From Diprion similis (taxonomy: Eukaryota; Arthropoda; Insecta; Hymenoptera; Diprionidae): a DNA stretch of 64,000 nt. The stretch is from NCBI RefSeq assembly GCF_021155765.1, contig NC_060106.1, positions 18,564,031-18,628,030 of the forward strand. The letters run 5' to 3'. Below the pieces are notes generated by a model. It was given only the letters and a program-made list of their open reading frames with translations. It was not told where the DNA came from and did not search any database. This document shows positions 1 through 64,000 of this stretch, in pieces. The position numbers and the translations under genes are program-made. The first letter of the stretch is position 1. The number at the start of each line of letters is the position of its first letter.

Positions 1-1442
1 GCAGCACTCCAAGGGCGGAAAGCCGATGCGCCTCTTGCCGCAAGTTCAAAAACTGCCCATTGCATCTGGAGATAGGGATCATTGACACCGGCGGCGGATG
101 CTGCAGGATGGTACATTCCCATACCGTTTCCTTTGTAATAACCGGGTGAACATTCTTGGTTTGAATCCTTTTTAGCTCTCTTGGTCAACTTTTCAGTGTC
201 GTGTCGCACCTTGAAAAAAGGATTTTAGGGATGAATAACATGAATTAGAAAAATTTCTCTTACAGCTGCAAGCTTGGGATTGTTTCAGTGCTTTATGAGA
301 ATATATCGTTCGATACAAGATATTGAAAGAAAAAATACCTGAGGTTTCCTTTTGGAATTGGGTAGATGCCTTTGCTTGAGCTCCCGAAAAAGAGTAGCAA
401 CCTGAGGATAGTGGGGTTGATCTCGTGCTAGGAGAAGATAAGATCTCCAATTAGCAGAGTCAAAGCCCCAGTGGCAGGTCCGATTTTCCAACGATCGATG
501 GGCGTGCCTGACGAATCGCTGAGGTGAGAATCTGCCGGTGCATTCGAGACACTCTATGCAGGGGGAATCCTCGTTGATGAAGAGATCCGCCTCGAAAATG
601 CCTTTGCACTTCCCAAAGCATTCATGGTAGACCTTGAACCTGTTGGACGACAAACTTTCCTCCCCCTCATCCTTCGAGTCTTCTATTATAATTTTTTGGC
701 TCTCGATAATATCCTGCGTCTCGCAGGTTTCAGTCCTGAGCAATAGAGCACTGACCAGCCGTTCGGCGTCTGTCTGGGTAATGAGACCGCAGGAGGGCGC
801 ATTCCTCGGCAAAATACCGGATAGCTTGAGTTCCTCAAGCTGGTCTCTCGTGCACCGTGAACAGTATATCTGAAGCTCGTCGCAGACTTGGTTTATCTGT
901 TGGAGTGAAAAGTCTTGTAACACGGTGTTTAGAATTTGGGGTAAACAGAGGCGCCTCTCGCCGCCGACAACAAAGCATGAAATTCTCTCGCCTTCGAGGG
1001 AAGTTTCGCATCTCTCCGAACAGCTCTGATCAGGCGCAGTTAATATCGGTATCTGAAACTCCGGCTCTCGCTTGTTATCTACTATGACTTTCGCCCTGTC
1101 CGGCGGTGGCGGATTCGAGTCAGAATCTTCCAAGGTGTCGATAGTTCTTTGTTGTTCCTTGGAGGATACGATATCGTCGAGCTTATCAAGCCTCTCGATT
1201 TCCTTTGCCGAATTTGGCCGCTCAGTGTCGGAATCAGATATCGCCCCATTGGTGGAACGATTTATCGTTGAAAAATGAAAAGCTGCCGGTTCTTGTAGAA
1301 GCCCTTTACAGTCCATGCCCAACAGGGCCGAGCTCGGACCCTGAAGGCTCTTTACAGCCGATAGCTGATAAGTTTTCAGTACGGATTTTAATTGCGGACT
1401 ATAAGACTGGCTGTTTGCATTCGTAGATATTAATGTCTCCAT
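1..1442 (-). CDS. snoo: Ski/Sno family transcriptional corepressor, 5' coding exons (partial)
   Basis: Nuclear corepressor of the Ski/SnoN family, which binds Smad proteins and represses TGF-beta/BMP targets. Two coding exons are seen: 1442-339 (368 codons) and 209-1, joined in phase 0 (donor GT at 338-337, acceptor AG at 211-210); the gene continues off the left edge. A Dachshund-homology (Ski/Sno) domain lies at about residues 144-236, with the family signatures [18 protein letters not shown] and [18 protein letters not shown]-like Smad4-binding zinc domain follows at about 268-340 ([28 protein letters not shown]). Exon 2 contains the SAFRPWS motif found after this domain in Ski. The start is the first Met of the open frame; residues 14-36 resemble the N-terminal segment of Ski proteins. 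The 5' UTR probably extends into the repeat-rich region upstream, and non-coding first exons there cannot be excluded. Family assignment is very secure; the insect symbol is by orthology. Confidence 0.93.
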
Positions 1443-2422
1443 TATACGACAATGAGAAGAATATGAATGAAAATGAATTACAAAAAAAAAATGAACTCTT
1501 TTTACTTTATCCCTTTAGTTATAATTATTGTTATTTTTGTTGTTATTATTATTATTATTGTTATTATAACTCTTCCTTAGAACTTGTACATGAATAACAT
1601 GTGCATATATTAGTTTTTTGCACCAAGTTTATCGGTTCACGTACGTAAACAATACATTTTCTAGCGTCCTTTTTTTCAACTGTTTTGTTGTTGCTACATG
1701 TTCATTGTCCGAGTTAGGGTTACAAACGTCGTTCGCATTTCTTTGTTTTGTCCCTATCACTCGTGTTTACTATTGTTTTCGTTTTCTTTACTCATCCTTT
1801 AATTAATTTCACTCAGTGCTTATCATTATCACGTCCACATAATATTTACGATCGACACACAAACCGCACACAGAGAGATAGAGAGACCCGTAGGTACACA
1901 CAAGTCCCGAGAGTCCTGCCTGCGGATTATTAATAAGAGTGTGAAGAGCTGGAACTGGAGAGAGATAGAGAGAGAGACTTTTAGAGTCGTCGCTCTGCGG
2001 AGCAGACGGAGGTTCTGTGTTATCGCATTCCAGGCAGCAGCGGTATAGCACAGGTTAAATAAACCGATCGTAGTATCTCACTAGGTTCCTCAAATTCATT
2101 GATGAATAACGTAGACGACGTCGAGCGGTAATAAATAGCGAGGACGAGTGTCCGTCCCCCGGTGCCGCCGCTGGCGGTGGTGGTAGTGGTGGTGGTGGTG
2201 GTGAAGTAATAATACCTACAGTCCGGGACTTATCATCCATCATCCATCCAGCGTAAAATGATCGGTATGTGAGTATACATAATAATAACGCGGTTAGCAG
2301 ACACAGGCAAAGGTGAAACGACACGGACAGAAGTAGGTGAATTACAATAGAGATGTGTGTAACGCGAAACACGACGCGTCCGCCGCCGCCGTCGTCCGCC
2401 ACGAGACGACGAGACTACTCGA

Positions 2423-2423
<1 letters not shown>

Positions 2424-2453
<30 letters not shown>
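2424..2453. repeat. (CTG)10 trinucleotide repeat
   Basis: Ten uninterrupted CTG units, followed directly by TGTGGC repeats to about 2470. Read on the snoo strand this is a CAG run, so it may lie in the snoo 5' UTR or promoter. No supported open frame translates it. Confidence 0.85.
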
Positions 2454-2454
<1 letters not shown>

Positions 2455-3659
2455 GGCTGTGGCTGTGGCTGCGACGACGACGAAACGTAGAAAAACACCA
2501 CGCGACGCGATAAATACACAACACTGCAGAAACTGGTGGTGGTGGTATGGTGGTGTGGTGGTGGTGGTGGTGCTGCTGCCTCGGAATCTTAAAGAGTGAA
2601 TAAAATAAGCGGAGAGGCGAAGGTTGTGCCACACTGCCACCCTCCGTTATCACTGTCTTTCTCTTTTTATCCACTCCACTCCTCTCCTCTCCTCTCCTCT
2701 CCGCTCCTCACCGCTCCGCTACGCTCCTCTTGCACAGACGATGACGCTATGCGACGACGACCACGTTCCTCTGTATATAGCGAGATGCAGGCAGGCAGGC
2801 AGGCAGGCAGCGGCAACGAACGGCGTCAACGGTTCAACCTCAGCTTCAGCTTCAGGTTCATACGGTTGCGGGTCGGTGGCCTGGGCCTGGCCTGGGCCTC
2901 GGGCCGCTCGAGTCCGAGTGCGATCAGAGGCCAGCGGTAGCAGGAGTGAAACAACAACATGTCTGTCCGTCTGTCTCGAGTCTAGCAGCAGCAACTCCCC
3001 TGCACTCGCACCGCATGCTCTGGCTATTGGCTGGGGAGTGTTTATTAGTAAACGATCTCGATTGAGAGGGAACGCCGTGTGCGGGGGGTGAAAATACGTC
3101 GTGTGTTTATTATATGTATACGATACATGTCACATACCTACATACATACATATATGTGTATACATATGCGTGTGTGTATATTGTACATACATGTATGCAT
3201 ATATACGTTACGAGAAGCGATAGTAGGCGAGCGTCGCGGATCTCTTAGCCGTCGTCGTAATCGTCGCGATTTTCATCGACATCGTAGTCCTTAGTGGAAT
3301 AACAGTCATGTTCTAATCAGTATCCGAAGGTGCGTGTCACCGCGTATGTTTTCCCGTTCTCCCCTAACCCCGCTGCATATTGTAAAATATTTATAACAAT
3401 AGAGAGAAAAAAAAATAGATAATAGTACGCGCGCTGTGCGTGTGTGTGTGTGTGTGTGTCACGCGTTGTATCATACATTCGTATTATGTATGTACGATTG
3501 TACGTATGTATATCGACGAGTTAGTCGGTACGCCGCAATGGCGTATCGATCGAGCACGCACGGTTGTACACTAGACGACTCGCGAGGCTACGCATATTTT
3601 CTGCGTAAAGTTGAAGTGAAGTGAACTATCCAGCCTGACGCACGATACAATGCTACGCA

Positions 3660-3667
3660 GACAGCAC

Positions 3668-3698
<31 letters not shown>

Positions 3699-4375
3699 GC
3701 TGCCGCCACCTCGTCCCGTCCCGTCGCGCCGCGTCGTGTGCGTCCGTGTAATGTCTCCTCGAGCCGCTTCCTCTCTGTGTGGGTTTCGTCGTCGTCGTCT
3801 GCTCCCTCTGCCCCGCCGCAATATCTCGCCGCGCGTGTATTGCTCGAACCCACGAGTCTCCCGCTCGTACGTTCACGTCGCCAGCCCTCGCGCCCGCTGC
3901 GTGTGTGTCCAAGGAGGAATCTCGGTAAACTCTTGTGTCTGTCGCTCTCCCCTCCTCCCTGCCCCCACCCGCCCCCCCTTCTCGCGACCGCCGCCTCTTT
4001 TCTCTTCGTTCCCCCTCCCCCGCCGCCCCCTTTTTTTTTGCTACGCCACCGCACACTCGCCCGAGCCGCCTGCTCGTCCCTGCGTTTACCCCGCGCACCG
4101 CGCACACGCAACTCTCGCACACTCTTGGACCTCGCACACAACTCAACGCGTGTCGAGTACCACGCATACACTAAAGTACTAAACCCTTCGAACGACCAGG
4201 TTCGCACGGTTGGGGGTGGTGCGCGCGCGCGCGCGATGTCGTCTCTCTTCGTTTCGACGTCTACTCCCCCCCCCCCCCCCCGCCGTCCTCGTCCTCATCC
4301 TCGTGCAATGCGCGTTTGTGTGTGTATGCGAGTCGGCGGCGGCGGCGGCGGCGGCGGTCGGCGGAGCGTCTAGTC
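3660..4375. repeat. GC-rich simple-sequence block (CCG, CCT, GCGC, poly-C, GGC)
   Basis: A cluster of low-complexity tracts: a CCG run near 3675-3700, CT/CCC-rich tracts at 3945-4035, alternating GC near 4221-4235, a poly-C run near 4265-4280 and a GGC run near 4335-4355. It is CpG-rich and lies in the divergent snoo/aPKC interval, so it is likely promoter or 5' UTR sequence. Confidence 0.65.
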
Positions 4376-7300
4376 ATGTGACCTTCCCGTCAAAATAGCC
4401 TGCGTATACCCACGACTCACGAGTTACCACGAGTCGCATATCGGACTTGGCCGAGCCCTCGCCAGGAAGGAGTCTGCGATATAGATTCATATTTTGCTTC
4501 GCCAACGGTACCCACAGCCACCTCTCGTATTCTCTGGCGCGTCGTATTCTCGGCCTACCTACATCTGTGTGAATACATATGCCTACGTATCCATACGTGC
4601 TGTACCATGTAACACACACACACACGCATACGTATATGTACACCTATGCCCGATCCTCATCCGTGTAGTAGTTTCAGACATACACGACGATGCGACATAC
4701 TATGCGCGTCCTACGCACATAGTTTTGTTATCTTTCCGACGTTCGTTTCTAGGGTTTCATGACTGAATCGTCACGTATCTAGGTGTTGTTCTTGCACGAT
4801 GCCGGGTGTTATCGTTGCTATATTCACGCGGTGCGGACGACGCGCTTGTAATACCACCCATTTGGCATTGAACGGATATGAAGATTGCGGTATATCGGAG
4901 ATAGCCGAATGATTTTACTTATTCTTGATACTGTCGTATGTCTAGGTACCAGGTATACCCGGGTAATCTACCCATGTACGTATGTATGTACAATTCAACG
5001 GTGCCGTGCAGGCTTAAATATTGCCAAATTATAACATTGATCGAAAATTCCGGTGAATATACCGGCACGCACGATTCGCGCGCGTTTCCTATTTAACTCG
5101 CCCGTTCGCATAGTCCACGATTGTATGTACTCATGTATGTACACACATACGTACGTATGTAATGTATATACCCTATTCTGCGTTAGATATTCCGATATAC
5201 ATATGTATTGTACACGGGTCGAACAGGATTTATTATAACACGAGAGACGCGCGTCGCCCGTTTTCTGTTACCGAATTTCTTGTAAATTAGTGCCAGGATA
5301 TTAATATTTATGTGATGTCAGGGGCCTAACGCATCGAGCGTCTTTTTTTCAGCTCTGAAAAATCTGAATACTCAATAATACAAGCCGCCAAACCGGCCTG
5401 CGAGTCGTTCTGTTACGTGGAGACATCGCGTTTTATCTCTTTTCTTTCAAAAACGTCACAGTTCACAAAGATTTGTGCGTTTCGTCCATTACCGCGAGTA
5501 TATATGCAAATACTTATGCATGTATTCGCGTGGTAAAAAGCAGAGATATAGAATGAATTTGCGACAAATAACGCATTTATTACCGATAACATGTGCAACC
5601 AGGCAGATAAGTACAAGTGCTTGTGTACCACGGCACGTACGCTATGTATGAGCCTCGTGCTCATATGAAATACAGTCTTACAATCGTTCACCCATGTGTC
5701 TTGCAAACTTGCAGATAAAACATCAACATATTTCAGGTTCATTATGCATATGATGCAGAAAATCTCGAACGATTCTTTCGTAATCGTTTAAGTTTTTCTC
5801 GTACAGACAAAATTCTCTCTAATCCGGAGGCGATATTTGCTTCACCAGATTACATTACGGCGTATGAGTGAAAAAGTTAATGACTTTTTGGATTATAATA
5901 TTTCCAACCGCGAACCAGTTGAAAGAAAAATTTTGTCAACTTCGAAATCGAACTGTAAAAGTATGAGACTTGGAAAAATCTGTACTTCAATATTGAGTCA
6001 CTGGTTAGTAGTCATTCTGATGAGCAACACCTTCAAGAATCAAGATTTCAAACATTTCATGTTTCGTTATTTTATTTTCGCATGTGTGAAATGTCGATAT
6101 ATCGGCCATTCGAAATATTGACCCTTCCAACTTTTGGCCCCCACGCAATATATTACCAGACCATTAAGAACTGGTATATCGTCTGAATATATACGAAGAT
6201 TTAATCTGTAAAAGATAGCGGCACAGATTTTGAACGTTCAAGTGCATCGGCAATGATAAAGAAGTCGAGCGCCTATCAACCACCGGATTGCAGAATTTAC
6301 GAAAGTTGCGACATTCAAAATATGCGAAGCTCGTATGATGGGAAAACATTGTATAAAACTGACGTCAGCTGCAGCGCGTGATAGTGCGAGGAATATAATT
6401 ATCTGCGATGACTGCATCTTCACTCAACGCTATCTGTACATGGTTGTATTTTTTTCAAGGGATGTTACGCTAGCATACATATCAAGACAGGTAGAAAATT
6501 CAGTCTAAAAAAGACCGATCAAGAATATCTTTGAAATAATATTTTTACATGCCGTTGTCGTGTCTTACACGTCCCTCGCACCTGCCAACAGCCGTAACAG
6601 AGCTTAGCTCTAGGTACAAGATAAATGTTTCCTTATCCGCCGATGATCCCCGGCGAGTCGTTTGACTCGCGCAGCAGCAGCAGCTGTCTTGAGTATGTGG
6701 AATTGATAGAGCATGTATTATTCGTATGTGGTTAAACGACCGATACGAGTAACGAAATATCGCGATAGAGACGAGCGGGTGTGTGCGTTAAAACGGTGAA
6801 ATAAAATTGTACATTATAATCGCTGGCTAAAGCCGCGGAGACCGGTCGAACAAACGTCGAATACTTGATCAATTAGATCTGAATCCCTCAGTGTTTGTCT
6901 CAGATAAAATAATGGAAATTCAAGTCTTTCGTATCGGGGTATAGATTAGAGCAATTATGTCACGTTATCGTAATTTTTTTTTTTTTACATCCTATTAATT
7001 TTCAAGGTGATTAGAATTCTTCGTGAAAGAAAACTTTAACGAAGATTCACACCTTCAAAAATTTGAAAGTTAATCGGTATATTCTAACTACATTCATGTC
7101 TAATGGAAATTTCATTGTCCATCATTTGATAAATGTGAGCGAAATTACTTTTAAATTAGAATTTAGTTGCACACATAAACTCCGCGCGGGCTACGATTTC
7201 GTGAACCTTCCAACCAAATAATAATAAAAATGCGATGTATCTCAGGAATCATTTCTCAATGTCACCAGTAATCATTGGGTGATCTAGGGGTCGAAGCATG

Positions 7301-7734
7301 TTTCGTACAGAGTCTGAAGAAGTGGGATTGAGCTAAGTGTACCAGTTAATGACCCTTTTATTTTCCAAAATTATAAATTTCTCGCTGACTAAAAACGAAC
7401 TGCTACAACATTGGACACTACAAATTAATGTTTTGGTAATTTTAGAAGTAAAGATCAAACAAGGTCAATAACTGGTATACTTATGTTATTCAACACAACG
7501 GAAACGAGATTCGGAATGATTCGAGCATCGGACAATCAAGTGGCCAATTTCTGTATAATTCAAACTCCCGCCATGTTCAAAAATTTGCACTGGTATCGGG
7601 CCCCACGAAAGCACCCTCAAAACCCGTACCTGTACGGGCGAACCCTTCGACTATCCTATTTCATTTCTGCCGCGGTGGCGCTGCGATCGTTGAATCGAGC
7701 GGCGCGAAGGCGAACTAAAATTGCGATGATTCGT

Positions 7735-8076
7735 AGAGCAGCGCCATCTGGGTAACATGCGTTGGTGGTAGTCGGCCATGTTGTTTCTCCGAAAGATGGC
7801 ATCTGGCAAGTGACAGTGCGTCAGCCGCGCTCGAAAAGTGTTTGATTTTCTTAATTTGATGCCGTTACATTTGGTTTATCGTTTTAAAAAGGAACGTCGA
7901 TTTTACAAGCGACTTTCAGCAGGCGTATCAAGATCACATTTAAGCAACGAATAGCCAGTAAGCGGTAACGTAACCGCCGGAAACGTTTCTCGCAGATACG
8001 TAGAGGTTCGGAAACATCAATCGACGAAGAGATATTCAAACTGGGCGAGCGTGTTTTATTGTTTTACGAATACACG
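7735..8076 (+). promoter_or_regulatory. Probable aPKC transcription start region and 5' UTR exon
   Basis: Composition changes here from AT-rich to balanced, and two GCCATCT-like motifs flank a CGGCCATGTTG block near 7773-7800. A good donor (ACACG|GTGAGT) ends at 8076. A good acceptor (CGTCGTTTCAG) lies at 8533-8543, and 105 nt later comes the aPKC start codon at 8648. I infer a non-coding first exon ending at 8076, an intron 8077-8543 and a second exon starting at 8544. The exact start site cannot be read from sequence. Confidence 0.45.
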
Positions 8077-8647
8077 GTGAGTCAGTCGCATCCAGCGACG
8101 ATGTCACGCACAAATAAATAAGGTTAATTGGCGCCGAGGAGGGGTGAATTAAACCTCCTCGTCACGAGCGTCGCCCGCCTAGGAATTTCTCCATCCCGGA
8201 ACGCTGAGTGTTTTCTCATCGTCACGTTTCTCTCCGCTGCTGGTCTCTTGCCATTAGTCTTTGACAAAACGTCTCGCGAGTCGGGTGCCGTTCGTTTAAC
8301 CTTCCGTTCTGCCATCTCTTCGCATCGTTATTACCTATATAATAGTTAAGAAAACACCGTCGGCGGCACCCGGACGCGTGTCGCTCGAAAATTCGTAAAC
8401 ACGCTGCGCGCGCTTTGCTTCAAAACTCGAACGAAACTTTTTCAGCTCGCACTTGTTTCATCCCGCCCACCAATCGAACAGATTCTTTGTCGCGTCTTCC
8501 CGCCTGCCTGTATGACTGATAATCATCCTCATCGTCGTTTCAGTTACCCAGAGAGAGAGAAAGAGAAAGAGAAAGAGGGAGAGAGAGAGAGAGAGAGAGA
8601 AAAACCGGGGACTCAGTCAACCCGGAATAATCAAGATAGTCTGAAGA

Positions 8648-11600
8648 ATGCCAACGCAGACGGGTGACGCCGACAACGAGATACGAGTCAAAATTGTTTA
8701 CAATGGGTAACGCTCTTTCGTTTTTTTGTTGACTACTTCTTCCTTTCTTTCCGGTTTTTTTTTTTCACATTTTTTTGTCACACCAACAAAGCAACGTGCT
8801 GATAAAACTTTATCGCCGCATCGCCTTAACGTCGTTGTGTTTATTACATTGGCATGAAAATTTAACGGAGAAGCAAATTTATCTCCAATTTATGAAATAC
8901 CCAAAGAATATTCCATATTTTCAACGATATAATACATTGAGGATAAATAATTGAGCAGTTTTTTTTTTTTCTAGGTACCAAAGTATTTGTACATCGATTT
9001 TAAAATTGGTTTACTATAACACTTGGGCAGGCCAATTTCTTCGATGACTGTCATCATAGTCTCTTAATAGAATGAGCTGTCGTTTAGATTGTAGTGTGAC
9101 TCATTGTCAGTGCAGTATTGCGTTTGTCAAGAAATTCCCAGGTGGTGGTTTAAATAGGCATTGCATCGGAGCAGAGATAATTTATGTTTCGATGTAAAGA
9201 TCTCGTGGTCTCATTATCGGAATTTTCACTCTTTTGCTTTTTTGCGAAAATGGAAATAGATCAAGAAATTAGAAATATAGAGAGAACGAGAGAGAGGAAG
9301 ACAGAGAGTGAAAATTAAAATCAGAGAGCTGCCTTCTAATGGGAAAATCAGGATTTTCTCTGAGATATGTTACAACATCGAGTCATAAAAAAGTCGAAAC
9401 TTTTAATCACGATTGAAAATTTCAAAAAAAAAAAAAAAACCTATAAAATACCTGCTCACGAAACAAAGGATAATCGTTGCCTTTTTCTCGACAGTGAGGT
9501 ACAAATAACTTATGTGCCTGCGGGTACGGGAATGTCGGTGGACGCGCTCCGCGACGAAATGCGGAGTATTTGTGGGTTCGGAACGGGACCAGATCAGCTG
9601 CAGAACGATCAGTTCACGATGAAATGGGTGGACGAGGAGGGCGATCCCTGCACGATAGGATCGCAGCCGGAACTCGACGAGGCGCTGCGTCTCTACGAGC
9701 TCAACAAGGATACGGAAATCACGATACACGGTCAGTTTATCCTTTATCTCGCTTCACGCCGTGACCGCTGAACCCATTAAAAATGCATCTAGGCCACTTT
9801 TTCCCGCAGAAGGCCGGCGAAGGTCGTTTTTCAACGATAAGCACCGTCGTTCGTTGATTTCTTCTCTTTATTCCCCCCTCATCTTAGAGAGTAAAAGATT
9901 ACTCACCATCGAAGAATACTTTACACGTTAAAGTCTTACGCCATATGAAATGGTCATTTTTGTAATGAATTCATTCGTTATTTATCGCCTTTTTTTCAAC
10001 CTGCGATTGGGTCGTTTGATCTTTCACATATTTCTTTTTTATTTTTTCAACTTACATAAATGAATGAAAGCCGTTTCTATCTCTTTTATCTTTACTCTTC
10101 GTGCTTGTTACGCGAGTCGAGTGAAAAATCCTGGAATAAAGCAAAAGTAATCTGTGTAGAAATAGTGAGAGGAAAAAGATAAGGAATAGTTTGTCTTGTT
10201 AAGCAAACTTTATATACAATCCACCGGAAGATCGTGCAGGGCAATTAGTTTCGGGTCGTTTAGTGTCGCGTGACGTTGCACTCGATTTGACGTCACATCG
10301 CGATGAAGATGAGCACGCTGTGTTTACGGTGAAGAGGCTGTAAAGAGACGTTCATTTTTCTTTCTATCTTCGCACAATTTTTTCGTATCTACCGGTATGA
10401 ATCAAGAAGAAATGGTGAACTCGTGACTTTTTTTTTTTTTTTTTTTTTTTTTTGTAGCAGGTATTCGATAGGCATCTTGTTTCGTCGACTTTGTTGAAAC
10501 AGGTGTCAAAGTACTTTTCACTGTTTTATTCCTTCATATTTCTCTTGCATCCAAAAACCAAAACTGATGAAGTGAATGAAAATGTTGAATAAAATTCGAA
10601 CGAAACGAGTCTCACAAAATCTTGGCACAACAATAAATTTTCCCTGCTGGTGTTTACTTTTTCATTTGAGATTACTCAGTCTCATGAATAGACGGATATT
10701 TTAGGTATTGAGATTTTTTTTTATCCGGGACGCAAATAGCTGTCTGGCGAATAAATTTATCGATAAGATCGTTCGCCTGTCGTTGAAAAAATTTCATTGA
10801 ATTTCGTTTCCGTACACTTCGACTTGAATTTTACTCTGTTTTATTTATCCGTTCTCCTTTTCTCCTTACGCTTATACATATACGACTGTACGTACATGTA
10901 TAGTGTATACCTTATACATACACACCTATACGTATATATCATGGTGCAGAACGTGAATGCATGCGTTATATTTTACACGTTACGCTTACCTAACGCTAAC
11001 CGTTATTCGCTATACACATATCTCTACCGGTGCTGCCGAGGAGCGCGGACGGAATGTGTTTTAAAAGTTTAAAACTTACGTATATATGAATGTGGTGTAT
11101 GTTTATTTAACGAGCAGACGTCCAACGGCCGCGTTTCAACTTACATGGCCCACACGCTTCTCTCTCTTTCTCTCTCTCTCTCTTTCTCTCTTTTCCTCTT
11201 ATAATACTGAGTTGTTCGTTACCACATACATACATACATACATACATACATACATACATACATACATACATACATACATACATACATACATACATACATA
11301 CATACATGCATGCAACATGTACACGTGCTGTTACATATTCGAACAGCTGACTGAGGAGAATCGATTTTCCAGTAAAAACAAAGTGTGCCTCCTCATTCTC
11401 AAACTGACTACCGCCATGAATGAAAATGGGTGTTACGTATGTGTGTATATTGTATGTTTATATATATAATACATAGAGACTTATACATAGAATTATACAT
11501 TGTGTTGACCTACACACGTGTGCTTGGATAATAAATTGATCGTTGTTAATATAATTATACGTACGTATAATATGTTCATATAAACAAAGAAACTCTTTTT

Positions 11601-14600
11601 CTTCTATTTACTCGTCGATTTTTTGCTTACAATCAATCAGAAGTTTAATCACGTTACTTTGATCTTTGCCTATATTATCCAATTTTAAACGTTCGTTTTT
11701 AGATTTTTTGCAATCATTCTTATACACGTTCTCCTTACCGAGTCTTGAAGCCGAACATTTAGCAACATTCTGCTCTGAACATCTTTTCTGTTTCTGTATC
11801 CATTTATTGTACAAAAGTTTCTCCCTGATACGCGAAAAATTTATTATTACTTTTATTATTATTAGTTTTTTTTTTTGTTTTTTTTTTTGCATCTTTGGCA
11901 ACGGGTGTCTGGTCATCGTATTGATACAAGAAACAATAAATGACGAGGGAGGGAGAGTGGATAAAAAACAAAGAAATAGAAAAAGATTTCAAGAAACTTT
12001 TCTTAACTAACTAATTTCCATATTCTTAGCAGTCCTGTAACTTTTTTTTTATCACTCATTTTTTCATCTTTCTATTTTTTATTACTCCGTCGAAGAATAT
12101 TTTTCACCATTTGTCGCACACGAGGAACAAAGTATTATCGACAAGAGTAAATACACAAAACAAAGCTGCGACAATATTTATCGGCATAATATTAATTCTA
12201 AACGTGTAAGTGTTGAGATCAGAAGTCATGACGGATATTGCGTCGATGTTTAAAAATATATCGTATTTACGAACAACATGGCGCTAGAAAAAGATCAATA
12301 TTGTATACTAAAATAACTTTGAACCTGAGAGATTGACACTTGGTATTCATTATCGGTCCTGCAGAGCTGCATAAAAAATATATATATGTATAGGTACCTA
12401 CATGTATATAGACTAATAGAATTTACTAGAGAAGCGAATACATAGTTCGATGATAAAAAATTCTATAATAGAATTCATGTATATGTGGGTCTAAATGATC
12501 TAAAAAAAAAGAAGAGAAAAAACAACAACAACTTCCGATTTCAGTTATTTGCCGCGGCGGAGATTCACCCTGATCTCTAACGACTCGTAATATATTTTGA
12601 TTCATGTGCGTATTTGTAATTGCGGCAAGACGGGTAAAGAGTTGAAAAAAAAAAAAAAGAAAGGAAAAATTTCTCAAGATTATTTTGTTATCTTTTCCCT
12701 GCGTCACAGCAACACTCTTGGGGTATAATAATAACGCTATAATAATGACGATTGCGCATCAAGCTGGAAGAAAAAAATCTAAAACAAGAAATAACTGTCT
12801 ATTTACGCAATGTATATATATATATTATATATAATGCTTATACGGTATGGGATAAATATCCGCCCTCGATATAGGTCAATGATAATGCGGCTGCTGGGTG
12901 AAGGATTAGTCAGAGGCACTCCTTGTTCCTTTGTCGCATTCGTTGTGTTCCAATTCCTCTGTGTATTCCATTCAATTCCCGAGCAGCAGTGCGGGTGCCA
13001 TGAGTATGAATTCTGCAGGGTAACGTTTCTCATCTCCACGTCGCATTCGAGTTTCCCCGAGTCTTCTCGTCTTTTCCGACACACAGAAACGGTTGGTACA
13101 CATAGCCATGCACAAAGGGCTCGATCTCATTTTCCATCGCCTATTCCCACCAATCCTATGTACTACGTACGTACATACATAATTACATACCTACGGTAAA
13201 TTATATACTTCGCGTTAGCGCCATCGAAGAGCAAAGAAGTCACCCCTCTACCCTACCCTCCCTCCATTCCTCCCTGTACCCACTTTCATTTATTTGATTC
13301 CGTTCCTCCTTTCGTCTTGACTTTTATTACAATTAATCAGAACGCTTCTTCGAGTAGCAATTTATTTATTGTACGGATCAGTTGAACTTTGGAAATTCGA
13401 AACTCATAATTCACGCGAATTACTGTAAGTAATATGATTTTTTGGGAGAAAATTTTTTTATTTCTTACATGTTACGTTACAATTAATACAACTCATGGCG
13501 TCTGTTATTTATTAACGCGAGCTTATTATCTCATCTTTACAATGTGTAAGGCAAGATATAATTGTTGGTACCTGATGAAAATTATAAACTTTTTTTCGTT
13601 CACATTTTCCACCACTTTGTAAAAATTTTTTTCCCAAACTTACATTTCATTATGCAAAGTGTATACCTTGAGATTACAGATCGAAATTTTCAACCTTGAA
13701 TTTTTTCACTCATGGAATGACGATTATTTTACCCCTGGTAACTATATTTGACAGAAAATTTTAATAACTAGAAATAATTACAACAGGGTTAAACCTTAAT
13801 CACTATGCAGTAATAAAATTTCTTTGGATAAGCTAATATTTCGATTTAATCGCTTTAAAAATTTCACATTCTATTAAATGAAATTTTTTTCCCAAAGGGA
13901 GACAGACGTCGCGGACTCTCGTTTCTACGCGGTTAAATTATATACGTGCATACATATATATGTATCTGCATGTTATACGTGTGTAAACTAAACTCCCGAG
14001 GGCTTCTGGACGTTTCGTGTTTCTTGATGCTTGTAATTGGCCTTGACACCCTCGGCATTTTCGTTGGTGACCCAGCAGCCACTGTGCCTGGCCGCCTTAT
14101 TTAAAGGCACTTGCCGCTGCTCCGCGCATGTCAACATCGTCTAACAGCTTCTGCAGGCTCTAGTGGGCTCGAATTTGTTCCTTCCTTACTACTTCTACCA
14201 TTATTATTATTATTATTTTTGTTGTTGTTGTTGTTGTTGTTATTATACGAGTACGGATGTAGGTGTGGAAAAAAAAATTGAAAAAAGAGAACGCGACACG
14301 CGGTGAACGGTATTTTAATTTTTAAAGTTCGCGATGAAAGAAGGGACAAGAAAATTGATCCTCGTTCAAACAGTTATAGAATATTGTATAATAATTGTAT
14401 TATGAAGATTTTGGTGGGTATCGTATTATCGTAACGATTTAGGTGCCTTTCAACTCTCGAGTGGCCTTTTATACTGTGTAATGTAACCAATTGCAGTTTC
14501 ACATTCATTACCACCAGCTGTGAACGGGTGTTAATTATTTTTAAAACAAAAATACATATACTTATATACATACACACACGGGCGTTATATGTCGCTCTGT

Positions 14601-17600
14601 AATGAGGGCAAACAAAGCATTCACGCGAGCATTCAAATCACTAGGCGTTAAACGTTCTTAAGCACGTATGTGTAACAAGTAACAAAGTGATTAACAGCCG
14701 TGGGACAATCGCTCAAGTATATGTTTGACGCTACTGCATATGTATTATACACTTATTTTATTCCATTATACAAATCGAGCAACGAATTTTGCTGGAAATT
14801 AGAATACAGGTTCTACAGTGGGCTTAGCGTGGTTATTATGCGTCGTAAATTAGTTTTTCTTTCATATTTCTTTTCGAAATTTGAATTTCCGAAAATCGCG
14901 ATGACGGAATTTTACTTCTCTGCGACGATTGTTAAGGTCCGTGTGAATTAATCAACCGCTGCATGTGACCCAGTACTTACTATAGGTATATAACGGTAGG
15001 GTGGCGCAAAAAAACCGACTATTTTTTTTTTTTTTTCTTGAGCCTCGTGTGACAAAACGTTAGTTTTTGATGTTTTAAGAGCCCACTCCAAAGGACAGTT
15101 CAAAAAAAAAAATTTTCAGAGGTCGCTCCACATTTTTTACGTCAGAAATCGTCAAAAATCGATTCTTTAATTTATTTTTTTTTTTCTCGTTACGGTATAA
15201 TTTTATAGACAAAAAAGAAAAATAAGCTTCCGAAAGTTTCAGTTCAAAATTTGAATTTTGAAAGGTCGCCCATAATTATTTTCAATTTTTTGCTGCATTT
15301 CTCTAGATCTTTTCGAGCGACCTTTTAATATTCATATTAAAATTTCATAAATTTTCTTCCTTCAACTTAGTAAGAAAGAATCGATAACAATACACCACGA
15401 CATGAATTAAAAATCAAACAAAATACTGAAAATATAATTTTTTTAATTAAATTTTTTGACAATTTTTGACATTTAAAAAAATGTTGAGTGACCTCTTAAA
15501 ATTTTTTTTTTTCAGCTGTTCTTTGGAGTGGGCTCTTAAAACATCAAAAACTAACATTTTGTCACACGAGACTCGAAAAAAAAAAAATAAAAAAAAATAG
15601 TCGGTTTTTTTGCGCCACCCTAATATAACGGTACCATTGATTCTCGAATCATCGATTACGACCGTACGTTTTTACTCTCCAATAAATAAATCAAACTCGT
15701 AGGAGAATCGCGTCGCAGTCTCTGATTGCCCGTTATCGGACGATTTTGATTACTCTTCTCTCTCTCGTTATTTCATACCGTAATACTAATGCAGTTCTCT
15801 GACTTATCGACCAACCGGTCGAGAGGCAGTCAGCGTAATTCCTTTCTCAACCCAGCCGCTGATGTTTTCCGTTATCGCACAACAAACCCCTATAGTATCG
15901 CGTGTTGATATTATAGGCACGGATATCAGGGTCTAATAAAGTTTCTTTTGTGCGGGCATGAGGTATTACTTAATTTTCATTCATTATTTATCGTCGTTGC
16001 ATAATTGTCTGGACGGAGTTTTCAATGCAAGCATTATTATGTCTGTGCAACGTGAAAAACAGAAAAGAAAGGCAAGATGGCTTGAAAACTTGGCGAATGA
16101 TGTAGTATAATTTGAATGTCGTATTTCACTGTAACGTAAAGCAGGTATAATGCGTAAATCATGAATCGAACCTTTGTTTATTCCGTCTGACTTCTATCAG
16201 ACTATTTTCAGTCTCGTATGAAAAATTTATGAGCCAGTAGTACCGAACAATGATGAGGAGAATAAGAAATCATTAAAACAAAATTTCAGTCTATAATTAC
16301 ATATTTAACTAGAATTTTCTAGTCGCCTGAAAATTTAATGAATGATTCCCATACATTAATGTACGTTCTTTTATCGATTTCTATCTCATTAAATAATGTT
16401 CATCAATTTTCAGAGTTATTTCCTGATTTACAATGACTTCCGGATTGAATAGAATCAATCACAGAATATTATCACAAGATATTACTGAAAACTACCTTAA
16501 ACGCTGAGACATCAATGAAAATGACTCGATGAAGTGGAAATCAACGAAATCACGTGATACACGGTATATCGAAATCAGCGTAGAATTTTGATCGACGGAA
16601 ACGATTCGACGTCTACCGCAAGACTTGCAACGATTTCCATGCTTACGATTCCTACGCTTACGATTTCAAGCAATTCTCATATCGATCCAGAATAATTACA
16701 ATTTTTCCATTTCATTCCTCGTTACATTTCTAAAAATAATATTTCAGTCGCTTTACCGTCCGATTCATGCAATGTTTAAACGTAAACGAATGATCATCTC
16801 TGTTTCTACTTCGTAGTAACTATCATAAAGAATAAACTTATTCCAGACAGTAAGTGAAGTAATTTCCGCTTCACCTGTCCCTGATAAAATTGAAAATTTG
16901 GCAATAGGTAGACGGAGGCAGCGAGGCGTCGCGACGCAAGACGGCTACGCAGGCAGGTAGAGTCGCCCACCACCTCTAGCCATCCATAAGGCGGACAGGC
17001 TGCTAGCTGCTAGCTGCTAGCGATTTACCTTTTCAACGCACCTATACGTTACAACGATTGCGAGCATGACTGAAGAAGGGCGACACGTACATACCGTATA
17101 TACATATACATATACATATATCGTCAGGGTATAAGCGTCATGGGTAGTAGAAAAGCTGCGTGCGCGTTTGCGCCGTGAGAGGCGCGCCGGACGGCGACGT
17201 CGACGTCGACGCCGACGGCAGCAGCAGTAGAGCTTCTGCTGCAGTCGATATCTTACTCGCCCTGATTACCCACTTCGCGTGTACAGAACCTCCACCCCGC
17301 CCCCCTTCCGCCCCCGGAAAGTAAAACGTCGCGGCGAAGAGGTACGAGACCTACTCCTCCTCCTCCTCCTCGTCGTCGTCGTCGTCGTGCCGTTGCCAGT
17401 CCTCTCCGGGAGTACTTCGCTCTCGTAACGCGCCCCGTGACTCACCCTGCACCGCAGAGCCCCGCTAAACGGGGGTTCGGGCCGCCCCCGAACCGCGCCA
17501 CGAGCAACCCTGCGTCGCCTTATCCTCGTCGCCGTCCCCGGGGGCAGAGAGAGGCGAAAGAAATTTGACTCCGTATACTCTCGGTGTTTCGATCGCTGTT

Positions 17601-20600
17601 ATCGCAGTATATAGTACACTGGCATTGTTATAGAATCTTTTTTATTCCGCAGCAGGGGAGTTATTACGGTGCGTGGACAGAGCCCGGTGACATCCTTTCC
17701 CGACGTCCTCCTCCTCCGGCTCTCTATCTCCGACTCTCTCCCTCCGAGCGTCGCCTCGGCTCAGCTGCTCGGCCTGCTCCTCCTACTCCACCTCCGCCTC
17801 CGCCTCCTTCAGGAAAGGAAAAATCTAGGTGTGTCGATCACGCTCGGTTTCGAGCCGGGCCTACAGCGGCATCAGTCTTCGCTAAGAACCCGGAGACGTT
17901 CCGTCGAAGGTGCGGAGGTTCGTTCGGTGCGCCGTGACCGGAGCGAATTGTCGCGACGAGCCGTCCGCGGCACAGCAGCGTGCAGGTACTGTGACGTAAC
18001 AACGATCCGAAATGGCCTGGGGCTACTGGAGCGCGACTTCCGTCGGAGACAGGGGCCGGTCGCCCCGGCGCGACAAGGACAAGCAGACGATACAACAGAG
18101 CCAACAGCAACAGCAGCAGACGACGCCGGCCGCCTCCGAGTTTCTCCAGGGTTCCTCGACGCTGCAGCAGATCCAAGGATGCGAGATGTCTTCGTCAGCC
18201 GTCGGCAACGCGGCCGAGGATCCTCCGTGCACACTCATGATACAGGGAGGCTCTTTTTACTCTTATTCCGCGGCTGCGGCCGCCGCAGCGGCTGCCGCCG
18301 CCGGGAGACGCGCCTCCGTCGTCGAGGGCGCCGCGCTTCAGGCGGCAGTTCTTCCTCGAGGTCCTGGCACCGGATTTCCGGGGACCAGCGCAGTCGTCTT
18401 CCCGTCTAATTCACCCTGCAGCGACTCCGCCGAGGACGAGTCACACGCCGCGTACGTTCACCAGGAGGGAAACGCCGGCGTTCAGACCACTAGACGGCAC
18501 AACCTCATACCTCGCGGCAACAACGACGACGAGTCCGATGATCCTGATCACGATGAAGTCGAACTCATTTATGCCTCGAATACCCTGGCGGCCGGGTGTC
18601 TTCTTCACGGACACTGCAACACTCAGGAACGAAATCTCGCAAATTCTGCCCCGGGATCGAATCTTGTTGGGGATTACGCCGCCGCTATTGCTGCCGCTAA
18701 TTCGGCCGCCGGTCCTGCTGCAGGTGGTACCGCGCAATTCGGCAGGTTCAATAACATCACCTGGGGTAGGTCGTGGCCTGGCAGAGACTCGACAGAGTCT
18801 AACGGTACAATTGGTAGATCTATATTAGGTATATTTGTTTAGTTTTATTCGCCATGTGTTGTTTTTCATGCCTAAGCGTAGAGGATTACCTTTTATTCTT
18901 GCATCATGCAACCGCGTGTTTACATCGTTTCACGTTACGGTTGCGTCTTTGACCATATATTATACATCATTCGAATCATGCAAGGTGAAACATCTCTTCT
19001 CTGCACGGTTCTTCTTTTCAGTTATACCTATAATAGTAACTTTCCATTCTGTTTCTTACTTTCTTTGAGCAATGGACACGGTCCAGGTCATATCTGCGTC
19101 ATTTTGCGGACTTTGTGTTTTTACTCTGTTTCACGTTTTTCGGCCTGCTATTGACCATATTTGGTTGAAAAGGGAGCGATAATTATACGTGTATAATTAC
19201 TGGGGACTTGAACATGAATGTTATTTTAGTATACGCTAAAATATTAAAGCTGGATGTGACGGATGTACACGTTAGTCAACAGAATTACAGACTCATGAAA
19301 ATTGTGCAATTGCACATGTTGATCAAATTTAATTTCATCAAAGCAGTGTTCAAAATTGAGGAGATTTTTTGTTTTTCTAGTAACTAAATTATCGAAAACT
19401 TGGAAATGATTAGAAACATTTTTTATTTTGTTTTCTCCAGTAATAATTTTCTACAGATCAGCATCTGGGAAATTTCTTTTTCTGTCTGGATAACTTTATA
19501 AGCCTCTAAATTTGTCGTTTGAATTTTCTTAATTCACATTCGTTCAACAAGTCTGATTCATTTAGAGACATTTTACTATTTACACAAAACTGCACTCGAT
19601 CAACTACGGTCGTGGAATTTTTGAAGTAATCTGTTTCCCTAATTTTTTTTTTCTAATTTTTTACTAAACTGTACACCTAGTACATCCATTTTCCTAAATA
19701 CAAATCTGAGAAATATTGCGCAGCTTTCCAGGTATAATTTCACAGTAAACATGGCACAGGATGGTAATGAAAATTGTAAATTTGGATAGTATCTCGAAAT
19801 ATCACAAGGATTTCCTAACACACGAGAAAAAGAAAGCTCAATTCATGAATCGACAATATTCATATTACATAAGTATTTAGAATAATTGTGACCTCCGAAA
19901 TATCGATCTGAGAGACGTGAATTTTAATTGCTATGATCGCAAGAATTGAATTAAGGTCAGCAAGAATTTACCTCAACTGATTATATACAATTAACTAATT
20001 TTATTAATCACTGATTTTATAATCGAGTCTAATTAATATTATGCTCCAAATCGGGAAACAATTATCATGGAATTACTTATATCGACGGAAAATTCGTCCG
20101 TTGCGAAAAATACTCGATGCGAAATTTTTCGTTAATAGAATTTTGGTTCATCGGTTGAAAATTTCACACATATAAACAACGATATCTCTGTGTTTATTTG
20201 CTTACTTGCTTAGTGGCAGATATTTTTTTTATTTTCCCGCAGTAAGTGGAGGAACTCATCCGTATTATGATGACGTAATACCGAGAGGCTGACTTCACCG
20301 TGTAGGCTGTGCTACGATATGCACTTAGGATGGACCGTCGCGGATTTGCTGTTGTTAGCTATTCGGTCATAAAAACAGTCGTTAATCACCGACAGAAAGT
20401 TCGCGAATTGTCGTGTGACAATCGTCTAAATATAAACGTATTCTCGGCGCTAAGAATCATTTTATTTTTTATAGCTAATGGAAAATTTAAAAAAATTTTT
20501 TATCGTTACAGTAACTAATTAAATATCGCTGGAATTACAAAAACAAATGTGGTACAAATAACGATTCACTGTGATTAGAGTTGGCAAATGTTTAGCAAAA

Positions 20601-23600
20601 GTACTAGATTTTCTTATTAAAGCTACAAAACTAATCTCATTTTGTACCAAGAACTGTCTATTGAGTAGGTACCACAATTAAAAAGTTCTCTCGGCGTTAA
20701 TTAATTCGATCGTCGAACGACGAAACTAAAATCGATCTTATCGTTCCTCCGTAAGCTAAAATAATCACGAGTTTGAAGTTAGTAACATTATCGTAACAAA
20801 AGTTTAGGGAAAAAAGTGTGTTTTCTTAATTTTACAATGATTTTTAAGGACCTAAGATTTCGAAATATAAGTGTGTTTTGTTTTATTACAGTTTAACGGA
20901 GTTTCACAAAATTCTAGTATCGCAAAGTAACTGTTTATTCTCAGCACGAATAATCGTTTCACGATCACGTTTCTAACTTCGATATCATAAATAATCAACC
21001 AATACACGAGAACGTCTCGTTTCTCCGTAATATTTTTATTCTTACACAAACACATAGACGCAGTGGCGCATAGGATCAATCAGCGATCGGAAATCCCATG
21101 CGGGGGAATGGGATCAATTACGTTTCCGGTTAATTCAACGCGGTTGTTCCAGATCCGCAGTTGGCCGCATTATACACTCTATACGTACACGCTGCAGGGT
21201 GAAATGTGTTCCTGCAACGGTGACGGTTAAACAGTCTTGAGCGAATCAGGTCAAGGTTTAAACTTGACCCTGTAAAGTTTAACAAGATGTAACCAAAAAC
21301 CCACTTTTCAAACTCCGACTTGCTTTCGTTCATGGGCTTATTTATATACGGGATTTATTCCCACTATTTTCTCCTCGAAAACATCACGGAATTCTTACGC
21401 AACATCACTGGAATACCTCGGTTTAACAAAATTCTTGGAATTTCTTGTTCCACTGGATTCGTGCTCGTTTTACTTTGAAGAAAAAAAGAAATAAAGTTTT
21501 AAAAAACGTAGAATAATAACAAATTGATAATTCTGCTTGAAAAATTACGTTCAGCTCAACTATTTCATTATCGATCTTAACTCTGCAGATTTTATATATT
21601 ATAAGAAGTCAGAGAATTTTTCATTTTTATAACGAATTCGAGTTGACATCGTCCGGTTAAAATCGATCTTATCCATTTTCAGGCTGCTTTATGGTATATA
21701 ACCTGCAGCTAAACATTTTTTAATTCAGTAATCTCGAGTTTTATGCGCATCTGGAAAATGCCGAGGGAATACGCCCGTTTCCTGCGAGAATTTATCACGA
21801 CTTCTCTGTGGAACCGTGCTCCGAAGAATATTTAATTTCTCTATATTCACGTTGCAGGATTATATTTACTGCAGAAATAACTTTACCGATTTCTCTTACT
21901 GCGTATTGAAAATTAAAGAAATAAGATGATTAATGAAAATCTAAGTTCAAAATCGCACGGGAGATAATATCGACATGATTTCAGAACCATCTCAGCTTTC
22001 TTTGTCATTAGAATATGTACTTTCGTAGAAGTTTTTCTCTTATTAATTAATTATAGTTGTATATATCTCTGAGTTTTTGAAAGGAGTCAAAGTCTTCAGA
22101 GTTACTTGATTCAGGAGCGTAGAAGATAATTGTCTTTTAATAAAACATGTTCGCGAAGCCCGTTTCGTGCTGTGTAAAATTTTTATACACCTTATATACA
22201 GCGTGAAATTAGGGCGTCGCGTCGGGCTGCAAGAGAATGAGGAGGAAACTCGTCGTAGAAGTTTGAGAAACTTAAAACTTTCGTTGTTATGCACGAGTCG
22301 CAATTATAATATCTACGCTTTACCAAACTCACTAATTTTAATCTCCAATGATGTTATACCATGCAAAATAAGATTTATCTAGTGAGGATTTTTCACGCTC
22401 CGTGTAACATTAATCTCCAATTTTTTCTCACACTTATCTTCATTCTTTGTAAACATATTTTCCCATCGTTTCACACGCCGCTCAAAAACCGGATCTTTGA
22501 AATATTATACATTATCAAAAGTTCTCTTTCACAGTGACATGGTTTATTTATACGATTCGGTTAAACTCCGCTACAAAATGTAAAATGTAAACGAAGCTGA
22601 CTTCACAGGGTATCTGATTTTTCAACCCTCTGACCAATATCACATTTCACAAAAACGATTCCAATATACAGATTCGACAAGATCTTCTGCCGATGTGCAA
22701 ATCAAATTTAACAATAATCAAGAAGTTTATGAATCCAATAGTAAAAATCCGCGTGTCCTTTTCTTTTCGTTCACCAAATAATGGTCAAAAAGTGTGCTTA
22801 ATTTTTACTCGGTTTTGTCAATCCTACAAAGGTCTAAACGTACTGCACGTCGTGCATAGATTCTTGTTACAGACCGCAGAGAGGAGAGAAAAAAGGCGCA
22901 GAAAAACATGGCTCAAAGAACAACCCAATTGCTCGTGAAAATGTATCCGACAAGGTGCCATTCGAACGTTTATTGCAGCATGTTTTCTTCCCCAGAAAAG
23001 CGAACATCGCCGTTTTAATTTGGCTCGAAGCCAGCCTCTTTGCCGGCGTAGCTGGTATGTCTACACCGTTGTCGTTCATACTTACACGTGACAAAGGGAT
23101 ATACTCGTATATACGTAGGGATAGGAGAATTGGACATAGCTAGAGCGTGCATAGAGCCCAAGGGCCAGTCGTTGGTTCTTTGACTATTTTCGCGTTCCGC
23201 GGTGCTTGGTCCTCTGCTATTTCTACCTAGGTAGGCAAAATTATGCCAAAAAAGTAATCGCTCGCCGACACAAAGGGAACAAACGACAACCTGACGTCCT
23301 GTATCCTCATCCAGGTTCAATCAGACGGTATACACTATATAGTACATTTACAGTAATTAATTTCATCCGGCTGTCATATCGGAAGGGAAAAAGATGTGGA
23401 CATTTACTTCGGTATTGACACACGGTTCATCGAATTTTCTCTGCGGTGATTTCATCCACGCATTCGTATTCGTTAGGACGTTTTTTAACGAGGTTAGTTG
23501 ACCGGAAATCGGTACTTATTAACCCCTTGAGTCACACATTATTGTGCTGACGTGAGTCAACTTTTATAGCAAGATAGTATTCGGTCGTTTTTGGGGTTGC

Positions 23601-26600
23601 TGATTACCAATCTGAAATCAGATTTCACAAATCCAAGATGGCGGTTCTAATATGATGGACAAAAATTTCAAATTTTATCGAATGCGGTCAGAAAACTCTG
23701 TGCAGGGGTTTTCGAGGTCGCTGATTGACGTTGCCGTATTGAATTTTCAAAATCTGATTTCAGATTTTTAATCAGTGTCCCTAAAAACCTGTGGGTAGAG
23801 GTTTTTCGCCGGATTCGATCGAATTTGAATTTTCATCCGCCACATTAGATCTGCCATCTTGAATTTTTTAAATCCGATTTCAGTTTCCTAATCAGTGACC
23901 AGATCAAAAACTTATAATTTATGTAAAACATGTATGTGTATGTGTAGAGGAATAATTTTCTTGGCAATGAATTATTCCTTCATTTTTTACGTATTTTCAC
24001 AATCAATTTGTTTCTACCGCAATAATTACTCTCGAGTATTGAAGACCCGAATAGTACATTGTCTAAGTTAGTGAAAAACCGCAAAGAAATATGTCGAAAA
24101 GTCTCCCCCATGTACAAAAAATCTATATAAATAGGTGGTAAGCATATACCTACAATTGTGACTCAAAGGGTTAATTCCATTGCCAAATAATAGTTATACA
24201 TTGATAAGTATTTATCCAAATATTACATTCCCAAGTTAGGAAAATCTCTTTAAAAATCAAAAATAGAAAATACTGGAATCATAGTACCGATCGATTTTTC
24301 TATAACAAATCACGCTATAAAATTTCATAAAATCATCGCAATAATTTCACACGTCTATAAAACTAACTAGAAACTTCTTTTGTCACAATATCATTATCGA
24401 CGGTATTGAATTATTAAATTTTAATCCAACACGGTATACCTGTATATAGAAATCATTGTTACCGCTACAAAATGTAGTTTCAACTTTTGTTTACGAATCA
24501 TAATTAATTCGCGATCAGAATAATCTACTTCCTCATTCTCTTCTCAATATAACTAGGCAATATGTATACCTATATGTAAACAACACACATTCTTATCCCT
24601 GTATAAAGTTTACAAAATAATAATTGCAGGTGTCCAGTGTTTGTCCGAAATTCAAGCGAAATCTCTACAGCAATGTTATATTGTATAATATACATATATA
24701 ATATATAATAATACTATATAATACATATGTATATATGTATATACATATACTAGCATCTCTCTCTCGCAGTGCGAAGCGATAACCGATAAGGCGTGGTGGG
24801 CTTGGTTGTTTGGAGGGTGGAGGAGGGGGGGAGGAGGGGCAAAATAAGAAGGAAAAAAAAACGGTTAAAAATGTGTGTATATATCGGCGATGATAGGGCG
24901 AGCAGCGTTATCTCGCCACAGCGTTATATGAATCTGGTGCGTATTATATACGGGCTGTAGAAACGGCGGCGCGCGTATATAGATAATAATATTATAGCCG
25001 TTGCAGAGCCGAAATGGTTTTGCGAGGAGTTTGTATTTTCGTGGGAAGAGGCATTATCACATCCGTGCCTTGTGTTATGCCCTATTGTTGGTATGGATTT
25101 TTGACACTTCCGGGTGATCCTTCCTCTCTTTCTCTCTCTCTCTCTTGCTCTCTCTTGCCTTTTTTTCTTTTTTTTTTTTTTTTTTTTTTCTAAATTCAAC
25201 GCGCGCTTTAATAATAACTACGCAGTCTTGTCGAGGAATGGATCTGCTTAGGCGGGAATAACGAGTAACAAGAATTTGACACGCTCTTGGCTCGTATTTT
25301 CTCCGTAGGGCAAAGAGATTCGATCAGTTAAGTCGAGTTTATTGGGTTGAATAAAATATACTCGGGATCGCAGTGCGCGAGTTACCGTCGGTTTTAACTG
25401 GTTTCAACCAACCGTTGCATGTGACTCTTATGTGTATAGACGACAACAATTCCCTTGTATCCCGACACATGTTTTAAGTTTCAAAGAAACAATACAGGAA
25501 CGAGGCGAATCAGAAGAACGAAGGAAGCGCAAGTGTCATATAAACGTGCCGGGATGACTAAAAGTGATTCGTTACAGTGTATTTAGTCGCTTTCTTAGCT
25601 ATGCAGAGTTTACACTCCATTGTTAAACTGCCGATCAGGATTGCCTTATCGCTTTTCAAATCTCGATATACCCTGGAATAAACGTTCAAACACTGACATG
25701 TCGTTCAGCAGTTTTAACAACAGCGTTTTCAAGATTGCCATGATGTATGGTTACCCCATGCTCTGTCAGGACATATTGGCCTACGGATTTAACATCCACG
25801 ACCAAGGTATACACTCATATTTCAACAATATCTCCCAGATCTGGGCTCGAGGATATATATTTCATTATACAATCAATTTCAACCTCATGTTTACACGTTA
25901 ATTTTATCTTCAACTACGTTTGTATGCAATTTTTGCAATCTTTTCTCGTCGTCAGTAATCTTTTTCAAATCTTCGGTTTTCGTTTGTCATCTCAGGAATT
26001 AAACGGTAAATATTTTCAATTTTAAAACACTTTTAATTACTCTGCAAACGCGGTGATTTTATTACAAAATTTATTCTCGCACGTTTTTCGTACGGAGAAA
26101 AAAAAATTTACGTTATATGTTCAAACTTTTGTGGATCGCAGGCGACAAGGGAACTATCGGTATGGCAGTGAATCATTATTCTTAAAGATATAGTCATTTG
26201 TTCGTGGCCGATGTGTGTATAACCCTCATCAATTATTATCGATCGCCGGTGATCGATAAGCGGTAACGAGTTACAGAAAGAGACCTCGTTATTGTTTATT
26301 ACATGTGACTGGTTCTTTCTCCATTTGTAACAAGAGTTAACAAGTTTTCTCATCGTATCAGCACGAGTTAGGCGTTAGTTTTTGATAATTTCAAACTTCC
26401 GCACACAATTAATCACTCTACAAGCTTTATATTTTTTTATCCACCCGTTATATTTTCTCAAATAATCATGGATAATTTGTTGTACAATTTACTTCGGCAC
26501 GACGATGTAAGACATAATCGAAATACAGGTATACAAATTTATCTTCTATAGTCTCGAACAGCTCATTGATTATTGAATTTCATTACGCTTTGAGGATGAT

Positions 26601-29600
26601 ATCTGGTGACTAGAGGGACGCGTATATAGTCAGCAAAATTCATAGCCACATGGAATATTCAATAAACGTTGCTCGACACGTGTAGGCTCATAATGTAAAT
26701 ATAATCCGGAAATGATTCCGAGTTAATTGACCCTTGCATACCTATATACACACGGTGTGTAAAATAAATACACATAATTATACGACGGCAAGTATATATA
26801 ATATAACACCGTTCTGAATTATGCGATACGCTGGGTATATAAGCGTTGAGATATAAACTTCGGAAATAAATCTTATCTATCGCCATTCTTTAATTCATCG
26901 GTTCACCGGGTATTGAAGGTCCTGCCTACCTACGAAACCATGCTTAATCATCCGGCGTTTTCAACTAATTACAAAAGACGATTAAATTGTAATTAAGGGG
27001 GCGAATCCTGCACTCACAGCCGTTCCTGCAGGCATGCCAGCGCTCTAGTAATTGCCTTTCTGGAGTAGGTCACCTGCATGCATGTACATACATGCACGAC
27101 TCGATAGTTCGGATATACTCGTATACACTCTGTTGAATACTCTACCTTCGTTACGGCCGTTTCAAAATTCAGGTGAAAATTAAAAACGAAATTTTAAACA
27201 ACCTCGGTAAACATATTATCGCCAACTTGTCTGCACACGTATGTATGTACATAACCGTGCGGTAATGATTTTAGTCCAATTGGAATGTATGGGGCATTCC
27301 GTGGCAGATTTTTTTGAAGTTTTTTTAGATTTTAAAAAGTGGGATTTTTTTTTTATTTAAAAAATTCTGAAACAAATTGCGGTTGCAGGTTGCGTTTTTC
27401 GACATGTACTTTGATACGAAAAATCATTAAGTCAATCTGAGACACCGACTTAGAATCTTGATCGAGATGACATGGAATATCCCGTATATACATTTAAAAT
27501 AGAATTTTTTGGTACCACCATTTTCTTTCCCTAATCGTTCGAGTGGGGCTCATTGCGATGGCCTGGATCTAGAATTCCGACCAAATTTTGGCGTAGCTTC
27601 GGCCACCATTTTGAATTTATAGGAGGATTAGTTTTTGTCAAATAACTCGCTGATTTTCAACTTTTCTCCAAAAATCATCTGAACTAAACTTGAAATTTAA
27701 TTCCCTACAGCTTTGGTTATAACAATTTTTTGTCTACGATCGATATTTACCGACTTGAACCATAAATTCAAGATGGCGGTTGGAGCTACCGCAGAATTTG
27801 GACGTAATTTTGTATTTCAGCTACCCATATCCCTCCGGCCCAACGATTGGAAAAAGAAAATTGTGTTATATCGAAAAATTTCAATATCCGGTGGGTTTTT
27901 TTTTTTTTGCACATTCCGACTGGGCTATTTATAATATTATGTCTTGTAGTAATCGCATTGCCTGTACGATCGTGAATGACTGCGGTGAACCCGCGCAAAC
28001 TTGTTCGTATTATGCGATTTACGCCTTTAAAGCCGCAGAATTTATCCCCAAGTATTTTATATACCGCAACCGCATGTGTCGCGAGCCAACTGCTCATTTT
28101 TATACAATAAGGCAAATCCGCAGCAGGTTGGTCGGGCGATAATAAAGTAACGTGTTACATCACGCGAAAGATTAACGTACGTATCAGTTCAAGGCGTTCA
28201 GAGCTCGAGAATTTCACTGTCGCAAACACAGGAAACACAGAGTGTTTCTGCATACTTTTACAATTGTTTCTTGAGTAATTAATAAACTTCACTATGTCTA
28301 TAAGATAAGCTAAAAATATGAAGGGTTATACGTGTCTCAAAATTTTTTTCAATTTCTTGTCGGTTATCAGCATAATCATTTCTATGTCACTAACAACCAT
28401 CGAGCTCAGTTTGTTTATCCTCATTCTTATTTAGACTGAAAATTGAATTGAAGATTTTTTTCTTCTTCTAACTTGCAGCAGTATTATATATATATATATA
28501 TATATATCAGATTTTCTACTTTACTTCGTTTATATATCTTTTCTTTTCTTTTTATTTTCTTTTTTCTGGCACTGCAGCAGAAACGACGGCAGATGCGTCA
28601 CATTGTTGGACACACATCATACATTATTCGCTGTTACAGAAGAAAGGAGAAGAAGCAGACAATACGAACAAAGTCTGTATATGTATATATATATATATAT
28701 ACCTACGTGTAGAGGTATTCGTAAAACTTTTAGCAGTTTTCAGATCCTCGGATAAAAGTTTTGCTGCGGTTGCCCTTTGGTGTGTACTGTGTATAATACC
28801 GTATACATGTAACTTATAGTATTTCGCGCAAGGGGTTAGAAAACTTTTTACTCAAAGCTATATATGTATTATACTGTACATACATATACGGTAACCAATA
28901 TCGAACTTGTAGAAATAGCACAACATTGTGGGTAAACATATAAAGATAGAAACAAAGGGCAGAAGCTAGTATGTATAAAACGGGACACATCGAAATCGAT
29001 TTTAATTTCTTTGTCCGTCAGGTTTATCAAAAATAAGAGCTCATCAAAGGTGAACGTTTATTCCTATCAATCAATAATCACAAAGTTTAGAATTCTACAG
29101 ACAAGGATCGAAAATACCGACGGAAACAATGTTTTTTTTTCTCTGTCGTCAAGTGTCTGTGACCACAGTTACTTCGAATTAAAATTGAGAAGTGAGAGAG
29201 GAAATTTTTTGTTATTCTTAATGTGCTATGCCATAAGTAAACATTCAAGTCTGACTCCAATATGATCCATTTGTTTTAGCACAATGCTGAGGGGTGCTAG
29301 AGGAAAACAATGACTTGTGCGCGGGGGGGGGGGGGGGGGGGGGTAATTTGACCTGGCGAATCTATCAGTTTCGGTAAGAGGTCAGGTAGGGCACTAGGAA
29401 TGGTGGCTGGATGGCGCATAGCTACTAGTGGAGTAGAGCTCCCCCGCACCTTTTAAAACCTGCCGATATACCACAGCAGGTGTACCTATAGGTATACTAC
29501 AAACTTTGATAACGGGAAAATACCGCAGTAGAGAGCAGAGATAGAGAGAGAGAGAGAGGAAGAGAGGAGAAAAGGAAAGAGGGGGGGGGGGGGTGGCGAA

Positions 29601-32600
29601 ACGACGCAATGGGAATGAAGCCAAAATAAATGTATGTATGTAACGCTAGAGCAGGATTCTGGGGGGAATCTGTACTGCTCTGGTGGCCACAAGAGTGTAA
29701 CAGAGACAGAGACAGAGAGAGGTCAGGGATGAATGAATGCAGGGAAGCTGCTGTGTGGTCAGGGTTACGGATCGATGCTTTTATTGCTCTAAATTTTATG
29801 GCCAAGTTTCTTATGCATGAATTTGTTGCTGCTGTTGCTGCTACTACTGCTGCTGCTGCTGCAATAATTCATAAACAAACTAGGAGATCCTGCTCGGTTG
29901 ATGCGATTGTAGACCCATTGCCACGGCGGCCACACCCTAAATTTTCAACCACCCGACCATCGGGTTGATTTTGATACATTGTCTTCGTATCTTGGAGATA
30001 GGAGAAAAGGAAGGAAAAATGATTCATGAGATTTCATGTCAAGAGAGAATTATTACGTAGGCAATAAAAGCGCGTGTTTGTATTATACGAGCGAATATCG
30101 TGAATTGACTTCTCAAGTTTTATAGACTCATGGAAAGTGAAACCGTTACTGAATTCTTCTTGCCATCATTTTAACTCGCATCAATCATTGCTCGACAAGT
30201 GCGGGTGATCTACGATTTTTTTTTCACTGTACAGGTTCGGAAAGTAATTGATTTTTCATAAATAATTGTATGATCGTTATTTTTGCTTTTAGAGGTTTTT
30301 TTTTCCTCAGCGTTCTGTTTACACTTCTTTCTAGAAGTTTGGTAGAAGTTAACAAACAAGAAAAAGCCCCTCGTTTTTAGCAATAAGAATTCTTCTCTTT
30401 TTTTGTTTCTGGTATTAATTGCGAACGTGTTGGAAATTCAATCACTGTGTCAGTTATGCCGGTGCACTAGGCAAATTATTGTATAATTTTATTTTTACTT
30501 CTGACAATTCAATAATAATAAATTTTTTTGTTTTTTTTCTGCTTACAGTTTTTCCAAATGTACCGGCAGCTCCAGGCATGCCCTGTCAAGGCGAAGACAG
30601 TAAGTATTTAATATCTAGACAAAACAGTATCAGTATCATAATATTTTTAGGTAGACGAAAATTTTGAAATGTTTTCAATATTTAGAAATATTTCTCCGAA
30701 TGAACGATGATAAACTTACGATTAGTGTGAATACTGGCATTTCATCTGGAATTGAATTCAGTCATTACGTTTAAACGTTCAATTAGTGAATTAATTGATA
30801 TTAATTTTTAAAGGAAGTATCTACAGGCGTGGTGCTCGAAGATGGAGAAAACTTTACCGAGTCAATGGGCATATTTTTCAAGCAAAACGTTTCAACCGGG
30901 TAAGAAGCACCTTTTCTTCATATGTGTATATCAAATTCTAATTCAAATTGGTTCGAATAATATTTTTTAGTACAAGAACTTAAAAAACAAACCATTAATC
31001 ATTAACGAGAATAAGCTATTTTTTCAATTGCAAATACCTCTTGAATTTCATCTATCAAATTTTAACTTTATTTTATATATTTATGTGGTTTTTCAGCGAG
31101 CATTTTGCGCGTTTTGCCAAGATCGTATCTGGGGTCTGGGACGGCAAGGTTTCAAATGCATTCAATGCAAGCTCCTCGTTCACAAAAAGTGTCACAAGGT
31201 GGTTGGCAAACCCTGCTTTAGCATGCAGGTACCCCAAACAACGGAACCACCTTCAACAGACAGAAACGGTGATCAACAGCAATCGGATTCTCTGCATTGC
31301 TCTCCTGCCGTCCCACCGGATGACGAATCTACAGAGCTGGCAGCGGTGGAGGACCATTCCCGCAATCGTAAGACTTTCTCTTCACTTTTGATTCTCAAAT
31401 TCGTTAAATTGTCGGTTTTTTGTAAGTAAAACTGAATAAGTATTAACTGGCTCATGATAATTACAGGCGCTCCGGGTGATGAGGGTGAAGAGTTACCATT
31501 GGAGGCTGGAACTGGATCGGATAACATGATCGAATTACAGAGGCAGTATTCGTTGAGTGATTTTGAATTGATCAGAGTTATTGGCCGAGGTTCTTACGCG
31601 AAAGTACTAATGGTTGAATTGAAACGTACGCGGCGGATTTACGCCATGAAGGTGATAAAGAAAGCTCTGGTAACGGACGACGAAGATATCGACTGGGTAC
31701 AGACGGAAAAGCACGTATTTGAAACGGCGTCGAATCATCCGTTCCTCGTCGGTCTTCATTCCTGCTTCCAAACACCGTCGCGCCTCTTTTTTGTCATCGA
31801 GTTTGTTCGTGGTGGCGACCTGATGTTCCACATGCAGAGGCAACGACGTTTACCTGAAGAACATGCTCGATTTTATGCTGCTGAAATCAGTCTTGCTCTC
31901 AACTTTTTGCACAAAAAGGGTAAAAGAATGTTTTCCATTTATTGGTATTTTCTTTTTTCACTGCACCTCCTAAGCGTTATTTTCTGGGCTAAGTCATTTT
32001 ATTTCTTTATTCTTACAAAAAATTGATGTTAGAACGACGATTCATTCATCCTTTAAATCACATTGAGGCATCGCATTGTTCAGTTAAGGTTTATTTACCA
32101 ATTCCATTGTATTGTTGTCCAAAACAGGAATTATTTACCGAGATCTGAAGCTGGACAATGTATTACTGGATCACGAGGGTCACGTGAAGCTCACCGATTA
32201 TGGAATGTGCAAGGAAGGAGTGAGGGAAGGTGACACGACGGCGACTTTCTGCGGAACGCCCAACTATATTGCCCCGGAAATCTTGAGGGGCGAAGATTAC
32301 AGCTTCTCTGTGGACTGGTGGGCTCTCGGAGTACTGCTGTACGAAATGTTGGCAGGTCGTAGTCCGTTCGATATTGCCGGGGCTTCCGAAAATCCAGACC
32401 AGAACACAGAGGATTACCTATTTCAAGTTATCTTACAAAAGACCATACGAATTCCGAGATCGCTCTCCGTCAAGGCAGCTTCCGTTCTCAAAGGATTCCT
32501 CAGCAAAGATCCTGCCGAACGATTGGGTTGTGGATCTTACGGATTCTTTGATATCGCTGGCCACTCGTTTTTCAAAGCCATTGATTGGGATATGGTATGT

Positions 32601-32987
32601 ATTCTTATAATGTAATTAGACTTTTCCAAAGGTTTGACTATGTGCGTCTGCGAATGCTAATTCAAATTACTATTGTCTGCTTACAGTTGGAGCAAAAACA
32701 AGTCACTCCGCCTTACAAACCGCGGTTAGACTCTGATAGAGATTTGGCTAATTTCCCACCGGAATTCACTGACGAGCCTGTTCACCTTACACCGGACGAT
32801 GCGTAAGTTTCCAGATTTTCATTTCGTTTGTCATCTTTCACTTCTCAGGTTTTGTGTTATTCACTTGAATATTCATTATTATTGTAAAATGTTATACAGG
32901 AGAGTGATCGATAAAATTGACCAGAGCGAGTTTGAAGGATTTGAGTACGTGAATCCGTTATTGATGTCGTTAGAAGACTGCGTGTGA
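8648..32987 (+). CDS. aPKC: Atypical protein kinase C (PB1, pseudosubstrate, C1, kinase), 608 aa
   Basis: Serine/threonine kinase of the Par-6/Par-3/Cdc42 polarity complex at the cell cortex. Nine coding exons: 8648-8706, 9495-9730, 30549-30599, 30814-30899, 31097-31367, 31467-31919, 32128-32594, 32687-32802, 32900-32987; every junction keeps frame and uses GT-AG. Order: PB1 (about 10-98), pseudosubstrate with RRGARRWRK (120-128), one C1 zinc domain (about 134-184), kinase from about 267 with GRGSYAKV (274-281), Lys296, YRDLKLDN (Asp391), the aPKC-typical DYG (Asp409) and activation-loop Thr425 in TFCGTPNY. The AGC tail ends [10 protein letters not shown], with Glu replacing the hydrophobic-motif phosphosite, as in all aPKCs. 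Length matches the fly protein (about 606). Intron 2 spans 20.8 kb and contains two candidate alternative first exons; the stop TGA is followed by C and a long in-frame open extension (separate entries). Confidence 0.96.
11224..11306. repeat. (ACAT)n microsatellite, about 21 copies
   Basis: A nearly perfect tetranucleotide array of 83 bp, followed by a short CATGCATG step and preceded by a CT-rich stretch at 11159-11192. Open frames through it (repeating Tyr-Ile-His-Thr) are artefacts of the repeat period. Confidence 0.95.
13988..14137 (-). other. Unexplained 49-aa open frame with coding-like composition, antisense inside aPKC intron 2
   Basis: Reads ATG (14137) to TAG (13988) on the minus strand and contains peptide features such as [16 protein letters not shown] and [13 protein letters not shown]. 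The stretch is clearly richer in G and C than its surroundings, has no low complexity, and its third codon positions favour G or C. An in-frame TAG lies just before the start. TGTTAG there could be a poor acceptor, making this the last exon of an antisense gene, or it could be a small ORF or a retrocopy fragment. I do not recognise the protein. Confidence 0.35.
14997..15622. mobile_element. MITE with long terminal inverted repeats and a 9-bp target duplication
   Basis: The left end begins TAGGGTGGCGC and the right end is its exact complement. The inverted match continues inwards for well over 100 bp, including a CGACTA block next to poly-A/T, a block with TGTCACACGAG-like sequence, and a GAGCCCACTCCAAAG block. 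Both sides are flanked by the perfect direct repeat ATATAACGG (14988-14996 and 15623-15631). The interior is AT-rich and encodes nothing, so this is a non-autonomous element. A 9-bp duplication fits Mutator-like elements best, with 8-bp-class superfamilies (hAT, P) as alternatives. Confidence 0.9.
16900..17653 (+). promoter_or_regulatory. CpG-rich promoter-like block upstream of an alternative aPKC first exon
   Basis: An abrupt island of G, C and CpG inside an AT-rich intron. It contains a GCTAGCT tandem (17000-17022), CCT and CGT trinucleotide runs (17352-17390) and a poly-pyrimidine acceptor (TTTTTTATTCCGCAG ending at 17653). It immediately precedes the 267-codon open exon at 18012. I infer an internal aPKC promoter with a 5' UTR intron ending at 17653. 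Confidence 0.5.
18012..18813 (+). CDS. Candidate alternative first coding exon of aPKC (replaces PB1)
   Basis: An ATG in good context (CCGAAATGG) opens 267 codons beginning [20 protein letters not shown]. The segment has a Gln-rich stretch (about residues 27-37), an 11-Ala run (about 87-97) and acidic Asp/Glu clusters, and lacks a domain I recognise. It ends at ATT G|GTAGAT, phase 1, exactly the phase with which aPKC exon 3 starts (G|TT TTT CCA). A second phase-1 donor lies 15 nt on (G|GTATAT at 18828). No other plus-strand gene follows before 57 kb, so splicing to aPKC is the simplest reading. The product would keep pseudosubstrate, C1 and kinase domains but lose PB1 and so Par-6 binding. 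Splicing is inferred, not observed. Confidence 0.6.
23519..24174. mobile_element. piggyBac-like MITE flanked by TTAA
   Basis: TTAA at 23519-23522 and 24171-24174 bracket 648 bp. The left end reads CCCCTTGAGTCACA and the right end, inverted, reads CCCTTTGAGTCACA. TTAA target sites and CCC-starting short inverted repeats are the hallmark of the piggyBac superfamily. The interior has no transposase frame but repeats a theme of AATCTGATTTCAGATTT and CCAAGATGG-like stretches in both orientations. It looks like an old non-autonomous copy. Confidence 0.75.
24677..24750. repeat. AT-rich palindromic TATA/CATA tract
   Basis: A run of alternating A and T with interspersed C and G (TATAATATACATATATAATA-like) that can pair with itself in several registers. 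It is ordinary intronic simple sequence; no function is implied. Confidence 0.6.
25698..25806 (+). CDS. Candidate second alternative first coding exon of aPKC (36 aa)
   Basis: ATG at 25698 opens a short frame beginning [20 protein letters not shown] and ending with GFNIHDQ, cut by donor CAA G|GTATAC at 25806. The phase is 1, matching aPKC exon 3. Third codon positions are C- or G-rich (AAC AGC, TTC AAG, GCC ATG, CAG GAC, AAC ATC CAC GAC) in a very AT-rich neighbourhood, which is typical of real coding sequence here. The peptide is compact and hydrophobic with two Tyr-containing turns; I do not recognise it. Like the exon at 18012 it would give an aPKC without PB1. It could also be an exon of an unknown nested gene. 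Confidence 0.5.
27291..27484. mobile_element. Possible small TA-flanked palindromic element
   Basis: The left end GGGGCATTCCGTGGCA and the inverted right end CGGGATATTCCATGTCA share GGG, ATTCC, TG and CA. TAT lies outside the left end and TAT outside the right. About 194 bp, AT-rich, non-coding. The ends match only about 12 of 17 positions, so this is either a degraded MITE or chance. Confidence 0.35.
28484..28507. repeat. (TA)n dinucleotide run
   Basis: Twelve or so TA units in intron 2 of aPKC; a similar TA run lies at about 28683-28700. Simple sequence only. Confidence 0.85.
29323..29343. repeat. Run of 21 G
   Basis: An uninterrupted 21-nt G homopolymer on the plus strand, inside aPKC intron 2. 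A second run of 13 G lies at 29581-29593 behind a GA-rich tract (29541-29580). Both can form G-quadruplexes, and both are error-prone in sequencing, so their true length is uncertain. Confidence 0.9.
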
Positions 32988-33395
32988 CAAGAGCCGCTAT
33001 TCTTCCTGCACCAAGAATCGCCACAACGTCGCTATTTACATGACCTGCAGGATAGATCAGATACGCTTCAGCTTCAGACTCTCCCTACCGCAACTTCGGA
33101 CTGCCGTCATCATCGTTATCGTAATCAAAATGACATGATCACGATGGAATTTCCACGGGAATTAAATACCAATGACAATAACTTCTTCGAGCATAGATTG
33201 GAGCCACCGTTTCCGTTTAGGTACAACGAACCGATCCTTACGCGGCGTCGAAGTATTGCCGATATTACTTGTGATAAAGGTAGCAGCAATAACAATGCGA
33301 TCGACAATTACGATGAAAATGATTATGACGACGTCGACGATGAAAGTCCGAGAAAAGGACTTTTGCAACAAATGTTCTGCCTTCCGTTAAACTAA
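32988..33395 (+). CDS. In-frame open extension after the aPKC stop (candidate stop-codon readthrough), 135 codons
   Basis: The aPKC stop is TGA at 32985-32987 followed by CAA. In the same frame the next 135 codons are all sense, ending at TAA (33393-33395); I read every codon. The extension starts QEPLFFLHQESPQRRYLHDL. It carries a His/Arg stretch (HHRYR), a basophilic kinase-like site RRRSIADI, an Asp/Glu-rich run (DYDDVDDESPRKG) and ends GLLQQMFCLPLN. It is less AT-rich than the 3' UTR beyond it. UGA followed by C is the leakiest stop context and the usual one in insect readthrough genes. The product would be aPKC with about 136 extra C-terminal residues. Alternative splicing past the stop is the other possible explanation. 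Confidence 0.55.
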   Translation, partial: QEPLFFLHQESPQRRYLHDLQDRSDTLQLQTLPTATSDCRHHRYRNQNDMITMEFPRELNTNDNNFFEHRLEPPFPFRYNEPILTRRRSIADITCDKGSSNNNAIDNYDENDYDDVDDESPRKGLLQQMFCLPLN

Positions 33396-35188
33396 AAAGT
33401 AATTATATTAATGCGCATTACTCTATAAATCTACCTATTATCAATAACCTGTTCTTCGGTCGTTAATCGAAACGAGTCCTTAGCTAGGTATGTTGTCTAT
33501 TTTCAAATTGGAATTGAAAGAGGTTCGATTTGACTGGTGCGGATCTCTAGTGTGGTGAGACTTAAAATTCATCAAATGGATGAAGGGACATTAACCAAAC
33601 GTACATACATATGGCATATTATACATAAATATAGATAAATTAAAGAAAAACTAATGAACCTCAAAATTGTAGTCAGCACGTACGAATTGAGTTGTTAAAG
33701 GTGATTTTTTGCGAATTTTAAAGAAGTATGTTTGATGATTATATAACTCGGAATGTGTATTCTCCGAAATTGAAATTTCAAGACTCTGGTTTCCGGATTC
33801 AAAATCGAATCCAAACCTGTTATGATTAGTTAATCAATATACGTAGGCATTCACCGAATAATTATCGACAGTCTCGAGCAGTACATTTGGATTTATAAAA
33901 GAAGTGAAGCAAAAAAAGATTACGAATATTTCTGCCTCTATTCTGCTAAAAAGTATTATTAACTATGTATTATGTAATTTCCGCTCTTGCGCTTGGCGTT
34001 TTAAACGAGCACCTCGAGTCATTCCAAAATAACTTGAGTGAAAATAACTACGAATGGAAGAAAAAGAAGAACGAGACATTACTCGTGAAAATAATAAAGT
34101 AAAAAACAAACAAAGTAGAGAGAAAAAGAAAACTTGAGAAAAAAAAACTGTTCATAGATAGCTTGTTAACTTGCATTGGTATAAAATAACCTTTCTTGAT
34201 CGTACAAAAGAAATGCAGCTTTTTAAACAATAAACATAATCCAGCGTACATCGACGCTACGGATATAGGTAACTCGTTAATTGAAGGGGCAAAAAGTGTA
34301 TGGTACATATGTAAAAGAAGTACGAAATCTAGAACTGAATAATAAATGCACTTTATTGTTATTGTATTATTACGTAAAGTATCAGATATATAAAGTAAAC
34401 GCTTACCTTGTAGGATTTGCAATGCAATCCAGATATAATGATTACACTAGGATAATTAATATATATATTGTACTACTAATGGCCTGATTATTATTATTGA
34501 TTAATGATTATGTACCCGGAATTGTATTGAAACGTTGCATACGGCCGTTGATAGTATTTTTATAAAGTCTAATTTATGTTTTCAATCGTTTATTATGATT
34601 ATAGATAATAGAGATCTTATATTGATAGAATAATTATTAGTACACAATATACATATACATTCTGGAGTCTATGCTAAAGTATTATATTACATATTATAAC
34701 TGAAGTCGAGACGCGTATTTGTTCCTCAGAGAGAAAAAAAAAAACCAGACAAAATAAAATCAAATTATAAGAAGAGACTAAACACAGCTAACGGCAGCAA
34801 ACCAACAATTAGTTATGGACAAACTGTAAATACTTTTCAGAGAAAATGATTAAAGAAAACGTTATAATAATATAAATAATATACTACCAATGTTCATTCG
34901 TCACCGAAGAAGAGATAACGATGTTGAATAATACTTGTCCTAGGATATATTTTAAAAGTAATAAATAAATTTAAAGAAAAAGTATTACAAATCCAGATTA
35001 TTACGATAATTACTATTATTACAATACGCAATATGAAAACTATACAAAATGCATAGGCAGGCTCAAGCATTTATAATACTACTACGAATCACCAACCTTC
35101 TGTATATAATATCTGTATATGTGTGTGTGTGTTATGTGTATATGTGTTGGCATATATACATAACCACAATATTATTATACCGAATAAA
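33396..35188 (+). terminator. aPKC 3' UTR and polyadenylation signals
   Basis: AT-rich sequence without exons after the aPKC coding region. Canonical AATAAA hexamers occur at 34960-34965 and 35183-35188 among others, consistent with a long 3' UTR and several possible ends. No other gene is supported here. Confidence 0.5.
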
Positions 35189-35383
35189 TAAAATATTATA
35201 CGATGCTAATAACAACATTAAACATTTCTGTTTACTTGTGTTTATAACAATCTGATCAAATAATCGAGGAGTAGATGCATTAAAAAAGAGGGATAAATCA
35301 AGATACACGGCTTTTAGACGAATCAGGAAAAACTCGCAAAATGCTTTCACAGGTTCGATCAAAAGCATCTCAAGTCTCAGATT

Positions 35384-35668
35384 CTAATTCTGTGCGTCTG
35401 CAAATATCAGCTGTCCACCATCTACCCCATCCGATTTATGCCAAAACGCCACCCGAGTGGGTAAGGTAGGGTGGTTTATTTCTTTTGCACTGCTGAGTTT
35501 GTGACTAGCTTTGCCTCTATCTTCGTCATCTGGGTGGTGTTTTGGAACACACCCTTGTGCCATGCATGCACATGCCTCGTGTGTGATCATATCGCCTGAA
35601 GGTATGCGCAGTTCGGTTTGAACCGTTCGAACCGGTAGAAACAGCTGAATCTGATTGAAGCGAAACAA
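35384..35668 (-). other. Unassigned open frame in a balanced-composition patch (94 codons, no ATG at its 5' end)
   Basis: A minus-strand frame of balanced composition, ending ...FADAQN, between the aPKC 3' UTR and the MADF cluster. Its first ATG is internal (about 35590). Flanking plus-strand sequence to about 35870 is also less AT-rich than its surroundings. It has no recognisable domain and no clear splice context. It may be chance, a non-coding RNA exon or an unknown regulatory patch. Confidence 0.2.
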
Positions 35669-36470
35669 GCGCGGGAGCCACGCTTTCGGTGCCGTGTGTT
35701 TGAAGTCACTTTATTCAAAGTCTAGCGTGTGGTTGAGTGTATTTATTCTGAAGAGTGTGTGTATTCGTGTCGATATGTGTATATAATAGTGTATGCAGTG
35801 AGGTATAGAAGATGGGACGCTGAGTCCGGCGAATTGCTGCAGATTGAACACCCTGCAAAAATTGAAGGTATTACATACTACGTTTAATTAAGTTTACACT
35901 CAATGCTATCGTAGAATTTTGGCTTTGTTGGGTTTGTCTGGCTACATTTGCGAGACATTTTTTCCATCATTTTCTGGATTAAAATGACCCGTTTATCGAA
36001 AGTTTGATTTCATCCATCACTGTATAGGTGATTTTCGAACATAACTATATGTGGAATTCAGCCTGTTGCCAACTTCACACTGAACACGTTTTGTTTACCC
36101 GACGTCGTTATAAAATTCAAATATTTGACATAAGTGTCAAATAATTGATTCTAATTTTGCCACAATATTTTTACGCTAGTAAAATGTGTTTAAATATTTC
36201 GGTAAAAACTATGTAAAAATTTTGAACTTTACAAAAACGATTCATTAGTTTTCTCCATAATTTACAATAATTATAATGATCTGAGACTTGTTTGCTCCAA
36301 TAATTAGACGCATTGAGTATTGAGATTCTGACAAATTACGGAGTTTTTATACTTCTCTCCTCCTCCAAATAACTTTCACTTATCAGATCTTGGATACGCT
36401 GTTGAAATCTTAAAGCAGCTTCTATAAAATAAAAATGAAAGCTTGCAAATAGTGATTATTATTATAGGTT

Positions 36471-36476
36471 TTTATT
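36471..36476 (-). terminator. Polyadenylation signal of MADF gene A
   Basis: TTTATT on the plus strand, i.e. AATAAA on the minus strand, 10 nt after the stop codon at 36486. The 3' UTR would be very short. Confidence 0.5.
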
Positions 36477-36485
36477 AAATTTGTA

Positions 36486-39400
36486 TTACTGAATTATTTT
36501 TCGTTTACCTATAGACAAGCCTTGCAGTTGGGTTGCAATTGAAGTGGTAAATGCATCTATATTTATTTCTGTTGGCTGTCCACTGCAGCACCGATGCTTA
36601 GATTCATCATTTTCATGATTCTGTGCCAGTGGAGTTGAATTTAATTCCTCATCAATACTTTCATCGCAACTACTGCCATAGCTTCTTGTTTCTTGAACAT
36701 CGCAATATATTTTCTTTGAAGAATAATTCAAGGCTTTTATTACGTCCCTGCTTTCTTTGATTTCATTTAGTTCGTTGTAAGGTGTACCCTGATTTTCAAC
36801 AGAAATCATACTTGGGTTCTTAGATTTTACACGCTGCGTAAGTTTGGAAAACGGCCATTCGGATCTTGATATATTCAATTCACCGTTTTCACTAGCATCG
36901 TCAGCACTTGATAACAATGTACTGTGTGCAATTGGGATTATTAGAGACTTGCTTTGAAAGCAGGATTTGTTATCGTCTGGATGTACCTCTCGATTTTTCC
37001 CAGATGTCTGATTGCTTGTTTCTTTGTCTACAAACCTATCACTCATTTTTTCCATTGAACTGGGTTTATTCTCATAACTTAGCATAATCTCAGACCTGTC
37101 GATCAAAGTATGATTATCTTCGTCGATCCCTCCATCATTTTCAAAACTTCTTGTGGCCACAGTCACTTCCGAAGATTTGCATGACTCTCCGCATTGACTG
37201 TTTTCAGTGATTGGCAAATGCGACTGCCGTTCATTATCGTCTTCATATTTAAACAGGATTGACGTTCCATTTGCTTCTACAGATGATCTTAAATACTCAG
37301 GAGCTTCTTCGCTTAACTGTGTATGATTTTTTCTTGAAGAGTAATTGTTATTCTGATTCTGATTATTTATGTACTTGACTATTCCAACCAATTCCTCTCT
37401 AAGAACAGGATCCGTTACACGCTGCAAGCATGTTTCTATACTTTTTATTATAGTTTCTATTGTCATCGATTCCGTCCCTGTACACGAATTTATTTCCGAT
37501 AATGGTATCGCTTTATTTGCACAATCAACAGAACAATCATTCATTAACGCCTTGTGGGTATCACTTTGATTACCAGAATCTTCGTATTTTTTCGATAATA
37601 TTACCACATGCGGAGGAATCATATTACAAAGATTAAGATCTGAGCCACCTGAATTTCCTTGAAAATTTGTTGAGGCATTTTTTTTTTGTTCACTTAAAGA
37701 TTCTTTCTGATCTTTCGATACTTTAATTTCATTGTCATTATTTTCCATGTTCGGCTTTGAATTTGATGATTCTATTGTAGACGAAAAAATATCTTTTACA
37801 TTTTTTTGTATCAGTAGAAGTGTTCCTCGATCCGTCTCTGTCTGTTTTTTATTGATAGAATTTGGTGGAGTGGTTGCATTACCGGAATTCAGGTTTACGT
37901 CGTCTGTCATCGTGCATTTTTCTGTACTAGATTCAACAGCAGATTCCTCAAAGTTGGTTAATCCTAGTTTCTCTATATGTTTCGGTGCTTTTCTCAATTC
38001 AATTGAAAATAGTGGCTGCAGCATTTTTATTTCCAGCAATACGGATTCCTGTCGCAAAGCTGTCAGATCTAACGAAGTTGATACTAAATTCTTGGTAGTA
38101 CCTTGCTCGTCGGATGTTGTAATATTCGATATTGTAGTAGCAGAAGTATTTGTTTCTTTCTCTGCTATCTGCAAGGTACCGTTTAAATTTTGTCCAGGTT
38201 CTCTAATCTTTCCTTGAGTTTGCCGTTCAATCACGTTCCGTTCACTTTTCAAAAGCTCGGTCTGACAAGTAGCAGACATTGATTTTACATTTGCATCTCC
38301 TATTATCGCATTCCTTTGACTGGCTTTTCTATGTAACTTTAAATCCCTTTCAGTAATCACCTCTTCCGGCTGTCTCATACTTTCACAGTAACATGTATTA
38401 TCTGATAGAATATCACTATTATTAGCTAGTAGATATTCGTTCGGTGGTTTCATAATTGCACATAATCTGAGGCGACTGGTCACATCGCAAATTGGTGTAC
38501 ATATGCTGCTTGTGACATCTTTGTTACAGCAAGACTTGATGTGACTTTTGGCAGCGATTCGCAGTTTAGCTTCCAATAATGATCGACCTTTCTCAGACTC
38601 GTTACAACTCGTTATTACAGATTCATTTATCTTTCGAGTATCTTCAAGTTCTGTTAAACAAACAAAACACATTATCAATTGTTAAATATCTTTGGTGTTG
38701 TTACAAATCCGACGTATCTTTATCTAAACTGTTTCATACTCATTATATATTTTACCTAAACAACATGAGGATACTTTGCTGTGTTTCTCAGAGTCCGATA
38801 TGTCTTTTTGATTTATATTCATGTCATTCCTACTATAATTATGTTGTACATTTGATATATTCTTCAATAAATTTGCCTCCGACACTTGAAGACGCCCTTC
38901 ACTAAACGGTGAAACAATATTGTTTAGTATTTGTATATCGTCGGTACTATTACAGTACCAAAATTGTTTTTTTCCTGTTTCTGTCATAGTATTAACTGAG
39001 CAGGTTTGCTTGGGTGGGGCCGTCGAATACGATGCAGAATCTTTGTTCCCCTTGTCCGAATTTTGTAACATCTGAAGTTGTGTTTTGTGAAAATTTTTTT
39101 CGTGGTGCCTTTTAGGATTATCCAGACTTGACGAATTTCGATGTTTACCATGTAATTCTATCATCCCAGCTTCTACGTCAGATTCACTGAACGATTCCCA
39201 CTCACTGAAATCCATCTCGTCTCTACTCAAAAATTTGATTGAACAACTGCTCAAAGTACTATTGAACAGTTTATTTTCTTGATTCGTAAAAAACGAACTT
39301 CTGTTAACATCATGAGAAATACTTCTACAAAAATGATCATCACAGCTCGTTGCCTTTTGGACCTCTGTTTCATCATTTTGAGATATTTCTGTACATAAAT

Positions 39401-42400
39401 AAACGCTAATATCTTCACCATAAGATTGAGGAAAAATATTTTTTGCCTCGGTGAAATCATTCTTTGGATATTCTTGAGCATTGATCTGATTTTCTACAAA
39501 TTCTTCATCGTTTGACGCTGCATATTTCTTTTCTGGTGTTCTATTCTGCAGGAAAATATCATTTTTTTTAGGAATAGTATGAAATTTCCTTTCAAATTTT
39601 TCTAAATATTTCAATAGCTTCCGCAATCCATTTAAATGATCATTGTTGGATAAGACAATTCGATTAGCTTCATTAATCAAGATTTTGTTGGAGTATATAG
39701 GAACCATTCTTTTGCTTCTTTTAACATATCTCTTTATCAGATTTGGTAATATCTTGTTTTTCGATCGACTTTCTGGACATAATTTATGGAACAGGGCAGC
39801 AGAATTGGGACTATTGGTTTCTACATTGCAAGTTCTTTTTTCTGATTTATTAAGCGATTGCCTCGGTGTGATTTTATAATTATTCTTATCACTTTTTAAA
39901 ATGTAAGTACTAAAGTCTCTCCCTTCTTTTGGTCGTTTTTCGTCATCTTTTGCAAACAATTTGTGCTCACTCCTACTGCATTCAGTATCTTTAATTGAAC
40001 TATGTTCATTAGCGAATGCCTCACAAACTTGCAGAGGTGTGTTTTTGCTTATATTGTACTCGTTTTTTGTATTCAATTGTGATAAAGTTGAAGTAGCCAC
40101 TTCCGTAACTGATTCATCCATCACTGGCAAAATCATTGTTTTGACTTTGAAGGTAATTGGATTCTCAGTATTTTTTTTATTCATTAAATCGCCAACTATA
40201 TTTCTCAATTCTGTTTTCCACACCGTTTCATTCTCTATCACCTTACTACTTATTTCACCATTGCCACTGGTAATTAGACTCTTCTTTGAAAAAAAATTCT
40301 TGTTTTCAATTGCATATCCATTTTTATTTAAAGTTTTTTGGAGACAGTCTGTTATTTCTTTTACAACCTTATCTAACGCCGAGTTTTCTGTGCTTTCCGA
40401 TGCATTAACTGAAATATTGGTAGTTATACAATTTTCAACTCTCATTATATCTTGCAAAGCAGGATCTGAATTACAGATATTTGAATTACTCACTAGTTTC
40501 TCAGAATTATCTTTAGCCATCAATTCGCTTTGTTTCGTCTTTATTTTGCCACCTATTTCTATAGCTCGTAGATCCAAATCAGGGTACTTTTTGTTACTAA
40601 TACCTTTCGGTCGAAACGATTTATCCTTCATTCCATGTAAATTTGAAGCTTTGTAGCTTTTCGCATAGTTTATACATGACGATTGCGGATTCTCACACTG
40701 TGAAATTTTGCAAACTGAATGGTTTGAAATTGTTATTTCATTAGGTTGCATACATTTTATTTCAGGGATATTTTCTGGAGAATTTGTTTGGCACACTTTG
40801 TTACAAGATACTTCGACATTTCTTCCATTTTTTGCTATACCCTTATGCTGGGTAAACGAATTCGATTTATTCGTATTACGTTCGACACCAGAATCTGCGC
40901 CTGCCATCATTCTAAAACAGCGCAATTTTTTATGTGTTTTATTATCCCTATTATTTGATTGTACTGATTTTCCACATGAGATATTTTCTATATAATTGGT
41001 TTCACAAACTGAGGATCTGACTTTGCAGGGAATAATATTGCAACGTTCTGCGATTGGCTGACGCCAACAAATTGTTTTATTCGTAGGCTTTATCATGTGA
41101 TTTCGATATTGACCAGGATTACTTTCATTCACTACCGCTTTTAAATCTTCAGCCACTTTCTTCAGAATTAACCTTTCCTCGTGATCCTCCGTCGTGCCTT
41201 TACCTGGTTTGCTTAAGGTTTCGTCGATGAAATCTATAACAATTTTTGCCAACTTATACTTCATCATACTTTTCGATTTTTCTTTTAGATTCTCGGTATC
41301 TTCTACATTATGCCTTCCCTGGTTAAGATCATCAATCTTCTCTGAAAAACGTTTCTCGTTCAATACACAGTTCAATGCTTCTGACTTTTCTGACTGTCCT
41401 GAACTTAATTCTACTTTCAAATTTCCAGATTTAATATTTTTACCAACTTGATCATATTCAATTTTTCCTTGTGGACTTTCAACGGAAATATTCTCTTTTA
41501 TAAAATACCCATTATTTTCTGATGCTGTGGTAGAAACCTGATCTATCTCTATCTTCATATCAGCCATGGGTACATTTTTCTTTGACGTATTTTCATCTAT
41601 GATATCCACGTTACGTTGGTGGTTTGAATCAAGTGCTACAATTGGTTGCTTGGTATTCGTTAATGATTTCAAATCAATGCTTTGTTCGGATTCTAAATTA
41701 TCGTTAAGTTTCTTCAGGTTACTGTCGTTTGCCTTGTTACCGCCGGTACAATTTTCATTATGCTTGATATTCTTGCAAGTGGAAATTGGTGTTGTACCAA
41801 TCAAGCCTAATAAATTTTTAGCTCGTACTATTTTATCAACACTCCCCCTGTTTTTTCTAGATTTCTTTAATCTCCCTCTAATATTTCTTATTGAAACACC
41901 ATTTTTATTAGGTTGAGAGTTTGTAGTATTTGAATTAATATTAACAGCACGGTCTAGGATTTTCGGAGAACTATATTCGTCTGCTATTTTACTGTTCTCA
42001 TTGTTTTGAACAGATTTTGTGTTACATTGCACCGACAATTCTTCATCATCTTTATTATTTTGATAGTTTGTTTGTCGATTACTGGAACAGGACTTGAAAT
42101 TATATTCTTTAGGTGCTTCTAGTGTTGTGCTTTCGATGACATGGCTACGTCCATGCTTTTTCAAAGGCTGGGATACAGGAATTCGAACCGCAGAGTTTAT
42201 TTCCAATACGCCGTTTCTATAATTATACGAGGTCTTAGGCCGATAATCAATCTGTGATTGCGAAATATAGCTTTGGTTAAAATTTTCTGCACTACACCCA
42301 ATGTCATTGATTGAATGACAATTACAATAGCTATCCCTCAAAAATCCACAGGTAGGACAACAACTTATATGTTCATTCGGAACACACATGTCAACACAAT

Positions 42401-43084
42401 TTATTGGCACTATAGAATTTGGGTAGTCATCCGTATAATCTTCTTGGTTCGAATTTGGTATATATGGACAGATGGCGGTTGTCTCTCCATAAATCGCCAT
42501 AGATCTTTCTTGCAAATTTCTTCGAGCAAGTTCATCCCCCGAATTAAGTCGTAGGCGTTTTGGCACAGCCATAAGATTCAGACTGCGAGATTCTTGATTC
42601 TAAATGAAGTTGAAAATTAAACAATTAAATAATATTCTTAGTGACACGACAGACATCATTTTTAATCAAGTTTGTATTCTAACAAAGTTCATTCAAAAAA
42701 TATCATATTTCTATGTGACATAAACATGTGTTTAAAAATAAAAATTTTCCTCACCGCTTTTTCTTCGTCCCGAATAACTTTCGAGAACATGCTATTCATT
42801 AACGGATACCACAGCAAATTTGAATAGGCACGGCCTCCTAATAATGCAATGTTCTCTAATTTTTGCTGTTCCTGCTTATAAGTTTTACGGATGTATTTAA
42901 TCTGAATCAAGCATTTGTCAACAGTTAATCCAAAATCGTTCATTTCGCATAATATTTGAGAAAATGCGTTTGATTTTGCATCGTAGTTCTGATATTCAGG
43001 TGAATAAGGATTCCACAGGCATTCATAACTTTTGTAAAATCTTAAAAATTTGAACAGCTTTGCTTCGCTCCATTGATTAGACAT
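36486..43084 (-). CDS. MADF-domain gene A: giant low-complexity protein, about 2112 aa
   Basis: Three coding exons join in frame: 43084-42755 (phase 0 donor GCG|GTGAGG), 42599-38756 (phase 1 donor TTA G|GTAAAA) and 38650-36486. Residues 8-100 form a MADF-like (Myb/SANT-related, Adf-1 type) fold: aromatic FLRFYKSYECLWNPYSPEY, a central helix with IKYIRKTYKQE, and a closing LLWYPLMNSMF. MADF domains bind DNA or mediate protein contacts in insect transcription regulators. A Cys-rich patch follows at about 178-205 (CVDMC, CCPTC, CNC), then a basic stretch RGRLKKSRKNRG, a likely nuclear signal. The remaining 1900 residues are Asn/Ser/Lys/Glu-rich and predicted disordered, with scattered QTE/QTD motifs. 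The 3.8-kb second exon without a stop shows the frame is maintained. Neighbours B and C on the same strand are paralogues. Specific function unknown. Confidence 0.8.
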
Positions 43085-43766
43085 TTTTTCTCCGATCGAT
43101 GATCCGCTATGTGTTAATAATGCGAAATGGATTACAGGAGTTAGTTTGTTCCAAATTTTTAACCCAATTGTGAGTTACTACTAACAACTCTTCAGATTTC
43201 ATAATAATTGTAAAATATTAACGGTCTTGGGCATGCAGAATATAGGTCAATCATTTATGGCCTAGATACAATATACATCCTGTAATTATTTAAATTTGTG
43301 TACCTTTGGTTTGAATTTATAACCAGAAATGTCAAAATGACATTCTGTCAAGTTGTTTTTACCATACAGTTTGATTTACTTATTTTGAACACAATACCCG
43401 TAACAATACTCAGCAACATTTTTCTAACAAGAATCAATCTAACTCCGCTTCGCTTATTTTTTTCATTTCTAGGTTGATCAACCTGCATAAAACTCAGTAT
43501 CATTGGTTTATACGTTATTGAGATATGAAAAAACTTCTATGCAATGAACTTACCGATCATACATAACATTATTTACTGACTCATATGTATATAGTTGGAT
43601 TTATTTTTAAATTTCATATTTAGTTTATAAAATTTTAATGAGAGCTTATAAAAACAGTTTCAAATATTTTCACAATCCTTGCTTTAGTTTTGAAATATTT
43701 CGCTGTTCGAAGTGTGGCTGGTACGTAATTAATGAACAGTTACCCCATTCTCTGGTGTAACGGAAG
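43085..43766. other. Intergenic spacer between MADF genes A and B
   Basis: AT-rich sequence holding the 5' flank of gene A and the 3' flank of gene B. I see no further coding exon; the promoter of gene A must lie in or near it. Confidence 0.5.
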
Positions 43767-46700
43767 TCAACAGATGTTGGTAATGCTGACAGGATATACA
43801 TCAGATCTCATCATCTTCGTCTGTAACAAAAATATGAGAATGATTTATTCATGGCAACACAGTTAGGCTTGTTAACTATAAAAAAATAAAAACAAAAAAA
43901 CAGATTAAAACGTACAAATGTCGTGAATCCGTTGATTTTCTCGGTTGTTTGCAGCATTCGTTGTTTCCTAGAATCATAAAGATGAGAATGGATTCCTACC
44001 GGTATATTTCGATTTAAATGCATTCGAGTGTTTATGCATAATCGATGCGAACCGTTTTCCTTAGGATGTAGCATTTGATCCATCATTATTGTATATTTTA
44101 CAACATCTAAGAAATCTTTTGCTAGTTGGCTTGCAGCTAGAGTCTCGCTGATGTTCCGGGATGACGAAGGAATGGGTTCATTTCCACCAAATTCACTTGT
44201 ATAATCAAGAACTGGACCGGATATAGAGTTTGATATATTCGAATGATCTGGAAGTGTATTCTGCAAAACGTTCCTGGCATTTCTTTCATTTGTTGGTTCA
44301 TTTATTTGAGTTAATCTAATATCTGTTTCATTGGTTGATTGGTTTTTTTCAGTCACAACTTCAGGGTTTTGTTTGTTTCCACTAGTATCATTATTTACTA
44401 CATAATTGACCCCTTCTGGAAAGAGGTACATGGTCCTTTCATCTTCCAATATGCTGCTAAGACGAATAGGTCCTTCGATGGGAGACTGTGGCCTTAAATT
44501 TTCAGTCGCATCATCAATCTCCACTGTCTTGGTAGGTGAGTCTAGAACCATTTTTTGTCAGTTCAGATATATTTCTTATCTTTGAATCTGCCATATAAAG
44601 TTGAATAATTAAGTGTCTACACTAAGATGCCGAAAGTCTAAATGTTGGCATCAAATTGAAATTTCTGTTGTACCTCGATACTTCACAGAATAATCTATTC
44701 GCCTATCTAACTATATGTCTATCGAAAAGTAAACAACATTGGGCATGATTAGGGAGAGCATTATATTCGTCCTATATTAGTTATACATATTCTCACCTTG
44801 TGAATTTTTCTTTTGATCCTGTTTACTCTTAGACGGTTTGTCGAAAGGAAGCAATTGATACTGGGTGCTCTCCATCGTAATATTATCAAGCACAGCATCT
44901 TCTAATTCATTATCATTACTCTCCTGGTGTCCTACAGTGGCTGGTGGAAGTGTTGCTATTTCTTGAAACGTGTCAAGCATTGTATTTAAAGTTCTTTGCA
45001 AGTTTATCGGTACTTCCTGTGTGCTATCAGCTTCTAATATTTTTACAATAACATTCAGTAATATCCTCGTATTATCAAAACTCTCCGCTGGCAATGAGCT
45101 ATTCTTAATTTCTGGGCGTGCTGTACAGCACGATGGTTCTTTGCTTACTGGATCATCATTCAATTCATGTGAGTATTGATCTATCGGAAGTTCATCTCTA
45201 TGTAGAGTTGGAAGTGGTGCAGCATTATGGCGTAGTGATGTGGTCATTGAAGAAACGTCTTTGTTATAAACAGATTTCGAACGATTCGGTTCCCCTGTTT
45301 GTACATCTGGGATTGTCTGGATTATTTCATTTTCATAAGATGTATCAGTCTGCGTACCCTTACTGGTAGATGGTTTATGCTGTACTCCAATTTTCGTGAC
45401 ATCTTGATGCTGAGAGTCATCTTCGGATTGCTTTTCGCAGGCAGTTCTTGCGGTACGAATCCGTTTCTTTGCATGATTGTGCCTGGAACGTCCATGGTTT
45501 ATGTCCAACTTAATAACATTGCTATGTCTTGCCGAATCCATATTTACATTTCTACTTGCTACATGTGTATCGGTTTTACACAAGCATTCAAAAGTGCTCA
45601 TTGCTTTTTTTTCACTCTCATGTGAGCACAACATAGACTTCGATAGTTGTCGATTGATCGCACTAACTTCGTATCCAATAATTTCTAGATGTTGATCCTC
45701 GTCATCTGAATTTGGGATAATGATTGTAAATCGTGGGCAGACTTCATATTTATCTTCTTCAGATGTGATTGGTAATACTGCAGGCCTAACTCCGTCGAAT
45801 TGCTGAACGGATGCATTATACCTGGTAGGAGACACATTATCATTCCCAACTATGTCGTCAAAAAACTGTGCTGCTCTCTGTGACTGCTGATTAAATGCGT
45901 CTTGGTAACGAACCATATTTGGCGTAGGTTCATGGATATGATGGCTAGTTCGATTTATTTCAAAATTGGGCTGGATGTGTTCCAAATAGTAGCTTTGAGT
46001 ATCATGGGCAATGTAACTTGGATGAGTTGCAATATTGTTTCCAAACTCTTTTTTACTTCCGGGACAGTGAACATAATTAATTTCTTTTGATAAAATATCG
46101 TCTGCTAATTTTACTGCTTTGATATTATCTTGATATGTCGTATCTTCTGTATCTTCGAAATTTTTTTGTCGAGTAGAAGCACACTTTCCTCTATAATTTT
46201 GCATTGGGTTAGGATGATCTTCATGGATTTCAACGTTTTTTTGAGATTGAGTAACATCTGTTTCCTGTATTTGAGTTTCCCTACTTGAATAGTTAACTTT
46301 CTTGCCACACAAACGTGGAGGATTTGTTTCCTCAACCAAATTTTGATCGGCAAGTTTTGATGAATTTACTGGAAAAGTTCTCTCAGTTTCAGATTGAATT
46401 TCGGTTCTGCTCTCTTTACAATTATTAAGTTCATATGTTCTACTGTGTGACTCGGCCTGACTTTTTTCTGTTTCCCAACCACAGGATCGACATTTGTTAT
46501 GCTGATCATTTTCATCATCACCTGGTTTTAATTCACCATGCAAATTAGCATTTTGACGCTGTGCTTTTGGTTTTTCGAATCCTGCGAAAAATTGATATTA
46601 ATCTGACGTATACTACCAGTCACGGAATATCTATTGAACACGTATTCCTAAACTTTTACTGCTACGTCAGCCACTGTATGATACCTGAGTGTTTGAGCTC

Positions 46701-47330
46701 CTCTTCAGTGAGAACTGAGGTGTTGGAATCATTCTTTTCCGATTTGCTTTTAAAATTTTTTTCATAGTTATCTTTTGAGATAAGTTGCCCATGCTCATTG
46801 AATGTTCGAGAGTGTTTGGTGCGCTTGCTCTTTGTCCCAGCACATGGAGCGAATTTTACTGGATTTTTACTGAACGTTTCCTCATCGTTTATCACTTCGC
46901 ATAGCATTTGAGACATAAGATTAAACCATGGTAAATTCGAATTGTATAGATTTCCAGATTTCAGTTTCTTTGCAGCCTTTGCCTGTTCTCGTTTGTATCT
47001 AAATAAATAAATTTGATAACTTTAGTTATTTCAAGCTGGTCAAAAAGTATCACACATGGAAAATAAAAAAAACATTGATGTAATCCTGTTAAGCTCATGT
47101 GTAAAACCGGCGTCATCCTGACTTTACTTTTCCCTTATGACTTCAATTTGTTGCAAGCATTCAGGCACTCTGATGCCGGGGAAATTTAATTCCTGTACAA
47201 CAGTTTTAAAGGCTTCATTTTTAACAGCACAGTTCCTATAATCATAAGAGTACGGATTCCAAAGACATTTATGTTTTCGATACAATGTCAGGAACTTTTC
47301 GGTCAGTTTGTCATCCCATTTGCTCGACAT
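43767..47330 (-). CDS. MADF-domain gene B, about 993 aa
   Basis: Five exons inferred: 47330-47128, 46998-46685, 46581-44797, 44541-43916 and 43820-43767. The first four join in frame with good donors and acceptors. The last junction (TTT|GTACGT to TTACAG|ACG) is the weakest; a variant donor would instead end the protein HEDDEI. The MADF-like domain is residues 8-98 (FLTLYRKHKCLWNPYSYDY, then REKYKREQAK, closing PWFNLMSQML), interrupted by a phase-2 intron not present in genes A and C. Next come a basic patch (SKRTKHSR), CRSCGW, a Lys/Arg cluster (AKKRIRTAR) and KGTQTD. Most of the rest is polar and low-complexity; the third exon has several Asn/His/Asp-rich patches. It is the middle of three tandem genes, with 251 nt between its start and the end of gene C. 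Function unknown. Confidence 0.75.
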
Positions 47331-47581
47331 ATTTCATTATGCTTGCAAGTCGGCTCCTAAAAGTCTATGGATAAATAACATTTCGTATTTGTTGTGTTAC
47401 AAAATTTTTTTTTTTTAATTTAGAATATTGTTAGTTTTCAAAATAGAAATGCCGAATTATGACAGATTTGGAATAGGTTGTAAATTACAATTGAATACAG
47501 ATATCCTGTGTTTTCCATTGCATATCATTACAGCTCATTTTTGGTAAATATTAATAATCATGGCGGATAAAATAGTTACTT

Positions 47582-49227
47582 TTAATTACATCCAAATCCG
47601 TAACATTGGCTCGGTTTCATTGGAAATAAAGGCAAACATTTGCTGACCGGTACGCCACATGCGCAAGTTTGATCTTTTTCTGAAGAACAACATTCTTTGC
47701 ATTCGTTGCAAGTGCAGGTGCAATCTTTGCTACTCATTTTTACAGCTGCGCTATCTTTCATACAGCACAGTCGCTCTTCGGTCATCATATCTTGTATGCG
47801 TTTCTCCAGATTGATAGCCGATTCTTGAAGAAGAAAAAGAAAAAGAAATGCATATGTGTGTAATGTTACTGCGAGCCAATTTCAAGGGGAAAAAAGGAGA
47901 CGGATACACATAAAATTAGTCAAAGACAACTTAAATTGAATTCCTGAAATATACTTCACTAGGTTCTTCAGATAATTGATAATTCCATGTCGAATAAAGT
48001 TATTCAGAGTTGACAATTACCTAAGCTGAGACTACGCAACTGACAAGCGACACTCTTCCCAAACATATCAAATTCGTCGTACTGGTTACACTTCTTCCCA
48101 CTTCCTTCTGCGGAATTTGTGCAGACATCTTCCAGCAAAAATTCGTCATTCTGTAACAATCGCGGAACTAGAAACAGACTCTCATTCGCCTTTTACAAAA
48201 TAATTACTGTAATCATGCGAGTACCATTGTGCATTGCGCCTTTTCTGCATGTTCACAATTCGTGTAAGTATTTACTGTAGATTTTCTTTCAGTTTGAACT
48301 TCAGATTGGCTAATATAAAGTGAGCTCGTTCTGTTGCCGGCATCCATACATCTCTTTGACACTTGGGCGCATTTTGTTGTGCTCATAGATCGTATAACAT
48401 CGTTTCCTTTATCACACGTTGTCTTTCTTGTGTTCGTGGCGTTGTCAGTTTGTGTACTTGGTCTAACATGCTTGTTAAATTTTTGTAGCGGTTTTGATCT
48501 CTCTAAATCTGACGCAGAATTTTGTTCTACGCAATTGCTGCGTGTAGAGCATATTGGTGACTTTGAGGGACCACGATTTTTAGATGCACGGGACTTAGAA
48601 CGATGATGTTTCTTGTGAGGAAGATCCAAACATGTTTCCCTGTTGGTGTAAGATGTACGATCTTGTTCAAAGTTTTCAGAAGGTGGACATTCGCACGGTG
48701 GGCATTCGCATTCGTCGATCACTGGGTTTTCGTTGTCGCATCCATCACCATCTCCTTCTTCGTCTTGCGAACAATCACAATCCTATAAAAAAAATTGGAT
48801 TGTAGTAAAGAATTTTCGGCCATATATTTACAATTTATACTAAAAAACAGTTTACGCCAAAAAATGTGCATCTTACTTTTCTAGAATCTTCGTTGCAATT
48901 GCTGGATTCTGATTGAATGTATGGAAATAGCAATTCATGCATAATTTCAAACCAACTAGCTTTAGGCTTATAAAAAGTGCCACGTGATATGGCAGCACTA
49001 ATTTTTGAAAGCTCAAAACAATATTGTTTTTTCACAAACGATATCCGTTTGACGCAATCGCATACAGTTAACCCAGGTATATTCATACACCGAACAATTT
49101 GCTTGTAAGCTTGGTAACAACAAAGCTGCTTGTTGAATTCTGGAAGAAATGGATTCCACAGGCATTCGTGTCTTCCGTAAAGAATCACCAATTTTACAGT
49201 TGCACGTTCTGTCCATTTAATCGTCAT
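47582..49227 (-). CDS. MADF-domain gene C with Cys-rich tail, about 426 aa
   Basis: Four exons in frame: 49227-48877 (phase 0), 48782-48225 (phase 0), 48150-48021 (phase 1) and 47823-47582. I start at MTIKW because A and B begin MS-x-x-W at the same place; an in-frame Met lies 16 codons upstream. The MADF-like domain is residues 8-100 (KLVILYGRHECLWNPFLPEF, VKKQYCFEL, closing SWFEIMHELL). Exon 2 opens with an acidic Cys cluster (DCDCSQDEEGDGDGCD, then ECECPPCECPP), continues into a Lys/Arg/Ser stretch (HKKHHRSKSRASKNRG) and carries PSTQTDN and VQTER. The C-terminus has about 16 Cys in 60 residues (CTCTCNECKECC, CACG) suggestive of metal binding. It is the most compact of the three paralogues and first in transcriptional order. 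Function unknown. Confidence 0.75.
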
Positions 49228-49855
49228 TATTTCAGATGCAAATATCGGCTGTAAGTTAATGAAAATAAATCCCACGTCCTCACAACCTATTGGAATAGAT
49301 TCTCAAGCATGTTTTTCTGATTCAAATTACTTCGTGGTATTCTACTGGCGATGGAATTATTTATTAATCATTGGGTATTTACAACTTGGTATAACATCAA
49401 TACTTCGTTGCTAATTTATATAAAAATTTTATAATATTAATAGTAATCTGTAAATATTCTTCAAAGATTTATCCAAAGATGAATCGAGGACATTGTAAAT
49501 ACTTACTGCTATGTGCTGTTATACTACCAGTAATTTTATACTATAAATTTATATTCTGAGAAATGACTGGTTATCAATTCCGGAAAATCTGTCAAACAGA
49601 TCGATTTATCAACTTGAAGTAGTTAATTCCTATTTATGATCAAATAGAACAAAAATTTTACTCACAGTTATTTCAGAACCAATTCATTCATCCATTCACA
49701 TGTGTACATGCTTTTATTTTTTAAGAAAAGCTAATAGCTGGTTGTGCTCTGTAGTCAACATTGTTTCCCATGCAGTTATTTTAATTTGGCACAAATTTCA
49801 ACAGTCATATATAACTGTGTACATTAATATAGGCGCATACGTACACATTGTATAA
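49228..49855. other. Spacer between MADF gene C and GCAT
   Basis: AT-rich, without open frames of interest. It carries the promoter side of gene C and the 3' end of the GCAT gene; no other feature seen. Confidence 0.5.
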
Positions 49856-49861
49856 TTTATT
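49856..49861 (-). terminator. Polyadenylation signal of GCAT
   Basis: AATAAA on the minus strand, about 26 nt after the stop codon at 49887. Confidence 0.55.
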
Positions 49862-49886
49862 TAACTTCAAGATTGGATGAGAATAT

Positions 49887-52224
49887 TTACGATATAACTT
49901 TAAGTTCTTTTCCTATTTGTATAAAAGCATCCACTGCCCTCTCGATATCTTCTGTGGTGTGCGCTGCACTAATCTGAACACGTATTCTTGCTTTTCCTTT
50001 TGGTACTACGGGATAACTGAACCCAATCACATAAATGCCTTTATCTGTAAATAATATAAAATACCTGAGAGATTTCGTATCGTTTTGCTTAATTGCGGAA
50101 GTTCGTAATCTCCAATTGATTTCATAATTGGTGGTTTAAAAGTACATGCTACCAAACTAGCACTTGACCTATTTGCTCCTGTAGTAATTTAAGAGACAAA
50201 ATTATAAGAACAATCAAACTGCTTGGGGTTATATTTTTACTACTACCTTTAGACATTTTCGAGTAAAATTATTAACAAGAATATGGAAAGGATAGTCAAA
50301 CTTATTTCCTTACTGAGCATTCGTTCCGCAAAAGCTGACGCCAGCTTTGCATCTCCGAGCATGACTGGGCAAATGGGATGTCCCTCCCCGCTTAGAGTGA
50401 ATCCTGCCGAAGTCATAGCGCTTCTAAAGTGTTCAGTGTTGCTAGAAACACGTTCTAGAAATTTCGTGCTATCAGTGATGAGATCAAGGACCTGTGAACA
50501 CAGTAAGAAGTAAGTATTGTTTTTCTTTATTGCGGTTACCAGTAAATTCTTTTCAGCGGCCTCATAACTCATTAACGAAAGGCGATACCTTAATTCCTGT
50601 AGCAACGACAGGTGGCGGCAGTGAATTAGAAAACAGATATGGTCTGCTACGCTGCCTTAACAAATCAATGAGCTCTTTTGGTCCAGTAGTGTAACCACCT
50701 GCTGCCCCACCAAGGGCTTTTCCAAGTGTTGAATTTATTATATCGATGCTTGGAAGTAGGCCGAAATACTCTTCTGTTCCTCTGCAATAATTATTTGGTA
50801 ATTTAAAATCACTGTTTGCAAACCTCGGTACCAAAAAGAGTAAGCTTTTGTTGAATTAGAACGTTTGTACCCATGTTACTGTCAAACCATCGACTATCCA
50901 GATCAATTTATTCATTAACGGCATGTGACCTACCTGCCAGTTTTTCCAAAAAAACCTGTCGCGTGACAATCATCGACAAATGTCAAGGCATTGTATTTTT
51001 TTGCCAATTCAGCAATTTTGGGTAATGGTGCGACTGTGCCATCCATTGAAAATATTCCGTCCGTAGCGATCAGTTTTAATCGTGACGAAGCACTTTGTTT
51101 TAGCTTTTCTTCCAGGTCTGCCATATCTCTGTGTTTATATCTGGTAATGGAGACAGAAGAAGATGAATTTTCAGAAAATATAACCATGAATATAATCATT
51201 TTAAGTACAGCTAGAGCTTAAATGAGGATTATGACCTGACCACTGTAAATAAATTATCTTTCATTTTTCAGAAATAATACCTGTATCTTGTGGCTTTGCA
51301 AAGTCGAATCCCATCAATGATTGACGCATGATTCAATTCGTCACTTATTACGGCATCATCTGCTGTTAATAAAGTTTCAAAAATCCCAGCATTTGCGTCA
51401 AAGCAAGACGCATACAAAATTGTATCTTGTCTCTGGTGAAAAGCTGATAACTTATCTTCCAATTCTTTGTGGATTTCTTGAGTACCGCAAATGAATCTTA
51501 CTGAACTTAAACCAGCTCCATATTTATCTAAAGCTAGTTTAGCTGCTGCAACTACTTGTTCGTTATTCTAAAAACAATATGATATATTTGAAAAAAATTC
51601 GTAGATGAATTCGTGAATAATTTCTTGAGTATAGATTCCATAGTTACAGATAATCCCAAGTAGTTATTTGCGCAGAAATTCAGAACTTCCTTTCCATTTG
51701 CAACGCGAATCTTCATGCTCTGAGGCGAGGTAATTACTCGTTCTGATTTCCATGTTCCAGCACTTTTAATTGCATCTAATTCTGGCTGTAGAACTGCTGC
51801 CAGAGAACTCATCCTAGATCGTAGATGACATTTTGCCTGAGGAACTGCAAGATAAATAATTTCATTGAAAAATAATAACAAATTTACAAACAATTCGTCG
51901 TAAGAAAAAACATAATCACTCGCACAATTTCAATTTCCAATATAGAATTAATATTACAAGAATAACGATTATGAGTTTTGCAGTTGAAGTAATTTAACCA
52001 TGCAGTTATTCGAGAATAATCAAACAGTCTGGAAAATTATACATAGTTATACAGCCTCATCGAAAATACGAGAATAAATTTAAACTCAATTCACAAGTAA
52101 AGGTTGCAAGAATAAATGTATGCATAGTTAAATTAGAAGCTCAATAGTGTTAAAAATGATAAAAGTTTAACTTACATTGTTTAAATATTATTCGCATATT
52201 GTAACTTTGAGTAAAACTGGTCAT
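49887..52224 (-). CDS. GCAT: Glycine C-acetyltransferase (2-amino-3-ketobutyrate CoA ligase), 422 aa
   Basis: Mitochondrial PLP enzyme that cleaves 2-amino-3-oxobutyrate with CoA to glycine and acetyl-CoA, the second step of threonine degradation. Seven coding exons, all in frame: 52224-52176, 51844-51648, 51567-51281, 51140-50934, 50781-50589, 50491-50314, 50044-49887. Family signatures include [43 protein letters not shown], the PLP aspartate region [10 protein letters not shown] and the PLP lysine in [12 protein letters not shown] (Lys268). The first exon supplies a basic N-terminal presequence ([16 protein letters not shown]). Length fits the family (human 419). An acceptor-like CTTACCACAG just upstream (52247-52256) suggests an additional non-coding 5' exon. 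Convergence with nothing; it is followed on the same strand by the MADF cluster. Confidence 0.95.
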
Positions 52225-53628
52225 TGCAAAGTCTTGGCTGCTGGTCGTGTTATGCTGTGGTAAGATATCTGCAGATATTGGATAGAGAAAGTACACATGA
52301 TTAACAAAACTCCAGTCAAAACGCTAAAGTAGTTGACCTTCATACCTGCTGAATAAAGCATAATATAGTGTTGAAATTATAAACAACGTAAACATATTCA
52401 AAGTGTTAGCCAGACATTACCAAAATAAAAAATTCTGTATTTTACTCCTACAGTATGAATGAACGACGAAAATTGTTTTGGAAAATAAGTACTACTGAGT
52501 AGCACTAGTGGAGAGAAAAGGAATTCACAACATCTGTTAATTTTCAAATTTTATTGTAACGTAGCTTAATATTATATGTATACCGTTTGTAACATTCTAA
52601 TCGTGACTATTTCATAAAGACACGAGCGAAAATAAAATAATACAAAAAATTTATGGACGACAAAAAAAAAATTTCACAAGTACCTATTTTAGTCTAGGCA
52701 ACGAAGAATCTCGATGTTCATTAATCTTAAACAGTAATTGTTGCATTGGCGTTTGAATAACGAGTAGAAACTTCATCAAAAATCAGTTCCATCTGCCAAA
52801 AAGTAAAGAAATGGATAATTATTGTGTACTAAGGAATTTTTCCATGGTTGTTCTGTACATTATTCGAGTTTTCTTCAAACAAATTTCTTCGCCATAGTTC
52901 GAACTATTGAGCAGATTTTGTAAATTTGACTCAAGGCGACTAGTAGTTATACTATTCTACAATTAACTATTAATATGTTCCGTCAGAACAATATACATTT
53001 CTGTACAAAAAAAAGTGAGATTTATCTGAATGATGGATAAATATTGTAAATAATTTTCAAGTCTTGAAAGCTTTTGAACTTTCAGTTTCTTGCTATTCTC
53101 TATAGGTTTACTCACTCAATAATATTTTACTGTCTTCATTGCTTTACAATTGTTTTCTCTTATTTTTTTTTACCTTTTATTCACTTCTGGTAACGCTTAT
53201 ATGAGATTAATGCAATAAATTCTACAATTTCCAAGAAAAACTAATTTTTCGTTTAGCCATCTACACCAGGATTTTCCAATATTTGGTTTCTCATAACGCA
53301 ATTGGAAACAGATGAGAAATAGCATCGTGTATTTATTACATGCCGATAATTTAAGAGCTTAACTTTTGTAAGTATTGCTGCAAAAGCGTTAAGATTACCA
53401 AGGATAACATTACATCATACTGAGGTTGCACGAAATCTACCTTTACACACGTTTGAGTGAAAAGGTAGCCGAATGATAAAAATTTAAGTTATACAGATTT
53501 TTGGCTGATCGTCGCAACTGCATTTAAAATTGTCCTGTCTTTTTTTTTTTTTTTTTTCACTGCATTAAATGAAACATACGAATAGTTACTAATCTGACGT
53601 TTGACAAAAGCAAATCGTCTCTGTAATC
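52225..53628. other. Spacer between GCAT start and nicalin 3' end
   Basis: AT-rich sequence with no supported gene. It should contain the nicalin 3' UTR (minus-strand AATAAA at 53337-53332 and others) and the GCAT promoter with a probable non-coding exon. Confidence 0.5.
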
Positions 53629-56452
53629 CTACGACGTTTTACTTTTCACAGATAGACTTGTCGCCAGATTGTAGACATGAGTGAAGTTGTGAACCACTAG
53701 ATACACGACGCCAAGGTACAAGACTATGGCGAATGTTAAGAAGAGGTCGAATACTGCAGGTTTGACACTGTAATCAAAAAAAGAATCAATTGTGAGTCGC
53801 ACACAACTTGTTCTGCAGCTGTGTAATAATTACAGTGCGGATACAGAAATTATTAAAGTATATTCACCTGTAAACATTGAGTGTGGCTTTCGTTACGTCA
53901 TAGAAGACAAATTCAGGATCACGTTTATCTGGAGTGTGAAGTGTTACTTTGACATCTCCGAGATATCGGGCCATAGCCTCCTTCAAGGTCGTCACCAAAA
54001 GATTTTGTTTGTCAGCTAATAACGGAGCAGCTCTCGGTTGGTTGCTCAAGAACTCTTGCCAGAGAAGTAAAGCATCTTTGGAAACACTCTGTAACAAAAG
54101 AAAAGTTAAATAAAGCAACTTCCACTGACTATGAATTGGTTATTATAAGCATTGATAATATAATCAAAATTACCAGAGAATCGGCAAATATTTGACTAGA
54201 ACTCAGATTATAAATGTGTCTGGCGAGCGCTTCGGCTATAACTTTGGTATTTGTGTGTAGTCTATCTATTTGATCGTCCCGCCGCATGTCTAAAATAGAC
54301 GCTCTTGCCGGGTCCTTGTGACTTTTTAAACTAGATATAGTCGCCGCTGGCAGCCTTCTGATGCTATACCTCTCATGCTCCCACGCCAGTGTTTCTTCAG
54401 CAAGATTGATTTTTTTGTGTACCCCTTCCACGTTAACTCCGCCAATCGCGTCGGAAACGGCTTTGAGTTCTTTGTAGAAAAGACCACCAGGGGAGTTTTC
54501 TTTTGGCGGTTTTGACACATGTACATATAGATTATCGCTCGATGATACAGAGTCCAGACAAATTACGTAGGAAGCATCCTAAAAGATGAGAATGAGGAGT
54601 AAAAAATTGCAGTTTTGCACTTTACAGGAATCTTTTAAATATCTCCCAGTAACAATGCTTCGGTAAACTTACCTGTATTATCGAGCCTTCTAAACCATCA
54701 AGTTGATCCTCTAGCCACTTTTTACTTCCCTGATAATTTAATTTTCCCGCACCGGCCAAGATGAATACCAAATTTTGCCGTGGTCTCGACCTTCCCACTG
54801 AATACAATGCCGAAAAGAGTCTGGCCAATTCCAATAGCATCGATACACCGGATGCGTTACTATCTGCTCCGAATGATAATTCCTGGAACAAACACAGGTG
54901 ACATGATTTTTCCATTGCTGTTTGTACAATGTCTGAAGAGATGAAACAAATAAGGTCCTTTTTAAGAATGTTGTAAATATCATTCTAACAGACTTTGATT
55001 GGCACTTACTGGAGCAACCCCCGCACTATCGTAATGTGCAACTATCGCGATAGTTGGTAATTTTTCTTCTTGTCCCGTGCCCGACAATTTTCCTTGCAGT
55101 GTCGCTACTTTGACATCAGTTCTAGCGACAGCTTGGCTCGTGGCTACAACAACTTGGTAACCACTTGCGGAAACAGAGTTGAACATGGCTTCTGCAGCTG
55201 AACCAGCCTTATCGTCAGTCAAAAAACTGCTCGATACGTCATCCAAAATTAATTGGAGATCTGGCGTCCAGGGTGCAAAGTATACTGGAATTGGAGTTTC
55301 TGGTCCCAGCAACATTACTTCTTCCAATGCCATAATATGCTGTAAAAAAGATTAGATTACAAGAGTAAGAAAAATGGATTTCGAGTAGCTGGGGGGCATC
55401 GAAAGAGGTTAAACACTGGTGAATTAGCCTTATTTTTATTCTCTGATTACTTTTTAGAAATTGAAATATGATTATTCTTCCTTGTAACATTACCTGTCTT
55501 TCTTCTTCTGAGAGGGCATCCATTTTTTCTGGAAGAACTACTACCAAAGCTCCAGCTTTGCTGCGAATCGAGTAAAATGAATCAGGTGCTAAATCCAAGG
55601 CTCTGGTAATAATGCAATGCCTAGATGTGCTCCATCCAGTTAACGATCTAGCTTCCAAGGACACAGGGGAGCTACGGCATCCTTGGAGAAAAATAATAAA
55701 GCCAAGATTAACTTTATTACATTTTAATCGAAACCACAGAGGATGTGGACTTAGAAACAGTTATTGCAAAGCATGAAGCCAATCGCAATATATTATATTC
55801 AAGGATAATACAGTTTCGTGTTACGTCAGTAATACTCATGAAAAATATTTTTTTCGCTAGTCTAGAGAAGTGTGAAACACCAAAGCAATTATTCTGAAAA
55901 ATGTGTACGTTTTGACTATTTTTCAAGGTTCAGGTGTGCTTATTGAAGATAAAGAAGGTAGCTTTTAGCACGATAATAGTAGAATCATTCTTACAAGCAC
56001 TTGTAACAGACTCCATCGTTTTAAATATCATCTAAAATTGGGGAAAAAAGGTGTGACCAATCCTGTTGTCATTAAAACTGCGAAAGGAAATTACTTTGAG
56101 CATATCAATAATTGCATTGGGTAAGAATTTGGAACCATTTTTTCTGCATACGATGACGTGTAGGTTCTATTAGTGTAAACCATAAAATTCGAACGGTTTA
56201 CTAGACCCGAAATGTTGGAATCGATGACTTGATGTTGCATAAATTATTTCAGAGAATATTGTATTAATTAGAATTACCATGTGGTACGCCATGCAGGTCA
56301 TACTGGTGCATCCGATATACGGGAAACTCGTGAGATGCGGCAACGGGGTTAGCTGGTGAAATGATAATGAAAATTGGCAAAACTATCAACAAGTAATAAG
56401 GCAGGTAGCCGCGGCATAATTCAGCGAAACTATCGCACTCTTCTAGCCACAT
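53629..56452 (-). CDS. NCLN: Nicalin, ER membrane protein, 555 aa
   Basis: Nicastrin-like, aminopeptidase-fold ER protein; its orthologues form a complex with NOMO and TMEM147 at ribosome-bound translocons making multi-pass proteins. Seven coding exons, all in frame: 56452-56278, 55681-55494, 55339-55010, 54882-54673, 54578-54174, 54088-53868, 53767-53629. An N-terminal hydrophobic segment (YLLIVLPIFIIIS, about 17-32) precedes HEFPVYRMHQYDLHGVPHG. The peptidase-like core has VAHYDSAGVAP, FGADSNASGVSMLLELARLF, LAWEHERYSIRRLPA, and DKRDPEFVFYDV. A C-terminal membrane segment (VFDLFLTFAIVLYLGVVYLVV) precedes the Lys-containing cytosolic end. Length matches human nicalin (563). Divergent from NDUFB3, with 916 bp between start codons. 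Very secure. Confidence 0.95.
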
Positions 56453-57368
56453 TTTCAGTCACGAATCTACTCATAAACCGCGAATATAATTTCCCCAAAA
56501 ACGATTCGTCGGTTAACACAGAAACACCACGGCGCACCTCAACGCAGAGTTCACGAGAAACTAAAGAAACTACCTTTGGGCGAATAGAATCATATCACGA
56601 AGTTGCACGAGTGTACGTAAAATGATAGAAATCGATAGGTTCATTCGTCGAGGTACAGTACCGGCAATTCATAAAGTTTAAACAACTGATATGATATTTA
56701 TTCGAACAAAGATACTGCCATTTTTAATTATTTATTATCATAATCCACAGGGTCTTTTTAATTTCTATAATTTTATCTGCGGTCAGGATGCCGTATTTCT
56801 CGATAAAATTTTCATCCAAAAGTTTCAGTTCATGCGCAAGATTTGGTAGCTCCGAATTTGAAGGTAGCTGACTGCTCCAGATTCTCGTCTGCTCGACAGT
56901 ACGAGGATTGAGGTTAAAAAGTTACATAATTTGTTTAATTTGATTAAAACGGTAAGGTGAAAATTTATGGCACTGGAATAATATATTGCGCAAGCAAGCT
57001 AGCGTAGTGTTAGGTCTTAGAGAGAGTTTATATCTTTGTTATATACCTTGATTGACGCTGTATTAACGAACTGTTCATTCGTAACCTCAAAAGTTTGCTG
57101 TTTTGTTACGTGTTCTACCTTACTGAAATACCGACATATCTTTTAAAAAGGAAATCTGTCTTTAAATTGAAATTAAGACAGAAACTCACGCTGGGTATGA
57201 GCACTCAATTGACATGTAATGTCACTAATTTCAAGCTGTGGTTCTAAACGAATTCTTTGCATCGTTAAAACTTATCGTTCGGTTGCTTATTCCTCCAAAA
57301 AAATATCCACTGTAAAAGAGTTCCGGTTTTTCCTGAAGTTTATCTTAGTCATTGCATTTTTCAGAGCG
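56453..57368. promoter_or_regulatory. Divergent nicalin/NDUFB3 promoter interval
   Basis: 916 bp between head-to-head start codons, without open coding sequence. An acceptor (CATTTTTCAG) ends at 57364, four nt before the NDUFB3 ATG, so NDUFB3 has at least one non-coding first exon in this interval. No TATA box or other distinct motif could be assigned. Confidence 0.5.
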
Positions 57369-57701
57369 ATGGGGGGCCATGATCATCACAAACCATACCA
57401 TGTCCCAGACCACACTGTATACAAACTAGAAAATGCACCTGAATTGATAAAGGTTCAAGAAAAATTGGCACAGGAAGGTTTGAAGGATCCTTGGCTGCGG
57501 AATGAAATTTGGCGTTACGACGTCACGAAGTGGGGAACATTTTGGGGACGTGGCTTCCGCTATGCAACGTGTGGTTTTAAATTGGGTATTCCATTGTTTC
57601 TCTTGACGATAGGACTCGAAAAAGCTTTTGGAATCGAATATGGCCATGGCCATAGCCATGACCATGGCTCACATGATGGCGAACATGATAGTCATCATTG
57701 A
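57369..57701 (+). CDS. NDUFB3: NADH dehydrogenase (ubiquinone) 1 beta subcomplex subunit 3 (B12), 110 aa
   Basis: Small accessory subunit of mitochondrial complex I, in the membrane arm. One coding exon. The start is MGGHDHHKPYHVPDH at 57369, immediately after a splice acceptor; the open frame continues upstream but that part is intron. Family features are the His-rich N-terminus, LKDPWLRNEIWRYD and the single membrane segment FKLGIPLFLLTIGLEKAF (about 74-91). The C-terminal tail is unusually His/Gly/Asp-rich (GHGHSHDHGSHDGEHDSHH), a little longer than the human protein (98 aa). An AATAAA signal lies 29 nt after the stop. Confidence 0.93.
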   Translation: MGGHDHHKPYHVPDHTVYKLENAPELIKVQEKLAQEGLKDPWLRNEIWRYDVTKWGTFWGRGFRYATCGFKLGIPLFLLTIGLEKAFGIEYGHGHSHDHGSHDGEHDSHH

Positions 57702-57729
57702 ATTTCTTTCCAGCTCATCCCATTGATAT

Positions 57730-57735
57730 AATAAA
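57730..57735 (+). terminator. Polyadenylation signal of NDUFB3
   Basis: AATAAA 29 nt downstream of the TGA at 57699-57701. The interval 57736-58376, up to the convergent TMEM67 stop, is AT-rich 3' flank of both genes with no other feature; minus-strand AATAAA near 57893 could end TMEM67. Confidence 0.6.
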
Positions 57736-58376
57736 TGAAATGATGGTAATGATACAAGTGTAGTTTATGATATAATAAACACAGTAACTAAAATTCCTAT
57801 TATTCGAACTATTTCTAGTAGATTTGGCTTAACAAGAATCAGGAGAATATATGCAATGAACAGTGTGATTATTGTTTTAGCACGATTTTATTTTGTACCA
57901 GTAGACATGTTTTCAATATATCTGCATATTGTATTCTCCATTATTTACTTTTGAACAATACTTGCCACACTTAATCCAGTCTTTCTTTGATGTCATACAA
58001 ATCAATGACATTAACCTTAATATTACTTTGTATTTGTAGAAGCAGTGATTAGAACACATGAGCGGTACATGTATAACAGTGACCTTATGATTTTATCAAT
58101 CATTCTGATACTTGCATAAATACGACCTCAAAATCGTTTTGCCTCTTCCATTCCTGGTTTTCTTATACTTATACTCATATAAAAGCAAATTATAAGTTAC
58201 AGTCCCATTAAACAGGGTTACCCGCTATTCTACAGCGACAAAGATCTTAATTATATTCTGGACTAATATATAGTATCGACATACTTCTAGGCTTCTACTT
58301 AGGCACCTTGGAAACCTTAATTTCTTGTCCACATAAAATTACTTTGGCTCTTCATTACATGCGACATTTTCTTAAA

Positions 58377-62810
<4,434 letters not shown>

Positions 62811-63705
62811 TTTTAAACCATTCGATATAATGTGGGTGCGTTGTGTATTGTTTACAGTCTTATACCTACCGCCCGTTTCCACGGCAACTCAAGGGATATT
62901 CGGATAGACAAACCGCCGTTAGGCGCTATTTAAACTTGATGGAAAATGAAAAATGCCGTACTGAAATCGAATTTAGGTTTTCGAAAATTCGTTACGTTGA
63001 TATTTTTTAACTAGACGAATCATTATACTTCATAATTCAATTGGTATTTACAAGTGTCGAGGTTGAAACGGCATTTATTTCTACGATTTACCTAGCTGTG
63101 TTATGTAGAATTCCGCTCAAAGTGCGGAGATGAGTCGATATCATGACAAACTTTAAACGTCTATAGTGGAGGCAGATTTTGATTTATTTTCAATTTTATG
63201 ATCTCGAAATGTGAAACAGGTTTTTGGCTGCTCGAGTAAAAGTCTAAATACATTCTTCTTCTCTTATTTAGTTCCAGTACAGCGTCCGACGGAACTCAAT
63301 CCACAATCGAGACGGTCATTTTAGATCGGCTAGAAACATGAATTGTAAAACATAGCGAAATTAGTTTTTGGTCAATGAATCTCACGATTTTATAACTCAT
63401 AAAATGGAATGATATTGTCATTTTACAATGGATAATAACATTTCATTCTTCGATAAAACTTGTCTAATATTAATGCAAATGCAATACACGATTCGTAAAA
63501 GCATATAGATATATTGATTGCGTCGTCGTTACTTGCGCATCTGTTTCCCTGTGGAACAGTTGAGCACAAGTTGGGAACAACTGTCATTAGTATCAGCTGT
63601 GAAAAATTGGCGCAGAGCGTGACGCAGCTCAGCGAGACTGCGAAATTCGTTTGTCGTGACGGGTGACGTTTCGACTTTTGCGTCAATAAGAGATTGAGAA
63701 AAAAT
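62811..63705. promoter_or_regulatory. Divergent TMEM67/GET3 promoter interval
   Basis: 895 bp between head-to-head start codons, without supported coding sequence. GC content rises near both ends (62830-62930 and 63520-63680). No X-box (RFX) motif typical of ciliary genes was recognised by eye, though a scan with a matrix was not possible. Confidence 0.5.
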
Positions 63706-64000
63706 ATGGCTTCGAATGCCGAATTTGAGCCGCTAGAAGCGTCTGTGCGAAACGTGATTGATCAACGATCGTTGAGATGGATATTCGTTGGCGGAAAAGG
63801 AGGTGTTGGGAAAACAACGTGCAGGTGAAGTGTACATAACCTATACAAGAGTGTGGGAATATCGTAGGAAAATAGGAGTCCAGTTAAAATGACGTTCGTA
63901 AACGGATAATTGTATCCCTAATTTTATTTTCAATACAGCTGCTCCTTGGCCATCCAGCTGGCTAAAGTTCGCGAGAACGTCTTGATCATTTCCACAGATC
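63706..64000 (+). CDS. GET3: GET3/ASNA1 (TRC40) ATPase, N-terminal part (cut by window edge)
   Basis: Cytosolic ATPase that delivers tail-anchored proteins to the ER membrane. First coding exon 63706-63824 (donor CAG|GTGAAG, phase 2), second exon from 63939 (acceptor AATACAG) running off the right edge. Translation gives [18 protein letters not shown], then [21 protein letters not shown], the deviant Walker A (GGKGGVGKT, signature Lys) and second strand of the SIMIBI-class ArsA/GET3 family. About 60 residues are visible. ArsA-like paralogues are excluded mainly by the arrangement; in animals this family is essentially GET3. Confidence 0.92.

Follow-up and report, generated by a model that had tools for sequence, protein, structure and literature searches.

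A candidate stop codon readthrough extension of the aPKC gene in Diprion similis, positioned behind a putative PDZ-binding motif

Introduction

Readthrough of stop codons is already known in insects as a kind of event, for which hdc and kelch are early cases; for aPKC it is unproven, and the results described here suggest its occurrence. The insect readthrough genes described from Drosophila, Anopheles and the candidates from bumblebee share with aPKC of D. similis a leaky TGA-C context and a coding-like in-frame second ORF, and probably also the character of a regulatory gene with a large intron. However, unlike hdc, aPKC shows no notable fold 3' of its stop. In published work, TGA with a following C is favoured among insect readthrough candidates (PMC5100048, PMC7826183), RNA structure and the CAGCAGCA 8-mer are found in just 9% and 23% of the candidates, respectively (PMC5100048), and 851 candidates, at least 306 of them estimated to be functional, are given for bumblebee (PMC7826183). 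A single-genome test in Apis did not reveal abundant readthrough, possibly as a result of incomplete annotation (Jungreis 2016). In their main texts, PMC5100048 and PMC3840789 contain neither the word aPKC nor the word PKC, and PMC7826183 does not contain the word aPKC. In line with the original prediction, which knew of no report of aPKC readthrough, none surfaced in the literature searched.

A further system for comparison is AQP4ex, the readthrough form of mammalian aquaporin-4. The stop context of AQP4 is UGA-CUAG, a motif that has been given for four human genes, whose names are not stated. According to PMC6444679, the canonical C-terminus of AQP4 is a PDZ ligand (viz. SSV) for alpha-syntrophin, and readthrough appends 29 residues. 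The likeness to aPKC lies in the placement of the readthrough residues behind a PDZ ligand. However, AQP4 is a different protein with a short extension, and whereas its extension is crucial for anchoring, a loss of anchoring is predicted for extended aPKC.

In animal cell polarity a central role falls to the kinase aPKC, whose recruitment by Par-3 via a C-terminal PDZ-binding motif is treated as an active question in PMC9352551 and PMC11774777. If the reading proposed below is true, insects would be able to divide a single kinase, at the level of translation, into a pool bound to Par-3 and a pool free of it, whereas neutral leakage or splicing alone would make it an ordinary annotation detail.

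Results

The aPKC gene and its stop codon

The window (the whole analysed stretch of 64,000 nucleotides from contig NC_060106.1) contains an aPKC gene in which a PB1 domain is present and whose joined exons carry no stop before the TGA at 32985-32987. The features of this locus are as follows.

9364..9771, + strand: open frame holding the PB1-domain exon (Pfam PB1 E 5.2e-7; exact exon ends unset)
30550..30599, + strand: exon, its first base completing a split codon (joined open frame, GT-AG introns)
30814..30899, + strand: exon with a stretch that we take to be pseudosubstrate-like (joined open frame)
31097..31367, + strand: exon with a cysteine-rich C1-like stretch (joined open frame; C1 by eye)
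31467..31919, + strand: kinase-domain exon (joined open frame; kinase motif by eye)
32128..32594, + strand: kinase-domain exon (PDB match to PKC iota)
32687..32802, + strand: exon (PKC iota alignment and joined open frame)
32900..32987, + strand: last exon through the TGA inclusive (PKC iota alignment and joined open frame)
32973..32984, + strand: codons of the C-terminal EDCV, a putative PDZ-binding motif (aligned to EECV of human PKC iota)
32985..32988, + strand: TGA stop and next base C (sequence)
32988..33392, + strand: in-frame extension of 135 codons (open frame, coding composition, one match in genome)
33205..33221, + strand: potential alternative acceptor, AG ending at 33220 (in frame with the donor after 32802)
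33393..33395, + strand: TAA, second stop (sequence; coding score at background beyond)
34093..34346, + strand: AATAAA hexamers at 34093, 34229 and 34341, which may act as poly(A) signals (some 0.7-0.95 kb past the TAA)

The C-terminal 223 residues of the joined aPKC match human PKC iota (E 4.9e-120) and are aligned up to the chain end in the PDB entries, the kinase domain and C-terminal tail of the two proteins aligning end to end. The human PKC iota chains terminate at the residue matching the last one of aPKC before the TGA, and among the 10 PKC iota sequences listed none runs beyond this residue and two stop short of it. Given this conservation of the protein end between aPKC and human PKC iota, the TGA is probably a genuine stop, and the difference between the two proteins consists of the 135 extra in-frame codons past the stop in D. 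similis.

The stop reads GTG TGA CAA and is thus of the TGA-C type, as originally described, which is the context favoured among insect candidates in PMC5100048. No stable RNA fold was found 3' of the stop (z of -0.71 and -0.25 relative to shuffles of this single sequence), and the CAGCAGCA 8-mer is absent from 32700-33400. The extension holds no Pfam domain over the cut-off; a DOMON match within it (E 0.0055, 17.3 bits versus a cut-off of 32.7) was rejected, and a sub-threshold Rfam match to mir-297 at 35115, outside the extension, was not accepted as real.

Openness and coding composition of the extension

The claim that 135 sense codons (32988-33392) follow the TGA-C in the frame of the last aPKC exon and end at the TAA was verified, and the features named in the extension, viz. 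RRRSIADI, an acidic run and a hydrophobic end, are all present. The extension matches one place in the genome, and its five other frames contain 3, 16, 5, 9 and 5 stops. Openness of this length is improbable by chance, as had been argued: when the extension was shuffled with its own dinucleotides, 14 of 20,000 sequences remained open for 135 codons, while none did so among 6,000 shuffles with the composition of the 3'UTR, 6,000 of the extension plus 3'UTR and 20,000 of the aPKC introns. When derived from the mean stop rate, the chance is 1.2e-3, and within 264 kb, real genes counted in, at least 135 open codons follow 76 of 27,402 stop codons. These are per-gene chances, and as the stop was chosen from the whole 64 kb window, they need multiplying by the number of genes inspected.

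For the coding tests, 10 training ORFs were picked by eye from 19 non-overlapping ORFs of at least 180 codons; only two of the 10 (288-1514 and 58924-59604) have a Pfam match, the three longest show none over the cut-off, and gene status was assumed. Of 24 further loci, 21 were used for training (L037, L041 and L043 were dropped by hand), and two of the 31 training stretches (L035 and L044) are probably on the wrong strand, which should merely blunt the model. The non-coding set of 169,568 bases may include short unrecognised exons. The codon log-odds of the extension are reached by 1.3% of 3,756 non-coding windows and equalled by 12 of 2,000 shuffles, and they lie at the 56th percentile among 142 held-out coding windows. 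With a phased-dinucleotide classifier (cross-validated AUC 0.93), the extension scores 2.70, a value to which 1.05% of 856 negatives attain, and it outscores 88% of the 98 coding windows that were held out (85% under a different division into folds). The classifier score is -3.39 and -4.11 in the +1 and +2 frames and -2.05 downstream of the TAA, so that the other frames and the sequence beyond the TAA look non-coding. For comparison, the aPKC exon at 31467 (register 31469) scores 1.25 in frame, and the aPKC kinase exon in its right frame gives 28.6 bits in the coding test.

Among 151 unseen ORFs of at least 100 codons and GC 0.36-0.52 (a range of our choice), the classifier places the extension third, with only the open frames of the aPKC PB1 and kinase (32088-32612) exons ranked above it; however, this ranking is not a clean measure, because aPKC's own open frame at 31436-32023, consisting of exon plus intron, places just 24th. 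Further, the coding composition of the second ORF in this single genome, although present overall and lost past the TAA, is pronounced over the last 45 codons and weak over the first 45, whose score is reached by 27% of 3,158 negatives with the classifier and by 1,427 of 2,000 shuffles. With the full training set, codons 1-77 score like median coding sequence and 4.5% of 1,699 negatives reach their score. When training was limited to the ABC/Headcase loci, and so mainly to one gene family, the extension falls among the negatives (24% of negatives reach it and 4.4% of positives lie below it) and codons 1-77 are in the middle of the negatives (55% reach their score). The score based on synonymous codons only is unremarkable, being reached by 9% of non-coding windows, about equalled by the +1 frame and exceeded by one reverse frame.

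Alternative explanations

The evidence from this one genome points to an extension that is in frame and codes for protein, but at least its 3' part could also be joined to aPKC by splicing instead of readthrough. A transcript joining the donor after 32802 to the acceptor 33220 would encode a tail of ...PDDA followed by YNEPILTRRRSIADI...CLPLN and lacking FEGFEY...EDCV; less likely forms use the AG ending at 33196 or excise the TGA with a small intron inside the last exon. With a score of 6.3, the in-frame acceptor 33220 falls within the 3.5-6.8 of the six aPKC acceptors, the in-frame AG at 33196 scores 3.9, and the coding signal is concentrated downstream of 33220 (2 of 2,000 shuffles reach the score there versus 474 of 2,000 upstream), so that the strong 3' part of the extension could be explained by this acceptor. 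However, splicing to 33220 does not account for the 77 open codons upstream of it and would remove the conserved C-terminal tail, and a score of 6.3 is not rare among AGs in the window (90th percentile 5.4, 95th 6.9). For the internal intron, an AG at 33050 that pairs in frame with donors in the last exon scores 7.7, more than all of the aPKC acceptors, whereas the donors before the TGA score at most 3.0 in comparison to 3.4-9.6 for the six aPKC donors. All of these scores use approximate textbook frequencies as splice weights. Overall, we regard splicing as rather unlikely to be the route.

It is also possible, although unlikely, that the extension is an unusually long open stretch of untranslated 3'UTR with an accidentally coding-like composition. 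The selection of the aPKC stop among many stops, the weak signal in codons 1-45 and the dependence on the training set are in accord with chance, but the openness and the codon composition both lie in the tails of their distributions and the coding signal ends at the TAA. Reinitiation at an internal ATG, at 33135 or 33144, would yield a separate peptide of 86 or 83 residues, and in-frame ATGs are indeed seen at 33135, 33144 and 33372, with a stronger coding signal downstream of the first two. However, reinitiation leaves the openness of codons 1-49 and the match to the aPKC frame unaccounted for, and two ATGs in other frames, at 33040 and 33130, lie upstream of 33135. We consider this explanation very improbable. 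Selenocysteine recoding and editing are likewise unlikely, and we give them only the slightest chance: UGA is the selenocysteine codon and A-to-I editing by ADAR would convert it to UGG, but an Rfam scan of 32600-36400 gave no SECIS-family match at E up to 5, the nine tRNA-Sec matches in the genome are all below the gathering score (best 43.1 versus 47; 53 of 11,439 candidates scored), and no inverted repeat with arms of at least 14 nt spans the TGA within 31400-34400, nor is there a notable fold.

In relation to these alternatives, the open frame, the codon composition, the loss of signal at the TAA and the TGA-C context are all as readthrough predicts, and we conclude, with moderate confidence, that functional readthrough most likely takes place during translation of the aPKC mRNA. 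The part of the original prediction proposing readthrough is partly supported by these four observations, but it is tempered by the weak codons 1-45, the abolition of the signal by ABC/Headcase-only training and the rival acceptor at 33220.

Discussion

If readthrough is the route, a minority of ribosomes would decode the leaky TGA-C by means of a near-cognate tRNA and go on for 135 codons to the TAA. The resulting protein would consist of aPKC, a single residue decoded from the TGA and a further 135 residues, placed directly behind EDCV. This extension would contain many charged and polar residues and would, judged by its composition, be disordered. A canonical PDZ ligand requires a free C-terminus, and the extended aPKC should therefore bind Par-3/Bazooka less well, although it would keep its kinase and PB1 domains and the Par-6 contacts. 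According to PMC9352551, the PDZ-binding motif of aPKC is bound by both PDZ2 and PDZ3 of Par-3. One mRNA would thereby give two pools of kinase, of which one is recruitable by Par-3 and the other is not. The predicted burial of EDCV, on which the original prediction was silent, may be the main consequence of readthrough.

A more elaborate proposal, which we put forward only tentatively and consider doubtful, is a polarity switch at the level of translation, in which readthrough caps the PDZ-binding motif on a fraction of the kinase, and this pool, not recruitable by Par-3/Bazooka yet competent for Par-6/Cdc42, would be localised through a phosphorylatable RRRS and a C-terminal end that resembles an export signal. 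A regulatory role for RRRSIADI or for the NES-like LQQMFCLPL is speculative, and the suggested self-phosphorylation site RRRSIADI is a motif match only.

In the collections of viral contigs and genome contigs searched, no useful relatives of the extension or of the aPKC kinase exon were found, the genome contigs giving matches only to two loci for kinases, both of them in MAGs of bacteria. The C-terminal LQQMFCLPL fits the class 1b NES pattern; however, it will be incorrect to interpret this as evidence, as 0.89 such matches are expected per 135 residues at the rate obtained from 9,672 training residues.

Termination of the aPKC gene

The gene for atypical protein kinase C (aPKC) lies on the plus strand of the window, with the following features.

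9364-9771, plus strand: open frame within which the aPKC PB1 exon lies (Pfam PB1, E 5.2e-7)
30550-32984, plus strand: seven more aPKC exons, joined by GT-AG introns into a single open frame
32985-32987, plus strand: TGA stop codon of aPKC
32988-33392, plus strand: open frame after the stop (the extension)
33393-33395, plus strand: TAA closing the extension

Between the PB1 exon and 30550 there is, by inference, a putative large intron of ~20 kb. The last 223 residues of aPKC are matched end to end by human PKC iota (5lih; E 4.9e-120), and because both tails end at the same residue, the alignment indicates that this TGA is the true and old end of the protein and does not result from a frame shift or an error in sequencing.

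Open frame and coding composition after the stop codon

As the original prediction stated, the TGA is followed by C and by 135 in-frame sense codons before the TAA, both read directly. The claim that such openness is improbable by chance is likewise borne out: shuffles preserving the extension's own dinucleotides were open for 135 codons in 14/20,000 cases, and none were among those of 3'UTR composition (0/6,000), of extension plus 3'UTR (0/6,000) or of aPKC introns (0/20,000). However, the stop had been picked from the whole window, so that a per-gene chance of ~0.1% is not negligible across a large scan. Across 264 kb of genome, 76 of 27,402 stop codons precede at least 135 open codons, real genes being counted in. 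Read in its five alternative frames, the stretch contains 3, 16, 5, 9 and 5 stops, and a search of the extension against the 269 Mb genome gave its own locus as the single match.

For coding composition, 31 coding stretches of the same genome (9,672 codons) were compared with 169,568 bases assumed to be non-coding. The codon log-odds of the extension, 0.098 bits per codon, is reached by 1.3% of 3,756 non-coding windows, stands at the 56th percentile among 142 held-out coding windows and is equalled by 12 of 2,000 shuffles of the extension itself, whereas past the TAA the same frame does not rise above background, its score being equalled or exceeded by 56% of non-coding windows. A classifier using phased mono- and dinucleotides, with stops taken out so that openness earns no direct credit (cross-validated AUC 0.93 at 135 codons), gave the extension 2.70, a score reached by 1.05% of 856 negatives and exceeding 88% of 98 coding windows; the +1 frame, the +2 frame and the stretch past the TAA scored -3.39, -4.11 and -2.05. 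When 151 ORFs with 100 or more codons (GC 0.36-0.52) that had been kept out of training were ranked, only the open frames of the aPKC PB1 exon and of its kinase exon (32088-32612) stood above the extension, which is third; those ranked 4 and 5 resemble nicalin exons, and a further open frame of aPKC, 31436-32023, part of it intronic, is 24th.

The coding signal is, however, unevenly spread along the extension: of 3,158 negatives, 27% reach the -0.30 of codons 1-45, 14% the 0.34 of codons 46-90 and 0.2% the 3.97 of codons 91-135. Taken together, codons 1-77 score 1.15, which is the median of coding and is reached by 4.5% of 1,699 negatives; their codon score is nonetheless matched by 474 of 2,000 shuffles. 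Synonymous codon choice alone is little informative, as 9% of non-coding windows reach the score of the extension, the +1 frame about equals it and one reverse frame lies above it. The coding call also depends on the training set. With ABC-transporter and Headcase genes only, mainly one protein family, the extension falls among negatives (24% reach it; 55% for codons 1-77), whereas with the window and neighbouring genes only, a set containing assumed genes, it falls among coding sequences (0.3%; 1.2%).

Readthrough and the alternative explanations

Functional readthrough of the aPKC stop, the interpretation originally offered, is in our judgement the probable route to the extension; the open frame, the coding composition and the TGA-C context support it in part, and rivals remain. 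That the frame is instead open by chance is unlikely: the selection of this stop from many, the weak signal in codons 1-45 and the training dependence speak for it, whereas the rarity of such openness, the codon composition and the loss of signal at the TAA speak against it. Alternative splicing is about as unlikely, but an acceptor AG at 33220 is the most serious rival, because this lies roughly where the strong coding signal begins; joined to the donor after 32802 it keeps the frame, and its score of 6.3 falls within the 3.5-6.8 of the six aPKC acceptors (a second in-frame AG, at 33196, scores 3.9). However, the 33220 acceptor would leave 77 open, moderately coding-like codons without explanation, and with either acceptor the conserved tail FEGFEY...EDCV would be replaced. 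For an intron lying within the last exon, a strong AG is available at 33050 (score 7.7), but the donors needed score at most 3.0, against 3.4-9.6 for the six aPKC donors. Separate initiation at an internal ATG (33135 or 33144) is very improbable, and UGA recoding as selenocysteine, or editing, still more so: no SECIS-family match was found at E up to 5 in 32600-36400, all nine tRNA-Sec matches (53 of 11,439 candidates scored) are below the gathering score, and no inverted repeat with arms of at least 14 nt spans the TGA within 31400-34400. The two Hymenoptera studied in PMC2500217 lack selenoproteins, which counts against recoding only if the source of this DNA is hymenopteran.

According to earlier work, insect readthrough candidates tend to stop at TGA with C as the next base, and to have long first ORFs and introns that are both longer and more numerous (PMC5100048); in bumblebees 851 candidate stops are reported, at least 306 judged functional by an estimate using TGA-C enrichment (PMC7826183). 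In Apis, a single-genome test by Jungreis 2016 gave no sign that readthrough is abundant, incomplete annotation being named as a possible reason. Like these candidates, aPKC has TGA-C and, apparently, a large intron; unlike a minority of them, it shows no RNA fold or 8-mer feature, folding near the stop being no better than in shuffles (z -0.71, -0.25) and CAGCAGCA not being found within 32700-33400. The aPKC gene would act in the manner of known insect readthrough genes, but should not be interpreted as a full member, because the defining signature is comparative and the evidence here comes from one genome. A full-text literature search combining aPKC or atypical protein kinase C with readthrough gave no paper on aPKC readthrough by title or abstract start, although aPKC could well be among the candidates listed in supplements; PMC4528329 names aPKC for alternative exons, not for readthrough.

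Predicted consequences for the kinase

A canonical PDZ ligand requires a free carboxyl end. The end EDCV aligns with EECV of human PKC iota and is the putative counterpart of the C-terminal aPKC motif that is bound by PDZ2 and PDZ3 of Par-3 (PMC9352551). If readthrough occurs, 136 residues would follow EDCV, and because this motif would then be buried, it is proposed that a small share of aPKC loses its coupling to Par-3 but would keep its kinase, PB1 and Par-6 contacts. According to PMC11774777, the PDZ domain of Par-6 does not need the motif in order to bind the kinase domain, though binding is perhaps weaker without it. A partial parallel is AQP4ex, in which readthrough lengthens a PDZ ligand (PMC6444679); a full-text search linking readthrough to a PDZ-binding motif and to an extended C-terminus returned no paper. 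By composition the extension is polar and disordered (Uversky H 0.371, boundary 0.437). The predicted kinase site RRRSIADI is present as a motif match but carries no statistical weight, and the same is true of the NES-like end LQQMFCLPL; the interest of the extension rests on the identity of the protein and the buried motif. An ATTAAA lies within the extension at 33161; if it is used for polyadenylation, transcripts would lack the second stop and readthrough on them would lead to non-stop translation.

Neighbouring loci

288-1514, minus strand: exon of a SKI/SNO homologue (Ski_Sno_DHD, E 5.3e-45; c-SKI Smad4-binding, E 3e-37)
42692-43174 and 48838-49302, minus strand: MADF domains (E 7.4e-11 and 2.1e-7) in neighbouring open frames of the region 36489-49302
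57213-57701, plus strand: NDUF_B12 (NDUFB3-like) gene (Pfam)
58924-59604, minus strand: meckelin exon (Pfam)

In contrast to aPKC, the NDUFB3-like gene ends in TGA-A, followed by only 9 open codons. Next to the MADF frames lie three very long frames, also open and rich in AT (1291, 731 and 606 codons), in which no Pfam domain passes the cut-off; they are perhaps fast-evolving tails of MADF-type regulators. A mir-297 match at 35115-35168 is sub-threshold (28.5 bits; gathering score 90) and possibly a simple repeat. Elsewhere in the genome, 13 of 20 ABC-transporter matches fall inside ~170 kb of one contig (G000:C10:7505538-7674724), apparently a tandem expansion.
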